A stretch of DNA of 64,000 nucleotides. It comes from Marmoricola sp. Leaf446 (GTDB lineage Bacteria > Actinomycetota > Actinomycetes > Propionibacteriales > Nocardioidaceae). The position numbers and the translations under genes are program-made. Position 1 is the stretch's first letter. The number at the start of each line of letters is the position of its first letter. Of the stretch, positions 1-64,000 are shown piece after piece. The notes under the pieces are model-generated. The model searched no databases and was not told the DNA's origin. It worked only from the letters and a program-made list of their open reading frames with translations. The stretch spans positions 1,042,903 through 1,106,902 of the forward strand of contig NZ_LMRF01000001.1 of NCBI RefSeq assembly GCF_001424755.1, read 5' to 3'.

Positions 1-1054
1 CGGCGTCCGGGGCGAGCGTGACCGTCACGGCGGCGCCGACCGGGTGACGCTCGCGTCCTGAGGTCCACACGCTCACGGTGCGTCCCGAGCGCAGCACCAC
101 CTCGTGGGTGGTGCGCGCGCCGACGTACTCCACCGACGTGACGTGGCCCGGGGCGCCGAGGAGGCCCGTCGTGGCCGCGAGGCGCAGCTCGTGCGGGCGC
201 AGCATCACCTCGAGGCCGTCGCCGGCGCCGGCGGGCGGGTCGAGGGGCAGCGGGCCCAGCTCGCAGCGGACCTGGCCGTCCACGACGGTGGCCGGCACGA
301 ACGTGGCCTCGCCCAGGAAGGTCGCCACGAAGCGGCTCACGGGCCGCTCGTAGACCTCCTCCGGCGCTCCGACCTGCAGCGCCCGGCCGGCGTGCACCAC
401 GGCGACGCGGTCGCCGAGGGCCAGCGCCTCGGTCTGGTCGTGGGTGACCAGCAGCGCCGCGCTGCGCGAGCGCCGCAGCGCGGCCAGGGTCTCGGCACGG
501 ACCCGCGCTCGGAGGTTCTCGTCGAGGCTGGAGAAGGGCTCGTCGAGCAGCACCACCGAGGGCCGGGGCGCCAGTGCCCGGGCCAGGGCGACGCGCTGCT
601 GCTCGCCGCCGGAGAGCTCGTGCGGCAGGCGGGAGCCCAGGTGGGGCAGGCCGACCAGCTCCAGCGACTCGGCCACCCGCGCCGCCCGGGCGGCGCGGGG
701 GAGCCCGTCGAGCCCGAAGGCGACGTTGCGGTCGACGTCGAGGTGGGGGAACAGGGCGTGGTCCTGGAAGACCATGCCGACCCGGCGGCGCTCCGGCGGC
801 CGGTGCCGGTGGCCGTCGTCGACGACCTCGCCCCCGACGCCGACCACGCCCGCGTCGGAGTGCTCCAGGCCGGCGACCAGCCGCAGCAGCGTGGACTTGC
901 CGCAGCCCGAGGGGCCGACCACGGTCACCACCTCGCCGGGCGCGACGTCGAGGTCGAGCCCCCGCACGGCCTCGACCGCGCCGTAGGCCTTGCGGACCCC
1001 GCGCAGCGAGAGCGCGGCGTCGCTCCGCGCCGGGCCGGCGTGACCCGCGGTCAC
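1..1054 (-). CDS. fbpC: Iron(III) ABC transporter ATP-binding protein (partial, runs off left edge)
   Basis: ATPase that powers ferric iron import at the inner face of the membrane. Read on the minus strand, it shows Walker A GPSGCGKST at about residues 47-55, the ABC signature LSGGEQQR, Walker B VVLLDEPFSSLD and an H-loop (VTHDQTE). A C-terminal regulatory (TOBE-like) domain follows and is cut by the window edge. The GTG start at 1054 overlaps the permease stop by four bases (GTGA), so the two are translationally coupled. The closest family is FbpC/PotA-type ATPases of iron and polyamine importers; the iron assignment rests on the neighbours. At least 351 residues are visible. Confidence 0.9.
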   Translation of the reverse strand, partial: MTAGHAGPARSDAALSLRGVRKAYGAVEAVRGLDLDVAPGEVVTVVGPSGCGKSTLLRLVAGLEHSDAGVVGVGGEVVDDGHRHRPPERRRVGMVFQDHALFPHLDVDRNVAFGLDGLPRAARAARVAESLELVGLPHLGSRLPHELSGGEQQRVALARALAPRPSVVLLDEPFSSLDENLRARVRAETLAALRRSRSAALLVTHDQTEALALGDRVAVVHAGRALQVGAPEEVYERPVSRFVATFLGEATFVPATVVDGQVRCELGPLPLDPPAGAGDGLEVMLRPHELRLAATTGLLGAPGHVTSVEYVGARTTHEVVLRSGRTVSVWTSGRERHPVGAAVTVTLAPDA

Positions 1055-2718
1055 CGTCGACCACCGCCGGCGTGCCCGTGGCGCAGCAGCAGCGCGACCG
1101 GGACGACCGAGAGCGCCACGATCAGCAGGGCGGGCAGGGCCGCGCGCTCCCAGAAGCTCTCCGAGGCGAGCTCGAAGACCCACACCGACAGGGTGGTGAA
1201 GCCGAAGGGCCGCAGCAGCAGCACCAGCGGGAGCTCCTTGACCGCGTCCACGAGCACCAGGGTGGCGGCCACCGCCACGCCGGAGCGCACCAGGGGCAGG
1301 TGCACGCGTCGCAGCACCCGCGTCGGTCCCGCCCCCAGGGTGAGCGCCGAGGCGGTCAGCGAGGGCGGGACGTGGGAGAAGCTCGCGTCGAGGGCCTGGT
1401 ACGCCGGGCCGGTGAACCGCACGACGTAGGAGACCAGGATGCCGAGCACCGACCCGGTGACGAGCAGGCCGGTCCCGCCGTCGACGCCCACGGCCTCCAG
1501 CAGGTCGTCGAGCCAGGCGAAGCCCGCGAGGACGCCGATGCCGATGACGGCGCCCGGCACGGCGTACCCGACCATCGTGAGCCGCGCCGCCCCGCCGACG
1601 ACCCGGCCGCCGCCGAGCCGCTCGGCGTGGCTCATCACCAGCGCGACCAGCACGCACGCGACGGCGGCCAGCGCGGCCAGGGTGGCGCTGTTGGCCAGGT
1701 GATCGCCGAACCGCTCGTCGGCGAGCGTGCCGTCGACCCGCGCCGCCTCCAGCGCCCAGGCGACCAGCCGCGCGACCGGCAACACGAAGGCGGCCGCGAC
1801 GACCGCGCCCGCGGCGGCGGTGGCGGCCCACCCCCGACGCCCGGTCAGCCGGCGCCGCGCGAGACCGCGCCCGGCCCCGCCGCGCTGGGCGAACCGCGCC
1901 CGGCCCCGCAGGCCGCGCTCCAGGGCCAGGACCGCCACCGCGAAGAGCAGCACGAGCACGGCGACCGCGACGGCCGAGCCGATGTCGAAGCTGCCCTTCC
2001 AGGTCAGGTAGACGCCGACCGAGACGGTGCGGACGCCGAAGTACTGCACGGTGGCGAAGTCGGTCAGCGTCTCCATCATCACCAGCGCCAGGCCGGCCGC
2101 CAGCGAGGGCCGGGCCAGGGGCAGCAGCACCTCGCGGAAGGCGCGGCCGGGGGAGGCGCCGAGCGTGCGGGCGGCGTCCGCCGCGGCCGGGGCCAGCTCG
2201 GCGCACGCGGCGCGGACGGTCAGGTAGACGTAGGGGTAGAGCGTGAGGGTGAGCACGACGACCGCGCCGCCGAGCGAGCGCACGGGCAGCGCCGGCGCCG
2301 CCTCGCCGAGCACCGCGCGCAGCGTGGACTGCACCGGACCGGCGAAGTCGAAGGTGGACAGGAACACGAAGCCGAGCACGTAGCCCGGCATCGCCAGCGG
2401 CAGCACGAGCAGCACCTCGAGCACCCGGCGACCCGGGAACTCGTGGGCCGCGACCAGCCACGCCAGGCCGGTGCCGAGCACCGCGGTGCCGAGGCCGACG
2501 CCGAGCAGCAGGCCGACGGTGGTGAGCACCATCGCGCCGATCCCGCCCGGCAGGTCGACCCGGCCCTGGGCCAGCGCCTGGACGGTGACGGCCACGACCG
2601 GGCTGGCGACGAGCGCGGCCAGGACGACCACCGCCAGCGACCACAGCGGCCTCCCGGAGCCGGCCGGCCGGCTCCGGCGTACGGGGGCGGGAGCGGGGTC
2701 CGCGAGCAGCTCAGCCAC
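1051..2718 (-). CDS. fbpB: Iron(III) ABC transporter permease (two fused permease halves)
   Basis: Membrane channel subunit of a ferric iron importer. At 555 residues it has the length of FbpB/SfuB-type permeases, in which two binding-protein-dependent permease domains are joined in one chain, giving roughly 12 membrane segments. The stretch ETLTDFATVQYFGV in the first half is typical of iron permeases of this family. It lies 18 bases downstream of the binding-protein gene and overlaps the ATPase gene by four bases, so all three form one operon read leftward. The substrate is inferred from the family and from the iron box upstream of the operon. Confidence 0.9.
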   Translation of the reverse strand: MAELLADPAPAPVRRSRPAGSGRPLWSLAVVVLAALVASPVVAVTVQALAQGRVDLPGGIGAMVLTTVGLLLGVGLGTAVLGTGLAWLVAAHEFPGRRVLEVLLVLPLAMPGYVLGFVFLSTFDFAGPVQSTLRAVLGEAAPALPVRSLGGAVVVLTLTLYPYVYLTVRAACAELAPAAADAARTLGASPGRAFREVLLPLARPSLAAGLALVMMETLTDFATVQYFGVRTVSVGVYLTWKGSFDIGSAVAVAVLVLLFAVAVLALERGLRGRARFAQRGGAGRGLARRRLTGRRGWAATAAAGAVVAAAFVLPVARLVAWALEAARVDGTLADERFGDHLANSATLAALAAVACVLVALVMSHAERLGGGRVVGGAARLTMVGYAVPGAVIGIGVLAGFAWLDDLLEAVGVDGGTGLLVTGSVLGILVSYVVRFTGPAYQALDASFSHVPPSLTASALTLGAGPTRVLRRVHLPLVRSGVAVAATLVLVDAVKELPLVLLLRPFGFTTLSVWVFELASESFWERAALPALLIVALSVVPVALLLRHGHAGGGRR

Positions 2719-2736
2719 GACGCGGCGCGCCCGGGG

Positions 2737-3762
2737 TCACCGGTAGCCCGCCTCGTCGAGCAGCTCGACCGCCTCGGCGTTGCGCGAGCCGTACGCCGCC
2801 GCGTCGACCGGCATCCGGTCGAACTCGCCGAACCCGGCGATCAGCTCCTCGGGCTCGACCTCGGGGTTGACCGGGAACTCGTGGTTGCCGTCGACGAAGT
2901 CGCTCTGCCCGTCGGTGGCCAGCCACTCCATCAGCTCGCGTGCCGCCGCCGGGGCGTCGGAGCCCTCGACCACGCCGGCGCCGGAGATGTTGACGTGGGT
3001 GCCCTCGCCCTCCTGGCTGGCCCAGTAGGGCTTCACCCCGAAGTCGGGGTCCTCCTCCATCAGCCGGGCGAGGTAGTAGTGGTTGGTGATGCCGACCTCG
3101 CACCCACCGGCGTCGATGGTCTCGAGCAGCTCGACGTCGTTGCTCATGATCTGGACGTCGTTGGCGACCCAGCCCTCCACGGTCCGCAGCGCCTTGTCGC
3201 GGCCCTGGAGGTCGATCAGGCTGGCCACGAGCGACTGCACGTAGGACGAGGTCTCGTCGCGCATGCACAGCCGGCCCTTCCACTTCGGGTCGCCCAGCCC
3301 GGCGTAGCTGTCGACGGGGTCGAAGTCGGCCGGGTCGACCTGGTCGGGGTCGTACATCAGCGTGCGCGCGCGCATCGCCAGGCCGGCCCAACGGCCCTCC
3401 GGGTCGCGCAGGTCCTCGGGCACGGCCTGCTCGAGGACGGGGGAGTCCAGCGGCGCGAGGACGCCGTCCTCGCCCGCCTTCCACAGCATGCCGGCGTCGA
3501 CGGTCACGAACAGGTCGGCGGGGGAGTCCTCGCCCTCGGCCTCGAGGCGCTGCAGCAGCTCGGCGTCGTCGCCGTAGAGGAACTCCACGGTGGTGCCGGT
3601 CTCCTCGGTGAAGTCGGCGAACGCCTTCTCCAGGTCGTAGTGCCGGGCCGAGTAGACCTGCAGGTCCGCGTCCTCGCCGCCCCCGGAGGAGAACACCCCG
3701 CACCCGGCGGTCGTCAGGAGCACGGGGGCAGCGGCGAACAGGGCCAGGAGTCGGGTGCGCAT
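2737..3762 (-). CDS. fbpA: Iron(III) ABC transporter substrate-binding lipoprotein
   Basis: Extracytoplasmic iron-binding protein that feeds the FbpBC transporter. It has 341 residues. The N-terminus has a short basic start, a hydrophobic stretch and a lipobox ending TTAGC, so it is probably a lipoprotein anchored outside the membrane. The mature part contains DLQVYSARHYDLEKAF near its start and a tyrosine-bearing NHYYLARL segment, both typical of FbpA-like proteins, where tyrosines bind Fe(III). The ATG at 3762 was chosen over an upstream in-frame start because only it places the signal peptide at the N-terminus. First gene of the operon. Confidence 0.92.
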   Translation of the reverse strand: MRTRLLALFAAAPVLLTTAGCGVFSSGGGEDADLQVYSARHYDLEKAFADFTEETGTTVEFLYGDDAELLQRLEAEGEDSPADLFVTVDAGMLWKAGEDGVLAPLDSPVLEQAVPEDLRDPEGRWAGLAMRARTLMYDPDQVDPADFDPVDSYAGLGDPKWKGRLCMRDETSSYVQSLVASLIDLQGRDKALRTVEGWVANDVQIMSNDVELLETIDAGGCEVGITNHYYLARLMEEDPDFGVKPYWASQEGEGTHVNISGAGVVEGSDAPAAARELMEWLATDGQSDFVDGNHEFPVNPEVEPEELIAGFGEFDRMPVDAAAYGSRNAEAVELLDEAGYR

Positions 3763-3801
3763 GCGGGTTCCTCGTCGACGGGGAGGGGCGGGGCCCCAGG
3801 G

Positions 3802-3820
3802 TAAGGCAAGGCTTACCTCG
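3802..3820 (-). promoter_or_regulatory. DtxR/IdeR-type iron box upstream of the iron importer
   Basis: The 19-mer TAAGGCAAGGCTTACCTCG matches 13 of 19 positions of the DtxR/IdeR consensus TTAGGTTAGSCTAACCTAA. Its centre is the partial palindrome AAGGCAAGGCTTACC. It lies about 40 bases upstream of the fbpA start, where a repressor would block transcription when iron is plentiful. The match and position are seen; regulation by an IdeR homologue is inferred. Confidence 0.65.
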
Positions 3821-3886
3821 CTCGCAGCGGCGTACCCCTCCCCGTGGACGGCCGCGCCTGGCCGGGGGCACCACCGCCGGTGGGGG

Positions 3887-4507
3887 ATGCTCACCGGTGT
3901 GGAGCGACGACTGGCCTGGGGTGCGGCGCTGTGGCTGGTGCGGCCGGCGTACGTCGTGCTGGAGCTGGTCGTGGCCGCCGCCACGACGGGCGACTACCGG
4001 CTGGGCCGCGACACCGTGAGCGACCTGGGCGCCCTGACCTGCGACCCCCGGTCCTGCTCGCCGTGGCACGACCTGATGAACGCCACCTTCGTCGGCACCG
4101 GGCTGCTGCTCGCGCTCGGGGCGGGACTGCTCGCCCCGCGACTGGGACGCGTCGTGACGGTGCTCCTGGTCGTGGCCGGGCTCAGCTCGGCGGCGGTCGG
4201 CCTGGCGCCGGTCGACCAGGACCCCGGGCTCCACTTCCTCGTCGCCGCGCCGCTGTTCGTCGCGCAGCCGCTCGCGCTGTGCCTGCTCGGGGTCCGGCTG
4301 CGACGCCGGCACCGCCTGCTCGCCGGGGCCGTGCTGGCCACCGGCGCGGTGACCGCGCTCGCCGCCCTCGGGTTCGTGCTCGGAGCGCCGGGCGCCGGGG
4401 CGCTGGAGCGGCTCGCGCTGTGGCCGGTGATCTTCGCGCTGGCGGCGGTGGGGTCGCGACGGGCCCGACCGGCGCGAGCGGGGGTGCGTGGGACGATGGG
4501 GGCGTGA
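3887..4507 (+). CDS. DUF998-like integral membrane protein
   Basis: Integral membrane protein of 206 residues with about six hydrophobic segments. The DTVSDLGALTCDPRSCS motif after the first segment, and the helix beginning NATFVGTGLLLALG, resemble the DUF998 family, whose function is unknown. The ATG at 3887 has a purine-rich GGTGGGGG directly upstream. It is read divergently from the iron importer, with the iron box in between, so it might share that regulation, but nothing in the protein points to iron. Ends in a short arginine-rich tail. Confidence 0.7.
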   Translation: MLTGVERRLAWGAALWLVRPAYVVLELVVAAATTGDYRLGRDTVSDLGALTCDPRSCSPWHDLMNATFVGTGLLLALGAGLLAPRLGRVVTVLLVVAGLSSAAVGLAPVDQDPGLHFLVAAPLFVAQPLALCLLGVRLRRRHRLLAGAVLATGAVTALAALGFVLGAPGAGALERLALWPVIFALAAVGSRRARPARAGVRGTMGA

Positions 4508-4517
4508 GCGTCACCCC

Positions 4518-4892
4518 ATGAGCGACCCGTCGTCCCGCCCCGTCGCGCCCAAGCGGTCGCGGCACCTGCTCGACCCCGCCGACCTGCACGCCCACCACCA
4601 GCGGTCGCAGGGGTCGATGGAGTCGCTGACGCGGGTGCAGACCTGGGTGATCTCGATCCTGGCCGTCTCCACGATCCTGCACCTGTCCGTCGGCGCGGTG
4701 TTCATCGCCTACTTCTCCGACGCCGACCGGCTCGACGCCCGGATCGGCGCCAACGTGATCGCCTCGCTGATCGGGGTGCTCGCCGTGGCCTGCGGGATGC
4801 TGATCCACCGGAGGTCGCCGATCTCCCCGTGGCTCGCGCTGGGGCTGCTCCCCGGGATCGTCGGGGCCGTGCTGACCTTCACGCGGGGGTAG
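4518..4892 (+). CDS. Small hypothetical membrane protein
   Basis: Protein of 124 residues not recognised as a named family. A polar, histidine-containing N-terminal 45 residues (HLLDPADLHAHHQRSQG) precedes three hydrophobic segments: ISILAVSTILHLSVGAVFI, then ANVIASLIGVLAVACGML, then WLALGLLPGIVGAVL. It is probably a membrane protein with its N-terminus in the cytoplasm. It starts 10 bases after the preceding gene and may be co-transcribed with it. The internal ATG at 4518 is preferred because an upstream in-frame start would only add a short arginine-rich stretch. Confidence 0.65.
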   Translation: MSDPSSRPVAPKRSRHLLDPADLHAHHQRSQGSMESLTRVQTWVISILAVSTILHLSVGAVFIAYFSDADRLDARIGANVIASLIGVLAVACGMLIHRRSPISPWLALGLLPGIVGAVLTFTRG

Positions 4893-4934
4893 GTGCGCCG
4901 GGGGTTCGCCGGTCAAAGGGGGTACGTGGCGGAC

Positions 4935-6191
4935 ATGACCTCCACCCCCTCCTCTTCCTCGTCTCCCGAGTCCGCCGGCCTGCTCGTCCTCGGCAGCGGC
5001 CCCGCCGGCGTCCACGCCGCCACCGCCTACGTCCGCGCCGGTGGGGCCGGCCCCGTCGTGCTGCTCTCCGCCGACCGCGACGAGCCCTACCAGCGCCCGC
5101 CGCTGTCGAAGTCGGTCCTCGCCGGCGAGGAGGCCCCCGAGCCGACGCCCGTGCTCGAGGACGACGAGGACCTCGCCGCGTTCGAGCAGGTCGACCTGCG
5201 GCTCGGCACCCGCGTCACCGGCGTCGACACCGGCAGCCGCCGGGTCAGCACCGACGACGGCGGGTCGCTGTCCTACGAGCGGCTCGTGGTGGCGACCGGC
5301 GCGTCCCCGGTCGAGCTCGACGGCGTCGAGGCCGGTGCCCGGGTGTTCCCGCTGCGCACGCTCGAGCACGGCAAGCAGCTGGTCGAGGCGCTCGGCTCGG
5401 CCTCCTCGGCCGTGGTGGTCGGCTCGGGCTTCATCGGGTGCGAGGCGGCGGCCTCGCTGGCCGGGCGCGGGGTGCGCACCACGCTGGTGACCCCGGAGCC
5501 CGCGCCCCAGGCGGCGCGGCTCGGCGACTGGGCGGGGGAGCGGATCGCGGGGTGGCTGCGCGACGCCGGGGTGGAGCTGCGCACGGAGCGCGAGGTGACC
5601 TCGATCGGCGCCCCCGCGACGGTGCGGCTCGACGACGACTCCGAGGTCGAGGCCGACCTCGTGCTCGTGGCCGTCGGGGTCGCTCCGTCGACCGGGCTGC
5701 TGGACTCGTCGCTGACGACCGAGGACGACCGGGTGCTCGTCGAGGCGTCGATGCAGTCCTCCGACGAGCGGGTCTGGGCGGCGGGCGACGTCGCCAAGTC
5801 GCAGCACCCGGTCGCGGGCCGGGCGCTGTCGGTCGAGCACTGGTACGACGCGGAGGCGATGGGCCGGACCGCCGGCCGCAACGCCGCGGCGTACGGCTCG
5901 GGCGAGGGGTCCTCGGACTCGCCGGAGGAGTGGTCGGAGGTGCCCGGCTTCTGGAGCGACATCGGCGAGCACACCCTGAAGTACTCCGCCTGGGGCGACG
6001 GCTACGACCACGCCGAGACCGTCGACCACGGTGACGGCGCGTTCACGGTCTGGTACGCCGACGCGGCCGGCCGGCTGGTCGGCGTGCTCACCCACGAGCG
6101 CGACGAGGACTACGAGCGCGGCGGCGAGCTGATGGCCGAGGGCGCGACGCTCGCCCAGGCCACGAGCGCCGGCTCCGGCTCCGGCTCGTGA
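4935..6191 (+). CDS. FAD-dependent NAD(P)H oxidoreductase (ferredoxin-reductase-like)
   Basis: Flavoprotein of 418 residues that probably moves electrons from NAD(P)H to a ferredoxin or a small oxidant. An N-terminal FAD-binding fold (LLVLGSGPAGVHAATAY) is followed by the YQRPPLSKSVL segment typical of rhodocoxin/putidaredoxin-type ferredoxin reductases, an NAD(P)-binding fold (AVVVGSGFIGCEAAASLAG) and a second FAD contact (VWAAGDVA). The C-terminal domain carries WSDIGEHTLKYSAWG. A GTG at 4926 in the same frame is an alternative start, because AAAGGGGG lies just before it. The stop overlaps the next gene by four bases. No ferredoxin gene is adjacent, so its partner is unknown. Confidence 0.8.
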   Translation: MTSTPSSSSSPESAGLLVLGSGPAGVHAATAYVRAGGAGPVVLLSADRDEPYQRPPLSKSVLAGEEAPEPTPVLEDDEDLAAFEQVDLRLGTRVTGVDTGSRRVSTDDGGSLSYERLVVATGASPVELDGVEAGARVFPLRTLEHGKQLVEALGSASSAVVVGSGFIGCEAAASLAGRGVRTTLVTPEPAPQAARLGDWAGERIAGWLRDAGVELRTEREVTSIGAPATVRLDDDSEVEADLVLVAVGVAPSTGLLDSSLTTEDDRVLVEASMQSSDERVWAAGDVAKSQHPVAGRALSVEHWYDAEAMGRTAGRNAAAYGSGEGSSDSPEEWSEVPGFWSDIGEHTLKYSAWGDGYDHAETVDHGDGAFTVWYADAAGRLVGVLTHERDEDYERGGELMAEGATLAQATSAGSGSGS

Positions 6192-6607
6192 GTGACCTCG
6201 AGCGGTTCGTCGCCGCGCAGGACGAGGGCGGCACCTACGACCGGGCGCTGGCCGAGCTGCGCGCCGGCCGCAAGACGAGCCACTGGATGTGGTTCGTGCT
6301 GCCGCAGGTGTCGGGGCTGGGGCACAGCGAGATGGCGCAGCGGTACGCCGTCGCCGACCTCGCCGAGGCCCGCGCCTACCTCGCCCACCCGGTGCTCGGC
6401 CCACGGCTGCGGGAGTGCTGCGAGGCGCTGCTCGCCCTCCCGCCCGACGCGACCGCCACGGGCGTGCTCGGCGGCATCGACGCGGTCAAGCTGCGCTCCT
6501 CGATGACGCTGTTCGTGCGGGCCGACCCCGAGGAGCCGCTGTTCGCGCAGGTCCTGGAGCGCTACTCCGACGGTCCCGACGCCGCCACCGACGCCCGCCT
6601 GGGTTAG
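6188..6607 (+). CDS. DUF1810 family protein
   Basis: Protein of 139 residues that fits DUF1810 along its whole length. The family signature is clear: FVAAQDEGGTYDRALAEL, then GRKTSHWMWFVLPQ, then GLGHSEMAQRYAV. These are small cytoplasmic proteins of unknown function, common in bacteria. The GTG start overlaps the stop of the FAD oxidoreductase (GTGA), so it is translated from the same message. That coupling is the only hint about its job. Confidence 0.85.
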   Translation: MSDLERFVAAQDEGGTYDRALAELRAGRKTSHWMWFVLPQVSGLGHSEMAQRYAVADLAEARAYLAHPVLGPRLRECCEALLALPPDATATGVLGGIDAVKLRSSMTLFVRADPEEPLFAQVLERYSDGPDAATDARLG

Positions 6608-6632
6608 GCCGGACGAGTCCCATCCGCACCTC

Positions 6633-6701
6633 AGCCCCACCCGCCACACCCGCCCCGGGTGTTCTTCTGCCGGACGCCTGCAGGAGGTGCGGGGTGGGGC
6701 T
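6633..6701. repeat. Imperfect inverted repeat between DUF1810 gene and gpgS
   Basis: The perfect 10-base arms AGCCCCACCC (6633-6642) and GGGTGGGGCT (6692-6701) enclose a 49-base spacer. Longer imperfect pairing is possible outside them. It lies after the DUF1810 stop and before gpgS. It could work as a terminator without a T-tract or as an operator, but nothing decides between these. Confidence 0.4.
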
Positions 6702-6758
6702 TGCGGTCTGCGCGTACGGGTACGTCTTCGCACCGGTCAGACCTGGGAGGGCTGTGGG

Positions 6759-7733
6759 ATGAGGGAAGACGTACGTCGATGGACCGCCAGACGGTCCTAC
6801 CGCTCGGACTCGTGGACCGCAGCACAGCTGGCCCGGGAGAAGGCAGGCACCCGCGTGAGCGTGGTGCTGCCGGCCCGGGACGAGGCCGCCACCGTCGGGC
6901 TCATCGTCACCGCCATCCGCGAGGCGCTGGTGGATGCGGTCCCACTCGTCGACGAGATCGTGGTCCTCGATTCCCACAGCGCCGACGACACCACTGCGGT
7001 GGCGCGGCGAGCCGGGGCGGTGGTCCACCACCAGGCCGACGTGCTGCCCGAGCTGGGCGACCGGACCGGCAAGGGCGAGGCGCTGTGGAAGGCGCTGCAC
7101 GTGACGACCGGCGACGTGGTCGCCTACGTCGACGCCGACCTGCGCGACTTCGACCCCCAGTTCGTCGTCGGCCTGCTCGGACCCCTCCTGACCGACCCGG
7201 GCGTGGACTTCGTCAAGGCGTTCTACGACCGGCCGCTGCACTCCGGCGACGTCGTGCTCCCCGCCGGTGGCGGGAGGGTCACCGAGCTGGTCGCCCGGCC
7301 GCTGCTCAACCTGCACTGGCCGGTGCTCGCGGGTGTGGTGCAGCCGCTGGCCGGGGAGTACGCCGCCCGACGCGGGCTGCTGGAGCAGATCCCGTTCGTC
7401 GCGGGCTACGGCGTCGAGATCGCGATGCTGGTCGACGTCGTCGAGCGCGACGGTCTCGGTGCGATGGCGCAGGTCGACCTCGGCGTACGGCGGCACCGCA
7501 ACTCCGACATCGACGCGCTGGGCCGGATGGGGGCGCAGGTCCACCTCGCGCTGCTGTCCCGCCTGGAGCGGCACGGCCGGATCGTGCTGGCCGAGGAGGT
7601 GTCGCCGCTGCTGACGCAGTTCGTGCGCGACGGCGAGGGGTTCCGGCCCGTCACGACCGACGTGTCGGTGGGCGAGCGGCCGCCCATGGCCACGGTCGCG
7701 GCCTACCAGCGCCGGACCCGGGCGCCGGCGTGA
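6759..7733 (+). CDS. gpgS: Glucosyl-3-phosphoglycerate synthase
   Basis: Transfers glucose from an NDP-glucose donor to 3-phosphoglycerate, making glucosyl-3-phosphoglycerate, the precursor of glucosylglycerate and, in mycobacteria, of methylglucose lipopolysaccharides. It has 324 residues, normal for GpgS. The N-terminal GT-A fold shows VSVVLPARDEAATVG, then VDEIVVLDSHSADDT, then the metal-binding YVDADLRDFDPQFV. The RTGKGEALWKAL and AGYGVEIAMLVDVV segments are typical of the family. The ATG has a GGGAGG ribosome site about eight bases upstream. First of four overlapping genes, so glucosylglycerate may be only the first product of this cluster. No phosphatase (GpgP) is seen nearby. Confidence 0.9.
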   Translation: MREDVRRWTARRSYRSDSWTAAQLAREKAGTRVSVVLPARDEAATVGLIVTAIREALVDAVPLVDEIVVLDSHSADDTTAVARRAGAVVHHQADVLPELGDRTGKGEALWKALHVTTGDVVAYVDADLRDFDPQFVVGLLGPLLTDPGVDFVKAFYDRPLHSGDVVLPAGGGRVTELVARPLLNLHWPVLAGVVQPLAGEYAARRGLLEQIPFVAGYGVEIAMLVDVVERDGLGAMAQVDLGVRRHRNSDIDALGRMGAQVHLALLSRLERHGRIVLAEEVSPLLTQFVRDGEGFRPVTTDVSVGERPPMATVAAYQRRTRAPA

Positions 7734-8866
7734 GCCAGGTGCGCAGCGTCCTGGTCAACGCGGGGCCCTGGCTCCCGGTGCCGCCGACGGGCTACGGCGG
7801 CATCGAGACGGTGGTGGCGACCCTGGTGCCCGAGCTGCGCCGGGCCGGCGTACGCGTCGTGCTCGCCACCGTCGGCACGAGCACCCTCGAGGCCGACGGC
7901 CACGTGTTCGGGCTGCCCGAGGGTCGGTTCGCGCAGGTGGCGGCGCCGTACAACCGGGTCTCGGGCATCACCCACGCCTACATGCACGCCGTCACCACGG
8001 CGCTGCGCGACCTCGAGGTCGACCTGGTGCACGACCACCTCGAGGTGGTCGGCCCAGCGGTCCTCGGCGCGATGGGCACGAGCGCCCCGCCAGTGCTGCA
8101 GACGCTGCACTGGGACCTGCGCAAGCACCCCGACTTCTACGAGACCTTCGACGGCCGCGGCCGGGTGCGGTTCGCCGCCGTCTCGCAGTCCCAGCTCGAC
8201 CGGGCGCCGCGCCGCCTGCAGGAGCAGACCCTGGGGGTCGTGCCGCTGGCCGCCCCCCTCCCCGAGCCGTACGACGGCCCGACCGAGACCGGCGACCACG
8301 TGCTCGTGCTCGCCCGGATCACACGCGACAAGGGCCAGGACACCGCCGCCCGCATCGCCCGCGCCGCGGGCGTGCCCCTGGTGCTCGCCGGGCCGGTCGC
8401 CGGGATCGGCGACCCCGACGAGCTGGAGCGACGGCTCGCGGACGGCAGCCTCGACGGCCACCCCGACGCGGTCTACTGGCGCGACGAGGTCGCCCCGCTC
8501 GTCGACGGCGACGCGGTGCGCTGGGTGGGTGGCGTGGCAGGCGGCGAGAAGGAGCGGCTGCTGCGGACCGCCCGGGCGCTGCTCGCGCCCAACCGCTGGC
8601 CCGAGCCCGGCGCGACCGGTGTGGTGGAGGCGCTCTTCCGCGGCGTCCCGGTCGTCGCGACGCCCCAGGGCGTGCTGCCGTCATTGGTCGAGCACGGCGT
8701 CACCGGCTACCTCCACGACGACGAGGACGGGCTCGTCCGCGCCCTGGGCCTGCTGGACCGCATCGACCCCGACGACTGCCGCGCCGCGGCGGCGCCCTGG
8801 ACGCCCGCCGCGATGGCGGCGAGCTACCTCGACCTCTACGACCTGCTGCTGAAGGAGAACCGATGA
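7730..8866 (+). CDS. GT4-family glycosyltransferase
   Basis: Glycosyltransferase of the GT-B fold, 378 residues. The N-terminal LVNAGPWLPVPPTGYGGIE is typical of a GT4 subgroup found in antibiotic and glycoside clusters. The C-terminal donor-binding half contains LVLARITRDKGQDTAARIA and the EX7E-like region EPGATGVVEALFRGVPVV. The acceptor and sugar donor cannot be read from sequence. The GTG start overlaps the gpgS stop (GTGA), and the stop overlaps the next start (ATGA), so it is tightly coupled to a GpgS and two dehydrogenases. This suggests that it modifies the glucosyl product or acts on a related sugar. Confidence 0.85.
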   Translation: MSQVRSVLVNAGPWLPVPPTGYGGIETVVATLVPELRRAGVRVVLATVGTSTLEADGHVFGLPEGRFAQVAAPYNRVSGITHAYMHAVTTALRDLEVDLVHDHLEVVGPAVLGAMGTSAPPVLQTLHWDLRKHPDFYETFDGRGRVRFAAVSQSQLDRAPRRLQEQTLGVVPLAAPLPEPYDGPTETGDHVLVLARITRDKGQDTAARIARAAGVPLVLAGPVAGIGDPDELERRLADGSLDGHPDAVYWRDEVAPLVDGDAVRWVGGVAGGEKERLLRTARALLAPNRWPEPGATGVVEALFRGVPVVATPQGVLPSLVEHGVTGYLHDDEDGLVRALGLLDRIDPDDCRAAAAPWTPAAMAASYLDLYDLLLKENR

Positions 8867-9873
8867 CCGTGCGCGTGGCCATGCTGGGAGCCGGGGGAGT
8901 GGCCCGACGCCACGTCGAGGTGCTGTCCGCGCTGGACGGCGTCGAGGTGGTGGCGGTGGCCGACCCGGTGCGGGCCAGCGCCGACGCGCTGGCCGACCTC
9001 GCCGGCGCGCGGGCGTTCTCGGACGTCGAGGAGGCGCTGGAGGCCGGGCCGCTCGACGCGGCGTACGTCTGCGTGCCGCCGTTCGCCCACGGCGACCCCG
9101 AGCGGGCGGTGATCGCCCGGGGGCTGCCGATGTTCGTGGAGAAGCCGGTCGGCGCCGACCTCGCTGTCGCCCGCGAGCTCGCCGGGCTGGTCGCCGAGGA
9201 GGGACTCGCGACGGCGACGGGCTACCACTGGCGCTGCTCCGACGTGCTGCCCGAGGTGCGCGCGCGGCTGGCCGTCGCTCCGGCGTACCTCGCCGCGGGC
9301 TACTGGCTCGACAAGCGCCCGCCCGTCGGCTGGTGGGCCCACACCGACCGCTCCGGCGGCCAGGTGGTCGAGCAGCTGACCCACGTCGTCGACCTCGCCC
9401 GGCTGCTGCTGGGCGAGGTGACCGAGGTGTACGCCGCCGGTGTGCGGGTCCCGGAGAGCCAGCCGGTGCGCGACTTCGAGGGCGACCGAGGCGACGTCGA
9501 CGACGCCACCGTGGCGACGTTGCGGTTCGCCAGCGGCGTGGTCGCCTCGCTGACCGCGACCTCGCTGCTCGACGCCAAGCACCGCGCCGCGCTGCACCTC
9601 TTCAGCCGTGGCCTGGTGACCGAGATCGACGAGACCGGGGCGGCGTTCGTGGACGCGGACGGCCGCACCGGGCGTACCCCGACCGAGGACCCCAAGCTGG
9701 TGGTCGACCGCGAGTTCGTCGAGGTGGTGCGCGGCGAGCGGGAGGCCGCCAGTGCGCCGTACGCCGACGCGCTGCGCAGCCACGCCGTCGCCTGGTCGGT
9801 CGCCGAGTCGGCCCGCACGGGCGCGCCGGTGCGGCTCGACGACGTGCTCGCGCCGGCGGGGGTGACCCGGTGA
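8863..9873 (+). CDS. Gfo/Idh/MocA family NAD(P)-dependent oxidoreductase
   Basis: Probable sugar or cyclitol dehydrogenase of 336 residues. The N-terminal Rossmann fold contains MLGAGGVARRHVEVLSAL. The family catalytic motif EKP appears in MFVEKPVGADLAVA, followed by the usual GYHWRCSD segment. The C-terminal alpha/beta domain carries GGQVVEQLTHVVDLARLLLG, with the conserved histidine. It overlaps both neighbours by four bases, so it works in the same pathway as the glycosyltransferase upstream and the zinc-type dehydrogenase downstream. The true substrate is unknown. Confidence 0.85.
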   Translation: MTVRVAMLGAGGVARRHVEVLSALDGVEVVAVADPVRASADALADLAGARAFSDVEEALEAGPLDAAYVCVPPFAHGDPERAVIARGLPMFVEKPVGADLAVARELAGLVAEEGLATATGYHWRCSDVLPEVRARLAVAPAYLAAGYWLDKRPPVGWWAHTDRSGGQVVEQLTHVVDLARLLLGEVTEVYAAGVRVPESQPVRDFEGDRGDVDDATVATLRFASGVVASLTATSLLDAKHRAALHLFSRGLVTEIDETGAAFVDADGRTGRTPTEDPKLVVDREFVEVVRGEREAASAPYADALRSHAVAWSVAESARTGAPVRLDDVLAPAGVTR

Positions 9874-10976
9874 AGCGGCGCAACCTGGTGCTCTCCGCGC
9901 CCGGCCAGCTGGAGCTGGTCACCGAGGAGCTGCCCGACGTGCCCGAGGGTGGCCTGCTGCTGGAGACGGTCGCCACCGGGCTGTCGGCCGGCACCGAGCT
10001 GGCCTTCGTCAAGGGCGAGCACCCGGCACTGGAGTCGACCTTCGACCCCGAGCTCGGGTTGTTCGCGGCGGGCCACGACGCGGCGTACCCGGTGACCCGG
10101 CTGGGCTACATGGAGGTCGCCCGCGTCGCGGAGTCGCGCACGCCGGCCTTCTCGGTGGGCCACATGGTGGCCACGCCGTACGGCCACGCGACCGCGCACG
10201 TCAGCGACCCCGTCCGCGAGCACGTCGTGCCGCTGCCCTCGGACCTCGACCCGCTGCTGGGCGTGTACGTCGCCCACATGGGCCCGATCTGCGTCAACGG
10301 GCTGCTCCATGCGGCTGCCGACGTCGTGGGCCCGGGCACGACCGATCTCGGCGACGGCGTGCGCGGGCGGCTGGTGGTGGTGGTCGGCGCCGGCGTGATC
10401 GGTCTGTTCACCGCGCTGCTGGCCGCCGAGCACGGCGCGGCGGAGGTCGTGGTGGTCGACCCCGACGAGCGCCGGCTCGCGGTGGCCTCGGCGTTGGGCC
10501 TCGGGACGCTGCACGACGTCGAGGACGCGTCCTCCACCGACGACCCCGCCCGGACCTTGAAGACCCGCTGGCGCCACGGCCCCGGCGACCACGGCGCTGA
10601 TGTCGTGTTCCAGTGCCGCGGCCGGTCCTTCGCCCTCGGCACGGCGCTCCGGGTGCTGCGTCCCCAGGGCACGGTCGTCGACCTGGCGTTCTACACCGGC
10701 GGCGCCGACGACGTGCGGCTCGGCACGGAGTTCCACCACAACGGCCTGCGCCTCGTCTGCGCCCAGATCGGCCGCGTGCCGCGGGGCGCTGCGCCCTTCT
10801 GGGACCGCGCCCGGCTCTCGCGGGAGACCGTGCGGTTGCTGCGGTCGCGGGCGAGCGACATCCGCGGACACCTGATCACGGACGTGGTCGACCTCGAGGA
10901 GGCCGCCGGCCTCATGGTTGCCGTCGGGGCCAGGGAACGGCACGTGCTGACGGCGGTGTTCACGGTGGGGGAGTGA
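9870..10976 (+). CDS. Zinc-type medium-chain dehydrogenase/reductase
   Basis: Medium-chain dehydrogenase of 368 residues. Near the N-terminus it has ATGLSAGTELAFVKGEHP in place of the usual catalytic-zinc CG-D motif, then YMEVARVAE, and a nucleotide-binding fold VVVVGAGVIGLFTALLAAEHGA. The four cysteines of a structural zinc site are not visible, so it belongs to the branch often annotated as zinc-binding dehydrogenase without clear zinc ligands. Such genes are often paired with a Gfo/Idh/MocA protein, as here. The GTG start overlaps the previous stop by four bases. Last gene of the gpgS cluster. Confidence 0.8.
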   Translation: MKRRNLVLSAPGQLELVTEELPDVPEGGLLLETVATGLSAGTELAFVKGEHPALESTFDPELGLFAAGHDAAYPVTRLGYMEVARVAESRTPAFSVGHMVATPYGHATAHVSDPVREHVVPLPSDLDPLLGVYVAHMGPICVNGLLHAAADVVGPGTTDLGDGVRGRLVVVVGAGVIGLFTALLAAEHGAAEVVVVDPDERRLAVASALGLGTLHDVEDASSTDDPARTLKTRWRHGPGDHGADVVFQCRGRSFALGTALRVLRPQGTVVDLAFYTGGADDVRLGTEFHHNGLRLVCAQIGRVPRGAAPFWDRARLSRETVRLLRSRASDIRGHLITDVVDLEEAAGLMVAVGARERHVLTAVFTVGE

Positions 10977-11113
10977 CGCGGTGGGGACCACGACGCCCCG
11001 CCCTCCCACCCCGCCGTCGCGCTCGGGTGGGAGAGTCGACAGGACGGCGCAGACCTCCTTTGGGAGGATGGCCCCATGTGCGCAGCCACCCCTCCCCACG
11101 ACAGGTCGGCCCC

Positions 11114-11728
11114 GTGACGGGCCGGGTCACCCGCGGCTTCACGGGCAAGCGGCGGGGGCAGCAGGGCGACCGGCTGCCGCCGGGGCAGTACGACGTCGGC
11201 GACGGCTGGCCGACCCTGACGGCCGAGGCCACCCCGACCGTCAGGACCGAGCAGTTCGAGCTGGGCGTCGACGGGCTGGTGGAGCGGCCGAGCACCTGGT
11301 CGTGGGACGAGCTGCTGGCGCTGCCGCGGTCGACGTACGCCGGAGACATCCACTGCGTCACCACCTGGTCGAAGTTCGACATGACCTGGCGCGGCGTGAG
11401 CGTCGACGTGCTGCTGGAGCAGGCCGGCCCGCGACCGGAGGCGGCGTACGCGCTGGTGCACTCCAGCAGCGGCTACACCACCAACCTGCCGCTCGCCGAC
11501 CTGCGCGGCGGCAGGGCGTGGGTGGCGTGGGAGGCCGACGGGCAGCCGCTGAGCCGCGAGCACGGCGGACCGGCACGGCTGCTGGTGCCGCACCTGTACT
11601 TCTGGAAGTCGGCCAAGTGGGTCTCCCGCATCGAGCTGCTCGACCACGACCAGCAGGGGTTCTGGGAGCGCAACGGCTACCACGACCGCGGCGACCCGTG
11701 GGTCGAGCAGCGCTACCAGGGCGACTGA
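11114..11728 (+). CDS. Sulfite-oxidase-like molybdopterin-dependent oxidoreductase
   Basis: Short molybdoenzyme of the sulfite oxidase fold, 204 residues, with no signal peptide visible. It begins VTGRVTRGFTGKRRGQQGDRLPPGQY, a typical opening for the actinobacterial group, given here only as its first residues VTGRVTRGF. The pterin site is recognised by the WDELLALP strand, the cysteine of IHCVTTWSKFDMTWRG that should bind molybdenum, and the C-terminal LYFWKSAKWV. It resembles MsrP but lacks a Tat leader, so it is probably cytoplasmic. The next gene encodes a flavin reductase that could supply its electrons. The GTG at 11114 was chosen by family alignment from memory. Confidence 0.8.
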   Translation: MTGRVTRGFTGKRRGQQGDRLPPGQYDVGDGWPTLTAEATPTVRTEQFELGVDGLVERPSTWSWDELLALPRSTYAGDIHCVTTWSKFDMTWRGVSVDVLLEQAGPRPEAAYALVHSSSGYTTNLPLADLRGGRAWVAWEADGQPLSREHGGPARLLVPHLYFWKSAKWVSRIELLDHDQQGFWERNGYHDRGDPWVEQRYQGD

Positions 11729-11732
11729 GCCC

Positions 11733-12446
11733 GTGAGCGCGATCGACGAGGTGACGGCCCGGCCCACCGCCTGGACCGAGGCGCGGGTCGTCGAGGTCGA
11801 CCGGCCGACGGCCGACACGGTGCGGCTCCGGCTCGAGCCCGACGAGCGGCAGCGGCACCGGCCGGGCCAGCACCACCTGGTGCGGCTGCGCGCGCCCGAC
11901 GGCTACACCGCGCAGCGGTCCTACAGCCTCGCCTCGGACCCCGACGACCCGCTGCTCGAGCTGCTGGTCGAGAAGCTGCCCGACGGCGAGGTCTCGGAGT
12001 TCCTCGCCGAGGTGCTCGAGGTCGGCGACGTGCTCGAGGTGCGCGGCCCGCTCGGGCGCTGGTTCGCCTGGGACACCACCACCCCCGCGCTGTGCCTGGT
12101 CGGCGGCACCGGCGTCGTCCCGGCCGTCAGCATGCAGCGCGCCGCCCTCCGGCTCGGGCGCACCGACCTGCTGCGCGTGGTCGCGGTCGGGCGTGCCCCC
12201 GGCCACCTGCCGTACGCCGAGGAGCTGGCCGCCGCCGGCGCGAGCATCGCCTGGACCCGGGCGAACGTCGACGGACGTCGTGCGGGTGCGCCGACGGCCG
12301 AGGAGGTCACGCCGCTGCTCGCCGGCGTCGACGTGGCCTTCGTGTGCGGGTCGGCCCGGTTCGCGTCGTACGCCGAGACGCTGCTGCAGGAGTGCGGCCT
12401 GCCCCCCGACGCGATCCGGGTCGAGCGGTTCGGGCCGACGGGCTAG
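11733..12446 (+). CDS. Ferredoxin-NADP reductase-type flavoprotein
   Basis: Flavin reductase of 237 residues without an Fe-S domain. The FAD domain has the signature RSYSLAS (in AQRSYSLASDPDD). The NAD(P) domain has LCLVGGTGVVPAVSM and ends with VAFVCGSARFASYAE and VERFGPTG. The GTG start is only four bases after the molybdoenzyme stop. Such pairs are common in actinobacteria, and the reductase is inferred to donate electrons to the molybdenum centre. The physiological substrate is unknown. Confidence 0.85.
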   Translation: MSAIDEVTARPTAWTEARVVEVDRPTADTVRLRLEPDERQRHRPGQHHLVRLRAPDGYTAQRSYSLASDPDDPLLELLVEKLPDGEVSEFLAEVLEVGDVLEVRGPLGRWFAWDTTTPALCLVGGTGVVPAVSMQRAALRLGRTDLLRVVAVGRAPGHLPYAEELAAAGASIAWTRANVDGRRAGAPTAEEVTPLLAGVDVAFVCGSARFASYAETLLQECGLPPDAIRVERFGPTG

Positions 12447-12479
12447 GTCCCAGCAGCACCACGCGACGTGACGAGCCGG

Positions 12480-13061
12480 TCAGCGGGAGCGGCGTACGTC
12501 GTCCACGGCGACCGCGACCTCGGCGGCCGAGGCGTCGAGGAGCGTGGGGTCGTCGAGGACCGCCGCCAGGGTGTCGTCGGCGAGCAGCTCGGGGTGACGG
12601 GCGCCTGCCTCGGCCACGTGGGCGAGGACCGACTCGAAGTCGGGTGCGCCGACCTGGTCGATCATGATCGGGGCCTCGCCGGGGCGCGACATCCGCAGCG
12701 TCCACACCGGGTGGGCGCCCTCGGCGCCGCGGAGCTCGCGCCGCAGCCGGATCTCGGTTTCCGGCTCCAGCGGCAGGGTCCGGTGGTGGCCGCCGACCTG
12801 CTGGGTGACCCGGTCGTCGTCCACGGTGTAGCGGTTGAGGCGCAGCAGCACGGCGCCGCCGACCAGGACGACGGCCAGCAGCGTGAGGAGGACGGTGCCG
12901 ACGACGTCCGGCGCCGAGGACGTCACGGTGCCGCGGAGGTGACCCACCAGGCGCCACACCGCGGCCGCGCCGAACACGACCGCCACGACCAGCGTGACGC
13001 CCTGGCGCACGGGCGAGACGGTGTGCGTGTCGGGTTCCCGCCTGGCGGAGCTCTCCATCAC
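12480..13061 (-). CDS. Hypothetical membrane protein with two N-terminal helices
   Basis: Protein of 193 residues. Two hydrophobic segments (VTLVVAVVFGAAAVWRLVG and VVGTVLLTLLAVVLVGGAV) are followed by a soluble part of about 110 residues beginning YTVDDDRVTQQVGGHHRTL. That layout resembles bacterial PH-domain-like membrane proteins, but the match is weak and no function is proposed. The GTG at 13061 is favoured because a -10-like TAGTGT lies exactly seven bases upstream, which fits a leaderless transcript; an ATG follows one codon later. Divergent from the next lipoprotein gene. Confidence 0.7.
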   Translation of the reverse strand: MMESSARREPDTHTVSPVRQGVTLVVAVVFGAAAVWRLVGHLRGTVTSSAPDVVGTVLLTLLAVVLVGGAVLLRLNRYTVDDDRVTQQVGGHHRTLPLEPETEIRLRRELRGAEGAHPVWTLRMSRPGEAPIMIDQVGAPDFESVLAHVAEAGARHPELLADDTLAAVLDDPTLLDASAAEVAVAVDDVRRSR

Positions 13062-13068
13062 GGCCCGG

Positions 13069-13074
13069 ACACTA
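13069..13074 (-). promoter_or_regulatory. Leaderless -10 box (TAGTGT)
   Basis: TAGTGT on the minus strand ends seven bases before the GTG at 13061. In actinobacteria that spacing puts the transcription start on the start codon. It supports the longer GTG start of the downstream membrane protein. Confidence 0.5.
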
Positions 13075-13149
13075 GCCCCGCCGCCCTACATTCGTCGCAG
13101 CTCGCCGATCGCAGGGAGAGACACGTGCAGCTGCCCACCCAGGCACACC

Positions 13150-13455
13150 ATGACTGAGGCACGGCGCGTGCTCGCGGCCGGCGGCGTGGCCGCAGCGATG
13201 CTCCTCGGGGTCGGCTGCTCGGCGGGCAGCATGGGCAGCGACGTCGCCGGCGCGGTGGAGAGCACCCTAAGGCTGCGCGGGTGGGACGTCGAGGAGGTGT
13301 CGTGCCCCGAGGGGCTGGAGGCCGACGACGACTCCACCACCTGCCAGGTCACCGTCGGTGGCGAGGACTACCCGCTCGAGGTGACCTCGCAGGGCTCGGG
13401 CGGCGGCCGCGGCATCGACATCGACTTCGACGCCAGCGAGATCCCGAAGACGTAG
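13150..13455 (+). CDS. DUF4333-like lipoprotein
   Basis: Small secreted protein of 101 residues. A basic N-terminus, a hydrophobic stretch (VAAAMLLGVGCSAG) and a cysteine suggest a lipoprotein, though glycine at -3 makes the lipobox slightly unusual. The rest is one short domain with VSCPEGLEADDDSTTCQVTV, which fits DUF4333, an actinobacterial domain of unknown function with two cysteines that probably form a disulfide. The ATG at 13150 puts the signal peptide at the N-terminus. It stands alone between divergent and downstream genes. Confidence 0.75.
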   Translation: MTEARRVLAAGGVAAAMLLGVGCSAGSMGSDVAGAVESTLRLRGWDVEEVSCPEGLEADDDSTTCQVTVGGEDYPLEVTSQGSGGGRGIDIDFDASEIPKT

Positions 13456-13462
13456 CCGCCCA

Positions 13463-13479
13463 CCCGGTCACCGACCGGG
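13463..13479 (+). terminator. Short hairpin after the DUF4333 gene
   Basis: CCCGGTC and GACCGGG form a perfect 7-base stem with a 3-base loop, starting 8 bases after the stop at 13455. No T-tract follows, as is usual for high-GC actinobacteria. Its role as a terminator is inferred from position. Confidence 0.5.
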
Positions 13480-13540
13480 CAGCCGGGGCGAGGTCCCCGG
13501 GCTCGGCGTACGGCCCGCTCCGGCCGAGACTGGCCGCGAG

Positions 13541-13558
13541 ACGTGACGCCGGTCACGT
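13541..13558 (+). promoter_or_regulatory. Crp-like palindrome upstream of the polyol dehydrogenase
   Basis: The perfect palindrome ACGTGAC-4-GTCACGT contains GTGA-N6-TCAC (13543-13556), the core of Crp/Fnr-family binding sites (TGTGA-N6-TCACA). It lies about 42 bases upstream of the chosen start of a sugar-alcohol dehydrogenase gene, a sensible target for carbon regulation. The protein that binds it is unknown. Confidence 0.4.
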
Positions 13559-13599
13559 GGTCGGGAGGCAGGGGAGTGGACATCCAGCTCGGGAGGACG

Positions 13600-14613
13600 A
13601 TGCGCGCGAGCGTGCTGCGCGGGACCGGCGACCTCGTCGTCGAGGACCGCCCGGTGCCGGAGCCCGGACCCCACCAGGTGCTGGTGCGGGTGGCCTCGGT
13701 GGGCGTGTGCGGGTCGGACGTGCACTACTACGAGCACGGTCGGATCGGCAGCTACGTCGTCGAGCAGCCGCTGGTGCTGGGGCACGAGGCGTCCGGCGTC
13801 GTGGTCGCGGTCGGGTCCGAGGTCACGCGGCGCCACGTGGGCCAGCGGGTCTCGATCGAGCCCGGTGAGCCGGACCTCGCCTGCCCGCAGTGCCTCGCCG
13901 GCCGCTACAACCTGTGCGAGGCGATGAGCTTCCACGCCACCCCGCCGGTCGACGGCTCCTTCGCCGAGGTCGTCGCGGTCCACGAGCTGTTCGCCCACCC
14001 GGTGCCGGACAACGTGAGCGACGACGCCGCCGCGCTGCTCGAGCCGCTCTCGGTGGCCGTCTGGGCGTGCCGCAAGGCGGGCGTGACCGCGGGGTCGCGC
14101 GTGCTGGTCACCGGCGCCGGCCCGGTCGGGCTGCTCGTCGTGCAGGTGGCGCGCGCCCAGGGCGCGGCCGACGTCGTGGTCACCGACGTCAACCCCGATC
14201 GCCTCGCCGTGGCCGGCGAGCTGGGAGCGACGGCCACGGTGAGCGCGCCCGAGGAGGCGCTGCCCGACGGGTTCCTCCCCGACGTGCTGGTCGAGTGCTC
14301 CGGCCACGGCCCGGCGCTGCTCGCCGCGCTGCCCGCCCTCGCCCCGGCCGCCCGGGTGGTGCTGGTGGGCATGGGCGGGTCCGACGTGGCGCTGCCGCTG
14401 TCGCTGATCCAGGAGCGCGAGCTCTGGGTGACCGGCGTCTTCCGGTACGCCGACACCTGGCCCACCGCCATCGCCCTCGCCGCCTCGGGGCAGGTCGAGC
14501 TCGACCGGCTGGTGACCGGCCGCTACGGCCTCGACCAGGTGGCCGAGGCGCTGTCGGCGGCCCGCACCGACCCCGGCACCATCAAGCCGGTGGTGCGGCC
14601 CGGCCCCGCCTGA
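13600..14613 (+). CDS. Zinc-dependent polyol (sorbitol/xylitol-type) dehydrogenase
   Basis: Medium-chain zinc alcohol dehydrogenase of 337 residues. The catalytic zinc site is visible as [17 protein letters not shown] and [12 protein letters not shown] (Cys, His, Glu). The structural-zinc region keeps cysteines in [16 protein letters not shown]. The NAD fold is [27 protein letters not shown] is the hallmark of the sorbitol/xylitol dehydrogenase group, so it probably oxidises a polyol with NAD+. The ATG at 13600 follows GGGAGGA closely; an in-frame GTG at 13576 is possible. Its 3' end overlaps the convergent galactokinase gene by 32 bases. Confidence 0.88.
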
Positions 14614-15703
14614 GCACCTCCGCGCCGCGGCCCGCCGCGGTGGCGAAGACCTGGGGCGCGGTCCAGCCGCGCTCCTCGAACGCCGCGCCGACCGCCCGCG
14701 TCACGCGCTCGACCGACGCCGGCGGCACGAGCGCGACCGCCGAGCCGCCGAACCCGCCGCCCGTCATCCGGGCCGCGGTCGCCCCGGCGCCCCGCACGGT
14801 CGCCACCGCCAGGTCGAGCTCGGGGCAGGAGATCTGCAGGTCGTCCCGTGCCCCGGCGTGGCCGGCGTCGAGCAGCGGCCCGAGCGCGTCCCAGTCGCCC
14901 GCGTGCAGGGCGGCGGCCACGGCGCCGACCCGCGCGACCTCCTCGGTCACGAACCGGGCACGCCGGGCCAGCAGGTCGGGCAGGCCCGCGAGGCGGTCCG
15001 CGAGGTCGGGCAGCGCCGCCGCGTCCGCGAGCAGCCGTACGCCGAGCCGCCGGGCCGCCGCCTCGCACTCGGCGCGCCGCTCCCCGTAGCCGCCCACCCG
15101 CATGTCGTGGCGAACCCGCGTGTCGACGACCAGCAGCGCGAGCCCCGACCCGTCGGGCCGGCAGGGGAGCACCTCCCAGGTCGGTCGCTCGCCCGCGAAG
15201 TCCACCAGCAGCGCCCGGCCCGGCTCGGCGGCCAGGGAGACCAGCTGGTCGAGCCGACCGGTCGGGGCGCCGACCATCTCCGACTCGGCGCGGTAGGCGA
15301 CCTCCGCCAGCTCGCCGCGTGACAGCCCGAGGTCGAGCGCCGCGTCGAGCGCCAGCGCGACCGCGCTCGACAGGGCCGCCGAGCTCGACAGCCCGGCACC
15401 GCTCGGCAGGTCGCTGCTGATCGCGACGTCGACCCCGCGGCGCACGCCGAGCGCCCACAGCACGCCCGCGGCGTACGCCGGCCAGCCGGGGACCGCGCCG
15501 GGCACCAGGTCGGTGACCGACCCCTGCCAGGTCCGTCGACCGCTGCGCACCAGGACCCGGTCGTCCCCGCGCAGGGTCACCGTGGCCGTCGTACGCCGCT
15601 CCAGGGCCAGGGACAGGCAGCGACCGCCCAGGTAGTCGAGGTGCTCGCCGATCAGGTTGACCCGTCCGGGGGCGGCGGCGGTCGCACTGGCCCCGGCGGT
15701 CAC
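14582..15703 (-). CDS. galK: Galactokinase
   Basis: GHMP kinase of 373 residues that phosphorylates galactose with ATP at C1. The galactose-binding signature GRVNLIGEHLDYLGG is near the N-terminus, the ATP loop is LPSGAGLSSSAALSS, and the third GHMP motif is MTGGGFGGSAVALV. The N-terminus is shorter than in Escherichia coli GalK, with only about 12 residues before GRVNLIGEH. The GTG at 15703 is supported by a leaderless -10 box. The rest of a Leloir pathway (galT, galE) is not in this window. The large opposite-strand reading frame that extends through cobN is not coding. Confidence 0.9.
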   Translation of the reverse strand: MTAGASATAAAPGRVNLIGEHLDYLGGRCLSLALERRTTATVTLRGDDRVLVRSGRRTWQGSVTDLVPGAVPGWPAYAAGVLWALGVRRGVDVAISSDLPSGAGLSSSAALSSAVALALDAALDLGLSRGELAEVAYRAESEMVGAPTGRLDQLVSLAAEPGRALLVDFAGERPTWEVLPCRPDGSGLALLVVDTRVRHDMRVGGYGERRAECEAAARRLGVRLLADAAALPDLADRLAGLPDLLARRARFVTEEVARVGAVAAALHAGDWDALGPLLDAGHAGARDDLQISCPELDLAVATVRGAGATAARMTGGGFGGSAVALVPPASVERVTRAVGAAFEERGWTAPQVFATAAGRGAEVLRRGRAAPPA

Positions 15704-15710
15704 GGGCCCC

Positions 15711-15716
15711 ACCCTA
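15711..15716 (-). promoter_or_regulatory. Leaderless -10 box of galK (TAGGGT)
   Basis: TAGGGT on the minus strand stops seven bases before the galK GTG at 15703. It lies back to back with the cobalamin riboswitch of cobN on the plus strand. Confidence 0.5.
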
Positions 15717-15743
15717 GGAGGCGGCGCCAGCCGGCGGTGGCGT

Positions 15744-15890
15744 CCCTTAGGGTGGCCCCACGCGTCTCGTGGACCCAGGAACCCGGTGTGACTCCGGGGC
15801 GGTTCCGCCACTGTGAGGCCGACCCGACAAGAGTCGGGCGGTCCAGCCAGACACTGGCCACGGGACTTCCGACCACCGGGGCGAGAACCC
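15744..15890 (+). ncRNA. Cobalamin riboswitch controlling cobN
   Basis: The leader before cobN contains the cobalamin aptamer core: GGAACCCGGTGTGACTCCGG (15778-15797), then CGGTTCCGCCACTGTGA (the B12 box region), a GCCAGACA segment and a downstream CGGGACTTCCGACC. A strong ribosome site, GAGGAGG at 15892-15898, follows directly, so B12 binding could hide it and stop translation. Boundaries are approximate. Seen by pattern, without a covariance-model search. Confidence 0.85.
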
Positions 15891-15907
15891 CGAGGAGGAC
15901 CGTCCAC

Positions 15908-18900
15908 GTGACCTCTCCGCGCATCGCGCTGCTCTCCACCTCCGACACCGACCTGCTCTCCGCGCGGGCCTCGGGGGCCGACTACGTCTGGGCCAACCCC
16001 TCCCGGCCCGGCCACCAGTCGATGGCCGAGGTGATCGAGGGCGCCGACCTCGTCGTCGGGCGCATCCTCGGCTCGCCGACCGACCTGTGCTCGGGCTTCG
16101 CGCGCATCCGCGCCACCGGCATGCCGATGCTGGTGCTGGGCGGCGAGCAGCAGCCCAGCGCGGAGCTGATGGAGCTCTCCACCGTGCCGATGGGCGTGGC
16201 CGCCGAGGCCCACCGCTACCTCGCCGAGGGCGGCCCGGCGAACCTCGCCCAGCTCCACGCCTTCCTCTCCGACACCGTGCTGCTCACCGGCGAGGGCTTC
16301 GAGGCGCCCGCCGAGGTGGCGGCGTGGGGGGTCGCCGAGCGGGTCTCGACGGGCTCGACCGGCGAGGGCGCGCGCGACCTGCCGCGGGTCGGCATCCTCT
16401 ACTACCGGGCCCACGAGGTCTCGGGCAACACCGCGTTCGCGCACGCGCTGGCCGACGCGGTCGACGCGACCGGCCAGGCGGTCGGCGTGCCGATCTTCTC
16501 CTCCTCGCTGCGCACCGCCCCCGACGAGCTGTACGCCGCGCTCGGCAGCCTCGACGCCCTGGTCGTGACCGTGCTCGCGGCCGGCGGCAGCAAGCCCGCG
16601 ACCGCCAGCGCCGGCGGCGACGACGAGGCGTGGGACGTGGAGCGGATGGCCGCGCTCGACATCCCGATCCTGCAGGGCCTGTGCCTGACCAGCAGCCGCG
16701 CCGAGTGGGAGGCCAGCGACGACGGCGTCAGCCCGCTCGACTCCGCCACCCAGGTGGCGATCCCCGAGTTCGACGGCCGCATCATCACCGCGCCGTTCTC
16801 GTTCAAGGAGATCGACGAGGACGGCCTGCCGCGCTACGTCGCCGACCCCGAGCGGGCCGCCCGGGTGGCCGGCATCGCGGTCGCCCACGCCCGGCTGCGC
16901 CACGTCCCCGCGCCCGAGCGGAAGGTGGCGCTGATGCTGTCGGCGTACCCCACCAAGCACTCCCGCGTCGGCAACGCCGTCGGCCTCGACACCCCCGTCT
17001 CCACGATCCGGCTGCTGCGCCGGATGCGCGACGCGGGCTACGACCTCGGCGGCCCGGGGGCGATCCCGGGGCTCGACCTCGAGGACGACACCGAGGCCGG
17101 CGACGCGCTGATCCACGCGCTCATCGCGGCCGGCGGGCAGGACGAGGAGTGGCTGACCAACGCGCAGCTCACCGACGCCCACGTCCGCATCACGCCCGAG
17201 CAGTACGCCGCCTGGACCGCCGACCTCGACGCCGGCCTCAAGTCCGGCATGGTCGAGGCGTGGGGCCCCGCGCCGGGTCGGCTGTTCGTCAACGACGCCG
17301 GCGAGATCGTGCTGGCCACCATCACGGCCGGCAACGTGGTGCTGCTGATCCAGCCGCCGCGCGGGTTCGGCGAGAACCCCGTCGCGATCTACCACGACCC
17401 CGACCTGGCGCCCTCCCACCACTACCTCGCGGCCTACCGCTGGCTGGCGGCGCGCCCGGAGGCGGGCGGGTTCGGCGCCGACGCCGTGGTCCACCTCGGC
17501 AAGCACGGCTCGATGGAGTGGCTGCCCGGCAAGAACGCCGCGCTCTCGGCCGCCTGCGCCACCGACGCCGCGATCGGCAACCTGCCGCTGATCTACCCCT
17601 TCCTGGTCAACGACCCGGGGGAGGGCGCGCAGGCCAAGCGCCGCGCCCACGCCACCATCGTCGACCACCTGATCCCGCCGATGGCGCGCGCGGAGTCCTA
17701 CGGCGACATCGCGCGTCTCGAGCAGCTGCTCGACGAGCACGCCAACATCGCCGCGATGGACCCGGCCAAGCTGCCGGCCGTCCGCGGCGAGATCTGGCAG
17801 CTGATGCACGCCGCCGAGATGCACCGCGACCTCGGCCTGGACGAGCGGCCCGACGACGAGGAGTTCGACGACTTCATCCTCCACGTCGACGGCTGGCTGT
17901 GCGAGATCAAGGACGCCCAGATCCGCGACGGGCTGCACGTGCTCGGCCAGGCGCCCGAGGCCGGGGCCGAGGTCAACCTCGTGCTCGCGATGCTGCGGGC
18001 CTCGCAGGTCTTCGGCGGCGACTCCAAGGCGGTCCCGGGGCTGCGCTCCGCGCTCGGCCTCAAGGAGGGCGCCGAGGCGGTCACCGCCGTCGACGAGATC
18101 GAGGCCCAGGCGCGCGACCTGGTGCAGCGGCTCGCGGACGCCGACTGGTCGCCCGCGGCGGTGGCGGGGCTGCACGACGACCCGCTGGTCCAGGACGTGC
18201 TGTCCTTCGCCGCCACGCAGGTGGTGCCGCGGCTGCGGCGTACGACCGACGAGCTGGACGCCGTGCTGCACGCCCTCGACGGCGGCTTCGTCCACGCCGG
18301 GCCCTCGGGCTCGCCGCTGCGCGGGCTGGTCAACGTGCTGCCGACCGGCCGCAACTTCTACACCGTCGACCCGCGCGCGGTGCCCTCCAGGCTGGCCTGG
18401 GGCACCGGGCAGGCGATGGCCGAGTCGCTGGTGCAGCGCTACCTCGACGACACCGGCGGCTACCCCGAGTCGGTCGGCCTCTCGGTGTGGGGCACCAGCG
18501 CGATGCGCACCTCCGGTGACGACGTCGCCGAGGTGCTGGCCCTGCTCGGCGTACGCCCGGAGTGGGACGAGGCCTCGCGGCGCGTCAACGAGCTGCGCGT
18601 CGTGCCCCTCGACGAGCTCGGACGCCCCCGCATCGACGTGACGGTGCGGATCTCCGGCTTCTTCCGCGACGCCTTCCCGCACGTGGTGGCGATGCTCGAC
18701 GACGCGGTTCGGCTCGTGGCCGCCCTGGAGGAGCCGGCGGACCAGAACTTCGTGGCCGCCCACGCCCGCGCCGACCTCGCCGAGCACGGCGACCAGCGGC
18801 GCGCGACGACGCGGATCTTCGGCTCCAAGCCGGGGTCCTACGGCGCCGGCATCCTGCAGGTCGTCGAGAACGGCAGCTGGCGCGACGACCAGGACCTGGC

Positions 18901-19534
18901 CGAGGTCTACACGGCCTGGGGCGGGTTCGCCTACGGTCGCGACCTCGACGGGGCGGCGGCCGCCGACGACATGCGCACCAACTACCGGCGCATCAAGGTC
19001 GCGGCCAAGAACATCGACACCCGCGAGCACGACATCGCCGACTCCGACGACTACTTCCAGTACCACGGCGGCATGGTCGCCACCGTCCGCGCGCTCACCG
19101 GCAGCTCGCCCGAGGCCTACGTCGGCGACTCGACCACGCCCGACGCGGTGCGCACCCGCACCCTCCAGGAGGAGACCAACCGGGTCTTCCGGGCGCGCGT
19201 GGTCAACCCGCGCTGGATCGGCGCGATGCAGCGCCACGGCTACAAGGGCGCGTTCGAGCTCGCCGCCACGGTGGACTACCTGTTCGGCTTCGACGCCACC
19301 ACCGGCGTGGTCCACGACTGGATGTACGCCGCGCTGGCGCAGGAGTACGTCCTGGACGAGACCAACCAGGCGTTCATGAAGCAGTCGAACCCCTGGGCGC
19401 TGCGCGGCATCGTGGAGAAGCTCCACGAGGCCGTCGACCGCGGCCTGTGGGAGTCGCCCGACGCCGACCTGCTGGCGCAGATGCAGCAGGTCTACCTCGA
19501 CCTCGAGGGCGACCTGGAGGACCGGGAGTCGTGA
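15908..19534 (+). CDS. cobN: Cobaltochelatase large subunit CobN
   Basis: Large subunit of the ATP-dependent chelatase that inserts cobalt into hydrogenobyrinic acid a,c-diamide in the aerobic B12 pathway. It has 1208 residues, within the family range. The family motif GKHGSMEWLPGKNAALS is at about residues 530-547, and conserved segments such as VALMLSAYPTKHSRVGNAVG and GTSAMRTSGDDVAEVLALLG are present. Its AAA+/VWA partner is encoded at 39554-41686; no separate cobS/cobT chelatase genes are seen. The GTG start lies nine bases after GAGGAGG, behind a cobalamin riboswitch. A short dispersed repeat is read in frame as RVSTGSTGE near residue 146, in a linker between domains. Confidence 0.95.
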   Translation: MTSPRIALLSTSDTDLLSARASGADYVWANPSRPGHQSMAEVIEGADLVVGRILGSPTDLCSGFARIRATGMPMLVLGGEQQPSAELMELSTVPMGVAAEAHRYLAEGGPANLAQLHAFLSDTVLLTGEGFEAPAEVAAWGVAERVSTGSTGEGARDLPRVGILYYRAHEVSGNTAFAHALADAVDATGQAVGVPIFSSSLRTAPDELYAALGSLDALVVTVLAAGGSKPATASAGGDDEAWDVERMAALDIPILQGLCLTSSRAEWEASDDGVSPLDSATQVAIPEFDGRIITAPFSFKEIDEDGLPRYVADPERAARVAGIAVAHARLRHVPAPERKVALMLSAYPTKHSRVGNAVGLDTPVSTIRLLRRMRDAGYDLGGPGAIPGLDLEDDTEAGDALIHALIAAGGQDEEWLTNAQLTDAHVRITPEQYAAWTADLDAGLKSGMVEAWGPAPGRLFVNDAGEIVLATITAGNVVLLIQPPRGFGENPVAIYHDPDLAPSHHYLAAYRWLAARPEAGGFGADAVVHLGKHGSMEWLPGKNAALSAACATDAAIGNLPLIYPFLVNDPGEGAQAKRRAHATIVDHLIPPMARAESYGDIARLEQLLDEHANIAAMDPAKLPAVRGEIWQLMHAAEMHRDLGLDERPDDEEFDDFILHVDGWLCEIKDAQIRDGLHVLGQAPEAGAEVNLVLAMLRASQVFGGDSKAVPGLRSALGLKEGAEAVTAVDEIEAQARDLVQRLADADWSPAAVAGLHDDPLVQDVLSFAATQVVPRLRRTTDELDAVLHALDGGFVHAGPSGSPLRGLVNVLPTGRNFYTVDPRAVPSRLAWGTGQAMAESLVQRYLDDTGGYPESVGLSVWGTSAMRTSGDDVAEVLALLGVRPEWDEASRRVNELRVVPLDELGRPRIDVTVRISGFFRDAFPHVVAMLDDAVRLVAALEEPADQNFVAAHARADLAEHGDQRRATTRIFGSKPGSYGAGILQVVENGSWRDDQDLAEVYTAWGGFAYGRDLDGAAAADDMRTNYRRIKVAAKNIDTREHDIADSDDYFQYHGGMVATVRALTGSSPEAYVGDSTTPDAVRTRTLQEETNRVFRARVVNPRWIGAMQRHGYKGAFELAATVDYLFGFDATTGVVHDWMYAALAQEYVLDETNQAFMKQSNPWALRGIVEKLHEAVDRGLWESPDADLLAQMQQVYLDLEGDLEDRES
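16342..16360 (+). repeat. Dispersed 19-base repeat, copy 1 (inside cobN)
   Basis: GGTCTCGACGGGCTCGACC, part of a dispersed family; two further copies lie at 20343 and 20734. Here it is read in frame as VSTGST within cobN. Its halves, GGTCTCGAC and the inverted GGGCTCGACC, make an imperfect hairpin. Confidence 0.75.
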
Positions 19535-20385
19535 GTGCCACGGGGCGCTCCAGCGCCCTCTCACCCTCACGACCCGGCGCCGGTGGGGTGCGCCGGGTCC
19601 GGCTGATCGGGGTCGGGCCGGGCGACCCCGACCAGGTGACGCTCGAGGCGGTCCGGGCGATGCGCGAGGTCGACTTCTTCGTCGTCTCCGACAAGTCCGG
19701 GGCCGGCCACGACGACCCGCTGGTGGCGGCCCGCGAGCGGCTGCTCGAGCGTCACCTGGACGGCGCGGCGCGCGTGGTGCGCGTGGACGACCCGGTGCGC
19801 GAGCGCCGGCCCGACCGCACCGCCACCGACCAGGAGTACGCCGAGGTCGTGGCCTCCTGGCACGAGGCCCGCGCCGCCGCCTTCGAGCAGGCGCTGCTCG
19901 ACCACGAGGGCGACGCGGGGTTCTTGGTGTGGGGCGACCCGGCGTTCTACGACTCGACCATCCGGGTGCTGGAGCAGGTCCGCGACCGGGGGCGGGTGCC
20001 GCTGGCGATCGAGGTGGTGCCCGGGATCTCCAGCATCCAGCTGCTCGCCGCCCGGCACGCCATCGTGCTCCACGAGGTGGGCCAGCCGATGCACGTCACG
20101 ACCGGGCGCCGGCTCGCCGAGGCGGTCGCGTCGGGCCAGGACAACGTCGTGGTGATGCTCAACCGCTCGCTGGAGCTGGCCGGCCTCGACGACTGGTGGA
20201 TCTGGTGGGGCGCCGACCTCGGCACCCCGCACGAGGAGCTGGTGTCGGGCCGGGTCGGTGACGTCCGCGGCGAGATCGACGCCGCGCGGGAGCGGGCGCG
20301 TGAGGCGGCCGGCTGGGTGATGGACGTGTTCCTGCTGCGACGGGTGTCGACGGGCTCGACCGACGACCCGGAGGTGGCGCCGTGA
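19531..20385 (+). CDS. cobF: Precorrin-6A synthase (deacetylating) CobF
   Basis: SAM-dependent methyltransferase that methylates C1 of precorrin-5 with loss of acetate in aerobic B12 synthesis. It has 284 residues. The tetrapyrrole-methylase opening VRLIGVGPGDPDQVTLEAV is preceded by about 20 extra residues. The CobF-specific DFFVVSDKSG and VPGISSIQLLAARHAI are present. The GTG at 19531 overlaps the cobN stop (GTGA). The extra N-terminus is read through a dispersed repeat, and a GTG at 19588 could be the original start. The C-terminus also ends in a copy of the 19-base repeat (read as VSTGST). Confidence 0.92.
   Translation: MSATGRSSALSPSRPGAGGVRRVRLIGVGPGDPDQVTLEAVRAMREVDFFVVSDKSGAGHDDPLVAARERLLERHLDGAARVVRVDDPVRERRPDRTATDQEYAEVVASWHEARAAAFEQALLDHEGDAGFLVWGDPAFYDSTIRVLEQVRDRGRVPLAIEVVPGISSIQLLAARHAIVLHEVGQPMHVTTGRRLAEAVASGQDNVVVMLNRSLELAGLDDWWIWWGADLGTPHEELVSGRVGDVRGEIDAARERAREAAGWVMDVFLLRRVSTGSTDDPEVAP
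19543..19580 (-). repeat. Dispersed ~38-base repeat, copy 1 (5' end of cobF)
   Basis: Read on the minus strand this is GCGCCGGGTCGTGAGGGTGA followed by an AGGGCGCTGGAGCGCCC hairpin. A near-identical element lies at 29308 on the plus strand. Here it is read in frame in the N-terminal extension of CobF. Confidence 0.65.
20343..20361 (+). repeat. Dispersed 19-base repeat, copy 2 (3' end of cobF)
   Basis: GGTGTCGACGGGCTCGACC differs from the other copies by one base. It is read in frame as VSTGST, eight codons before the cobF stop. Confidence 0.75.
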
Positions 20386-20723
20386 CCCGGCCCGACCGCG
20401 ACGTGATGCTGTGCCGCGACTGCTGCTGCGGCACGGACAAGCACCCCCGCACCGACCACGACGGCCAGCGCGACGCGCTGCTGGCGATGGACGGCGTCGC
20501 CGGCGTCCGGGTGCGGGTGGTCGACTGCCTCGACCAGTGTGACCGCAGCAACGTGGTGCTGGTGCGTGACTTCACCGGCGGCCGGCGGCCGGTGGACACC
20601 TGGCTCGGCGGCGTGCTCGACCCGACGGCGACCGAGCGGGTGGTCGGCTGGGTCGGTGAGGGCGGCGAGCTGCCGCGCGAGCTGGAGCCGCACCGGTTCG
20701 GGCAGAACCGCCGGGGGCGGTGA
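20382..20723 (+). CDS. Small thioredoxin-like [2Fe-2S] ferredoxin-domain protein in the cobalamin operon
   Basis: Protein of 113 residues with cysteines at positions 11, 14, 15, 16, 49 and 53 ([13 protein letters not shown], then [16 protein letters not shown]). The late CX3C pair after a beta strand, and the length, fit thioredoxin-like [2Fe-2S] ferredoxins, although the first cysteine group is unusually dense. It overlaps cobF and cobQ by four bases each, so it is made together with B12 enzymes. A role in electron supply, for example to CobG, to cobalt reduction before adenosylation, or to BluB, is plausible but only inferred from position. Confidence 0.75.
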
Positions 20724-22264
20724 GGAGGGCCGTGGTCTCGACGGGCTCGACCGACGGGGGAGGGCCGTCCGGCGGGGGCCGCGCCGGGGCGCTGCTGGTC
20801 GCGGGCACGACCTCCGACGCCGGCAAGAGCGTCGTCACGACCGGGCTGTGCCGGGCGCTGGTGCGGCGGGGGCTGCGGGTGGCGCCGTTCAAGGCGCAGA
20901 ACATGTCCAACAACTCGATGGTCACCCGCGACGGCGCCGAGATCGGCCGGGCCCAGTGGGTGCAGGCGCTGGCCGCGCGGGCCGAGCCCGAGGCGGCGAT
21001 GAACCCCGTGCTGCTCAAGCCCGGAGGCGAGATGCGCAGCCACGTCGTGGTGATGGGCCAGCCGGCGGGCGAGGTGTCCTCGCGCGACTTCGTCGACGGT
21101 CGGCGCCACCTGGCGCGCGCGGCGTACGACGCCTTCGACGACCTGGCCTCGCGCTTCGAGGTCGTCGTCGCCGAGGGGGCGGGCAGCCCGGCGGAGATCA
21201 ACCTGCGGGCCAGCGACTACGTCAACCTGGGCCTGGCGCAGCACGCCGGGATGGCGGCCGTCGTGGTCGGCGACATCGACCGCGGGGGAGTCTTCGCGGC
21301 CATGCTCGGCACCGTCGCGCTGCTGGAGCCGGCCGACCAGCGACTGGTGTCGGGGTTCGTGGTCAACAAGTTCCGCGGCGACCGCAGCCTGCTCGAGCCC
21401 GGGCTGCGCCAGCTCGAGGAGCTGACCGGGCGCCCGGTGCACGGCGTGCTGCCGTGGGACCCCGACCTGTGGCTGGACTCCGAGGACGCGCTCGACCTCG
21501 AGGGGCGGCGGGCCGGGTCGGAGGCGGCTCTGAAGGTGGTGGTCGTGCGGCTGCCGCGGATCAGCAACTTCACCGACGTCGACGCCCTCGGGCTCGAGGT
21601 CGACCTCGACGTCGTCTTCGCCAGCGATCCCCGCGACGTCGCGGACGCCGACCTCGTGGTCTTGCCGGGCACCCGGGCGACGATCAGCGACCTGGCCTGG
21701 CTGCGCTCGCGCGGCCTGGACCGCGCGGTGCTCGCCCACGCGGCGGCGGGTCGACCGGTGCTCGGCATCTGCGGCGGGTTCCAGATGCTGGGGCGCACCG
21801 TCGCCGACCCGACCGGGGTCGAGGGCACCGCGGGTGCGTCGGTCGAGGGGCTGGGCCTGCTCGACGTGCGCACCGACTTCGCGGCCGACAAGGTGCTGCG
21901 CCTGCCCGCGGGGTCGGCCCTGGGGGCGTCCACGCAGGGCTACGAGATCCACCACGGCCGGATCACCCGCGGCGCGGCCGAGGAGTTCCTGGGCGGGGCG
22001 CGGGAGGGCGCGGTGTTCGGCACGATGTGGCACGGCAGCCTGGAGGGCGACGCGTTCCGGCAGGCGTTCCTCGGCGAGGTGGCGCGGGCGCTGGGCGGTG
22101 CGCGAGCCCCGTCGACGGTCAGCTTCCCGGCCAGCCGGGAGCGGCGGCTCGACCTGCTCGGCGACCTGGTCGAGGAGCACCTCGACGTCGGCGCGCTGCT
22201 GGCGCTGGCGCTCGACGGCCCGCCGGCGGGGCTGCGGCTGCTCGAGCCGGGGGCGTCGCGGTGA
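20720..22264 (+). CDS. cobQ: Cobyric acid synthase CobQ
   Basis: Glutamine-dependent amidotransferase that amidates four side chains (b, d, e, g) of adenosylcobyrinic acid a,c-diamide. It has 514 residues. The P-loop-like [15 protein letters not shown] and [14 protein letters not shown] mark the synthetase half. The glutaminase half has the nucleophile in [12 protein letters not shown] (Cys about 351) and YEIHHGRI. The GTG start overlaps the ferredoxin gene stop. The first 20 residues ([11 protein letters not shown] and a glycine-rich stretch) are not part of the usual domain and are read from a dispersed repeat. Confidence 0.95.
20734..20752 (+). repeat. Dispersed 19-base repeat, copy 3 (5' end of cobQ)
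   Basis: GGTCTCGACGGGCTCGACC, identical to the cobN copy. It starts 14 bases after the cobQ start and is read in frame as VSTGST. Confidence 0.75.
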
Positions 22265-23004
22265 GCGTGCTGCTGCTCGGGGGCACCGGCGAGGCCCGCG
22301 CGCTGGCGGCGGCCCTCGTCGACGCGGACGTCGCGGTGCTGTCGTCGTTGGCGGGGCGCGTCGTACGGCCTCGGCTGCCGGTGGGGGAGGTGCGGATCGG
22401 CGGGTTCGGGGGGACCGCCGGCCTGGTCGCGCACCTGCGCGCCACCGCGCCGACGGTCGTGGTCGACGCGACCCACCCCTTCGCGGCCACCATCTCCGAA
22501 CACGCGGCGCAGGCCTGCGCCGAGGTCGGGGTGCCGCTGCTGCGGCTGGCCCGGCCCGGCTGGGAGCCGACGCCCGGCTGGCACCTGGTCGGCTCCCACG
22601 ACGAGGCGGCCCGGGTGACGGCGTCGCTGGGGAGGCGGCCGTTCCTGACCGTGGGGCGGCAGTCGCTGGGGTCGTTCACCGGCCCGCTGGGGTCGGCGGC
22701 GGCCCTGGTGCGGGTGGTCGACGAGCCGTCGGTGGCGCTCCCGGAGACGTGGACGCTGCTGCGCGACCGCGGTCCCTACGAGCTCGACGGCGAGCTGGCG
22801 CTGCTGCGCTCCCACGCCGCCGACGTGCTGGTCACCAAGGACTCGGGCGGGTCGCACACCCACCCCAAGCTCGACGCCGCGGCCCGGCTGGGCGTTCCCG
22901 TGGTCGTCGTACGCCGTCCGCCGCCGCCCCCGGGCGTCACGTCCGTCGCAGCGGTGGACGAGGCTGTGGCCTGGGTGCTGTCGACGTCAGGGGTCCGCTC
23001 GTGA
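22261..23004 (+). CDS. cobK: Precorrin-6A reductase CobK
   Basis: NADPH-dependent reductase that converts precorrin-6A to precorrin-6B (dihydro form) in the corrin ring pathway. It has 247 residues, as expected. CobK/CbiJ landmarks are the N-terminal [30 protein letters not shown], and the C-terminal [22 protein letters not shown] start overlapping the cobQ stop by four bases. Confidence 0.93.
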
Positions 23005-23528
23005 AGGTGCTGGTGACCGGTGGGGTGCGCTCGGGCAAGTCGCGCCACGCGGAGGAGCTGCTGTCCGGCGCGCCCGCGGTGACGTACGTCGCCCCCGGCC
23101 CGACGACCGACGAGGACACCGACCCCGACTGGGCCGACCGCGTCGCCGCCCACCGCGAGCGCCGCCCGGCGTCCTGGACCACGCTGGAGTCGCGCGACCT
23201 CGGCGCCGCGCTGGCCGTCGGGGGCGCCGTGCTCGTCGACTGCCTCGGCACCTGGCTGACCGCCGTGCTCGACGAGGCGCAGGCGTGGGAGCAGCCGTCG
23301 GCCGACGTGCACGCCCTGGTGTCGGCCCGCCTGACCGTCGCCGTCGCGGCGCTGGCGGCGGCCGACGGGCCAGTCGTGCTGGTGACCAACGAGGTCGGCC
23401 TCGGCGTGGTGCCCTCCCACCGGTCCGGTCGTCTCTTCCGCGACCTCCTCGGCACCGTCAACCAGACCCTCGGCGCCGCGTGCGACGAGGTCCACCTCGT
23501 CGTGGCCGGTCGGGTGCTGGTGCTCTGA
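23001..23528 (+). CDS. cobU: Adenosylcobinamide kinase/guanylyltransferase CobU
   Basis: Bifunctional enzyme that phosphorylates adenosylcobinamide and then attaches GMP, preparing it for the lower ligand. It has 175 residues. The P-loop is [18 protein letters not shown], the GMP-accepting histidine lies in the [10 protein letters not shown] segment, and [13 protein letters not shown] is the conserved C-terminal motif. GTG start overlapping cobK (GTGA). Last gene of the cobN operon; a long inverted repeat follows. Confidence 0.93.
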
Positions 23529-23535
23529 GGCCGGT

Positions 23536-23630
23536 GCGCGCCCGACCGACGATCAGTTCGGCCACCCGACCGTCGCGCCCACGCTCGGCGGCGGCAGACC
23601 GGCCGCGAGCTGATCGTCGTCCGGGCGTGC
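23536..23630. repeat. Long imperfect inverted repeat between cobU and the peptidyl-tRNA hydrolase gene
   Basis: A 25-base left arm (23536-23560, containing CGACGATCAGTTCG) pairs with a right arm at 23606-23630 (CGAGCTGATCGTCG and on) at 21 of 25 positions across a 45-base spacer. The right arm ends 15 bases before the next start. It could act as a terminator of the cobN operon, but the long spacer and a related element at 24325 suggest a mobile or repetitive palindrome. Confidence 0.6.
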
Positions 23631-23645
23631 TGCTTGGATGACCGC

Positions 23646-24314
23646 GTGACGTACTCCCCGGACGAGCGCGACGGGGTGCCGTGGGCGATGCAGGTGGTGG
23701 TGCGGGTCGAGAAGGACCCGGCACCCGACCACCTGGCGGTGCTGCGGTCGGTGGGCTCGGCAGTGGCGCTGGCGCTAGCCGCGTTCACCGGCCCGAACGC
23801 CGAGGAGGAGGTGCGTGAGCGCACCGAGGAGTGGCGGTCGGGCCCGATCCGCAAGGTCGTACGCCGCGCCCGCGGCGCCGGCTGGACCCGCCAGCTCGCC
23901 GTCCCCGGGGTGCTCGTGCACGCGGGCGAGGTCGACGTGGCCGTCCACGTGCCCGGTCGCGTCGACGAGGTCGATCCCGAGATCGCCCGGCTGCAGGTGG
24001 GCGGGCTGGTGCTCGAGGCCACGGACGAGCCGGAGCGGACCGCCCCGGTCGACGTCGTGCTCAACCCCCACGTGGAGATGACCACCGGCAAGGCCGCGGC
24101 CCAGGTCGGGCACGCCGCCCAGCTGGTGCTCCAGGCGCTGCGGCCGGAGACCGCCGCGGCGTGGCTGGCCGACGGCGCGCCGGTCTCGGTGCGGACCGCG
24201 GCCGACGACGCGTGGGAGCGGCTGCTCGCGACCGCACCGGTCGTGGTGGCCGACGGCGGGTTCACCGAGGTCGCCCCGGGCACCGTCACGGTGGTCGCCA
24301 CCCACGGGTGGTGA
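23646..24314 (+). CDS. Peptidyl-tRNA hydrolase 2 family protein
   Basis: Protein of 222 residues whose last 110 residues fit the Pth2 fold. NPHVEMTTGKAAAQVGHAAQ begins the domain and VVVADGGFTEVAPGTVTVVA ends it; this family releases peptides from tRNA. The first 110 residues are an extra domain typical of the actinobacterial form, of unknown role. A GTG at 23646 is preferred: a weak -10-like TTGGAT ends six bases before it, although a TTG at 23634 is in frame. The gene sits between two related inverted repeats. It need not be the main peptidyl-tRNA hydrolase, since most bacteria also have Pth1. Confidence 0.75.
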   Translation: MTYSPDERDGVPWAMQVVVRVEKDPAPDHLAVLRSVGSAVALALAAFTGPNAEEEVRERTEEWRSGPIRKVVRRARGAGWTRQLAVPGVLVHAGEVDVAVHVPGRVDEVDPEIARLQVGGLVLEATDEPERTAPVDVVLNPHVEMTTGKAAAQVGHAAQLVLQALRPETAAAWLADGAPVSVRTAADDAWERLLATAPVVVADGGFTEVAPGTVTVVATHGW

Positions 24315-24321
24315 GGCGGCC

Positions 24322-25110
24322 GTGACGACCTCCAGTTCGCCGCCCCCGGGCGCGGAGACCGGCCCCGAGGCGCGAACTGCAGGTCGTGGTGGCCGCGTCC
24401 TGCTGGTCCACGGCCTCTGGGCCGGACCGAGCACCTGGTGGCGGGTCGGGCCGATGCTCGAGGAGCGCGGCTGGCAGGTGGAGCGGGCGACGCTGGCGGG
24501 GCACGGCGGCCGGCCCCTCGGCGCGGTCCGGTCGGTGGCCGACCTGGCCGACGACGTGGTCGAGCACCACGCGGCGGGCGCCCTGGTCGTCGGGCACTCG
24601 CTGGGGGCGGTGGTGGCGCTGGAGCTGGCCGCGCGGGCGTCGTACGCCGTGGGGGTGCTGCTCGAGGACCCGCCCGGGCCCGGTCGCACCCGGCGCAGCC
24701 GCGAGGACGCCGAGCAGCGGACCCGCGAGGACGCCGCCGCCCGGACGGACCCGCACACCGCCGTCACCGAGCTGCTCCACGGCCATCCGACCTGGACCCG
24801 TCGCGACGCCCGCACGGTGGTGGAGGGGCGACTGCGGTCGGATCCTGCGCTGCAGCGGTTCTCGGCGCGGCACCTGTCGTGGGACCTGCCGGCCCGCGTG
24901 GCGGCCAGCCCGGTGCCGGTCGGGCTGCTGGTGGCCGTGGGGCGATACTCCGCGCTGGCCGAGCCCGACCGCAGCGCACTGACCGGCTCGCTCGCGCACG
25001 TCACCGAGGTGGGGGCGGGCCACCACGTCCACCTCGACGCCCCCGAGCGCTGGGTGGCGGCGGTCGACGCCTTCGGGGCCTCGCTCAGCCGCGGTGGGCC
25101 ACCACGTTGA
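24322..25110 (+). CDS. Alpha/beta hydrolase
   Basis: Alpha/beta-hydrolase of 262 residues. RVLLVHGLWAGPSTWWRV gives the oxyanion region, GHSLG contains the nucleophile (Ser 93), and the catalytic histidine is probably in GAGHHVHLDAPERW near residue 233. The substrate is not predictable. The first 25 residues are low-complexity and are read through an inverted repeat (24325-24387), so the native start is uncertain. Its 3' end overlaps the convergent glyoxalase-like gene by 26 bases. Confidence 0.82.
   Translation: MTTSSSPPPGAETGPEARTAGRGGRVLLVHGLWAGPSTWWRVGPMLEERGWQVERATLAGHGGRPLGAVRSVADLADDVVEHHAAGALVVGHSLGAVVALELAARASYAVGVLLEDPPGPGRTRRSREDAEQRTREDAAARTDPHTAVTELLHGHPTWTRRDARTVVEGRLRSDPALQRFSARHLSWDLPARVAASPVPVGLLVAVGRYSALAEPDRSALTGSLAHVTEVGAGHHVHLDAPERWVAAVDAFGASLSRGGPPR
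24325..24387. repeat. Inverted repeat inside the start of the alpha/beta hydrolase gene
   Basis: ACGACCTCCAGTTCGC (24325-24340) and GCGAACTGCAGGTCGT (24372-24387) pair at 15 of 16 positions over a 31-base spacer. The arm shares GACGA and CAGTTCG with the element at 23536, so both may belong to one repeat family. Confidence 0.65.
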
Positions 25111-25438
25111 AGACGTTGCCGTCGGGGGCGCGGACGAAGAAGCGGCGTACGCCCCAGGGCTCGTCGGTCAGCGGGTGCACGATCTCGTGGCCGAGCCGCC
25201 GGGCCTCGTCGTACGCCGCGTCGACGTCGTCGGTGTGCAGCGTGGCCACCGAGTCGACCGGGGCGGTGGCGTCGCCGCTGACGAGCTGGACGTGCGCGCC
25301 CGTCTCGGGCGAGGTCTGCCGGGCGACCCAGCCGAGGTCGAGCTCGGTGGTGCTCAGGCCGAGGAAGCCCGCGTAGAAGTCGCGCGCCGCCTCGACGTCG
25401 TCGACGGCGAGGTTGGTGGTGATGCGGATGACGTGCAC
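25085..25438 (-). CDS. VOC superfamily (glyoxalase/dioxygenase-like) protein
   Basis: Single vicinal-oxygen-chelate domain protein of 117 residues, with the usual two beta-alpha-beta-beta-beta units: ITTNLAVDDVEAARDFYAGF at the N-terminus and ATLHTDDVDAAYDEARRLGH in the middle, ending GNVFNVVAHRG. Such proteins range from glyoxalases to antibiotic-binding proteins. The substrate is unknown. ATG start, no clear ribosome site. Convergent with the hydrolase gene. Confidence 0.82.
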   Translation of the reverse strand: MHVIRITTNLAVDDVEAARDFYAGFLGLSTTELDLGWVARQTSPETGAHVQLVSGDATAPVDSVATLHTDDVDAAYDEARRLGHEIVHPLTDEPWGVRRFFVRAPDGNVFNVVAHRG

Positions 25439-25510
25439 GGGTCCTCCCGGGGTCTCGTCCCGATGCTGGCCCGGACCGGCCGCGGTGTCGACCCCGGAGT
25501 CGACCCGGCG

Positions 25511-26158
25511 TCAGCAGATCCGGCCGGCGAGCGTGGCGACCCCGGGACCGGTCAGCTCGGGCAGCACGACCGGCCGGCCGCTGACGGCCAGCGCCAGCGC
25601 CTCGCTGGCGCCGCGGACCTCGGCTCCATGGCCGTGGGTCCACTCCTGGTCGGTGGCGACCAGTCGCAGACCGCGCAGCCGTCCCATCGGCACGAAGCCG
25701 GACGCCCGTCGCCCCGACACCACGAAGTCGAGCACCGGGCGCCAGCCGTCCGGGTCGGGCCCGACGTCGCGGCCCAGCGGCCGGGCGGCGTCGCGCAGGT
25801 GGATGGCGCTGTCGGCGAGCGGCCCGAGCGCCCCGACCACGGGCGCGCTGAGCGGCGTGGCCGCACGCTCGCGCAGCTCGCGGATCAGCTCCTCGACGGG
25901 GCGCTGCGCGTCCCGCCGCGTGGTGGTGTCGACCATCCGGTGCAGGTCGCCCCGAGCCCGTACGACGTCGCGCAGCAGCCGCCACGGGGAGTGACCGCCC
26001 TCCGGCGGCACGAGGTGGGCGAGCACCTCGCGCACCGTCCACCCCGCGCACAGGCTGGGCGTGCGCCACTCGCCGGCGGTGAGCCCGTCGAACAGGTCCG
26101 CGGCCAGCAGCCGGTTGGCGGTGGCCAGGGCGAAGATCTCGTCGCGGGAGGTGTCCAC
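25511..26158 (-). CDS. Maleylpyruvate isomerase family mycothiol-dependent protein
   Basis: Protein of 215 residues with the DinB-like four-helix metal-binding fold. The N-terminal EIFALATANRLLAADLFDGL and SLCAGWTVREVLAHLVPP are typical of the mycothiol-dependent maleylpyruvate isomerase family, where His residues bind a metal. The specific reaction is unknown. Mycothiol dependence is a family property and agrees with an actinobacterial host. The GTG at 26158 is chosen because a -10-like TACCGT lies seven bases upstream; a GTG three codons earlier is also open. Confidence 0.82.
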   Translation of the reverse strand: MDTSRDEIFALATANRLLAADLFDGLTAGEWRTPSLCAGWTVREVLAHLVPPEGGHSPWRLLRDVVRARGDLHRMVDTTTRRDAQRPVEELIRELRERAATPLSAPVVGALGPLADSAIHLRDAARPLGRDVGPDPDGWRPVLDFVVSGRRASGFVPMGRLRGLRLVATDQEWTHGHGAEVRGASEALALAVSGRPVVLPELTGPGVATLAGRIC

Positions 26159-26165
26159 GCGGCCC

Positions 26166-26171
26166 ACGGTA
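26166..26171 (-). promoter_or_regulatory. Leaderless -10 box (TACCGT)
   Basis: TACCGT on the minus strand stops seven bases before the GTG at 26158, fitting a leaderless transcript of the mycothiol-dependent protein gene. Confidence 0.45.
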
Positions 26172-26180
26172 GGCGCCGGA

Positions 26181-26825
26181 TCAGGTCGTACGCCGCGCCA
26201 GCAGCGTCGAGTCCTCGATGTCGAAGCTCTCCCCGTCGCGCTCGACGGTGCGCGGACGCTGCTCGACCACGACCGCCTCGAAGCCCTCCGGCAGTCCGGG
26301 CAGCAGCTCGGCGGCCTCCCACATCGCCCGGCGGTGGCTCTCGCTCAGCTGGGTGTGGTGCGCCGACGGCGCGTGGCCGACGACGAGCAGGTGCCCGCCG
26401 GGCGCCACGGCCTCGGCGAGGCGGCGGGTGACCTCGACCATGCCGTGGTCCGGCGGGTGCAGGAAGTGGGTGGTGACGAGGTCGAACCGCCGGCCCTCCG
26501 CGGCGAAGGCACGCGCGTCGACCTGCCACCAGTCGGTGCAGTCGGCGACGCCCGCCTGCTCGGCGTGCCGGGCGGCCCGGGCGAGGCCGTTGGCGGAGAA
26601 GTCGGCACCGGTCACGTACCAGCCCTGCTGAGCGAGCCAGACCACGTCGCCGCCCTCGCCGCAGCCGACGTCGAGCGCGGTGCCGGGGGTCAGCCGGCCG
26701 GCCTCGGTGACCAGCTGGGGGTTGGGCCTCCCGCTCCACATCGCGTCGTCGCCGACGTAGCGCTCCTCCCAGCCCGCGGGCTCGAAGAAGTCCGTTTCGG
26801 TGGGGTCGTGCTCGTGCTCGCTCAT
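26181..26825 (-). CDS. Class I SAM-dependent methyltransferase
   Basis: Methyltransferase of 214 residues. The SAM-binding motif I is GTALDVGCGEGGDVVWLA, followed by YVTGADFSANGLARAARHA and the post-I DLVTTHFLHPPD. WEERYVGDDAMWSGRPNPQL just before motif I is typical of a tellurite-resistance/thiopurine-like methyltransferase subgroup in actinobacteria. The substrate cannot be read. ATG start at 26825. Its stop is 23 bases from the next gene, the mycothiol-dependent protein, read in the same direction. Confidence 0.85.
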   Translation of the reverse strand: MSEHEHDPTETDFFEPAGWEERYVGDDAMWSGRPNPQLVTEAGRLTPGTALDVGCGEGGDVVWLAQQGWYVTGADFSANGLARAARHAEQAGVADCTDWWQVDARAFAAEGRRFDLVTTHFLHPPDHGMVEVTRRLAEAVAPGGHLLVVGHAPSAHHTQLSESHRRAMWEAAELLPGLPEGFEAVVVEQRPRTVERDGESFDIEDSTLLARRTT

Positions 26826-26883
26826 GGCACCAGGGTGGACCCGAGGGCCACCGGACGACAAACACTCTTGCCGGATCGGCAAG

Positions 26884-27915
26884 TCAGCCGGCCGGGCTCC
26901 AACCGAGCGCCGGACCGAGCCGGGTGGCGACGTCGGTCAGGATCTGGACGTGGTCGTCGTGCTCGAAGGAGAACGGCAGCGCGAACGCGACCTCGTCGAC
27001 CTCCCGGAACCCAGCGTGGACGTGGAGCCGCTCGGCGATCTCCTCGGCCGTGCCGACCAGGTCGGGGGCGAACAGCAGCCCGGCCGGGCCCTGCGGGGTG
27101 GTGGTGCGGGGGAGCCGCGCGGCGGCGTACGCCTCGTAGCGGGCGCGCTGCTCGGCGCTCGCGCCGTCGGTGGGGATGACGACGAGGCCCTGGGAGACGC
27201 GGGCGCGGTGGCCGTCCGGGTGGTGCTCGCGGAAGCGGCGCACGTGCGCCGCCTGGATCTCGGCGAAGTCGTGCCGCTCGGCGTCGGGTTCCTCGGCCTT
27301 GACGACGCTGCTGGTCAGGAAGTTCATGCCGTGCTCGCCGGCCCACTGGGCCGAGCGGAGGCTGGTGCCGCCGTACCAGAGCCGGCTCGCGAGACCGGGG
27401 GAGTGCGGCTGCACCCGGTCGGAGAACTCCTCGATGCCCACCGTGCCGCGGAACGGGCTGACCACCTCGCCGCGCACCATCCGCAGCAGCCGCTCGACGC
27501 GCGCGTAGGAGAAGTCCTCGACCTCGGCGGTGTCGGGGTAGAGCGCGTCGCGGACGTCGTCCCAGCGCATCGGCGGTCCGACGCTGACGCCGGGGTTGAG
27601 CCGGCCGCCGGAGAGCAGGTCGACGGTGGCGAGGTCCTCGGCCAGGCGCAGCGGGTTCTCCCAGCCGAGCGGAATGACGGCCGTGCCGAGCTCGATGCGC
27701 TGCGTGCGCTGGGTGGCCGCGGCCAGCAGCGCGACGGGGGAGGAGATGCCGTGCTGGAGGTGGCGGTGCCGCACCCAGGCGCTGTCGAAGCCGAGCTGCT
27801 CGCCGAGCTCGATCACCCGCAGCGTCGACTCGTGGCCGGGCGCCGGGTCGGCGGGGTCGAACAGGCCGATGGTCAGGAAGCCCAGGCGGCGCAGCGGTCG
27901 GGACGGGTCGGGCAC
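26884..27915 (-). CDS. LLM-class (luciferase-like) flavin-dependent oxidoreductase
   Basis: Flavin or F420-dependent monooxygenase-like protein of 343 residues with the bacterial luciferase barrel. Landmarks are LGFLTIGLFDPADPAPG at the N-terminus, LGEQLGFDSAWVRHRHLQHG, RIELGTAVIPLGWENPLRLA and LNPGVSVGPPMRWD. The substrate is unknown. A GTG start at 27915 with a leaderless -10 box seven bases upstream was chosen; longer in-frame extension upstream overlaps the DinB gene and has no family match. Confidence 0.85.
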   Translation of the reverse strand: MPDPSRPLRRLGFLTIGLFDPADPAPGHESTLRVIELGEQLGFDSAWVRHRHLQHGISSPVALLAAATQRTQRIELGTAVIPLGWENPLRLAEDLATVDLLSGGRLNPGVSVGPPMRWDDVRDALYPDTAEVEDFSYARVERLLRMVRGEVVSPFRGTVGIEEFSDRVQPHSPGLASRLWYGGTSLRSAQWAGEHGMNFLTSSVVKAEEPDAERHDFAEIQAAHVRRFREHHPDGHRARVSQGLVVIPTDGASAEQRARYEAYAAARLPRTTTPQGPAGLLFAPDLVGTAEEIAERLHVHAGFREVDEVAFALPFSFEHDDHVQILTDVATRLGPALGWSPAG

Positions 27916-27922
27916 GGGGCCG

Positions 27923-27928
27923 AGCCTA
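27923..27928 (-). promoter_or_regulatory. Leaderless -10 box (TAGGCT)
   Basis: TAGGCT on the minus strand, seven bases before the GTG at 27915. It straddles the end of the upstream DinB-type gene, so the LLM gene probably has its own promoter. Confidence 0.5.
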
Positions 27929-28684
27929 CGGGCGTGTCGTGGGTCCTCGGCGCGCCTCGATCGCGTCCAGGTCGCGGACGGCGAAGCGCTGGTGGTCCCA
28001 CTCCTCCCGGAGGACCACGTGCAGGCAGGCACGCACGCTCACCTCGCTCGCGGGGTTCCAGGGGTGGCGTACGGATGCCGCCAGCTGCTGCTCGGTGGTG
28101 GTGGCCAGCAGGTCGCGGACCTGCTGCTGGCGCTCGCGGCGGACGACCAGCACCTCGGCGTACGACGGGGAGGGGGTGCTGAAGACCGCGGTGTCGTAGC
28201 CGTCGGTGGCGTACTCCGCGTTCGGCACGCCGATCGGGTGGTAGGGCTGCTCGAGCCCCAGCACGCCGCGCCCGAGCCAGGTGTCGGTCGCCATCACCAG
28301 GTGCCGCAACGTCTGCGCGAACGACCACTCCCCGTCCACCGAGACGTCCGGCGTGCCGGCGGGCATCGCCGCCACCCGCGCGAGCACCGCGTCCCACGCG
28401 TCCTCCACCGCCGACCAGGCGGACCGGAGCCCTTCGGGGTCCTCCGCCGTACGCCGCTCCCGGCCCGGGAAGCGGCGGCACAGCTCGCCCTCGACGTGCG
28501 CCGCCACGTCGACGCCGTTGACCAGCAGCGAGCCGTCGGCCAGCCAGGGGGCGTCGATGTCGGCGCCGTCGACCTCGACCGCGCGCATCACCGCCCCGGA
28601 CAGGTCGGCGCGGACGAAGCGCGCGCCGCGCAGGTCGGCGTCGACGAACCGCCGGGGTCTGTCGGGCGCGGGCGTGGACGTCAC
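27926..28684 (-). CDS. DinB-family protein with N-terminal pentapeptide repeats
   Basis: Protein of 252 residues. Residues 10-40 read as pentapeptide repeats (FVDADLRGARFVRADLSGA). The rest is a DinB/DUF664-like four-helix domain with metal-site candidates in GEWSFAQTLRHLVMATDTWL and the C-terminal HVVLREEWDHQRFAVRDL. Such DinB proteins are putative metal-dependent transferases or hydrolases. The GTG start overlaps the TOPRIM gene stop by four bases, so the two are translationally coupled, which is unusual for this family. Function unknown. Confidence 0.78.
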   Translation of the reverse strand: MTSTPAPDRPRRFVDADLRGARFVRADLSGAVMRAVEVDGADIDAPWLADGSLLVNGVDVAAHVEGELCRRFPGRERRTAEDPEGLRSAWSAVEDAWDAVLARVAAMPAGTPDVSVDGEWSFAQTLRHLVMATDTWLGRGVLGLEQPYHPIGVPNAEYATDGYDTAVFSTPSPSYAEVLVVRRERQQQVRDLLATTTEQQLAASVRHPWNPASEVSVRACLHVVLREEWDHQRFAVRDLDAIEARRGPTTRP

Positions 28685-29295
28685 GGGGCCTCCTGGGTCG
28701 GGGAGTCCTTGCTACCCCGCGTCGCGGGGTCGGCGCCAGGGTCGCGCGTGCCGGGACCGACCACGGCGAGCAGCGGAGCCGGCACCCGGTCGAGGTCGAG
28801 CGCCTCGACGAACAGCCGGGCGTAGCGCGCCTTGCGGCCACCCTGGGAGGTGAGGAACCGGCGCAGCACCGCCTCGCGCGGCCAGTCGCGCTGCACCGGC
28901 ATCTGCGCCAGCAGCCGCAGCGACCGGCCGTCGCCCGCCGCCTCGATCACGGCCTCGGCCCGGTCGGCCCCGAGGGCTCGCAGCAGCTCGTCCTCGAGGT
29001 CGACCTCGCAGCGGTGGAACCCGAGGTCGGCGAGGTTGCGGCCCTCGACGACGAGGCCGGCCCGGCGCAGGCCGCGCCGCAGCTGCGGCTCCTCCGGCGC
29101 GTCGTACAGGCCGGTGAGGGTGACGCCGGCGCCCGACCACCGGACGGCGTGCGAGCGGACGTTGGTGATGCCGCCCATCGCCACCACCTCGACGCCCTCG
29201 GAGGCCAGGTCGCGACCCAGGCGGGCGGCCAGCGCGAGCAGCGCGACGCGGTCGCTCTCGCCCTCGACCAGCACCACGGTCCGCTGCGTCTCCAC
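28681..29295 (-). CDS. Standalone TOPRIM-domain protein (OLD-nuclease-like)
   Basis: Protein of 204 residues. The N-terminal half is a TOPRIM domain: the catalytic glutamate is in TVVLVEGESDRVALLALA, followed by VEVVAMGGITNVRSH and GLYDAPEE, where an acidic residue could bind metal. This is like the TOPRIM of OLD nucleases and RecR/primases, but no ATPase domain is attached. The C-terminal 70 residues (WPREAVLRRFLTSQGGRKARYARLF) are helical and unassigned. The GTG at 29295 was chosen because it begins just before the TOPRIM strand. Coupled to the DinB gene. Confidence 0.75.
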   Translation of the reverse strand: METQRTVVLVEGESDRVALLALAARLGRDLASEGVEVVAMGGITNVRSHAVRWSGAGVTLTGLYDAPEEPQLRRGLRRAGLVVEGRNLADLGFHRCEVDLEDELLRALGADRAEAVIEAAGDGRSLRLLAQMPVQRDWPREAVLRRFLTSQGGRKARYARLFVEALDLDRVPAPLLAVVGPGTRDPGADPATRGSKDSPTQEAP

Positions 29296-29307
29296 CCGAC
29301 CACCCTC

Positions 29308-29363
29308 GCACCGGGTCGTGAGGGTGAGGGGGCGGTCCAGCGCCCTCTGGGGCTCACGACCCG
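29308..29363 (+). repeat. Dispersed ~38-base repeat, copy 2, within a perfect 11-base inverted repeat
   Basis: The first 38 bases closely match the reverse complement of the element at 19543-19580. CGGGTCGTGAG (29312-29322) and CTCACGACCCG (29353-29363) are a perfect inverted pair around it. It lies between the divergent TOPRIM and FAD monooxygenase genes, just outside the latter's -10 box. Confidence 0.6.
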
Positions 29364-29368
29364 CTCCG

Positions 29369-29374
29369 TAGGCT
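29369..29374 (+). promoter_or_regulatory. Leaderless -10 box (TAGGCT)
   Basis: TAGGCT ends six bases before the GTG at 29381, supporting that start for the FAD-dependent monooxygenase. Confidence 0.5.
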
Positions 29375-29380
29375 CGCCGC

Positions 29381-30610
29381 GTGGACTCCCCAGCGCCGGC
29401 CGACCGTCCCTCCCGAGGCCGGGTGCTGGTCACCGGCGCCAGCATCGCCGGGCCCGCGGCGGCGTACTGGCTGGAGCGGATCGGCTACGAGGTCACCGTC
29501 CTGGAACGCAGCCCCGAGCCGCGCCTCGGCGGGCAGAACATCGACGTCCGCGGGCTGGCCAAGCAGGTGCTGGAGCGGATGGGCCTGCGCGACGCGGTGC
29601 TGGCGGCCAACACCGGCGAGGTCGGCACCCGGTTCGTCGACGCCGAGGGAGCGACGGTCTCGGAGTTCCCCGCCGAGGCGGGCGAGGGCGACGGACCCAC
29701 CGCCGAGCTGGAGGTGCTCCGCGGCGAGCTGGCCCGGATCCTCACCGAGGCGTGCGGCGACGGCGTCACCTGGTGGTCGGGCGACCACGTGGTGGCGCTC
29801 GACCAGACCGACGACGCGGTGACGGTCACGCTGGCCGGCGGCGACGAGCACGCCTTCGACCTGCTCGTGGTCGCCGAGGGCCCGGGATCCCGCACCCGCG
29901 GACTGGTGCTCGGCGAGGAGCAGCCGGAGCTGAAGCGGCTCGGCATGTACATGGCCTGGGCGACGATCCCGCGCACCGACGCCGACGACGACTGGTGGCG
30001 CTGGATGACGGTGCCGGGCTCGCGGTCGGTCACGCTGCGGCCCGACAACCTGGGCACGACGCGGGCGACGCTGGGGTTCATGAGCGACCCGGTCGGCTTC
30101 GAGGAGGGCACGCGCGAGGAGCAGGTGGCCGAGCTGCGGCGCCGCTTCGGCGACCTCGGCTGGGAGGTGCCGCGGGTGCTGGACGCGCTGGAGGCCGGCA
30201 GCGAGCTCTACGTGGAGGACCTTACCCAGGTGATCGCCCCGACCTGGAGTCGCGGTCGGGTGGTGCTGCTCGGCGACGCCGCGTGGTGCGTCACCCCGAT
30301 CGCCGGAGCCGGTACGTCGCTGGCGCTGGTCGGCGCCTACGTCCTCGCGGTCGAGCTGTCGCGGCTCTCGCCGGGGCGGCCGCCCACGGACGCCTTTGCC
30401 CGGTGGGAGGACTGGATGCGGCCGATGGTCGAGGACGCGCAGGACCTGCCGCCCGGCACGCCGCGCCTGGCCAACCCCGAGACCCGGCTGGGCACCGCGC
30501 TGCTCCGGGTCGGCACCAAGGTCGCCGCGTCGCGGCCGGTGCGCTCGCTCGCCGGCCGGCTCACCTCGGGGCCCGACGACGAGCGCGGGCTGCCCGACCT
30601 GCCGGCCTGA
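29381..30610 (+). CDS. FAD-dependent aromatic-ring-type monooxygenase
   Basis: Flavoprotein of 409 residues of the p-hydroxybenzoate hydroxylase/TetX type. The FAD fold is VLVTGASIAGPAAAYWLERI, with GYEVTVLERSPEP after it. RLGGQNIDVRG and the second FAD contact VVLLGDAAWCVTPIAGAGTS are typical. No membrane segment is visible, so it is probably soluble, using NAD(P)H and O2 on a small molecule. Next to a rifamycin ADP-ribosyltransferase gene; since some relatives attack rifamycin or tetracycline, a resistance role is possible but not shown. Confidence 0.85.
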   Translation: MDSPAPADRPSRGRVLVTGASIAGPAAAYWLERIGYEVTVLERSPEPRLGGQNIDVRGLAKQVLERMGLRDAVLAANTGEVGTRFVDAEGATVSEFPAEAGEGDGPTAELEVLRGELARILTEACGDGVTWWSGDHVVALDQTDDAVTVTLAGGDEHAFDLLVVAEGPGSRTRGLVLGEEQPELKRLGMYMAWATIPRTDADDDWWRWMTVPGSRSVTLRPDNLGTTRATLGFMSDPVGFEEGTREEQVAELRRRFGDLGWEVPRVLDALEAGSELYVEDLTQVIAPTWSRGRVVLLGDAAWCVTPIAGAGTSLALVGAYVLAVELSRLSPGRPPTDAFARWEDWMRPMVEDAQDLPPGTPRLANPETRLGTALLRVGTKVAASRPVRSLAGRLTSGPDDERGLPDLPA

Positions 30611-30630
30611 CACGCCCCGTCCGCGCGACC

Positions 30631-30636
30631 TAGGCT
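30631..30636 (+). promoter_or_regulatory. Leaderless -10 box of arr (TAGGCT)
   Basis: TAGGCT ends six bases before the GTG at 30643. It lies just downstream of the monooxygenase stop, so arr can be transcribed on its own. Confidence 0.5.
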
Positions 30637-30642
30637 GCGGCC

Positions 30643-31056
30643 GTGGTGCTGGACGAGGGGCCGTTCTTCCACGGCACGGTCGCCGACCTGCGGGTCGGCG
30701 ACCTGCTCACGGCCGGGCGCCGGTCCAACTACCGGCCCGAGGTCGTGATGAACCACGTCTACTTCACCTCGGTGGCCGACGGGGCCGGCCTCGCGGCCGA
30801 GCTGGCCGCGATGCTCCGCGGGGGCGACGCCGTGCCACGCGTGTACGCCGTGGAGCCAACGGGCGCGTTCGAGGACGACCCCAACGTGACGGACAAGAGG
30901 TTTCCCGGCAACCCGACACGGTCCTACCGCAGCGCCGAGCCGCTCCGGGTGCTGGGTGAGGTGCACGGGTGGACCCGGCTCACCCCCGAGGCGCTGGAGG
31001 CGTGGCGCGGCCGGCTGGCCGCGATCGAGGCGGCGCGCGGCGAGATCCTCAACTGA
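30643..31056 (+). CDS. arr: Rifamycin NAD+-dependent ADP-ribosyltransferase
   Basis: Enzyme of 137 residues that inactivates rifamycins by ADP-ribosylating the C21 hydroxyl. It matches the Arr family over its whole length: FFHGTVADLRVGDLLTAG, RRSNYRPEVVMNHVYFTS, VYAVEPTGAFEDDPNVTDKR (quoted in part) and FPGNPTRSYRSAEPL. Chromosomal arr genes are common in soil actinobacteria and usually give intrinsic low-level resistance. The GTG start is supported by a leaderless promoter. No mobile element is next to it. Confidence 0.93.
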   Translation: MVLDEGPFFHGTVADLRVGDLLTAGRRSNYRPEVVMNHVYFTSVADGAGLAAELAAMLRGGDAVPRVYAVEPTGAFEDDPNVTDKRFPGNPTRSYRSAEPLRVLGEVHGWTRLTPEALEAWRGRLAAIEAARGEILN

Positions 31057-31078
31057 CCGCCGCCGCACCTGCCGTGGC

Positions 31079-31408
31079 TCAGGCGGGCGTGGAGCCGCCC
31101 GCGACCTCGTAGTTCCAGACCTCGCTGTGGGTCGAGACCGGTGCCGGGGCTTCGCCGCCCGCGCGCTCGACGGCCGAGCGGTGGCCCTCGGAGAAGCCGG
31201 GGGAGCCGAGCCAGCCCTGGAACGACTCCTCGTCGCGCCAGCGGGTGATGACGAGCCACTGCGTGCGGTCGTCGGTGGGGCGGAGCAGCTCGAAGCCCTC
31301 GAACCCGTCCGCGCCGTCGACGGCACCGGCGCGTGCGGCGAAGCGGTGGGCGAGCTCGTCGCCCGAGCCGGCGGGGACGGTGATGGCGTTGATCTTGATG
31401 ACGGTCAC
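31079..31408 (-). CDS. Antibiotic biosynthesis monooxygenase (ABM) domain protein
   Basis: Small single-domain protein of 109 residues with the dimeric ferredoxin-like ABM fold. It opens VTVIKINAITVPAGSGDEL and has the conserved FEGFELLRPTDDRTQWLVIT and WRDEESFQGWL. Relatives include heme-degrading IsdG-like enzymes and quinone-forming monooxygenases. No histidine typical of IsdG is obvious, so the activity is open. Converges with arr, 22 bases apart. GTG start at 31408. Confidence 0.82.
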   Translation of the reverse strand: MTVIKINAITVPAGSGDELAHRFAARAGAVDGADGFEGFELLRPTDDRTQWLVITRWRDEESFQGWLGSPGFSEGHRSAVERAGGEAPAPVSTHSEVWNYEVAGGSTPA

Positions 31409-31483
31409 GGGTCCAGCGTGCCAGGGGGCGGGTCGGCGGAGACTCGCCGGGGGATCTGGTTCTGTCCGCCACCTGGCCATGCT

Positions 31484-31499
31484 TCGTCCACATGTTCGA
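31484..31499 (+). promoter_or_regulatory. Possible LexA (SOS) box upstream of the DUF222/HNH gene
   Basis: TCGTCCACATGTTCGA matches 10 of the 12 fixed bases of the actinobacterial LexA site TCGAAC-N4-GTTCGA, including a perfect right half. It lies 43 bases before the chosen start. A nuclease gene under SOS control would make sense, but this is inference. Confidence 0.45.
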
Positions 31500-31542
31500 A
31501 TACAGGCTTTACGCGGTCTTCCGACGGGCGGAGGATGGAGGC

Positions 31543-32826
31543 ATGACCAGCGAGCCGCTCCCAACCACGCACCCGGTGCTGGAGCTCGCGCGGCGCATGG
31601 ACCAGCGGCTCGGCGAGGTGCTGGAGGTGCCGGTCTGGTCGATGACCCCGGCCGAGCAGCGCGAGGCGCTCCGGGTGCTCGCGTCGGCGCGGTCGCGGCT
31701 GGAGGCGCTGTCGCTGGCCGTGCTGGCCGAGGCGGACCGCAGCGGCGCGACCGAGGTCGACGGGGCGGCGTCCGCGGCCGACTGGCTGGCCGTCGAGACC
31801 CGCCGGCCGCGGCGGGACGCCCGGGCCGACCTGCACCTCGCCCGCGCCCTGGAGCGCCACGACCACGTGCGGCGGGCGGTGGGACGCGGGGATGTCGGGC
31901 TCGAGCAGGCCCGGGTCGTCGTGCGGTCGCTCGACCGGCTGCCGACATCGGGGGAGCTCGCGGTCGCGCCCGAGGAGCGCGAGCGCGCGGAGCGGCACCT
32001 GGTGGCGCAGGCGGCCCACTTCGACGCCGCCTCCCTGACCCGGCTGGGTCGGCGGGTGTTCGAGGTGATCGCGCCGGAGCGGGCCGAGGAGTTCGAGGGC
32101 CGCGTGCTGGCGGCCCAGGAGTCGGCGGCTGCCCGGCGTACGACCTTCGTGATGCGCGAGGACGACGCCGGCACCTGCCACGGCCGGTTCCGGATCCCGA
32201 CCCTGCACGGCCACCTGCTGCGCAAGATGCTGCTGGCCATCGCCTCACCGGCCCGGCCGATCGAGCCGCCGGCGGAGGCGGTCGACCTGCCGCCCGGGGA
32301 GCGGGTCCCGACCGACGTGGCGCATGGTCTGGCCTTCTGCACGCTGCTGGAGGCGATCCCCGCGAAGAGCCTGCCGCGGGCCGGAGGGGTGGGGGCGACC
32401 GTCGTGGTGACCATGACGCTCGAGCAGCTCACCGCCTCGCTCTCCGCCCACGGGGTGTGCACCCTCGACACCGGTGCCGAGATCACTGCCGGCGAGGCCC
32501 GACGGCTCGCGTGCGGCGCCGGCATCGTGCCCGCGGTCCTGGGTGGCCCCAGCGTCGTGCTCGACGTCGGCCGACGGCGTCGGCTGCACGGCCACCACCA
32601 GCGCGTCGCGATGGGCCTGCGGGACCGGGGGTGCACCGCCGTGGGCTGCGACCGGCCACCTGCGATGTGCCACGCCCACCACGAGGTGCCCTGGTCGCAG
32701 GGAGGTGGGACCAGCGTCGCCGGGGGGCGGTTGCTGTGCGGCCACCACCACCGACGCATCCACGACCCGGCCTACGAGCACCGCCGGGAGCCCGACGGAC
32801 GGGTCAGCTTCCACCGGCGGGTGTAG
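31543..32826 (+). CDS. DUF222 domain protein with C-terminal HNH endonuclease (13E12 type)
   Basis: Protein of 427 residues of the actinobacterial 13E12/REP family. Most of it is DUF222, a helical domain (for example ARRMDQRLGEVLEVPVWSMT and VEQARVVVRSLDRLP-like stretches). The last 60 residues are an HNH nuclease: GCTAVGCDRPPAMCHAHHEV, PWSQGGGTSVAGGRLLCGHH and HHRRIHDP. Zinc-binding cysteines and the HH pair are intact, so it is probably active. The physiological target is unknown; these genes are often multicopy in Nocardioides. The ATG at 31543 follows GGATGGAGG. A candidate SOS box lies upstream. Confidence 0.85.
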   Translation: MTSEPLPTTHPVLELARRMDQRLGEVLEVPVWSMTPAEQREALRVLASARSRLEALSLAVLAEADRSGATEVDGAASAADWLAVETRRPRRDARADLHLARALERHDHVRRAVGRGDVGLEQARVVVRSLDRLPTSGELAVAPEERERAERHLVAQAAHFDAASLTRLGRRVFEVIAPERAEEFEGRVLAAQESAAARRTTFVMREDDAGTCHGRFRIPTLHGHLLRKMLLAIASPARPIEPPAEAVDLPPGERVPTDVAHGLAFCTLLEAIPAKSLPRAGGVGATVVVTMTLEQLTASLSAHGVCTLDTGAEITAGEARRLACGAGIVPAVLGGPSVVLDVGRRRRLHGHHQRVAMGLRDRGCTAVGCDRPPAMCHAHHEVPWSQGGGTSVAGGRLLCGHHHRRIHDPAYEHRREPDGRVSFHRRV

Positions 32827-32844
32827 GTCGTGCACGAGTGGAGC

Positions 32845-33290
32845 GTGGTCTCGACCGCCCGGGGCCACCCCTGGACGGGCCTGCCTGACCGGCGCATGCT
32901 GGAGGGACGCCTGGTCCGTGGCGGGCCGATCTCGGTGGGGTGGGACTGGGGAGGTCCCCATGACCGTCGTGCTGGCCCTGGCCGCCGTCGTGTGCCTGCT
33001 GCTCGCGCTGGGCGGGTGGTACGACCTGCGACATCGCGCCAGCGGCGACCGACGGCACGTCGACGGCAGGCGGCGGGCCAGGCGGGCGCACCTCGAGGTC
33101 CACCACGGCCGGGCGAGCACGTCGCGGGCGTGGGACCTCGACTGGTTCTAGACCGGTGGTCTCGACCAGGCACCACCGCTCCTGGATCCGGGCGTGAGGT
33201 GAGCGCATCCTGGAGCTGTGCCGGGTCCGCGGCGGGCCGGTCTCGGAGGCGGGGACGAGGGAGGTCCCATGACGTTCGTGCTGGTGCTGG
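32845..33290 (+). repeat. Tandem duplication covering leader and start of two small membrane-protein genes
   Basis: Two copies of a unit of about 115 bases, each beginning GTGGTCTCGACC (32845 and 33156) and running through a GGCGGGCCG-TCTCGG-rich segment and GGGAGGTCCC to an ATGAC start (32960 and 33269). The distances from the first motif to the ATG are 115 and 113 bases. Similarity continues into the first 26 codons. Confidence 0.7.
32960..33151 (+). CDS. Very small membrane protein, duplicate 1
   Basis: Protein of 63 residues. A single hydrophobic helix (VVLALAAVVCLLLALGGWY) ends in WYDLRHRASGD, followed by a basic, arginine- and histidine-rich tail ending RAWDLDWF. It is probably anchored with the basic tail in the cytoplasm. 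No family is recognised. GGGAGG five bases before the ATG is a good ribosome site. The next gene, 118 bases on, is a paralogue with the same helix and WYDLRHRA motif and a copied leader, which argues that this short frame is real. Confidence 0.7.
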   Translation: MTVVLALAAVVCLLLALGGWYDLRHRASGDRRHVDGRRRARRAHLEVHHGRASTSRAWDLDWF

Positions 33291-33445
33291 CGGGCGCGGT
33301 CTGCGCGCTGCTGGCGGTGGGGGCGTGGTACGACCTGCGCCACCGAGCACGGGGTGAGATCACCTCGATCCCCGGACCGCGGGCGATGCGGGTCGAGCAA
33401 CAGACGTGGGCCAGCCGGGTGCTCGGCCCGGGTGACGGGCCCTAG
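33269..33445 (+). CDS. Very small membrane protein, duplicate 2
   Basis: Protein of 58 residues, paralogous to the one at 32960: one hydrophobic helix (FVLVLAGAVCALLAVGAWY) followed by DLRHRARGEITSIPGPRAM and a diverged tail. GGGAGG precedes the ATG at the same spacing. The tail sequences differ fully between the copies, so selection appears to keep the helix and the WYDLRHRA motif. Function unknown. It overlaps the convergent cobD gene by four bases. Confidence 0.7.
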   Translation: MTFVLVLAGAVCALLAVGAWYDLRHRARGEITSIPGPRAMRVEQQTWASRVLGPGDGP

Positions 33446-34374
33446 CGGGGCCGCCGGCGTGCTGCTGCCACGGCCACGGCCACGGTCGCCGCGCCGAGGT
33501 CGACGCGGCGGGCGAGGCGCAGCGCGGGGCTGACGTCTCCGGCCGCCGGGGGGCGGCCGGAGCCCATCACGGGGCGGTGCTCGACGCGGGGGCCGTAGGT
33601 GTTGGTGCCGCCCAGCTGCAGCCCCAGGGCGCCGGCGAACGCCGCCTCGACGGGGCCGGCGTTGGGGCTGGGGTGGCCGGCGGCGTCGCGGCGCCATGCG
33701 GCCAGGGCGCCGCGGGTGTCGGGGCCGAGCAGGGCGGCGAGCAGGGCGGAGAGACGGGAGCCGGGCAGGTTGAGGAGGTCGTCGAGGCGGGCCGAGGCCC
33801 AGCCGAAGTCGGCGTACCGCTCGTTGCGGTGACCCACCATCGCGTCCAGCGTGTTGGCGGCGCGGTAGCCCACGAGTCCGGGCACCCCGGCCACGGCGCC
33901 GAGGACGAGCGGGGCGACGACGGCGTCGGAGGTGTTCTCGGCGACCGACTCGACCACCGCGCGCGCCACCTCGCCGGAGGTGAGGGTGCGGGTGTCGCGG
34001 CCGACGAGGTGGGTCAGCCGCTGCCGGGCCTCGGGCAACCGGTCCGCCTCCAGGAGGGTGGCGACCGCGCGGCCCTCGCGGTCCAGCGAGGTGCCGCCCA
34101 GCACCGCCCACGTGGCGAGGCCGGTGACGGCCGTGTGGGCCCAGGGGTGCGGTCGCGTCGTGCGCTCGGCCAGCACGCCGAGGCCGGTGGTGCCACCCAC
34201 CAGCACCAGCGAGTACGCCGCTCCCCGCCGCCGCGACGGCGCCCACGTCCGGGACTCGAGCGCCGCGGCGACCCGGCCGAACCCCGCGACCGGGTGCCAG
34301 CGCGCGGGGTCGCCGAGCAGCCGGTCGGCGGCGAAGCCGAGGGCGAGGCCGAGGGCGCGTGGGGGTGGCCTCAC
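33442..34374 (-). CDS. cobD: Adenosylcobinamide-phosphate synthase (CobD/CbiB)
   Basis: Integral membrane enzyme that joins (R)-1-amino-2-propanol phosphate or its precursor to adenosylcobyric acid. It has 310 residues with several membrane segments. LALGFAADRLLGDPARWHPV is the typical opening, followed by ESVAENTSDAVVAPLVLGAV, YRAANTLDAMVGHRNERYAD and the C-terminal HPSPNAGPVEAAFAGALGLQ. Called cobD in the Pseudomonas naming and cbiB in Salmonella. GTG start overlapping the cobS stop (GTGA). Last gene of the cbtB riboswitch operon. Confidence 0.92.
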   Translation of the reverse strand: MRPPPRALGLALGFAADRLLGDPARWHPVAGFGRVAAALESRTWAPSRRRGAAYSLVLVGGTTGLGVLAERTTRPHPWAHTAVTGLATWAVLGGTSLDREGRAVATLLEADRLPEARQRLTHLVGRDTRTLTSGEVARAVVESVAENTSDAVVAPLVLGAVAGVPGLVGYRAANTLDAMVGHRNERYADFGWASARLDDLLNLPGSRLSALLAALLGPDTRGALAAWRRDAAGHPSPNAGPVEAAFAGALGLQLGGTNTYGPRVEHRPVMGSGRPPAAGDVSPALRLARRVDLGAATVAVAVAAARRRPR

Positions 34375-35159
34375 AGCGCCACGAGCTCGGTGTACGCCGC
34401 TCCGGTCGCCACCGCGACCAGCAGGGTCGCGAGCGCCAGCTCGACGGCCGCGCCGAACACGTCGCCGGTGACGCCCCCCAGGCGGCGGGTGGTGCGCCAC
34501 ACCAGGAGCAGGACGACGACGACGGCGAGGACGACCGCGACCGCCGCGTGCGGGACGCCCACCTGCGACCAGCGGGCGGCGGCGACGACGGCCACCCCCG
34601 CGACCAGCCAGGACGCGACCGCGGCGGTCGGCGACACCGACCGCGTGAAGGCCGCCCCCAGGCCGTCGGGGCGGGCACCGGGGACCGGGGAGACGCAGGT
34701 GAGGGCGAGGGCGCAGCGCGACACGCACACCAGCACGCCGACGAGCCACGGTCCGGCGGGCAGGCAGACCAGCGACGCGACCGACGCGGCCTGGACCCCC
34801 AGCACGACCAGCACGGCCACGCCCCCGGCCGGGCCCGACGTGCCGCTGTGCATCACCTCCAGCGACCGCTCCCGGTCGTAGGAGGCGGTGAGCCCGTCGG
34901 CGGTGTCGGAGAGCCCGTCGAGGTGGAAGCAGCGGGTGCCGAGCGCCAGCACGGCCACGGCGAGGAAGCCGAGGGCGAGCGGCGGGGTGCCCAGCCGCAA
35001 ACCGAGCCACAGCAGCAGCGCCACCGCCGCACCGAGCGGCAGCACGGCGAGGGGCGCGAGCAGCACCGCCCGGCCCGCCGTACGCCGGTCGACCACCCGG
35101 GGCGGCGGCACCCGCAGCACGGAGAGCGTGCCCAGGGCGAGCCGCCAGGCGTCGCTCAC
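34371..35159 (-). CDS. cobS: Adenosylcobinamide-GDP ribazoletransferase CobS (cobalamin synthase)
   Basis: Membrane enzyme that attaches alpha-ribazole (or its phosphate) to adenosylcobinamide-GDP, finishing the cobalamin skeleton. It has 262 residues and about six membrane segments. The conserved HLDGLSDTADGLTAS motif follows the second helix, and SGTSGPAGGVAVLVVLG and TGDVFGAAVELALATLL are present. It has a GTG start at 35159 and ends in a four-base overlap with cobD. Four bases separate it from cbtA. Confidence 0.93.
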   Translation of the reverse strand: MSDAWRLALGTLSVLRVPPPRVVDRRTAGRAVLLAPLAVLPLGAAVALLLWLGLRLGTPPLALGFLAVAVLALGTRCFHLDGLSDTADGLTASYDRERSLEVMHSGTSGPAGGVAVLVVLGVQAASVASLVCLPAGPWLVGVLVCVSRCALALTCVSPVPGARPDGLGAAFTRSVSPTAAVASWLVAGVAVVAAARWSQVGVPHAAVAVVLAVVVVLLLVWRTTRRLGGVTGDVFGAAVELALATLLVAVATGAAYTELVAL

Positions 35160-35163
35160 GCCG

Positions 35164-35967
35164 TCACAGCGACGTGGCCAGCTCGCGACGGCGCTGACGG
35201 GCGACGGCCCGCTCGTGGTCGACCCCGACGAACCCGGCCAGCGCCACGCCCAGGGCGGCCCACAGCGTGGCCAGGGTGAGGAGCGAGGCGCGGCGGAAGA
35301 ACCACAGCGTGTCGGCCGGGAAGTCGCCCACCTCGTCGACCGTCGGCATCAGGGTGCCGGCGACCATCACGACGAGGAGGTACGCCGAGACGCCGGCGAT
35401 CGTGCCGACGTAGGCCCCCGACGACGCGGCGATCCGGCGCCCGACCAGCACCGCGACGAACGCCGCGGCGAGCGAGATCGCGACGAAGCCGAAGTAGAGG
35501 GCGGTGCGGTCGCCGATGGTCTCGCCGCTGCCGACGGCGGGCGGGGTGGCGGGGTACTTCAGGAAGGGCACGAGGGCGAAGGCCACGAACCCGACCAGCG
35601 CCACCAGCCCGGTGGACTGGCGCGGCGTGAGCCGGCCGATCCGGCCCACGGCCGCGGCGGAGGCGAGGCCGACCAGGCCGCCCAGGGCGATGCCGACGGC
35701 GAGGTTGCCGGTCAGCAGCCCGACGGTCGACTGGACGGTGCGGGAGACCACCGCGTCCTCGTCGCCGTGCGAGTGCTCGGCCGGCGTGCCGGGGGCGTGG
35801 TCGTGCGGTGCGGTGGCCGGGTCGGCGGGGGAGCCGGTCGCGGACTGCTCCAGGCCGATGGCGGTCTCGACCTGCGGCTCGCCCACGACGTAGGCGACGG
35901 CGAAGGCGGCGAGACCGGCGATCAGCCCGGCGAGGAGTCCGCGGACCAGGAAGGTGCGTGCGGTCAT
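35164..35967 (-). CDS. cbtA: Cobalt transporter subunit CbtA
   Basis: Membrane protein of 267 residues, part of the predicted CbtAB cobalt uptake system. Six or so hydrophobic segments begin FLVRGLLAGLIAGLAAFAVA. The first loop carries a histidine cluster (HDHAPGTPAEHSHGDED) that could bind cobalt outside the membrane. ATG start at 35967. Downstream of cbtB and upstream of cobS, so cobalt uptake is made together with the late B12 enzymes and should be switched off by B12 through the riboswitch. Confidence 0.9.
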   Translation of the reverse strand: MTARTFLVRGLLAGLIAGLAAFAVAYVVGEPQVETAIGLEQSATGSPADPATAPHDHAPGTPAEHSHGDEDAVVSRTVQSTVGLLTGNLAVGIALGGLVGLASAAAVGRIGRLTPRQSTGLVALVGFVAFALVPFLKYPATPPAVGSGETIGDRTALYFGFVAISLAAAFVAVLVGRRIAASSGAYVGTIAGVSAYLLVVMVAGTLMPTVDEVGDFPADTLWFFRRASLLTLATLWAALGVALAGFVGVDHERAVARQRRRELATSL

Positions 35968-36061
35968 GACGGGTCCGTTCGAGGGGACCGGTCACCGGGC
36001 GTGGTGCGACCGCCCGGAGACCGGGACGAGAGGAGGCGCGTGGTCCCGGAGGACCGGGCGA

Positions 36062-36277
36062 TCAGTGGCAGGGGAAGGCCAGCAGGTGCCGGCCGTCGTG
36101 CACGAACTCGTGGACCAGCGTGCCGGAGGACAGCGAGAACGCACCCTGCTCGGCGCCGACGAAGAACAGGACCATGGTGGCCAGCAGGCCGAAGAAGAGG
36201 GCCCAGGGGGCCAGCTCGGCGAGGGGGATCGACGGGAGGTCGATCTCGACGGCGGGGGATGCGGCGGTGCTCGACAT
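36062..36277 (-). CDS. cbtB: Cobalt transporter subunit CbtB
   Basis: Protein of 71 residues with one membrane helix (WALFFGLLATMVLFFVGAEQ) and the conserved C-terminal tail HEFVHDGRHLLAFPCH, whose histidines and cysteine are candidate cobalt ligands. This is the expected size and layout for CbtB. The ATG at 36277 has a TTGGAGGA ribosome site. It is the first gene after a cobalamin riboswitch and precedes cbtA by 94 bases. That gap is GC-rich and can fold into short hairpins, but no separate promoter is evident. Confidence 0.9.
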   Translation of the reverse strand: MSSTAASPAVEIDLPSIPLAELAPWALFFGLLATMVLFFVGAEQGAFSLSSGTLVHEFVHDGRHLLAFPCH

Positions 36278-36294
36278 GAGTCCTCCAAGGGATG

Positions 36295-36448
36295 CGTGCG
36301 TCCCTGGTAGATGGGGTGGTGGACGGACTCGAGGGTCTGACTCCACCGCCGCCCGACGATCGTGATGACCGTCTGGAGGAGGTGTCACAGTAGCGCGACT
36401 GTGCCGGATTCCCACCGGCTTCCTCGTGCCCGCGCGCTCACCCTAGGG
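36295..36448 (-). ncRNA. Cobalamin riboswitch controlling cbtB-cbtA-cobS-cobD
   Basis: On the minus strand the leader contains GAAGCCGGTGGGAATCCGGC, then ACAGTCGCGCTACTGTGACA, the conserved aptamer core and B12 box of the cobalamin class, followed by CCTCCAGACGG and GGAGTCAGACCC. It begins a few bases after the stop of the CobB-CobC gene and ends about 18 bases before the cbtB start, so it also marks an operon boundary. Boundaries approximate. Confidence 0.85.
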
Positions 36449-36450
36449 CA

Positions 36451-38943
36451 TCAGGAGGCCCCGTGGGGGAGCGCGTCCAGCGCGGCGAGCAGCTGGGTCG
36501 TCGCGGGCTCCGGACGCACGGCGATCCGCACCCACGACGGGCCCAGCCCGGGGAAGGTGTCGGCCCGGCGTACGGCGATCCCGGCGGCGCGCAACGCCCC
36601 GTGCACGCTCTCGCCCACCTCGGCCAGCACGAACGACGTCGACGACGGCACGTGGGTGATGCCGCGGTCGGCGAGGCCCTTCTCCAGGGCCGTGCGCCAC
36701 CCGGTGATCGTGCGGGCGCGGCGCTCGGACTCCTCCGCGGCGGCCGGGCTCGTGCAGGCGGTCGTCACGGCCGCGGCGGTGCTCGAGACCGACCACGGCG
36801 TCTGCGTCGCTCGCAGCGCGGCGACCACGTCGGGCGCGCCCAGCAGGTAGCCCGCCCGCACGCCCGGGATCGCCCAGTGCTTGGTCAGGCTGCGGAGCAC
36901 GACGAGGCCGGGGTGGGTCGTCCCCGTCAGCGAGGCGCCCTCGCCCGGCACGGTGTCCATGAACGCCTCGTCGACCACGACCAGCCGACCGGGACGGAGC
37001 AGCTGCCAGACGACCTCGGCGGGGTGGAGCACGCCGGTCGGGTTGGTGGGGTTGCCGACGACCACGAGGTCGGCGTCCTCGGGCACCGCGGCGGGGTCGA
37101 GTGCGAACCCGCTCGCCCGGGTGCAGAGCACCGTGGTGACGGCGTGGCCGGCCTGCTCGAGCGCGGCGTGCGGCTCGGTGAACTGCGGGTGCACCACGAC
37201 GGGCCGCCGCCAGGGGCGCAGCCGGGCGACCAGGGTGAACGCCTCCGCCGCGCCGGCGGTGGCGAGCACGTCCTCGGGCGCCCGGCCGTGGCGCTGGGCG
37301 ACGGCGGCCTCGGCGGCGGTCGGCGAGGGGTAGCGGTCGACCAGCTCCAGGCTCTCGTGCAGGGCCGCGTCGAGCCAGGGCGGTCGCGGCCCGGCGTACA
37401 CGTTGACGGCGAGGTCGAGCAGCCCCGGCTCCGCCTCGGCGTCGCCGTGGTGGCGCAGGGGGTCGGGCAGCGGGTCGGGCAGGGTGTCGGGCCGAGGGGC
37501 GGGGAGGGGCTGCTCCGCGGCAGCGGTGGTGACGGCGTGCGGCGGCGCCGGTGCCAGGGTCGCCGGGCGGCCGGCGTGCGGGTGCGCCGCGTGGACGGCG
37601 TCGGCGAACCGCTGCGCGAGGTGGGGGTGGCCGGCCCAGTGGGTGTGGAGGTACGACGCGTGCACGGTCTCGCTGGCGAAGCCGGTCGCCTGGTCGTCGA
37701 TCGTCCAGGCCGCGACGTCGCCGGCGGGCGGGTCGGTGCGGGTGCGGTGGAACTCGTGGCCGGTGACCTCCTCGCCGACGCGGGTCAGCAGCGAGTCGGC
37801 GGTGGCCGTGGCGCGCGGGTAGCGCAGCGTCAGGCGCGGGGTCATCTCGGCGGTCGCCGACAGCGCGCCGACCATGGGGGAGTCGTCGACGGCGTCGCAG
37901 AGGTAGAGCAGGCCGGCGCACTCCGCGACGGTGGGCACGCCACCGGCGACGGCCGCGCGCAGGTCCTCGCGCAGCGAGGCGTTGGCCGTCAGCGTCTCGG
38001 CGTGGACCTCGGGGAAGCCGCCACCGAGGTAGAGCCCGCTGGTGCCCTCGGGCAGGTGGGCGTCGGTGAGCGGGTCGAAGGCGACGACGTCGCAGCCGGC
38101 GGCCCGCAGCAGCTCCTCGGTCTCGGTGTAGCGGAAGGTGAAGGCGCGGCCGCCGGCCATGGCGACGACGGGGCGCGCCTGGGAGACGGGGGCACGGACC
38201 TCGGCGGCCGGGTCCCACGGCGTCTCGTCGAGGTCGGGGGCGGAGGCCGCGAGCTCCATCAGCGCCTCCAGGTCGACGCTCTCGGCGACGTGCTCGGCGA
38301 GCCGGTCGAGCGCGTGGGCGGCCTCGTCGCGCTCGGCGGCGGGCACCAGCCCGAGGTGGCGCGAGGGCGCGGAGAAGGCGTCGTCGCGGCCGATGGTGCC
38401 CAGCACCGGGACGCGGACCGAGCTGCGGACCTCGGCGACCTGGCGGGGCGAGCCGGCCTTGTTGAGGATCACGCCGGCGACGGTGACGTGCGGGTCGAAG
38501 GTGCTCATGCCGTGCACGACCGCGCCGATCGAGCGCGAGGACCGGGAGATGTCGACGACCAGCACGACCGGCGTACGGGTGAGGCGGGCGACGTGGGCGG
38601 TCGAGGAGAAGCCCTCGCCGCCCATGCGGCCGTCGAAGAGCCCCATCACGCCCTCGACCACGGCGACGTCGGCGCCGGCGGCGCCGTGCAGCAGCAGCGG
38701 GGTGACGCGCTCCTCGCCGACCAGGTGCGGGTCGAGGTTGCGGCCGGGCCGGCCGCTGGCCAGGGCGTGGTAGCCCGGGTCGATGTAGTCCGGGCCGACC
38801 TTGTGGCCGCTGACCTCGTGGCCGGCGCGCGACAGCGCGGCCATCAGCCCGGTCGCGACCGTGGTCTTGCCCTGCCCGGTGGACGGGGCGGCGACGACGA
38901 ACCGGGGCAGCCGGGTCGTCCCTGACGGGGGCCGCGACGTCAC
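36451..38943 (-). CDS. cobB: Fused cobyrinic acid a,c-diamide synthase (CobB) and CobC-type aminotransferase
   Basis: Fusion of 830 residues. Residues 1 to about 460 are CobB, which amidates carboxylates a and c of (hydrogeno)byrinic acid: P-loop APSTGQGKTT (about 19-28), GPDYIDPGYHALASGR, glutaminase nucleophile in VAECAGLLYL (Cys about 342) and GHEFHRTRT. A proline-rich linker (PDTLPDPLPDPLRHHG) leads to residues 500-830, a PLP-dependent fold-I enzyme like CobC/CobD threonine-phosphate decarboxylase, with PSPTAAEAAVAQRHGR, VVGNPTNPTGVLHP and the PLP lysine in SLTKHWAIPGVRAG. The GTG overlaps the cobO stop. One chain makes the corrin amide and probably the aminopropanol side arm. Confidence 0.93.
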   Translation of the reverse strand: MTSRPPSGTTRLPRFVVAAPSTGQGKTTVATGLMAALSRAGHEVSGHKVGPDYIDPGYHALASGRPGRNLDPHLVGEERVTPLLLHGAAGADVAVVEGVMGLFDGRMGGEGFSSTAHVARLTRTPVVLVVDISRSSRSIGAVVHGMSTFDPHVTVAGVILNKAGSPRQVAEVRSSVRVPVLGTIGRDDAFSAPSRHLGLVPAAERDEAAHALDRLAEHVAESVDLEALMELAASAPDLDETPWDPAAEVRAPVSQARPVVAMAGGRAFTFRYTETEELLRAAGCDVVAFDPLTDAHLPEGTSGLYLGGGFPEVHAETLTANASLREDLRAAVAGGVPTVAECAGLLYLCDAVDDSPMVGALSATAEMTPRLTLRYPRATATADSLLTRVGEEVTGHEFHRTRTDPPAGDVAAWTIDDQATGFASETVHASYLHTHWAGHPHLAQRFADAVHAAHPHAGRPATLAPAPPHAVTTAAAEQPLPAPRPDTLPDPLPDPLRHHGDAEAEPGLLDLAVNVYAGPRPPWLDAALHESLELVDRYPSPTAAEAAVAQRHGRAPEDVLATAGAAEAFTLVARLRPWRRPVVVHPQFTEPHAALEQAGHAVTTVLCTRASGFALDPAAVPEDADLVVVGNPTNPTGVLHPAEVVWQLLRPGRLVVVDEAFMDTVPGEGASLTGTTHPGLVVLRSLTKHWAIPGVRAGYLLGAPDVVAALRATQTPWSVSSTAAAVTTACTSPAAAEESERRARTITGWRTALEKGLADRGITHVPSSTSFVLAEVGESVHGALRAAGIAVRRADTFPGLGPSWVRIAVRPEPATTQLLAALDALPHGAS

Positions 38944-39554
38944 CACTCGATGCCCTTCTGGCCCTTCTGGCCGCGGTCCATCTGGTGCTTGACCTTGGTC
39001 ATCTCCGTCACCAGGTCGGCGACCTCGACGAGGCGGGGGTGGGCGCGGCGGCCGGTGACGACGACGTACTGCCGCCCCGGCCGGTTCGCGAGCGACTCCA
39101 CGACGTCGTCGACGTCGACCCAGCCCCACTCCATGGGGTAGGTGAACTCGTCGAGCACGAGCAGGTCGTGGGTCTCCTCGGCGAGCCGGCGCTTGACCTC
39201 GGCCCAGCCCTCGGCGGCCTCGACGGCGTGGTCGGTCTCGGAGCCCTCCTTGCGCGACCAGGACCAGCCGGCGCCCATCTTGTGCCACTCCACGGGCCCG
39301 CCCTCGCCGGTCTCCCGGTGCAGCTCGCCGAGCCGCTCGAGCACGGTCTGCTCGCCGATGCGCCACTTGGCCGACTTCACGAACTGGAACACCCCGACGT
39401 CCCACCCCTGGTTCCAGGCGCGGATGGCGAGGCCGAAGGCGGCGGTCGACTTCCCCTTGCCGTCGCCGGTGTGCACCATCAGCAGCGGCTGCTGGCGGCG
39501 CTCGCGCGTGGACAGCCCGTCGTCGGGCACGGTCAGCGGCTTGCCCTGCGGCAT
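38940..39554 (-). CDS. cobO: Cob(I)yrinic acid a,c-diamide adenosyltransferase CobO
   Basis: Transfers the 5'-deoxyadenosyl group from ATP to Co(I) corrinoids; BtuR/CobO/CobP type. It has 204 residues. The P-loop is MVHTGDGKGKSTAAFGLAIR, followed by WNQGWDVGVFQFVKSAKWRI and the DLLVLDEFTYPMEWGWV Walker B region, then YVVVTGRRAHPRLVEVADLV. ATG start at 39554 overlapping the chelatase stop (TGATG). The protein that reduces cobalt to Co(I) is not evident here. Confidence 0.95.
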   Translation of the reverse strand: MPQGKPLTVPDDGLSTRERRQQPLLMVHTGDGKGKSTAAFGLAIRAWNQGWDVGVFQFVKSAKWRIGEQTVLERLGELHRETGEGGPVEWHKMGAGWSWSRKEGSETDHAVEAAEGWAEVKRRLAEETHDLLVLDEFTYPMEWGWVDVDDVVESLANRPGRQYVVVTGRRAHPRLVEVADLVTEMTKVKHQMDRGQKGQKGIEW

Positions 39555-41686
39555 CAGGCGGCTCCTTCGTCGGTGGGGGTGTGGGCGGGGCGGGCGCGGT
39601 GGACCAGCGCCGTCAGCCCGTCCGCGCTGACCTCGGCGACGGGCACGTGTTCGGCGCGCAGGTGCTCGGCCAGCACCCCGGCGAGGCCGAGCCGCATCGC
39701 CCCGCTCTCGCAGTCCACGACGAGCGCGTCCACGCCGTCGGCGGCGAGGTGGGCCGCGACCCGGCGGGACCGGGCGACGGCGTCGGCGCCGGAGGTGGCC
39801 CGGCCGTCGGTGACGACCACGAGCAACGGGCGGCGACGGGGGTCGCGCACCTTCTCCAGGCGCAGCACGCGGGCGGCCTCGAGCAGGCCCTCGGCGAGCG
39901 GCGTGCGGCCGCCGGCCGGCAGGTCCTGGAGCCGGGTGGCGGCGATGTCGACCGACCGGGTGGGCGGCAGCGCGAGGTCGGCGCCGTGGCCGCGGAACGT
40001 GACCAGGCCGACCTTGTCGCGACGGCGGTAGGCGTCGAGCAGCAGCGAGAGGATCGCGGTCTTGACCTGCTCCATCCGGCGGCGTGCAGCCATCGAGCCG
40101 GACGCGTCGACGCAGAACAGCACCAGGTTGGACTCCTGGCCCTCCCGGGTGGCGACGCGCAGGTCGTCGCCGCGGAACAGCAGCCGGCCCGTCGTACGGC
40201 CGCGGAGGACCTGGTGCGGTGCCGCCGCCCGGACGGTCTCGGCGAGGTGGAGGGAGCCCGCGCCGTCGGAGCCGCCGAGGCTGCGCCGCGATCCCGTACG
40301 TCGACCCGACTCGGTCACCGCCCGGCTGCGCTTGCCGGCCTCGCCGGCGCCCGTGCCGCGAACGGTGAACAGCCGGGTGCGGTAGGGCTCGCTCGCCGCG
40401 TGCACGGTGCCGGGGGGTTGCTGGTCGCCCGGTGCGTCGTGCGCGCCCGCCGGCGGGGGCATCGCCTCGGAGGAGGCGTCACCCGCCTCGGGGGCGGGAC
40501 CGTCCTGCTGCTGCGGGACGTCATCGAGATCGTGGTCTCCAGGCCCCGCTGGTGATGACGTCCCGGGCGGAGGAGCGTCGGTGGGGGCGTCCGTCCCGTC
40601 GCCGGCGTCGTCGGTCCCCTCGGTGGGGCCCTGGGGCTGCGGGTCCTCCGGCGGCTCCGGGGGCTCCGGGTCGGGCTCGTCGTCGCCGAGGATCCGGTCG
40701 AGCAGGTCCTCGTCGAGGCCGGGGGCGTCGAAGGGGTTGCGGCGGCGGCGGTGGGGCAGCGCCAGCCGGGCGGCCGCGCGGATGTCCTGGACCAGCACCC
40801 GGCGACGGCCGTACCAGGCGGCGTGGGCCACGGCGGTGCGGGCGGTGACGATGTCGGCGCGCATGCCGTCGACCTCGAAGGCGGCGCACACCTCGGCGAT
40901 CTTGAGCAGCGCCCCGTCGCCGAGCACGACGGCGGCGACCTGCTCCTGCGCGGCGCGGATGCGCTCGGTCAGCGCCCGCTCGTCCTCGTCGTAGGCCGCG
41001 GCGAACGCGTCGGGGTCGGCGTCGAAGGCCAGCCGGCGGCGTACGACCTCGACGCGGAGCGCCGGGTCGCGCGGTGCCGCGACCTCCACGGTCAGCCCGA
41101 ACCGGTCGAGCAGCTGCGGGCGCAGCTCGCCCTCCTCGGGGTTCATGGTGCCGACGAGCACGAACCGGGCGGCGTGCTCGACCGAGACGCCGTCGCGCTC
41201 CACCGTCGAGCGGCCCATGGCGGCGGCGTCGAGCAGCAGGTCGACGAGGTGGTCGTGGAGCAGGTTGACCTCGTCGACGTAGAGGATCCCGCGGTGGGCG
41301 CGGGCGAGCAGGCCGGGCTCGTACTCCGCCCTGCCCTCCGACAGCGCGCGCTCGAGGTGCAGCGAGCCGAGCACGCGGTCCTCGGTGGCGCCGACCGGCA
41401 GCTCGACGAGGCGGACCGGCCGCGACTCGACGGGCGCGTCGGCGGCGAACGGCCCGTCGGGCGAGAGCGGCGCGCGGTCGCGCGGGTCGGTGGAGAACCG
41501 GTCGCCGGCGACGACGTCGATGGCGGGCAGCACCGAGGCGAGCGCGCGCACGATCGTCGACTTGGCGGTGCCCTTCTCGCCGCGGACCAGCACCCCGCCG
41601 ACGTCGGGCGAGATGGTGGTGAGGACGAGGGCGAGCGCCATGTCGTCGGACCCGACGACGGCGCTGAAGGGGAACTGCTGTGGCAC
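39554..41686 (-). CDS. ChlI/ChlD-type cobaltochelatase subunit (AAA+ and VWA)
   Basis: ATPase partner of CobN, 710 residues. The N-terminal AAA+ domain has Walker A RGEKGTAKST (residues 36-44), Walker B ILYVDEVNLL (134 onward) and an arginine-finger region. A long acidic, proline-rich linker (about 320-430, for example EPDPEPPEPPEDPQPQ) leads to a C-terminal VWA domain with an intact MIDAS motif DASGS (about 527). This single protein matches a fused BchI/BchD layout and replaces CobS/CobT of Pseudomonas. As no chlorophyll genes are present and it lies among B12 genes, cobalt is the expected metal. ATG start, with a riboswitch upstream. Confidence 0.93.
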   Translation of the reverse strand: MPQQFPFSAVVGSDDMALALVLTTISPDVGGVLVRGEKGTAKSTIVRALASVLPAIDVVAGDRFSTDPRDRAPLSPDGPFAADAPVESRPVRLVELPVGATEDRVLGSLHLERALSEGRAEYEPGLLARAHRGILYVDEVNLLHDHLVDLLLDAAAMGRSTVERDGVSVEHAARFVLVGTMNPEEGELRPQLLDRFGLTVEVAAPRDPALRVEVVRRRLAFDADPDAFAAAYDEDERALTERIRAAQEQVAAVVLGDGALLKIAEVCAAFEVDGMRADIVTARTAVAHAAWYGRRRVLVQDIRAAARLALPHRRRRNPFDAPGLDEDLLDRILGDDEPDPEPPEPPEDPQPQGPTEGTDDAGDGTDAPTDAPPPGTSSPAGPGDHDLDDVPQQQDGPAPEAGDASSEAMPPPAGAHDAPGDQQPPGTVHAASEPYRTRLFTVRGTGAGEAGKRSRAVTESGRRTGSRRSLGGSDGAGSLHLAETVRAAAPHQVLRGRTTGRLLFRGDDLRVATREGQESNLVLFCVDASGSMAARRRMEQVKTAILSLLLDAYRRRDKVGLVTFRGHGADLALPPTRSVDIAATRLQDLPAGGRTPLAEGLLEAARVLRLEKVRDPRRRPLLVVVTDGRATSGADAVARSRRVAAHLAADGVDALVVDCESGAMRLGLAGVLAEHLRAEHVPVAEVSADGLTALVHRARPAHTPTDEGAA

Positions 41687-41711
41687 GGAGGCTCCCGCTC
41701 GTGGCCAGAGG

Positions 41712-41880
41712 AAAAAGTGGCGCGAGGCCGGTCTTCGGACTTCCCGGGTCCACGTCTCGCGACGCGTCCCGGGTCACCGCAGCGGGCCTGTGCCGGAGTC
41801 TCACCGGCTTCCCAGATTCTCCCGTCGGGACGCGGTGGGGCTGGGTCGTGCTGCGTCCGTCGGGGCACCTCGTGCCTGTC
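41712..41880 (-). ncRNA. Cobalamin riboswitch controlling the chelatase-cobO-cobBC operon
   Basis: On the minus strand the leader contains GGGAAGCCGGTGAGACTCCG, then GCACAGGCCCGCTGCGGTGA and a later GTCCGAAGACCGGCC, matching the cobalamin aptamer core. A run of five T (41716-41712) follows the aptamer directly, which could help transcription to stop. The element fills the gap between divergent operons, but only the leftward one carries the aptamer in sense. Boundaries approximate. Confidence 0.83.
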
Positions 41881-41891
41881 GGGCGTCACGA

Positions 41892-41897
41892 TAGCGT
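41892..41897 (+). promoter_or_regulatory. Leaderless -10 box of cobL (TAGCGT)
   Basis: TAGCGT ends eight bases before the cobL GTG at 41906, fitting a leaderless transcript. There is no room for a riboswitch in the cobL-cobM message. Confidence 0.5.
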
Positions 41898-41905
41898 CTG
41901 CCCTC

Positions 41906-43162
41906 GTGACCTCCGGAGCCCGACCGCGCGTGACGGCCGTCGGCCTCGGCGCGGACGGCTGGGACGGCCTCCCCGAGCGGCTGCGCGAGGTGGTCGCCTC
42001 GGCCCCGGTCGTGCTCGGCGGGCAGCGCCACCTCGACCTGCTGCCGCCCGTGGCCGGCCAGGTCCGCGAGCCCTGGCCCTCGCCGCTGCGCGACGGCCTG
42101 CCCGCGCTGCTGGCGCGCCACTCCGGCGCGGTCGTCGCGCTGGCCTCGGGCGACCCGCTGGTCTCCGGCATCGGCAGCACCCTGGTCGACCTGCTCGGCG
42201 CCGACGCGGTGCGCGTCGAGCCGGCGGTCTCCTCGGTCGCGCTGGCGCGCGCCCGGCTGGGCTGGTCGGCGGAGGCGAGCGAGGTCCTCACGCTGGTCGG
42301 CCGCGACCCCCACCTGCTGCTCCGGGCGCTCGCCCCGGGCCGCCGGCTGCTGGTGCTGTCCTCCGACGAGCACACGCCGGAGGCGGTGGCCGCGCTGCTG
42401 GTCGGGCAGGGGTACGCCGCGTCGCGCGTCGTCGTGCTGGGCGACCTCGGCGGCCCCGAGGAGTCGCGGCGCGAGGGCACGGCCGGCGCCTGGTCGGGAC
42501 CCTCGCCCCGGCTGCACGTGCTGGCCCTGGAGCTCGCCGGGCCGGTGGTCGGGTCGTGGGCCGCCGGGCTGCCCGACGCGGCGTACGAGCACGACGGGCA
42601 GCTGACCAAGCGCGACCTCAGGGCCTCGGCCCTGGCCCGGCTCGCGCCGCAGCCCGGGCAGCTGCTCTGGGACGTCGGCGCCGGCGCCGGGTCGGTCGGG
42701 ATCGAGTGGGCGCGTGCCCACCCGACCTGCCGCACCGTGGCCGTCGAGGCCCACCCCGAGCGGGCCGCCCGGGTGGCGCGCAACGCGGCCGCGCTCGGCG
42801 TCCCGGGCGTGGTCGTGGTCGAGGGCCGCGCGCCCGACGCGCTGGCCGGCCTGGAGGCCCCGGACGCGGTCTTCGTCGGCGGGGGAGCGACCCGACCCGG
42901 CGTCCTGGAGGCCTGCCTCGAGGCGCTGCGCCCGGGAGGCCGTCTCGTCGTCCACGGCGTCACGCTGGAGACCGAGACCCTGCTGGCCACGGCGTACGCC
43001 GCCCACGGCGGCGAGCTGACCCGTCACGCCGTCGAGACGGCCGCGCCGATCGGCGGCTTCACCGGCTGGACCCCCGCCCGCGCCGTGGTGCAGTGGGCCC
43101 ACGTGAAGCCGTCCGAGCCCGACCCCGTTCCGTCCTCCGAGCCTGTCGAGGAGACCCCGTGA
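41906..43162 (+). CDS. cobL: Precorrin-6B C5,15-methyltransferase (decarboxylating) CobL
   Basis: Two-domain enzyme of 418 residues that methylates C5 and C15 and removes the C12 acetate carboxyl, giving precorrin-8X. The N-terminal half (1 to about 200) is a CbiE-type tetrapyrrole methylase starting VTAVGLGADGWDGLPERLRE, with VVLGGQRHLDLL. The C-terminal half is a CbiT-type methyltransferase with DGQLTKRDLRASALARLAPQ and LLWDVGAGAGSVGIEWARAH. GTG start at 41906 behind a leaderless promoter. The cobM start overlaps its stop by four bases. Confidence 0.94.
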   Translation: MTSGARPRVTAVGLGADGWDGLPERLREVVASAPVVLGGQRHLDLLPPVAGQVREPWPSPLRDGLPALLARHSGAVVALASGDPLVSGIGSTLVDLLGADAVRVEPAVSSVALARARLGWSAEASEVLTLVGRDPHLLLRALAPGRRLLVLSSDEHTPEAVAALLVGQGYAASRVVVLGDLGGPEESRREGTAGAWSGPSPRLHVLALELAGPVVGSWAAGLPDAAYEHDGQLTKRDLRASALARLAPQPGQLLWDVGAGAGSVGIEWARAHPTCRTVAVEAHPERAARVARNAAALGVPGVVVVEGRAPDALAGLEAPDAVFVGGGATRPGVLEACLEALRPGGRLVVHGVTLETETLLATAYAAHGGELTRHAVETAAPIGGFTGWTPARAVVQWAHVKPSEPDPVPSSEPVEETP

Positions 43163-43914
43163 CCGTCCACTTCGTCGGCGCCGGACCGGGCGCCGCCGAC
43201 CTGATCACGCTGCGCGCCGCCACGATGCTGGCCGCCGCCGACGTGGTGCTCTACCCCGGCACCTACCTCGACGCCGAGGTGCTCGGCCACGCCCGCCCGG
43301 ACGCCCGGCTGGTCGACACCCAGGACCTCGACCTCGACCAGATCACCGTCGAGCTGGTCGCCGCCGACGCCGCCGGGCTCGACGTGGTGCGGCTGGTCTC
43401 GGGCGACCCGTCGCTCTACTCCGCCGTCGCCGAGCAGGCGCGCCGGCTCGACGCCGCCGGGGTCGGCTGGGACGTCACCCCCGGCGTCCCGGCGTACGCC
43501 GCCGCGGCCGCCGCCGTGGGCCGCGAGCTCACGGTCCCGCTGGTCGCCCAGTCGGTCGTGCTGACCCGCGCGCAGGCCCGCTCCACGGCGATGCCGGAGA
43601 CCGAGGCGCTGGGACGCTTCGCCGCGACCCGGGCGACGCTGGCGCTGCACCTCGCGATCACGCGGACGCGGGAGCTGATGACCGAGCTGCAGGGCGAGTA
43701 CGGCGCCGACTGCCCCGTCGTCGTCGTCCACCGCGCCAGCCAGCCCGAGGAGCAGGTGCTGCGCGGCACCGTCGCCGACATCGCCGACCAGGTCGAGGCG
43801 GCCGGGCTGAGGCAGGCCGCCGTCGTGCTGGTCGGTCGCGCGCTGGACCCGTCGGGCGGGGGCGAGTCGTTCCTCTACGACCCGGCCCGCGACCGGAGCA
43901 GCAAGCGGCGCTAG
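43159..43914 (+). CDS. cobM: Precorrin-4 C11-methyltransferase CobM
   Basis: SAM-dependent methylase that converts precorrin-4 to precorrin-5. It has 251 residues, the normal length. The P-loop-like N-terminus VTVHFVGAGPGAADLITLRA is followed by the CobM signature ADVVLYPGTYLDAEVL, VRLVSGDPSLYSAVAEQ and VTPGVPAYAAAAAAVGRELT. The C-terminal CPVVVVHRASQPEEQVLRGT is typical. The GTG overlaps the cobL stop. It meets the convergent cobIJ gene with only four bases between stops, so there is no room for a separate terminator. Confidence 0.94.
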   Translation: MTVHFVGAGPGAADLITLRAATMLAAADVVLYPGTYLDAEVLGHARPDARLVDTQDLDLDQITVELVAADAAGLDVVRLVSGDPSLYSAVAEQARRLDAAGVGWDVTPGVPAYAAAAAAVGRELTVPLVAQSVVLTRAQARSTAMPETEALGRFAATRATLALHLAITRTRELMTELQGEYGADCPVVVVHRASQPEEQVLRGTVADIADQVEAAGLRQAAVVLVGRALDPSGGGESFLYDPARDRSSKRR

Positions 43915-43918
43915 CCGG

Positions 43919-45472
43919 TCAGGACGGCGTCGAGCGCGCGGTCCACACCGCGCCGGAGGCCGAGCGGCGGGTGCCGGTGCAGCCGACGACGAGCAGGCAC
44001 TTCATGTCGACCGCACCCGCGTCGAGGTCGGCCAGCGTGGTCACCGTCAGCGACTCCTCGGCGCGGCCGACGTCGCGACCGACCACCACCACGGTGTCGG
44101 CGGGCCGGTGCTCGAGCAGGATCTTCTGGGCCTCGACGACCTGGTCGGTGCGCGAGCGGGAGGCGGGGTTGTAGATCGCGAGCACCAGGTCGGCGTCGGC
44201 CACGGCCCGCAGCCGCCGCTCGATCAGCGACCAGGGCTTGAGCCGGTCCGAGAGGCTCATCACCGCGAAGTCGCCGCCGATCGGCGCGCCCGCCCTCGCC
44301 GCCACGGCCTGCACGGCGCTGACGCCCGGCAGCACCCGCACCGCGACCCCGTCGTACGCCGGGTCCTCGGCCGCCTCGTAGACCGCCGCCGCCATCCCGA
44401 ACACGCCCGCGTCGCCGCCCGAGACGACCGCGACCCGCTCGCCGGCCAGCGCGAGGTCGAGCGCCAGCCGCGACCGGTCGAGCTCGACGGTGTTGCCCGA
44501 CGCGTGCCGGGTCAGCCCGGCGCGCTGCGGGACCCGGTTGACGTAGGGCGCGTAGCCCACGACGTGGTCGACGCCCGCCAGCGCCTCGGTCACCTCGGGG
44601 GTCACCCAGCGGTCCGGACCCGGGCCGAGCCCGACGACCAGCACCTCGCCGGCCGGTCGGTCGGTCGGTCGACCGGTCGCGCCCGGGGTCGTGGCCAGCA
44701 CGGGCGGACGCCGCCCCGCCGGGTCGGCCGCGGCGCTGTCGCCGGCGACCACGATCAGCGAGAAGTAGGGCACCGTCCCGGGGTCGACGTCGGCCACCGG
44801 CAGCCACCGCTCGGCGGGCATCGAGGCGCGCTCGACGTAGACCGCGTGCTCCAGCCGGCCGGCCTGCGCCAGGGCCGAGCGCACGGCGGGGAAGGTGCGG
44901 CCGAGCTTCATGATGATGGCGCCGTCGGTGTCGGCCAGGCGACGTGCGAGCTCGGCCTCGGGCAGCGTGCCGGGCAGGATCGTCAGCACGTCGGTCTGCC
45001 GCACCAGCGGCGCGGCGACCGAGGCGGTGGCCGCGGCGAACGCGGGCACGCCCGGCACCACCTCGGTGGGAAATCGGTCGGCCAGCCGGTCGTGCATGTA
45101 CATGTAGGACCCGTAGAACAGCGGGTCGCCCTCGGCCAGCAGCACCACGGTGCGGCCCGCCTCCAGGTGGGCGGCCAGCCGGGCGGCGGAGTCCTCGTAG
45201 AAGGCGGCGATCGCCCCGGCGTACCCGCCCGGGTGGTCGGTGGCGCCGGTCGTCACCGGGTAGCGCAGCTCCTCCTCGACGACGCCGTCGGGGATGAGGT
45301 CGGCGGCGATGCGGCGCGCGTTGGACTGCTTGCCGACGCCCGCGTGGTAGGCCACGACGTCGGCCGCGCCGATCAGCCGGGCGGCCTTGAGGGTGACCAG
45401 CTCGGGGTCGCCGGGGCCCAGGCCGACGCCGTAGAAGCGCCCGAGGGGCCGGCTGGTCGTCTCGGTGCTCAC
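43919..45472 (-). CDS. cobIJ: Fused precorrin-2 C20-methyltransferase (CobI) and precorrin-3B C17-methyltransferase (CobJ)
   Basis: Fusion of 517 residues that adds methyl groups at C20 and, after ring oxidation, C17. Residues 1 to about 245 are CobI: RFYGVGLGPGDPELVTLKAA, AEGDPLFYGSYMYMHDRL and VVPGVPAFAAATASVAAPLV. A linker of about 30 residues (threonine- and arginine-rich) leads to CobJ from about 275: VLVVGLGPGPDRWVTPEVTE, GYAPYVNRVP, VSGGDAGVFGMAAAVYEA and VLAIYNPASRSRTDQVVEAQ. CobI-CobJ fusions are known in actinobacteria. GTG start overlapping the cobH stop. Confidence 0.94.
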   Translation of the reverse strand: MSTETTSRPLGRFYGVGLGPGDPELVTLKAARLIGAADVVAYHAGVGKQSNARRIAADLIPDGVVEEELRYPVTTGATDHPGGYAGAIAAFYEDSAARLAAHLEAGRTVVLLAEGDPLFYGSYMYMHDRLADRFPTEVVPGVPAFAAATASVAAPLVRQTDVLTILPGTLPEAELARRLADTDGAIIMKLGRTFPAVRSALAQAGRLEHAVYVERASMPAERWLPVADVDPGTVPYFSLIVVAGDSAAADPAGRRPPVLATTPGATGRPTDRPAGEVLVVGLGPGPDRWVTPEVTEALAGVDHVVGYAPYVNRVPQRAGLTRHASGNTVELDRSRLALDLALAGERVAVVSGGDAGVFGMAAAVYEAAEDPAYDGVAVRVLPGVSAVQAVAARAGAPIGGDFAVMSLSDRLKPWSLIERRLRAVADADLVLAIYNPASRSRTDQVVEAQKILLEHRPADTVVVVGRDVGRAEESLTVTTLADLDAGAVDMKCLLVVGCTGTRRSASGAVWTARSTPS

Positions 45473-46134
45473 TCCGCCTCCTGGGCCAGCGCGTTGATCG
45501 CCGAGGCGGTCATGGCCGAGCCGCCGCGGCGGCCGCGGACGGTCAGGAACGGCACGTCGATGCCGTGGTCGGCGGCCAACGAGGCCAGCGCGTCCTTGGA
45601 CTCCGCTGCCCCGATGAACCCCACCGGGCAGCCCACGATCGCGGCCGGTCGGGGGGCGCCGTCGATGAGCATCTCGAGCAGGTGGAACAGCGCGGTGGGG
45701 GCGTTGCCGATGGCCACGACGGCGCCCTCGAGGTGCGGCTCCCACAGCGAGACCGCCGCCGCGGAGCGGGTGGTGCCCCAGTCGCGGGCCAGGCTCGGCA
45801 CGGCCGGGTCGCGCAGCAGGCACACCACGTCGTTGTCCTTCGGCAGCCGGGCGCGGGTGACGCCCGAGGCGACCATGTGGGCGTCGGCGAGCACCGGTGC
45901 GCCGGCCTCGAGCGCGGCCCGGGCGGCGGGCACGAGGTCGGGGTGGAAGACGAGGTCGTGGACGAGGTCGGTCTGGCCGGTGCCGTGCACCATCCGCACC
46001 GCCACGGTCGGGGCGCCGTCGGGCAGGCCGTCCAGCGCGGTCTCGCGGCGGATGGTGGCGAAGGAGTCGACGTAGATGGCGGGGCCGGAGTCGACGTACT
46101 CGTAGCGGCGCGGGGGGCGCTTCAGCACGCTCAT
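45469..46134 (-). CDS. cobH: Precorrin-8X methylmutase CobH
   Basis: Moves the methyl group from C11 to C12 of precorrin-8X to make hydrogenobyrinic acid. It has 221 residues. The catalytic histidine is in VAVRMVHGTGQTDLVHDLVF. Other family markers are GAPVLADAHMVASGVTRARL, AVVAIGNAPTALFHLLEML and AAIVGCPVGFIGAAESKDAL. The ATG start at 46134 overlaps the cobG stop (ATGA). It feeds its product to CobB. Confidence 0.95.
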   Translation of the reverse strand: MSVLKRPPRRYEYVDSGPAIYVDSFATIRRETALDGLPDGAPTVAVRMVHGTGQTDLVHDLVFHPDLVPAARAALEAGAPVLADAHMVASGVTRARLPKDNDVVCLLRDPAVPSLARDWGTTRSAAAVSLWEPHLEGAVVAIGNAPTALFHLLEMLIDGAPRPAAIVGCPVGFIGAAESKDALASLAADHGIDVPFLTVRGRRGGSAMTASAINALAQEAE

Positions 46135-47006
46135 GCGGCGACCCCCGGTGAGGTCGGGGCGGGCACGACGACGCCGTGCCACGGCGTCACGACCAGCTCG
46201 CGGCCCGGCGCGACCAGCCGGTCGACCAGGCCACGGTCGAGGACGCCGTCGGGGACGGCGACGTGGTCGCCACCGGCCTGGGGCCCGTACGCCGCCCGCG
46301 CACCCGCCGCGGGCACCCGCGGGTCGCGCTGTGTCGCGGCGAGCAGCGGGGCGTCGAGCTCCTCGACGTGCCACGGGGCGGTCCGCCCGGACCCGCGGGT
46401 CGCCAGGAAGCGCGACGCCAGGTCGGCCAGCCGCCGCGGCGCCTCGTCGAGCGCGACCACGGGCCCCCAGGCGTCGCCGACGCGCAGCTGGCCGTCGTGC
46501 TCGTCGAGCGCCACGAGCCCGAGGTCGGTGCCGCGGTCGACCAGGTCGCCGCGGCCGTCGTCGAGCACCTGCAGGAAGCGGCCCGGCAGGTCGGCCAGGG
46601 CCGCGTCGGCGCGGAGCAGCGCGTCGAGCTCGTCGGCCACGGGCCGCAGGTCGGCCCGGCCGCCCGCCAGCCCGCTGAACGGCGAGACCATCACGTTGCG
46701 ACCGAGCTCGTGGGTGCGCGAGGGCAGCAGGCCGGTCGCCTCGACCGCGGCCACGACCTCGTCGGGCAGGGCGCCGCCGGCGGGGTCGGCCCAGGGGAGG
46801 GCGCGCAGCTGCAGGTTGGCCCGGCCGGTGAGGTGCAGCCGGCCGTCGCCGTACGTCCGGGCGACCTCGGCCAGCCCGGCCAACGACGCGGCGGGGACAC
46901 GTCCCCCGACCAGCCGGACCCGGACCAGGGCGCCGTCGTCGGCCGACCACGGGCGCAGCACGCCGGGGCACAGGTCGCGCCGGGAGCGGGTGGAGGTGGG
47001 GGTCAC
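46131..47006 (-). CDS. cobG: CobG-like precorrin-3B synthase lacking Fe-S ligand cysteines
   Basis: Protein of 291 residues with the nitrite/sulfite reductase ferredoxin-like half-domains: RDLCPGVLRPWSADDGALVR, GDGRLHLTGRANLQLRALPW and AAVEATGLLPSRTHELGRNV. These match CobG, which oxidises precorrin-3A and contracts the ring precursor with O2. The Pseudomonas enzyme is longer and carries a 4Fe-4S cluster; here only one cysteine (in RDLCPG) is present, so that cluster cannot form. A short CobG may be usual in actinobacteria. The GTG at 47006 lies behind a cobalamin riboswitch. The stop overlaps cobH. Confidence 0.85.
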   Translation of the reverse strand: MTPTSTRSRRDLCPGVLRPWSADDGALVRVRLVGGRVPAASLAGLAEVARTYGDGRLHLTGRANLQLRALPWADPAGGALPDEVVAAVEATGLLPSRTHELGRNVMVSPFSGLAGGRADLRPVADELDALLRADAALADLPGRFLQVLDDGRGDLVDRGTDLGLVALDEHDGQLRVGDAWGPVVALDEAPRRLADLASRFLATRGSGRTAPWHVEELDAPLLAATQRDPRVPAAGARAAYGPQAGGDHVAVPDGVLDRGLVDRLVAPGRELVVTPWHGVVVPAPTSPGVAA

Positions 47007-47081
47007 CGGGTGGTCCTCGGGGGTCAGGGGCCCGTGCGCGTGGCCCTGCAACGACCCCGCGGCTGTTGCCGCGGAGGCCAG

Positions 47082-47230
47082 CAGGTCTTCGGACTCGGGT
47101 TCCACCGGGGAGGAGCGCCTTCCCGGACGACCTCGTCCAGTGGCTGTCGTGAGACCTGCTCCGCCCGTCACCCACACCGCTGCGCGTCAGTCCCGGACTC
47201 TCACCGGGTTCCCTCGACTGGCACGCGCAC
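47082..47230 (-). ncRNA. Cobalamin riboswitch controlling cobG-cobH-cobIJ
   Basis: On the minus strand the leader reads GGGAACCCGGTGAGAGTCCG, then GGACTGACGCGCAGCGGTGT and later GAGTCCGAAGACCTGCTGGC, matching the cobalamin aptamer. About 75 bases separate it from the cobG GTG. That stretch contains a strong short hairpin, CGCGGCAACAGCCGCG, near 47060-47075, which might belong to the expression platform. Boundaries approximate. Confidence 0.83.
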
Positions 47231-47273
47231 GCTACCAACCGTTCGCCGTTCCCGGCACCCGCCGTGCCCGGCC

Positions 47274-47279
47274 TACACT
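47274..47279 (+). promoter_or_regulatory. Leaderless -10 box of the bluB-cobT gene (TACACT)
   Basis: TACACT ends eight bases before the ATG at 47288. It fits a leaderless transcript, leaving the lower-ligand gene outside riboswitch control. Confidence 0.5.
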
Positions 47280-47287
47280 CCCCGCCC

Positions 47288-49033
47288 ATGGGCCCGACGA
47301 CGTGGAACCGGCCGGTGCCGCTGATCGGCGACCGGACCTCGGCGGCCGAGCGGGCCGAGGACGTGGCGGCCTGGGCGTTCCCCGAGCCGGCGCGGCAGGC
47401 GTTCCACGACGTGGTCGCCGCGCGGCGCGACATCCGGCGCTACCGGCCCGACGCGGTCGACCCCGAGGTGCTGCAGCGGGTGCTGGCGGCCGCGCACGCC
47501 GCGCCGTCGGTCGGTCACAGCCAGCCGTGGCGGTTCGTGGTGGTCTCCGAGCCGACGACGCGCGAGCGGGCCGCGCGCATGGCCGACGAGCAGCGGTTGC
47601 GTCAGGCGGCCCAGCTGGAGCCCGACGCCGCCCGCAGGCTGCTCGACCTCCAGCTCGAGGGCATCCGGGAGGCGCCGCTGGGCGTGGTGGTGGCGTGCGA
47701 CCGGCGTACGCCGGCGGCCGGGGTGCTGGGCCGCGCCACCTTCCCCGACGCCGACCTGTGGTCGTGCGCCTGCGCCATCCAGAACCTGTGGCTGGCCGCG
47801 CGCGCCGAGGGGCTCGGCGTCGGCTGGGTGACGCTGTTCGACCCGGCCGACCTCGAGAGGCTGCTCGGCCTGCCCGACGGCGTCGTCACGCTGGGCTGGC
47901 TGTGCCTGGGCTGGCCCGACGAGCGGCCGCCCGCGCCCGGCCTGGAGCGGGCCGGCTGGTCGCGGCGGCAGCCCGTGGCCGACGTCGTGATGGCCGAGCG
48001 GTGGACCGAGGCCGACGCCACGCCCGCGCCGCCGCCCTCCCACCTGCGCGCCCCCGGTCGCACCGAGGTGGTCGACGTGCGGGACCACGCCGACGCCATG
48101 CTCACCCCGCCCGGCTCGCTGGGCCTGCTGGACCGCGCGGTCGACCGGCTCGAGGCCACGGTCCGGCTGCGCGCCGACTCCGGTCCGCCGCCCGAGCGCC
48201 CGGGCGTCCTGCTGCTGGTCGCCGGGCGGCACCCGGTGACCGCCCTCGGCGTGAGTGCGTACGCCGCGACGGTGACCGACGACGTCCTGGCCGCGTCGCT
48301 CGCCGGTGAGTCGGCGGGTGCCGTCGCGGCGGCGGCCGCGCACCTCGACCTCGAGGTCCAGGACGCCGGCACCGCCACGGGCGACCTGGTGCACGCGGAC
48401 GCCCTCGCCGGCGACGCGGCCGCGAGGCTCGTCGACCACGGCCGTGCCCTGGGCGAGCAGCTCGCCCGGGACCACGTGGTGCTGGCGCTCGGCGAGGTCG
48501 GCGTCGGCAACACCACCGTCGCCGCCGCGCTGGCCGCGCTGCTGCTCGATCTCCGGCCCGACGACGTCGTCGGCCTGGGGTCGGGCGCCGACTCGGCGAT
48601 GCTCGACCGCAAGCGCGAGGTGGTCGGCCGGGCGCTGGACCGGGCGCGCGCGGCGGGGTCCACGGGGCCGCTCGACGCGCTCGCCGCGGTCGGCGGGCCC
48701 GAGCTCGCGGTCCTCGCCGGTGCCGTGATCGGGGCCGCCGAGGGCGGCGCGGTGACGGTGCTCGACGGCCTGGCCACCAGCGTCGCCGCGGTGGTGGCGA
48801 CCCGGCTGGAACCCGGCGTGTCGGCCTACCTCGTCGCGGGGCAGCGCAGCCGCGAGCGCGCGCACGCGCGGGTCCTGGAGCACCTCGGCCTGGAGCCGCT
48901 GCTCGACCTGCGGCTGCGGGCCGGCGAGGGCGTCGGCGCGGCGCTGGCCTCGGCCACGCTGCTCAGCGGCTGGGAGCTGCGGCGCGGCATCGGACGCACC
49001 GGCGCGGTCGGGACGACTCCCGCGAACAGCTGA
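47288..49033 (+). CDS. bluB-cobT: Fused 5,6-dimethylbenzimidazole synthase (BluB) and nicotinate-nucleotide:DMB phosphoribosyltransferase (CobT)
   Basis: Fusion of 581 residues that would both make the lower-ligand base from reduced FMN and attach ribose phosphate to it. Residues 1 to about 235 are BluB, a nitroreductase-fold enzyme: VVAARRDIRRYRPDAVDPEV, HAAPSVGHSQPWRFVVVSEP and AIQNLWLAARAEGLGVGWVT. Residues about 250-581 are CobT: MLTPPGSLGLLDRAVDRLE, LALGEVGVGNTTVAAALAAL and LDGLATSVAAVVATRLEP. The ATG at 47288 has a leaderless promoter. A perfect 16-base hairpin overlaps the stop codon. Confidence 0.93.
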   Translation: MGPTTWNRPVPLIGDRTSAAERAEDVAAWAFPEPARQAFHDVVAARRDIRRYRPDAVDPEVLQRVLAAAHAAPSVGHSQPWRFVVVSEPTTRERAARMADEQRLRQAAQLEPDAARRLLDLQLEGIREAPLGVVVACDRRTPAAGVLGRATFPDADLWSCACAIQNLWLAARAEGLGVGWVTLFDPADLERLLGLPDGVVTLGWLCLGWPDERPPAPGLERAGWSRRQPVADVVMAERWTEADATPAPPPSHLRAPGRTEVVDVRDHADAMLTPPGSLGLLDRAVDRLEATVRLRADSGPPPERPGVLLLVAGRHPVTALGVSAYAATVTDDVLAASLAGESAGAVAAAAAHLDLEVQDAGTATGDLVHADALAGDAAARLVDHGRALGEQLARDHVVLALGEVGVGNTTVAAALAALLLDLRPDDVVGLGSGADSAMLDRKREVVGRALDRARAAGSTGPLDALAAVGGPELAVLAGAVIGAAEGGAVTVLDGLATSVAAVVATRLEPGVSAYLVAGQRSRERAHARVLEHLGLEPLLDLRLRAGEGVGAALASATLLSGWELRRGIGRTGAVGTTPANS

Positions 49034-49068
49034 GGCCGCGACCCCGCGTGGTGCGGGGTCGCGGCCTC
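49032..49068. terminator. Strong hairpin terminator between bluB-cobT and the HU gene
   Basis: GAGGCCGCGACCCCGC and GCGGGGTCGCGGCCTC form a perfect 16-base stem with a 5-base loop (GTGGT). It begins in the stop codon of the bluB-cobT fusion and lies 35 bases from the HU stop on the other strand. There is no T-tract, but its strength and convergent position suggest a two-way terminator. Confidence 0.8.
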
Positions 49069-49102
49069 GGGCCGTGTCAGACGGGGCTCGCGCCCCGGGG
49101 CG

Positions 49103-49381
49103 TCACTTGCCGGCGGTCGCGTTCTTGAACGCGGTGGCGGCCTTGAAGCCGGGGACCGTGGTGGCAGCGATCTTGATCGTCTCGCCCGACTGCGGGTTGC
49201 GACCCTCGCGCGCCGAACGGGCGCGGGGCTCGAAGGTGCCCAGGCCGGGGATCTGCAGCTTGTCGCCCCCGGCGACGGTCGAGGTCACGGTGTCGACCAG
49301 CGCGGCCAGGGCGCGGTCGGCGTCGGCCTTGCTCAGCTCGGCCTTGTCCGCGATGGCGGCGACCAGCTCGTCCTTCTTCAC
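49103..49381 (-). CDS. hup: HU-family DNA-binding protein
   Basis: Small DNA-bending chromosome protein of 92 residues. It begins VKKDELVAAIADKAELSKAD and carries the HU signature GLGTFEPRARSAREGRNPQS, with the DNA-intercalating proline in RNPQSGETIKI. It lacks the long lysine/alanine-rich tail of mycobacterial HupB, so it is the short, classical form. GTG start at 49381. Several HU/IHF-like genes per genome are common in actinobacteria; this may not be the main one. Confidence 0.93.
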   Translation of the reverse strand: MKKDELVAAIADKAELSKADADRALAALVDTVTSTVAGGDKLQIPGLGTFEPRARSAREGRNPQSGETIKIAATTVPGFKAATAFKNATAGK

Positions 49382-49572
49382 GTTTGTCTCCTAGCGATGT
49401 CCGGTGTGGGCGGCTCTGCCCGGCCTCGACCCTAGGTGGTCGGGAGCGGCATGACCACGCCCGGTGGGGGGCCCAGCGTGTCGCGGCGGGCTCGCGACGG
49501 CTTCCCGACGGGGGCCGGACCCGTGCGCGCGGTCGCCGGACGGGGAGGTCGGTGGCGGGTCAGACTGGGCGC

Positions 49573-50910
49573 GTGAGGACCTCCCGCGCACGTCTCCTGG
49601 TGCCGGCGCTGCTGCTCGCCGTGACCGGGTCGTCGTGCGCCTGGGCGGCGGGGGAGGCGCAGGCCGAGCGCTTCGAGGAGTGGTACGCCGCGCACCCGGT
49701 CGACGACGTCGAGCTGGAGCAGGTGGAGGGCGAGGACGTCGTCCCCGTCATCGGGGGCGCCGCCGAGGTGCGCGCCCGGCTGACCACGAGCGACCCCGAC
49801 GTCCCGGACCTGACCCGGGCGATGCGCGAGCTGTGCCGGTTCGAGGAGGTGGCCGACTCCGGGGTGCAGGTGACCTACGTGCTCCTGGTGGACGTCGCCG
49901 AGGTCGAGTTCCCCTGCCGTGCCCGCGGCGACCTCCGGTCCGCGGTGCTGTGGGAGCAGCTGCCCCGGGGCGAGGGCGTCGAGCAGGTCACCGTGGGGGC
50001 CGAGGAGGCCACGATGGTGACCGACGACGCGCACGTGGTGGCCGCGACCCGGACGCTCGTCGGCGCCCTGGCCGGCACCGACCGGTGGCCGGACCTCGGG
50101 GTCGCCGTCACCGCCGAGCGCGCCGGGGTCCGGCTCGGGTCGGCCGCCGAGGTGCCGGTGCTGACCCAGGTGGAGCACGCGCTGGACCTGCCCGCCCGCG
50201 ACCGGGTCGTCTCGGTGCGGGCCGACGACGGAAGGACCGCGGTGACCAGCGACCTGGGGCCCGAGCAGCTGCGGCGCCTCGACCGGGAGCTCCGGGCCCA
50301 CGCCCGCGCCGAGGGCGGGGGCCCGATCGAGGTGCTGCCCGGGAAGGTCAGGACCCTCGCCGGCTACGCGACCTCGGGGCTGCCGCCCGCCGTGCGCGGG
50401 CTGGCCGACGAGCTGTCGCGGCGCGCGAGGGTGACGGGGGTGCGGCTCGGCGCCGACCGCGTCGAGCTGGTCACCGCCACCGTGCCCGACGCGCGGGGCC
50501 TGGTGGGCGAGCTGGTGCAGGATCCCCGTGCCCGGGGGGTCGGTCGCCTGGTCGTCGAGGTCGACGGCATGGCCGGGGAGGTGGGCCAGCGCACCTGCCG
50601 CACCGGCCTCGCGTCGTCCGACGGCGCCGCAGCGGCGGCGTACGTGCTGCTCGACCTGTGCGACGTGCCCGGGGTGACGATGGTCGACGACGCGGCGGTG
50701 CTCGAGGTGGTGCACGAGGCACCCGACCTCGCCCCCCTCGTGGCGCAGCTCCGACGTCTGCCGCAGGGACGCGCGGTGACGCTGCTGGTCCTCGACGACT
50801 CGGCCGACGGCCGGTCGACGGTGCGCTTCGCCGTGGCCGACCGGCCGCGGTTCGAGCCCGCCGGTGGCGACGAGGCCCTCGCGCGGGCGATGGCCGCGGC
50901 CTGGGACTAG
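49573..50910 (+). CDS. Hypothetical secreted lipoprotein
   Basis: Protein of 445 residues not assigned to a family. The N-terminus is a lipoprotein signal: RARLLVPALLLAVTGSSC. The mature part appears built from several alpha/beta units of about 100 residues, with recurring hydrophobic strands such as VQVTYVLLVDVAEVEFPC, AYVLLDLCDVPGV and AVTLLVLDDSADG, which may be internal repeats. The cysteine pairs (RELCRFEE/EFPCRARG and RTCRTG/DLCDVPG) could form disulfides. The GTG at 49573 follows CAGACT by six bases, a possible leaderless promoter. It overlaps the convergent SGNH gene by four bases. Confidence 0.65.
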   Translation: MRTSRARLLVPALLLAVTGSSCAWAAGEAQAERFEEWYAAHPVDDVELEQVEGEDVVPVIGGAAEVRARLTTSDPDVPDLTRAMRELCRFEEVADSGVQVTYVLLVDVAEVEFPCRARGDLRSAVLWEQLPRGEGVEQVTVGAEEATMVTDDAHVVAATRTLVGALAGTDRWPDLGVAVTAERAGVRLGSAAEVPVLTQVEHALDLPARDRVVSVRADDGRTAVTSDLGPEQLRRLDRELRAHARAEGGGPIEVLPGKVRTLAGYATSGLPPAVRGLADELSRRARVTGVRLGADRVELVTATVPDARGLVGELVQDPRARGVGRLVVEVDGMAGEVGQRTCRTGLASSDGAAAAAYVLLDLCDVPGVTMVDDAAVLEVVHEAPDLAPLVAQLRRLPQGRAVTLLVLDDSADGRSTVRFAVADRPRFEPAGGDEALARAMAAAWD

Positions 50911-52091
50911 CGCCGACCGGGCCCTCGGCCCCGTGCGAGCAGCCCGCCCGGCCCGAGCGCGAGCCGCGCGAACCGCTCGCCGATCAGGCGGTGGGTGGCG
51001 GCGTCGGGGTGCAGGCCGTCGGGCAGCGGGAACTCACCGGCGTCGGCCTCGCCGTAGAGCTCCCGGCCGTCGAGGTAGGCCAGGTGGGGGTCCTCCGCGG
51101 CCCGCTCGGCCACCACCCGGGCCAGGTCCTCGCGGACCCGCTCCAGGGTGAGCCGGGTGGGGTCGGCCGGGTCGCCGCTGGCCAGGAAGGCCACCCGCCC
51201 CTCGGCGAACGCCGCGGCGTCGGGCAGCAGCGGGCCCGGGGTCCGCTCGTGCAACGGGCACAGGATCGGGGAGACCAGCAGCAGCGGTGTGTCGGGGTGG
51301 CCGTCACGGACCGTGTCGAGGAAGCCGTGCACGGCGGGGGCGAAGGCCCGGCGCCGCACCAGGTCGGCGTTGACGACGTTGATCCCCAGCTTGAGGCTGA
51401 CGAGGTCGGCGGGGGTGTCGCGGACGGCGCGGGCGACGAACGGGTCGAGCAGCGCCCCGCCGCCGAAGCCCAGGTTGACCAGCTCGACCCCGGCCGCGGC
51501 CGCCGCCAGCGCCGGCCAGGTGCCGGTGGGGGCCCCGGCGTTCGAGCCCTGGCTGACCGAGCTGCCGTGGTGCAGCCAGGTGGGCCGCCCCCGCGTGGGC
51601 GCCGGCGCCACGGGGGCGTCGGCGCGCAGCGCCACCAGCTCGGTGGTCTCGTCGTGGGGAAGCCAGAGCACGAGGTCCTTCTCGCCGGCCGGGAGGCCGT
51701 CGAAGCGGAGCGTGGCGACCGGCCCCTCGATCCGCTCGAAGCGGCCGGTGCCCAGGTCGATGCGCAGCGTCCGCCCGCCGGTGGCCGTCGCGCCGGCCAC
51801 GACCCGGCCCTCGAGCACCAGCTCGTGCACGCCGTCGGGTCGGGGCGGCGCGCCGACGTAGACCCGCTTGGTCGGGAGCACGTCGAGCTCGAGGACCGTG
51901 GCGGCGGTCCGCAGCGCCAGGCGTACGCCGGAGGGCTGCGCCTCGGCCATCGCGAGCTGCTCGTCGGGGATCCGCGCCCGGGCCCGCGCGGGCAGCCGGT
52001 GGGGCAGCAGCCCGTGCTCGGTGCGCTCGAGGTCGAGGGCGCCCCGCACCAGGTCGGGGACGAGTGGCACGTCGTGGAGCGGGGTGGTCAC
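50907..52091 (-). CDS. SGNH/GDSL-family hydrolase
   Basis: Esterase-like protein of 394 residues. An N-terminal beta-rich domain of about 170 residues precedes the SGNH domain, whose block I is WLHHGSSVSQGSNAG (Ser near 176), the glycine/asparagine block is LVSLKLGINVVNADL, and block V is PLPDGLHPDAATHRLI with the Asp and His of the triad. The layout resembles carbohydrate or lipid esterases with a jelly-roll lead domain. No signal peptide is visible. GTG start at 52091. Downstream of the MFS gene in the same direction; an 8-base tandem repeat lies in its leader. Confidence 0.82.
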   Translation of the reverse strand: MTTPLHDVPLVPDLVRGALDLERTEHGLLPHRLPARARARIPDEQLAMAEAQPSGVRLALRTAATVLELDVLPTKRVYVGAPPRPDGVHELVLEGRVVAGATATGGRTLRIDLGTGRFERIEGPVATLRFDGLPAGEKDLVLWLPHDETTELVALRADAPVAPAPTRGRPTWLHHGSSVSQGSNAGAPTGTWPALAAAAAGVELVNLGFGGGALLDPFVARAVRDTPADLVSLKLGINVVNADLVRRRAFAPAVHGFLDTVRDGHPDTPLLLVSPILCPLHERTPGPLLPDAAAFAEGRVAFLASGDPADPTRLTLERVREDLARVVAERAAEDPHLAYLDGRELYGEADAGEFPLPDGLHPDAATHRLIGERFARLALGPGGLLARGRGPGRR

Positions 52092-52121
52092 GGGATCTCC
52101 CGGTCGTCGTGGGTCTGTGGC

Positions 52122-52187
52122 TCGGTGGGTCGGTGGGTCGGTGGGTCGGTGGGTCGGTGGGTCGGTGGGGTCGGTGGGGTCGGTGGG
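52122..52187. repeat. Eight tandem copies of an 8-9 base unit upstream of the SGNH hydrolase gene
   Basis: Unit TCGGTGGG on the plus strand: five perfect 8-base copies (52122-52161), two 9-base copies with one extra G (52162-52179) and one more 8-base copy (52180-52187). It ends 31 bases before the hydrolase GTG on the minus strand and follows the MFS stop. Slipped-strand changes here would alter the leader length. Confidence 0.9.
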
Positions 52188-52235
52188 TGGTCGTCGGTCG
52201 GACCGGGTCGCGGGGGACGTGCTCGGGGCACCTCC

Positions 52236-53768
52236 TCAGGCGGCGTCGCGCTCCACCGCGGCCGGCGGGCCGCCCGGCGAGCAGTGGTGGTCGGGCGGGC
52301 AGGCCGCGCACTCCTCGCGCCGGGGCTGGCGCGCGGGCACGGCGACGCACGACAGCAGGCCCGCCACGACGAGCAGGGCCGCGGCGGCGCCCATCACGGT
52401 GCCGAACCCGTCGACGATCCGCGCGGGGTCGGTCAGCCCGCTGCCGCCCAGCCCGCCCACCAGCGGCACGGCGGCCACGGCGACCAGGCCGGCGGTCCGG
52501 GCCGCGGCGTTGTTGACGCCGCTCGCCAGCCCGACCAGGTCGTCGGGCGCGGAGGCGAGCACGGTCGCGGTCAGCGGCGTCACCATCAGGGTCAGCCCGA
52601 GGCCGAAGACCGTGGCCGGGGCGAGCACGTCGACGGCGTACGACACCTCGGCGTCGATCCGGCTCAGCCACACCACGCCGACGGCGGCCAGGAGCGGCCC
52701 GGCCGTCATCGGCAGCCGGGGGCCGAGCCGGTCCGAGAGGGCGCCGGCGCGCGAGGACAGCAGCAGCATGCACAGCGTCACCGGCGAGAGCGCGAGGCCG
52801 GCGAGCAGCGGGGAGTAGCCCGCCCCCACCTGGACGGCGATGCCGACCGAGAAGAAGACCGCGCCCAGGGCGGCGTACGCCAGGAGGGTGACGGTGTTGG
52901 TGACCACGAAGACCCGGGAACCCAGCAGCGCGCCCGGCACCAGCGGCTCCCGGGCGCTGCGCTCGCGCACCACGAAGCCGGCCGCCGCGAGCGCGCCGAG
53001 GCCGAGACCGAGCAGGACGCGCCCGTCGGTGAGGCCGTACGACGCCCACGCGGTGAGCGCGTAGGAGACCAGGCCCAGCGCCGCCGCGAGCCACAGCGCG
53101 CCCGGCCAGTCGAGGTGCCCGGCCGTGCGGCTGGGCGCGATGTCGGGCACGTGCCGCCGGGTCACCACGACCACGAGCAGCGCCAGCGGCAGGTTGACGA
53201 GGAACGCCCACCGCCAGTCACCGACCGCGATCAGCCAGCCGCCCACGAACGGCCCGATCGCGCCCGCGACCCCGGTCAGGCCCGACCACGAGCCGATCGC
53301 CCGGGCCCGGTCGCCCGGGGCGAAGCTGTGCTGCAGGATCGCCAGGCTGCCCGGCGTCAGCAGTGCCGCACCGACGCCCTGGACGGCCCGGCTGGCGATC
53401 AGTGTGCCGACGTCGGGCGCCAGCCCGCACGCACCGGAGGCGACGGCGAACAGGGTGACGCCGAGCAGGAACACCCGTCGCTGGCCGAAGGTGTCCCCGA
53501 GCGCGCCGCCGACCAGCACCAGCGCCGCCAGGGCGAGCGCGTAGGCGTTGACGACCCAGGTCAGCGACTGCGACCCGGCGCCGAGCTCCTCGCCGATGCG
53601 GGGCAGCGCGAGGTTGACGACGGTGGCGTCGATGAACGTGAGCGCCGCGCCGAGGACGGTCGCGGCCAGCACCCAGCGGGCGCGGGGCTCACCGGACCGG
53701 AGCGCCCCGGTCGGCGGAGGTGTCGGTGGCGTCGGTCCGGGCGGCGTCGGGCCGGGTCGGGTGCTCAC
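52236..53768 (-). CDS. MFS transporter, DHA2-like (14-helix) drug exporter
   Basis: Proton-driven efflux pump of 510 residues with about 14 membrane segments. DHA2 features are ALTFIDATVVNLALPRIGEE in helix 1, TWVVNAYALALAALVLVGGA in helix 2, and GALGDTFGQRRVFLLG, the loop 2-3 motif A. It ends with PACPPDHHCSPGGPPAA-type residues rich in cysteine and histidine. The N-terminal 30 residues are a proline/threonine-rich tail overlapping the PAP2 gene by 80 bases; a GTG at 53672 right before helix 1 is an alternative start. The substrate is unknown. Confidence 0.87.
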   Translation of the reverse strand: MSTRPGPTPPGPTPPTPPPTGALRSGEPRARWVLAATVLGAALTFIDATVVNLALPRIGEELGAGSQSLTWVVNAYALALAALVLVGGALGDTFGQRRVFLLGVTLFAVASGACGLAPDVGTLIASRAVQGVGAALLTPGSLAILQHSFAPGDRARAIGSWSGLTGVAGAIGPFVGGWLIAVGDWRWAFLVNLPLALLVVVVTRRHVPDIAPSRTAGHLDWPGALWLAAALGLVSYALTAWASYGLTDGRVLLGLGLGALAAAGFVVRERSAREPLVPGALLGSRVFVVTNTVTLLAYAALGAVFFSVGIAVQVGAGYSPLLAGLALSPVTLCMLLLSSRAGALSDRLGPRLPMTAGPLLAAVGVVWLSRIDAEVSYAVDVLAPATVFGLGLTLMVTPLTATVLASAPDDLVGLASGVNNAAARTAGLVAVAAVPLVGGLGGSGLTDPARIVDGFGTVMGAAAALLVVAGLLSCVAVPARQPRREECAACPPDHHCSPGGPPAAVERDAA

Positions 53769-54414
53769 GAGTCCGCACGGTACGCCGCTCCCGGCGCCGG
53801 GCGGGCGGGGCGAGCGCGTGCGCGATCCCCCCCACCACGGCGGCCAGCAGGACGGCCGCGACCACGTCGCTGGGCCGGTGCCAGCGCAGCATCACCGTGG
53901 CGGCGCCGGCCACCCCGGCGGCGGCCGCGCCGGCCAGCAGCGCGGTGCCGTTGAGCAGCCGCGGCACGGCCAGCACCAGCCCCGCGGCCAGCCCCGCCAC
54001 CGCCGCGGTGTGACCGCTCGGCAGCGAGTTGCCGGCCGCGCCACCGACCAGCTCGGGGCGGTCGAGCAGCAGCTTCAGCAGCCGCGCGAGCACCGGCGTC
54101 GCGCCGACCGTGGCGACGACGGCCACCGCGCGCCGGGGGCCGTGGACGACCAGCGCCAGCAGGCCGAGCGCCAGCCCGGCGAGCAGGACGGTGCCGGCCG
54201 AGACGAGCGCGAGCACCTCCGCGGAGGTGCTGCGGCCCGGGAGGGTGTCGGCGGCCCAGCGCATCAGCCGGTCGTCGAGGTACTGGCCCTCCGGCGTGAG
54301 CACCGCCGCGGCGTACACCCCGGCGAGCGCGAGCGCCGCCACCACGGCGAGCCCCACGCCCCGGCGCACGTCACGGCCGTGCCCGGTGGTCGCGGGGGAG
54401 CGGTCGTGCGTCAC
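53689..54414 (-). CDS. PAP2-family membrane phosphatase
   Basis: Integral membrane phosphatase of 241 residues, acting on lipid or isoprenoid phosphates outside the membrane. The three PAP2 motifs are visible: KLLLDRPEL, SLPSGHTAAVAGLAAGL and LRWHRPSDVVAAVLLA (the usual SR is replaced by LR before the histidine). About six hydrophobic segments. The GTG at 54414 is set by a good AGGAGGT ribosome site. The C-terminal 35 residues are charged and overlap the MFS start. It diverges from the padR gene. Confidence 0.85.
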   Translation of the reverse strand: MTHDRSPATTGHGRDVRRGVGLAVVAALALAGVYAAAVLTPEGQYLDDRLMRWAADTLPGRSTSAEVLALVSAGTVLLAGLALGLLALVVHGPRRAVAVVATVGATPVLARLLKLLLDRPELVGGAAGNSLPSGHTAAVAGLAAGLVLAVPRLLNGTALLAGAAAAGVAGAATVMLRWHRPSDVVAAVLLAAVVGGIAHALAPPARRRERRTVRTREHPTRPDAARTDATDTSADRGAPVR

Positions 54415-54506
54415 GGGACCTCCTGGGCCGGTCGGGGTCGTCGATCCTCCCCGGTCGACCTGAGACGACCCTGTGGGGCTGCGAAGGGCTTGCTCGAAGA
54501 ACACTC

Positions 54507-54527
54507 ACGATATATCGTCGACATATC
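54507..54527. promoter_or_regulatory. Likely PadR operator
   Basis: The perfect palindrome ACGATATATCGT (54507-54518) is followed by CGACATATC, a second imperfect half. It is the only A/T-rich stretch in this area and lies between the divergent PAP2 and padR genes, 74 bases before the padR start. PadR regulators often bind such ATAT-containing palindromes and repress their own gene. Confidence 0.6.
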
Positions 54528-54591
54528 AAGAACGTGTCGCTCAGTCCGTGACATCCGCCGGACCCGACACCCCCGACGAAGGAGATCCATC

Positions 54592-55347
54592 ATGAGACAC
54601 CCCCTCTTCAACCCCGAGGACGAGCCCGTACGCCGCCAGCGCGGCGGCAGCGGGCGAGGTCGCGGCCACCGCGGCCACGACGGCTGGGCCGGCCCCTGGG
54701 GCGCCGCCCTCGGCGGTCCGCCGCCGTGGGTCGCGCAGATGTTCGGCCCCGACCTGACCGGGATGCACCGCCGTGGCGGCGGCCCCGGTGGCGGTCGTGG
54801 CCGGCCGCGCGCCCGCCGGGGCGACGTGCGCTCCGCCATCCTGGACGTGCTGGCCACCTCGCCCGAGGGCATGAACGGCTACCAGGTGATCCAGCAGATC
54901 GCCGAGCGCTCCCACCACCAGTGGAAGCCCAGCCCGGGGTCGGTCTACCCGACCATCTCGCAGCTGGAGGACGAGGGCCTCGTCGAGGACGCGCCCGCGG
55001 GCCGCAAGGCGCTGCAGCTGACCGCCGAGGGCCAGGCCTACGTCGTCGACCACCCCGAGGAGCTGGCGGCCGTGTGGGCTCCGTTCGTGCCCGAGGAGGA
55101 CGACCACGAGGCCGTCAACTTCAAGCAGGTCATCGGCCAGACGGTGGGCGCGATCGTGCAGGTGGTCAGCACCGGCACGCCCGACCAGCGCGAGAAGGCG
55201 CTGCACATCCTCGCCGAGACCCGGCGCCAGATGTACGGCCTGCTCGCCGAGGGCCCGGACGATCTCGAGGACGATCTCGAGGACGACCTCGACGGGTCCG
55301 ACGAGCTCGACGAGACCGGCGACGGCACGGACCCGCGGGAGCGGTGA
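54592..55347 (+). CDS. PadR-family transcriptional regulator
   Basis: Regulator of 251 residues. The first 75 residues are a glycine-, arginine- and histidine-rich stretch (RRQRGGSGRGRGHRGHDGWA). The PadR winged helix follows: RGDVRSAILDVLATSPEGMN, GYQVIQQIAERSHHQWKPSP, GSVYPTISQLEDEGLVED. A C-terminal helical domain ends in an acidic tail with the repeat DDLEDDLEDDL. The ATG follows GAAGGAGA at eight bases. It probably controls itself and perhaps the divergent PAP2/MFS/SGNH genes through the palindrome upstream. The next gene is coupled (TGATG). Confidence 0.88.
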   Translation: MRHPLFNPEDEPVRRQRGGSGRGRGHRGHDGWAGPWGAALGGPPPWVAQMFGPDLTGMHRRGGGPGGGRGRPRARRGDVRSAILDVLATSPEGMNGYQVIQQIAERSHHQWKPSPGSVYPTISQLEDEGLVEDAPAGRKALQLTAEGQAYVVDHPEELAAVWAPFVPEEDDHEAVNFKQVIGQTVGAIVQVVSTGTPDQREKALHILAETRRQMYGLLAEGPDDLEDDLEDDLDGSDELDETGDGTDPRER

Positions 55348-55781
55348 TGGCCGAGCTGCGCATCGGTGACGGCGAGCGCGAGTCCGCGGTGGCGGCCCTG
55401 GGGGAGCACTACGCCCAGGGCCGCCTCACCAAGGACGAGTACGACGAGCGCAGCGACGCCGCCTGGACCGCCCGCACCGCAGGCGACCTGCGACCGCTGT
55501 TCGCCGACCTGCCCGCTTCCGCAGCGGGGCCGGTCGCCCCGCGCCCGGGGGCCGGCGAGGTGGTGGCGCCGCCACCTCGCCGCCAGGTGCCCTGGAAGGC
55601 GCTGCTGGTCGCGCTGGCCGTCCTCGGCGTCCTCACCAACGGCAAGCTCGTCCTGGTCGCGCTGCTGCTGTGGTTCGTGCTCGCCCGGCACCACCGGGTG
55701 CCGCACCCGCCGTGGGTCCACCGCGGCCCCGGCGCCACGCCGCCGCCGCCGTGGGGCAGTGGAGGTGGTCACCGCCGCTGA
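55347..55781 (+). CDS. DUF1707 domain membrane protein
   Basis: Protein of 144 residues. The first 55 residues are a DUF1707 domain (LRIGDGERESAVAALGEHYA, QGRLTKDEYDERSDAAWTAR), which is common in actinobacteria and often linked to membrane-associated regulators. A proline-rich stretch and one long hydrophobic region (LLVALAVLGVLTNGKLVLVA) follow, then a short basic, proline-rich tail. ATG start overlapping the padR stop. PadR plus DUF1707 pairs are frequent in actinobacteria, so the two probably act together in an unknown way. Confidence 0.82.
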   Translation: MAELRIGDGERESAVAALGEHYAQGRLTKDEYDERSDAAWTARTAGDLRPLFADLPASAAGPVAPRPGAGEVVAPPPRRQVPWKALLVALAVLGVLTNGKLVLVALLLWFVLARHHRVPHPPWVHRGPGATPPPPWGSGGGHRR

Positions 55782-55835
55782 TCGCTGCCAGGGTGGGCGG
55801 GTCCCGACCGGGACGCGTCCCGCAAGGAGCACCCC

Positions 55836-57269
55836 GTGGCACAGACGGCAACCACCGACGCCCCCGCCGAGCGCGGGCTCGCGCGCTTCGCCCAACGACT
55901 GGCCGGCTGGACCGAGCGGTGGTTCCCCGACGCCTACGTCTTCGCCCTCATCGGCGTCGTCGTGGTCTCGCTGGCCGCGCTGCTCAACGGCACCAGCCCC
56001 AAGGGCGTCGCCGAGGCCTTCGGGGGTGGCTTCTGGGACCTGACCGCCTTCACCCTCCAGATGGCGATGGTCGTGCTGACCGGCTACGTGGTCGCGACCT
56101 CCCCGCCGGCCGCCAAGCTGATCGAGCGCATCGCGCGGGTGCCGAGCACCGCCCGCGGCGCGGTCGCCTTCGTCGCGCTGATCTCGTGCCTGGTCTCGAT
56201 GCTCAACTGGGGCCTGAGCCTGGTCTTCAGCGGCCTCCTGGCCCGGGCCATCGCCCGGCGTCCCGACCTCCGGGCCGACTACCGCGCGCTCGGTGCTGCG
56301 GCGTACATGGGGCTCGGGGCGGTCTGGGCCCTGGGCCTGTCCTCCTCGGCCGCCCAGCTGCAGGCCACCGCCGCCTCGCTCCCGCCCGAGCTGCTCGAGA
56401 TCACCGGCGTGCTCGACTTCGGCGACACCATCCTGACCTGGCAGTCGCTGACGATGGCGCTGATCCTGATCGTGCTGACCGTGGCCATCTCGTGGCTCTC
56501 GGCGCCCCAGGGGGCCTCGATCAGGACCGCCGAGGACATGGACATCGACCTCGACGACACCGTGGCGAAGCCGGGCCCGCGCACGCGGCCCGGGGAGTAC
56601 CTCGAGCGCTCGCCCGTGCTGCCGATGCTGGTCGGCCTGCTCGCACTGATCTGGCTGGTCTACCAGTTCATCGAGAACCCGTTCCTGACCGTGGTCAGCA
56701 ACCTCAACACCTACCTGCTGGTGTTCGTGATCCTCGGCCTGGTGCTGCACGGCACCCCGCGCAACTTCCTCGACGCCGTCAGCAAGGCGGTGCCCACCAC
56801 GGCGGGCGTGCTGGTGCAGTACCCCCTGTACGCCGCGATGGCCGCCGTCCTGACCCGGGCGACCGGCAACGGCGGCCTCACCGTCTCCGAGCACCTCGCC
56901 GACCTGTTCACCAACCTCGGCGGGGGCGGCGGCTTCGCGATCGTGATCGCGATCTACACCGCCCTGCTCGGCCTGCTGGTGCCCTCCGGTGGTGGCAAGT
57001 GGCTGGTCGAGGCGCCGTACGTCATGCAGTCGGCCACCGACGTGGGCATGAACCTCGGCTGGACCGTCCAGATCTACAACGCCGCCGAGGCGCTGCCCAA
57101 CCTGGTCAACCCGTTCTTCATGCTCCCGCTGCTCGCCGTGCTGGGGCTGCGGGCCCGGGACCTGGTCGGGTTCACCTTCGTGCAGTTCCTCTTCCACCTG
57201 CCGGTGGTGCTGCTCCTGCTCTGGCTGCTCGGCATGACCTTCGAGTTCGAGCCGCCCGTCATCCCCTAG
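55836..57269 (+). CDS. Short-chain fatty acid transporter (AtoE family)
   Basis: Membrane transporter of 477 residues matching the AtoE family along its length. The opening RFAQRLAGWTERWFPDAYVF, LVSMLNWGLSLVFSGLLARA and LVPSGGGKWLVEAPYVMQSA are diagnostic. About 12 membrane segments. It would take up butyrate, acetoacetate or similar acids. GTG start with AAGGAG seven bases upstream. It stands alone; no acetoacetyl-CoA genes are adjacent, so the exact substrate is unknown. Confidence 0.9.
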   Translation: MAQTATTDAPAERGLARFAQRLAGWTERWFPDAYVFALIGVVVVSLAALLNGTSPKGVAEAFGGGFWDLTAFTLQMAMVVLTGYVVATSPPAAKLIERIARVPSTARGAVAFVALISCLVSMLNWGLSLVFSGLLARAIARRPDLRADYRALGAAAYMGLGAVWALGLSSSAAQLQATAASLPPELLEITGVLDFGDTILTWQSLTMALILIVLTVAISWLSAPQGASIRTAEDMDIDLDDTVAKPGPRTRPGEYLERSPVLPMLVGLLALIWLVYQFIENPFLTVVSNLNTYLLVFVILGLVLHGTPRNFLDAVSKAVPTTAGVLVQYPLYAAMAAVLTRATGNGGLTVSEHLADLFTNLGGGGGFAIVIAIYTALLGLLVPSGGGKWLVEAPYVMQSATDVGMNLGWTVQIYNAAEALPNLVNPFFMLPLLAVLGLRARDLVGFTFVQFLFHLPVVLLLLWLLGMTFEFEPPVIP

Positions 57270-57356
57270 CCCGCCGCCCCCGGGCCCGGGCCCCGGGGCT
57301 TCTCGCAGTGCGGACACCCGACGTGACCAGGTCCGGGCCCCGGCGTTGGCGGGGGC

Positions 57357-57479
57357 GTGGACCACGCACCCCTCGGCTACGAGCACCGCGACGAGCCCGG
57401 GATGCTCGGGTTCGTCGCCCGCTGGTGGCTGGCCCGCCGTCGCGCCCGGGTCCGCGCCGCGCTCCGGCGGCGGCGCTGA
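57357..57479 (+). CDS. Candidate 40-residue basic small protein
   Basis: Short frame of 40 residues: VDHAPLGYEHRDEPGMLGFV, then ARWWLARRRARVRAALRRRR. Third codon positions are almost all G or C, as in real genes here. The second half is a basic amphipathic helix with two tryptophans, suggesting membrane or nucleic-acid contact. The upstream GGCGGGGGC is a weak ribosome site. It fills the gap between the AtoE gene and the convergent metallo-hydrolase gene. No family is recognised. Confidence 0.4.
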   Translation: MDHAPLGYEHRDEPGMLGFVARWWLARRRARVRAALRRRR

Positions 57480-57498
57480 CCCCGGCGGGTCGGACGGG

Positions 57499-58362
57499 CT
57501 AGATGAGCGGCAGCCGCTTCTGGGAGCGCGGCAGGTGCTCGTAGCCCCGGCTCACCGCGTGGGCCAGGTCCTCGGCCGGGTAGGGCCACTGGCCCGCCGC
57601 GAGCGCCTCGGAGGCCGGCACGCCGCGCGAGGCGAGGTCGCGGATGGTCTCGGCCACCACCCCGATCGACGAGCGCTGCTCGAAGACGAAGTCGCGGTCC
57701 ACCGGCGCCCCGTGGCCCGGCACCACCACCGTGGCCGGGCCGACCAGCTCCAGGGCCAGGTCGAGGCTCAGCGGCCACTCCATCGGCCAGGAGTCGGCGC
57801 CCCACACCGGCATCCCCGACTCCTCGACGAGGTCGCCCGCGACCAGCACGTCGGCGTCCTCCACCCGGGCGACGAGGTCGCCGTCGGTGTGGCCGCGGCC
57901 CGGGTGGACCAGCTCCACCACCCGGTCGCCCAGGTCGATCGCCGTGACCGAGGAGAAGGTGCGGTCCGGCGGCGAGACGACCGCGGCCGCGGCCTCCTCG
58001 GCCCGCGGCCCGTCGTACGCCGCCACCGATCGGAGCAGGTGCCCCTCCCAGTCGCCGGCCTCGTGGCCGGTCACCACCACGTCCTCGCCGGCGGCGCGGG
58101 CGGCGGCGTTGCCGAGCACGTGGTCGAGGTGGGCGTGGGTGTTCACGACCTCGACCAGCGGGGCGCGGGTGGCGCGGCGCACGACCTCGAGGACCTCGGC
58201 GAAGGACGCGTCCGAGGTGTGGGTGTCGACCAGCAGCAGGCCGCGCTCGCCCTCGACGGCGGTGACGTTGACGTCCCACCAGGGATGACGCACCACCCAG
58301 ACGCGGTCGGCGAGCTCGGTCAGGGTGGGCTCGCCGTGGGGGCGTGGCGTGGCGTCGGACAC
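57499..58362 (-). CDS. MBL-fold metallo-hydrolase
   Basis: Metallo-beta-lactamase-fold hydrolase of 287 residues. The metal motif is VVNTHAHLDHVLGN (HxHxDH), with further ligands in ELVHPGRGHTDGDLV, DVLVAGDLVEESG and the C-terminal VVVPGHGAPVDR. It is cytoplasmic, with no signal peptide, so it is not a periplasmic beta-lactamase; relatives include quinoprotein-linked hydrolases, lactonases and glyoxalase II. GTG start at 58362 with a leaderless -10 box. Divergent from hrcA. Confidence 0.87.
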   Translation of the reverse strand: MSDATPRPHGEPTLTELADRVWVVRHPWWDVNVTAVEGERGLLLVDTHTSDASFAEVLEVVRRATRAPLVEVVNTHAHLDHVLGNAAARAAGEDVVVTGHEAGDWEGHLLRSVAAYDGPRAEEAAAAVVSPPDRTFSSVTAIDLGDRVVELVHPGRGHTDGDLVARVEDADVLVAGDLVEESGMPVWGADSWPMEWPLSLDLALELVGPATVVVPGHGAPVDRDFVFEQRSSIGVVAETIRDLASRGVPASEALAAGQWPYPAEDLAHAVSRGYEHLPRSQKRLPLI

Positions 58363-58368
58363 CCCGCG

Positions 58369-58374
58369 AGCGTA
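58369..58374 (-). promoter_or_regulatory. Leaderless -10 box (TACGCT)
   Basis: TACGCT on the minus strand ends six bases before the GTG at 58362. It is 18 bases from the CIRCE element of the divergent hrcA operon, so HrcA binding might also affect it. Confidence 0.45.
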
Positions 58375-58386
58375 TGACGCGGCGCG

Positions 58387-58418
58387 TAGACTTGGCACTC
58401 GGAAACCCGGAGTGCCAA
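58387..58418 (+). promoter_or_regulatory. CIRCE element and promoter of hrcA-dnaJ
   Basis: TTGGCACTC-9-GAGTGCCAA (58392-58418) is a perfect inverted repeat of the CIRCE type (TTAGCACTC-N9-GAGTGCTAA), with one compensated change per arm. A -10-like TAGACT (58387-58392) overlaps its left end, so HrcA bound here would block the promoter of its own operon. Confidence 0.92.
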
Positions 58419-58470
58419 CCTGGCCGCGGAGCCACCCGACGGGTGGACCGGACACGTGGACGGAGGAGCT

Positions 58471-59493
58471 GTGCAGGAGGACCGTCGGCTCGCCGTGCTG
58501 CGCGCCATCGTCGAGGACTACGTCGCCACCCGCGAGCCCGTGGGCAGCAAGGCGCTGGTCGAGCGGCACGCGCTCGGTGTCTCCCCGGCCACCGTCCGCA
58601 ACGACATGGCCGCGCTGGAGGAGGAGGGGCTGATCGCCCAGCCGCACACCAGTGCGGGCCGGATCCCCACCGACAAGGGTTACCGCTTCTTCGTCGACCG
58701 GCTGACGCAGGTCAAGCCGATGTCGGCGGCCGAGAAGCGCGCCATCGCACGCTTCCTCGAGGGTGCCCACGACCTCGACGACGTGATCTCGCGCTCGGTC
58801 CGGCTGCTGGCGCAGCTGACCCAGCAGGTCGCGATCGTGCAGTACCCCACCCTCGCCCGCTCCACGGTCCGCCACGTCGAGCTGGTGTCGCTGACCGAGA
58901 CCCGTGTGCTGCTCGTGCTGATCCTCTCCACCGGTCGCGTCGAGCAGCGCGTCGTCGAGCTGCCCGAGGGCCTCGACGCCGCCGCCCTGGCCGAGCTGCG
59001 GGGCAAGATCCTGCGCGCGGCCGTGGGGGAGCGGATCACCGAGGCGGCCACCGCGCTGGGCCGGCTCACCGAGCAGGTCGAGCCCGGCGACCGCACCCCG
59101 GTCGCCGTCATCGGCGCCGCCCTGGTCGAGGCGATGAGCAACGAGCGCACCGACGAGCGCGTCGTGGTCGGCGGCACCGCCAACCTCGCCCGGTTCGGCG
59201 ACGGCTTCGACCGCTCCATCAAGCCCATGCTCGAGGCGCTCGAGGAGCACGTCGTGCTGCTGCAGCTGCTCGGCGAGGCGACGTCGGCCGGCGCGGTGAC
59301 GGTGCGGATCGGGGCCGAGGGGCCCTACCGCGAGCTCGCCACCACCTCGGTCGTGGCCACCGGCTACGGCCCCGGCGAGGAGGTCGTCGGCTCGCTCGGC
59401 GTGGTCGGCCCCACCCGCATGGACTACCCCGGGTCGATGGCCGCCGTGCGCGCGGTCGCCCGCTACGTCTCCACCATCCTCGACCAGGCCTGA
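58471..59493 (+). CDS. hrcA: Heat-inducible transcription repressor HrcA
   Basis: Repressor of class I heat-shock genes, 340 residues. The winged-helix N-terminus has [40 protein letters not shown] and [20 protein letters not shown], as in all HrcA proteins. The GAF-like dimerisation part contains [20 protein letters not shown] and [24 protein letters not shown] at 58471 preceded by GGAGGAG was chosen; an in-frame GTG at 58456 is possible. It binds the CIRCE upstream, and GroEL is expected to modulate it. Confidence 0.96.
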
Positions 59494-59579
59494 CGGCCTC
59501 CCGCTCCACCGACCCACCCGATCCTGCCTGCCCCTGACCGCGGCCCCGGCCGCCCGTCCCGAACCCGAAAGAGACACCG

Positions 59580-60752
59580 TTGAGCCAGGACCCCTACGAG
59601 ATCCTCGGCGTCTCCCGCGACGCCGAGGCCGACGAGATCAAGAAGGCCTACCGCCGTCTGGCCCGTCAGCTGCACCCCGACGTGAACCCCGACCCGGAGA
59701 CCCAGGAGCGGTTCAAGGAGGTCTCCGCGGCCTACGAGGTGCTCGCCGACCCCGAGAAGCGCCGGATGTACGACCTCGGCGGCGACCCCTTCGGTCGGGG
59801 CGGTGCCGGGGCCGGCCAGGGCGCGGGCTTCTCGTTCACCGACATCATGGACGCCTTCTTCGGCGGCCAGGCCGGTGGCGCCGGACAGGGTCGCGGACCC
59901 CGGCCGCGCTCGCGGCGCGGCCAGGACGCCCTCGTCCGGCTCGAGGTCGACCTGGCCGAGGCGGCGTTCGGGGTCTCCCGCGAGCTCAAGGTCGACACGG
60001 CCGTGCTCTGCACCGTCTGCGAGGGCAGCGGCGCGGCCCAGGGCTCCACGCCGGTCACCTGCGAGACCTGCCACGGCCGCGGCGAGGTGCAGCAGGTGCA
60101 GCGCTCGTTCCTCGGCGAGGTCCGCACGCTGCGGGCCTGCCCGGCCTGCCGTGGCTTCGGCGAGATCATCCCCGAGCCGTGCCGCGAGTGCTCCGGCGAC
60201 GGCCGGGTCCGGTCGCGCCGCACGCTCACCGTCAAGATCCCGCCGGGCGTCGACACCGGCACCCGCGTGCAGCTCGCCGGTGAGGGCGAGACCGGTCCCG
60301 GCGGCGGGCCCGCGGGCGACCTCTACGTCGAGATCCAGGTCGCGCCCCACGAGGTGTTCAGCCGCGACGGCACCGACCTGCGCTGCCACGTCACGGTCCC
60401 GATGACGGCCGCCGCGCTCGGCACCACGATCAAGATGCCGCTGCTCGAGGCCGACGTCGCCGAGGCCGACTCCGAGATGGACCTCTGGGTCGACGTCGAG
60501 GTCCGCCCCGGCACCCAGTCTGGCCAGGAGCAGGTGCTGCGCGGCCGCGGCATCCCGCACCTGCGCTCGCAGGTGCGCGGCGACCTCGTCATCACCATCG
60601 ACGTGGAGACCCCCGCCCGCCTCGACGACCGCCAGACCGAGCTGCTCCAGGAGCTGGCCCGGCTGCGTCACGAGGAGTCGCCCGACGGCCGGATCCAGCA
60701 GCCCCACAAGGGCATGTTCGGCCGGCTGCGCGACGCCTTCCACCCCCGCTAG
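59580..60752 (+). CDS. dnaJ: Chaperone protein DnaJ
   Basis: Co-chaperone of DnaK, 390 residues. The J domain has the HPD motif in [19 protein letters not shown] glycine-rich stretch (about 75-115) precedes the zinc domain with four CxxCxGxG repeats: [24 protein letters not shown] and CRECSGDG (about residues 143-210). The C-terminal substrate-binding domain follows. It starts with TTG at 59580, with GAAAGAGA about six bases upstream. In the hrcA operon, as is usual for the second DnaJ of actinobacteria. Confidence 0.96.
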
Positions 60753-60761
60753 GCCGACCGC

Positions 60762-61514
60762 GTGAGCCTGCCCGTCTTCCTCGGACCGGTCACCGACGCC
60801 CGTGTCGGTGATCGGGTCCGGGTCGAGGGCGACGAGGCCCGGCACGCGGTCGTGGTGCGTCGCACGCGTGTCGGCGAGCAGGTCGTGCTCACCGACGGCG
60901 AGGGCACGGCGGTCACCGGCGAGGTGGTGGAGGCGCAGAAGAACGCGTTCGTGGTGTCGGTCACCGACGTGCGCCACGAGGACCGTGCCGCCCCCCACGT
61001 CACCGTCGTCCAGGCCGTGCCCAAGGGCGACCGCGGCGAGCTGGCCGTCGAGGTGCTGACCGAGGTCGGCGTCGACCGCGTCGTGCCCTGGGCGGCGGCG
61101 CGCTGCGTCGGGGTCTGGCGCGGTGAACGGGCCGAGAAGTCGCTGGCCAAGTGGCGCGCCACCGCCCGCGAGGCCGGCAAGCAGTCCCGCCGCGCCTGGC
61201 TGCCGGAGGTGCGTCGCCTCGCCGCGACCGCCGACGTCGTCGCCCTGCTGGAGGACGCTGACCTGGGGGTGGTGCTGCACGAGGCGGCCGACACGGCCTT
61301 CGCGGCGCTGCCGCTCGCGGTCGACGGCGTCGAGGTCGGCACGGTCGTCGTGGTCGTCGGCCCCGAGGGCGGGCTCACCGACGAGGAGGTCGCGACCTTC
61401 GCCGCGGTCGGGGGCACCCACGTGGTCACCGTCGGCCGGTCGGTGCTCCGCACCTCGACGGCCGGCGTGGTCGCCGTCGCGGCCCTGCTCTCCCGGACGG
61501 GTCGCTGGGCCTAG
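60762..61514 (+). CDS. rsmE: 16S rRNA (uracil1498-N3)-methyltransferase RsmE
   Basis: SPOUT-class methyltransferase that modifies U1498 of 16S rRNA in the decoding centre. It has 250 residues. An N-terminal PUA-like part (EGDEARHAVVVRRTRVGEQV) is followed by the knotted domain with VVQAVPKGDRGELAVEVLTE, VGVDRVVPWAAARCVGVW and VVVVGPEGGLTDEEVATFAA. It lies nine bases after dnaJ, an order conserved in many bacteria. GTG start. Its stop overlaps a convergent gene. Confidence 0.95.
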   Translation: MSLPVFLGPVTDARVGDRVRVEGDEARHAVVVRRTRVGEQVVLTDGEGTAVTGEVVEAQKNAFVVSVTDVRHEDRAAPHVTVVQAVPKGDRGELAVEVLTEVGVDRVVPWAAARCVGVWRGERAEKSLAKWRATAREAGKQSRRAWLPEVRRLAATADVVALLEDADLGVVLHEAADTAFAALPLAVDGVEVGTVVVVVGPEGGLTDEEVATFAAVGGTHVVTVGRSVLRTSTAGVVAVAALLSRTGRWA

Positions 61515-61786
61515 CGGGGACCTGGTCCGGTCTCGACGCCCTCCAGGAAGTCCACCACCACCGCGAGCGGCATCTCGCAGGGCTTGAGGACCCAGCCGTC
61601 GCCCAGGGCGTAGGCGTTGGTGCTGACCACGGCGGAGCCGTCGAGGGCCTCGGCCCAGACGCTGGCGCTGCGGCCCCCGGTCCGGGTGGTGCGCGTGACC
61701 GACCAGCGTCGCCCGGCGTACGACGCCTCCGACCAGCCCTCGGGCACCCGGGCCAGCAGCGCGGCCACGGGGTCGGGCGTGCTCAC
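61511..61786 (-). CDS. Hypothetical small protein
   Basis: Protein of 91 residues: VSTPDPVAALLARVPEGWSE at the start, RRWSVTRTTRTGGRSASVWA in the middle, and a C-terminal helix (PLAVVVDFLEGVETG). No signal peptide or membrane helix. The fold suggested by the strand-rich middle is not recognised, though similar small proteins occur next to rsmE in actinobacteria. GTG start overlapping the stop of the upstream Gmad2-like gene by four bases, so the two are coupled. Confidence 0.7.
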   Translation of the reverse strand: MSTPDPVAALLARVPEGWSEASYAGRRWSVTRTTRTGGRSASVWAEALDGSAVVSTNAYALGDGWVLKPCEMPLAVVVDFLEGVETGPGPR

Positions 61787-62646
61787 CGGACCCGCAGCCG
61801 CTTGGTGTCGCGGCTCCCGTCGACCAGCGAGACGACGAGGGTGAAGTCGCCGACGGGGGAGGAGACGTCGGCGGCGTACGACGCGACCTCCCCGGGTCGC
61901 TCCGTCCCGGCCGTGCCCTCCCGCACCACCTCGTCGCCGTCGAGCAGCCGCCACGTGACCCGGCCGTCCTCGACGCGCGCCCAGCCGCGCACGGTGAAGG
62001 CGCTGCTCACCACGGCGCCGTCGGCGGGGCTGTCGACCAGCACGCGCGAGACCGCCGTCTCGTCGGGGACGACGGGCTCGCCGAGCGGGACGCCCCACAG
62101 CTCCTCGGTCGGGGCGCCGTCGAGCAGGACCTCGACCGGCAGCCGGCTGCGGGTGGCGGTGTCGACCGTCCACACCAGCGCCTGCAGCGCCGTGGCCGCC
62201 TCCTCGCGGTCGACGTCGACGTCGGTGTCGAGCCCGGCGAGGTCCACCGTGACGCGGTCGCTGCCGACCCGGGTGGCCACGCGGGCCTCCACCCGCGGCC
62301 ACGCCGGGGCGAGGTCGTCGTCGACCACCTGGCGGCTGACCAGCTGCTCGACCGCCACCTGCACGTCGTCGCCGGTGGCGTCCTCGACGAGGTGGCGGTC
62401 GGCGAACAGCAGCGTGCCGCCGCGGGCCGCGGCGTACGTCGTCACCGCCAGGTCGCGCGGCTCCTGCTCCTCACCCGTGGACCCGGTCGCCCGGGTCTCG
62501 TCGACCACCCCGTCGGTCGGCGCCGCGGGCCGCCCGCGGTCCGCGGCCCACGTGACGCCCCCGATGACCACCGTCGTCGCCACGGCGGCGGCCAGCACGC
62601 GCGGCACCCACCACGCGGGGCGCTGGTCGTCGGGCTGCGCGGTCAT
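61783..62646 (-). CDS. Membrane-anchored GerMN/Gmad2-like protein
   Basis: Protein of 287 residues with one N-terminal membrane helix (VLAAAVATTVVIGGVTWAAD), so most of it lies outside the cell. The middle (about 65-190) resembles a GerMN-type domain: QVAVEQLVSRQ, DRVTVDLAGLDTDVDVDREE and ALQALVWTVDTATRSRLPV. The C-terminal part (about 200-287) is an immunoglobulin-like Gmad2 domain: VLVDSPADGAVVSSAFTVRG. Such proteins are thought to bind peptidoglycan or spore/cell-wall components; here the role is unknown. ATG start at 62646. Confidence 0.78.
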   Translation of the reverse strand: MTAQPDDQRPAWWVPRVLAAAVATTVVIGGVTWAADRGRPAAPTDGVVDETRATGSTGEEQEPRDLAVTTYAAARGGTLLFADRHLVEDATGDDVQVAVEQLVSRQVVDDDLAPAWPRVEARVATRVGSDRVTVDLAGLDTDVDVDREEAATALQALVWTVDTATRSRLPVEVLLDGAPTEELWGVPLGEPVVPDETAVSRVLVDSPADGAVVSSAFTVRGWARVEDGRVTWRLLDGDEVVREGTAGTERPGEVASYAADVSSPVGDFTLVVSLVDGSRDTKRLRVR

Positions 62647-62726
62647 GGCACCTCCTGCGGTCACGGTACGGCGGCCCGCCGTCCGCCGGCGGCCCACGAG
62701 GGGTCGTGGCCGGCGCGGCCGTCGGT

Positions 62727-62732
62727 CATAGT
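62727..62732 (+). promoter_or_regulatory. Leaderless -10 box of the HIT gene (CATAGT)
   Basis: CATAGT ends six bases before the ATG at 62739, supporting that start and a leaderless transcript. Confidence 0.45.
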
Positions 62733-62738
62733 GGGCCC

Positions 62739-63098
62739 ATGAGCGCGTCGAGCCCCGCCGAGGACTGCCTGTTCTGCCGCATCGTCGCGGGGGAGGTCCC
62801 GGCCGACGTGGTCCACCGCGGCGAGACGACGCTGGCCTTCCGCGACGTGAACCCGCAGGCGCCCACCCACGTGCTCGTCGTGCCGCAGGCCCACCACGTC
62901 GACGCGGCCGCGCTCGCCCAGGACGACCCCGCCACCCTGGCCCACCTCGTCGACGCCGCCCGCGAGGTCGCCGCGGCCGAGGGCCTCGACGAGGGCTACC
63001 GGCTCGTGTTCAACACCGGCGCCCAGGCCGGTCAGACGGTCTTCCACGTCCACCTGCACCTGCTCGGTGGCCGCGACCTGGGCTGGCCGCCCGGATGA
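62739..63098 (+). CDS. HIT-family nucleotide-binding hydrolase (Hint type)
   Basis: Small purine-nucleotide phosphoramidase of 119 residues. CLFCRIVAGEVPADVVHRGE is the Hint N-terminus and HVHLHLLGGRDLGWPPG contains the histidine triad (HxHxH). The cysteine pair CLFC may bind zinc. The activity is usually the release of AMP from lysyl-AMP-type adducts; the cellular role is broad. It has an ATG start at 62739. Its stop overlaps the next gene start (ATGA). Confidence 0.93.
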   Translation: MSASSPAEDCLFCRIVAGEVPADVVHRGETTLAFRDVNPQAPTHVLVVPQAHHVDAAALAQDDPATLAHLVDAAREVAAAEGLDEGYRLVFNTGAQAGQTVFHVHLHLLGGRDLGWPPG

Positions 63099-64000
63099 CC
63101 GTCTCCGGGGGCCGCGAGCGGGACCGGTCGCAAGGACGCTCGGGAGACCGTGGCACCCGCCACCCTCTCCCGAGTCCTGCCCGACGCGCCCCGCGCCCCG
63201 CGGTCCTGGTGGCCGCCCTGGCCGTGCTCGCGCTGCTGCTCGGCGGTTGCGGCGCCACCGGGTCCGGTGCGACCGAAGCCCCGGACGGCGCCGGTGCAGC
63301 GGCCACGCCGTCCCCTACGCCGGCCGAGGAGCCGGCCGAGCAGCCGGCCGCCGGGCACTCCGGGCATGCCGCGGCCGCCGACGACGACACCCCGCCCCGT
63401 CCGCTCCGCGCGGGGGAGCGGCGGGTCGGGCTGCGGATGCCGGCCGACTACACGCCCTCGGCGCCCTACGGCCGCGGCACCGACGACTACCGCTGCTTCC
63501 TGCTCGACCCCCGACTGGCCTCGGACCAGGCCATCACCGGGTTCGACGTGCGGCCCGGGAACCCCGACGTCGTCCACCACGTGATCCTGTTCCGGGTGCC
63601 GACCGAGCAGGTCGACGCCGCGGAGGAGCGTGACGACGCGACCGCGGGCCAGGGCTGGACCTGCTTCGGCGACACCGGCCTCGGCGGCGGACCCGGCGCC
63701 GGCCTGGACGACGCCCCGTGGCTCGGCGCCTGGGCACCCGGCGGCCGCGAGCAGGTGCACCCCCGCGGGCTCGGCGTCGAGCTCGACCGCGGCTCCCGCA
63801 TCGTGATGCAGGTCCACTACAACCTCGTCGACGGCGCCGAGCCGGACCGCAGCGCCGTCGACCTCCGCCTCGCCCCGCGCACGCCGGCCACGACCCTGCT
63901 CCACACCCGGCTGCTCCCGGCGCCGGTCGAGCTCCCCTGCCGCCCCGGGCGCGACGACGCGGCGCTGTGCGAGCGAGCGGCCGCGGTCGCCGACGTCAAG
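63095..64000 (+). CDS. Copper type-II monooxygenase-like lipoprotein (partial, runs off right edge)
   Basis: Secreted lipoprotein; 302 residues are visible and it is cut by the window. A basic N-terminus, the helix AVLVAALAVLALLLGGC (lipobox LGGC) and a proline/alanine-rich, histidine-containing linker (GHSGHAAAAD) precede the domain. GFDVRPGNPDVVHHVILFRV and SRIVMQVHYNLVDG contain the HH and HxN-type motifs expected of peptidylglycine-hydroxylating monooxygenase (PHM)-like copper sites, with CysCys pairs around RCFLLD and WTCFGD. Bacterial members are poorly studied. The ATG overlaps the HIT stop by four bases. Confidence 0.75.
   Translation, partial: MTVSGGRERDRSQGRSGDRGTRHPLPSPARRAPRPAVLVAALAVLALLLGGCGATGSGATEAPDGAGAAATPSPTPAEEPAEQPAAGHSGHAAAADDDTPPRPLRAGERRVGLRMPADYTPSAPYGRGTDDYRCFLLDPRLASDQAITGFDVRPGNPDVVHHVILFRVPTEQVDAAEERDDATAGQGWTCFGDTGLGGGPGAGLDDAPWLGAWAPGGREQVHPRGLGVELDRGSRIVMQVHYNLVDGAEPDRSAVDLRLAPRTPATTLLHTRLLPAPVELPCRPGRDDAALCERAAAVADVK

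Follow-up and report, generated by a model that had tools for sequence, protein, structure and literature searches.

The window, the whole 64-kb stretch of Marmoricola sp. Leaf446 DNA analysed here, carries a set of B12 genes that, judged by profile matches, would encode the late-cobalt, oxygen-dependent pathway (Table 1), in which CobG is the oxygen-using step. A cobS-like gene also lies within the window, cobF and cobK were located through genome searches, and some of its B12 genes score just or well under the curated cut-offs. Three cobalamin riboswitches are present, and the GTG start of cobG is located 56 bases after the last of them. The BluB half of the BluB–CobT-like fusion corresponds to a DMB synthase, while the small Cys-rich protein encoded between cobF and cobQ gives no significant Pfam match (best DUF1636, E 0.054). 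Elsewhere in the window, an FAD monooxygenase-like gene (29381–30610) adjoins a gene for an Arr-type rifampin ADP-ribosyltransferase (30643–31056, over cut-off).

Table 1 B12-related features of the 64-kb window
Feature	Position	Strand	Evidence or remark
cobN, cobaltochelatase (late cobalt insertion)	15641..19534	+	True start likely after riboswitch 15743-15876
Cobalamin riboswitch at the start of cobN	15743..15876	+	
cobF, aerobic-pathway precorrin-6A synthase	19591..20343	+	256.9 bits, over cut-off
Small Cys-rich protein between cobF and cobQ	20382..20723	+	CobG partner proposed in the sequence-only reading
cobQ	20720..22264	+	Profile match
cobK, precorrin-6A reductase	22264..23004	+	168.9 bits, over cut-off; start inferred
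ChlI/ChlD-type cobaltochelatase subunit	39554..41686	-	TIGR02442, 757.1 bits, just under cut-off 779.45
Cobalamin riboswitch before the chelatase gene	41709..41850	-	
cobL, CbiE and CbiT domains	41930..43162	+	Both over cut-off; start inferred
cobM	43159..43914	+	254.1 bits, just under cut-off 259.65; start inferred
cobIJ fusion, precorrin-2 C20- and precorrin-3B C17-methyltransferase	43919..45469	-	Both halves over cut-off
cobH, precorrin-8X methylmutase	45469..46134	-	NF006136, 317.6 bits, over cut-off
Short CobG, 291 aa, GTG start	46131..47006	-	Translation, Pfam, TIGR02435 profile
Cobalamin riboswitch upstream of cobG	47063..47237	-	RF00174, 84.5 bits
BluB fused to CobT-like half, 589 aa	47264..49033	+	BluB over cut-off, CobT-like half under cut-off

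The CobG of the window contains a single cysteine, C13 within RDLCPG, and stops before the expected start of the [4Fe-4S] domain. Pfam detects NIR_SIR_ferr alone (residues 25–71). The CobG profile TIGR02435 aligns over model positions 1–217 of 388 only; its score of 122 bits stays below the cut-off of 234.8, and a whole-model match over the cut-off is not obtained. The [4Fe-4S] cysteine motif is absent from the sequence, as is the complete fold with cluster motif of an assimilatory sulfite or nitrite reductase, and the NCBIfam NirA, nitrite reductase and sulfite reductase models score far below their cut-offs. These results bear out the sequence-only reading, which had described a CobG with one cysteine and no sulfite-reductase-type cysteine domain. 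For this phylum the TIGR02435 cut-off is demanding: the genome G185, of the same family, encodes a full-length CobG that likewise falls under it (193.8 bits), and none of the 197 genomes in a family-wide search passes it, G185 included.

A frame error concealing a Cys-rich C-terminus, one of two findings that would have overturned the earlier description, was looked for and rejected. The TGA of cobG (46133–46131) overlaps the ATG of cobH, so that no room is left for a hidden domain. Furthermore, the protein ends 15 residues after the T-P-W motif, and a similar end soon after T-P-W recurs across the genus, in all 18 of the 24 genomes (Leaf446 among them) that have a strong match; these 18 were read. 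The other such finding, a second CobG or a CobZ in the same genome, did not turn up either. This genome has two further TIGR02435 matches, neither over the cut-off: one in a frame of 862 aa, the other in a frame of 627 aa whose length and coverage mark it as of sulfite/nitrite-reductase type. Its best match to CobZ (TIGR02485) reaches an E value of only 4e-4, with none over the cut-off.

An AF2 model computed from an alignment of nine short forms (mean pLDDT 83, poor at residues 8–24, where C13 and the tryptophan W20 discussed below are situated) predicts a sulfite/nitrite reductase fold. It superimposes on Mycobacterium tuberculosis NirA (1zj8) with a Z score of 22.2 and 4.1 Å over 279 residues, covering residues 21–390 of the 546-residue chain, and on sulfite reductase 2gep over residues 81–406. 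In E. coli sulfite reductase the cluster cysteines presumably lie beyond residue 430, so that the modelled protein would end before them. NirA and the assimilatory sulfite reductase hemoprotein appear to share the fold of the retained part but differ from the short CobG in possessing the cluster domain, and a gene of this kind is present separately in the genome of Leaf446.

The sequence-only reading had proposed aligning the actinobacterial CobGs and mapping their cysteines, and had surmised that the short form is widespread in actinobacteria rather than peculiar to this strain. We read 132 distinct short and 48 distinct full-length actinobacterial CobGs (a 157-aa second fragment in L215 was left out before residues were counted). 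All 132 short forms, distributed over many genera, lack the cluster motif, whereas the 48 full-length forms carry it with its four cysteines, by construction, since this group was set by its Cys pattern. The short form is thus widespread, as surmised, but not universal. Within the genus, the 18 short CobGs contain one to four cysteines each; of the other genomes, G021 has weak matches only and five have no match. In a sample of the order, CobG matches were found in 149 of 293 genomes, and 86 of these were assigned to the short type by score, with part read as DNA (80 from the same family and six from a second family). The assignment comprises 84 genomes at 224 bits or more, one of them matched only over residues 3–206, and two partial matches of high identity. 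By comparison, G185 carries a full-length CobG instead of the short one.

In the genus of G569, from the mycobacterial group, 138 of 148 genomes give a match; nine are of the short type by score and reading, and most matches belong to the full-length score class, of which a few were read. One of the nine short-type genomes, G784, has in addition to its short CobG a match that scores in the full-length class (C1:549195–550061 and C1:4985935–4986750; the short one was read). Among the best 80 of 281 named relatives, the carriers include Nocardioides, Marmoricola, Mycolicibacter (nine named species or strain designations), Nocardiopsis, Dietzia, Gordonia, Aestuariimicrobium, Kribbia, Marihabitans and others. 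The cluster motif occurs in none of these 80, and cobH is located nearby on the same strand in all of them.

Despite the loss of the domain, the short form keeps the conserved residues of full-length CobG. Thirty-five columns are near-invariant in both the 132 short (at least 97%) and the 48 full-length sequences (at least 90%), among them D11, C13, D24, R29, R31, T60, R62, N64, Q66, R68, H99, R103, D149, D154, D161, W212 and the T-P-W motif, and 34 of the 35 are also invariant in three sequences of a second truncated group, from family f16. An older count with 69 truncated rows (three of them from the second group) and 45 full-length rows gave the same picture. C13 is the sole cysteine fixed across the 132 short forms. 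Full-length CobGs continue after T-P-W with a domain containing AC-x-G-x-P-GC and GC-x-R-x-CG, and the part lost from the short form is the one with this cluster motif.

In addition to the shared columns, the short form has fixed residues of its own. Position 20 is tryptophan in 132/132 short forms and 3/3 sequences of the second truncated group but in 0/48 full-length forms, which have His (39), Phe (6) or Tyr (3); this is the only one of the 291 columns that is fixed in the short forms, agrees in the second group and is absent from the full forms, a pattern spotted after the fact and built on two losses. A fourth f16 sequence, complete and devoid of the cluster motif, and a fifth, partial one, cut by a contig end, also have Trp at this position. 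The other residues fixed only in the short form, Q173, R175, H213 and H248, are not consistently shared by the second group. H213 and H248 each occur in all 132 short forms, compared with 12 and 1 of the 48 full forms, respectively, and their positions in the second group are occupied by Arg and by Val or Thr.

In a tree built on the region common to all forms (114 rows: 66 short, 45 full-length and three of the second group; unrooted, no outgroup), the short form is placed among full-length CobGs. The 66 short rows form one clade (SH-aLRT 100), which is grouped with 12 full-length rows at a support of 99, and the 33 remaining full forms fall on the opposite side. The three truncated CobGs of family f16 sit among these 33. 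Tested on 62 of the 114 rows with residues 1–25 omitted, a single clade of all truncated forms is worse by 61 log units (AU p = 0.003). Because the f16 group is separate from the short clade, the C-terminal domain was probably lost at least twice in actinobacterial CobG, the second time apparently independently, in another family. The cobH and cobIJ genes beside short cobG each form a single clade with the same split as CobG, and the nearby cobM and cobL form nearly single clades, with two changes each. Since these neighbours follow the clade of the short cobG, their trees point to transfer of the genes as a block across distant genera. The cobIJ of the second truncated group, by comparison, falls outside the short-type cobIJ clade.

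To place the short form in its pathway, 57 genomes picked to span the groups (32 with short, 22 with full-length and three with second-group CobG) were searched. CobK is found in all 57. CobF passes its cut-off in 29 of the 32 short, 16 of the 22 full and all three second-group genomes, and the remaining three short genomes have nearly full-length CobF matches of 189.5–194.1 bits, against a cut-off of 195.8. The anaerobic-type protein CbiD is limited to two of the short genomes (G315 and G330), six of the full and none of the second-group genomes. Among the 22 full-CobG genomes, CobF over the cut-off (16) and CbiD (the other six) are mutually exclusive. In the genome of Leaf446, CobG stands together with cobH, cobIJ, CobF and CobN and with no CbiD, a context that was also examined in the relatives.

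Possible substitutes for the missing domain were also sought. No full-length CobG occurs in the 32 short-CobG genomes. A cluster-domain profile (A2), made from an alignment of eight CobG cluster domains, finds a CobG-type cluster domain in all 22 full genomes (best match at least 95.5 bits) and no separate one in the 32 short or three second-group genomes, where its matches reach at most 39.1 bits and lie in frames of at least 576 aa, taken by their length as sulfite or nitrite reductases; a cluster domain encoded elsewhere in the short genomes was thus rejected. CobZ as an alternative enzyme was rejected as well, with no match over the cut-off in the 57 genomes, which extends to whole genomes, that of Leaf446 included, the earlier observation that the window has no CobZ-like protein. 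Three near-full-length matches to the CobZ N-terminal model fall below its cut-off of 372.55, in the short-CobG genomes G541 (C1:3376978–3378426, 274 bits) and G023 (C1:990136–991587, 273 bits) and in the full-CobG genome G549 (C37:300298–301749, 262 bits). Since CobK and CobF are present, CbiD is mostly absent and no substitute was found, the short CobG appears to be the only precorrin-3B synthase candidate of a known kind in these genomes.

Taken together, the short CobG is probably a precorrin-3B synthase that works without the cluster. CobG hydroxylates C20 and forms the lactone using O2 (PMC7242693). Our comparison suggests that the cluster, thought to drive the C20 hydroxylation, can be done without, because the short form, despite the loss of the domain, retains the remaining conserved residues and still occupies the same step of the pathway. 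The [4Fe-4S] cluster of CobG is generally regarded as belonging to the catalytic machinery; adding one oxygen atom from O2 needs two electrons, which the cluster of the classical enzyme is believed to deliver. With the cluster domain gone, the short enzyme would need electrons from elsewhere or a reduced oxygen species.

We propose that the short CobG is a sulfite-reductase fold whose C-terminal part, with the [4Fe-4S] cluster, has been lost, and that precorrin-3A would bind in the pocket equivalent to the siroheme site of sulfite reductase. The retained pocket residues would be those of D-x-C-P-G, D-G, T-x-R-x-N-x-Q-x-R, P-x3-H-x3-R-N, D-D-G-x-G-D and T-P-W, and C20 of precorrin-3A would be presented to O2. 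Oxygen may be activated by a mononuclear iron or by the electron-rich substrate itself; the title of Schroeder 2009 reportedly names a mononuclear non-heme iron of CobG. W20, replacing His, Phe or Tyr, may close or stack over the face opened by the domain loss. The two electrons would come from an unspecific donor in place of the built-in cluster. A more specific version, which we put forward tentatively and regard as rather doubtful in its entirety, is a cluster-free hydroxylation of precorrin-3A in which either a mononuclear iron held by the newly fixed H213 and H248 and the shared H99, or no metal at all, activates O2. The classical cluster would then have served as an accessory store of electrons, given up on two or more occasions and in every case together with a change of His, Phe or Tyr to W20. 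Against the histidine-held iron stands the second truncated group, with its Arg and Val/Thr in place of H213 and H248.

The sequence-only reading had left two alternatives, a short form working without the cluster and another protein supplying the oxidative step, and the former is now the better supported. For the latter, the short CobG would be only the substrate-binding part, with cluster and electrons supplied in trans by a separate redox protein, either a ferredoxin or the half of a sulfite/nitrite reductase that carries the cluster. The canonical enzyme does have a cluster, and many short genomes hold frames of sulfite/nitrite-reductase type, judged by length and profile coverage. However, the cluster-domain profile has no match of any kind in eight of the 32 short genomes, although distant reductases may escape it. 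The 20382–20723 protein, named as the helper, was rejected as a general electron partner; in a one-sequence search, from which distant relatives may escape, it has relatives in 11 of the 32 short genomes, leaving 21 without a match, and in six of the 22 full genomes and none of the second group. Nor did a comparison of the neighbourhoods find, within about 7.5 kb, a partner gene that short loci share and full loci lack (101 short and 33 full loci; rough GC3 gene calling, 60 largest clusters, some of the short loci sharing genomes). The largest short-only cluster comprises 32 of the 101 short loci but is situated at a distance that 32 of the 33 full loci do not cover, only one full locus extending beyond 8.5 kb, and it is antisense to a long frame in the one member inspected; the other short-only clusters comprise at most 14 loci each. 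A partner in trans is unlikely.

We consider it somewhat less probable still that CobG is a decaying relic, with precorrin-3A oxidised otherwise (spontaneously, by CobIJ or by another enzyme) or with no B12 made. A whole domain is gone, and the constraint on CobG looks looser than that on CobH, since dN/dS is higher in the same four pairs (0.32, 0.45, 0.47 and 0.57 for CobG versus 0.10, 0.33, 0.28 and 0.35 for CobH, with a GC3 of about 0.93 depressing synonymous change in the comparison). The short-type cobIJ is moreover a separate clade with fixed residues of its own, and since short-type cobG, cobH and cobIJ were inherited together, some of the credit could belong to an altered CobIJ. Decay is nevertheless hard to reconcile with the near-invariant columns maintained over 132 sequences, with retention across many genera in a pattern pointing to horizontal transfer, and with the riboswitch ahead of the window cobG. 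An in-frame CobG–CobH fusion of about 500 aa, found in five of the best 80 of 281 loci, all from Nocardioides, speaks against it as well (L152, L159, L161, L163 with the CobG start near 9986, and L192 with that start at 8824; in L163, CbiC follows the half domain). A takeover by CobIJ in particular is at odds with the second truncated group, given the position of its cobIJ outside the short-type clade. A cobalt-dependent, anaerobic-like step that requires no oxygenase would fit the CbiD of G315 and G330 but is very improbable, as CbiD is absent from the other 30 short genomes, all 32 contain CobF once the three matches close to the cut-off are included, and CobN as well as a gene for a late chelatase is encoded in the window.

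With the classical CobG (TIGR02435, Pseudomonas denitrificans type, EC 1.14.13.83), the short form shares the N-terminal ferredoxin-like half domain and its motifs, the operon with cobH and cobIJ, and the aerobic pathway context. It differs in lacking the C-terminal CxGxPGC...GCxRxCG domain, in scoring below the family cut-off, in having W20 for His, Phe or Tyr, and in the fixed Q173, R175, H213 and H248. Full-length actinobacterial CobGs (for example L096 from the same family, L093 and L125) belong to the same family by tree and motifs, but have four cluster cysteines and measure 364–498 aa among part of those read. CobZ of Rhodobacter capsulatus, which reportedly contains flavin, heme and Fe-S, carries out the same reaction; it is described as quite distinct from CobG (PMC7242693). 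Among the open-licence matches listed (titles and abstract openings), no paper on a cluster-free CobG was found, and the short CobG appears to be new as a variant of the known enzyme.

Whether short-CobG organisms make B12 is addressed suggestively by a survey in which non-tuberculous mycobacteria contained B12 by ELISA, the lowest value being 3.7 ng/mg for M. innocens (PMC8192938). Its strain table lists M. terrae JCM 12143, whose Mycolicibacter relatives carry the short form. The case is suggestive only, because the link passes through these relatives and the culture medium, which contained OADC, was not B12-free by design (PMC8192938). The gene table gives no cobG for M. terrae, and the authors call the annotation incomplete, with other genes blank too (PMC8192938).

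A natural, widely shared form without the cluster domain would offer a minimal enzyme for finding what activates oxygen, and a smaller, cluster-free oxygenase may be convenient for engineered B12 pathways. For annotation, reliance on the TIGR02435 cut-off would mean that CobG is recorded as missing from many genomes whose pathway is otherwise aerobic. Variation at the conserved cysteine is seen among the full-length enzymes: L091 and L092 each have two full-length CobG genes in tandem, and the second copy reads DRSPG, with the near-invariant C13 replaced by Ser.
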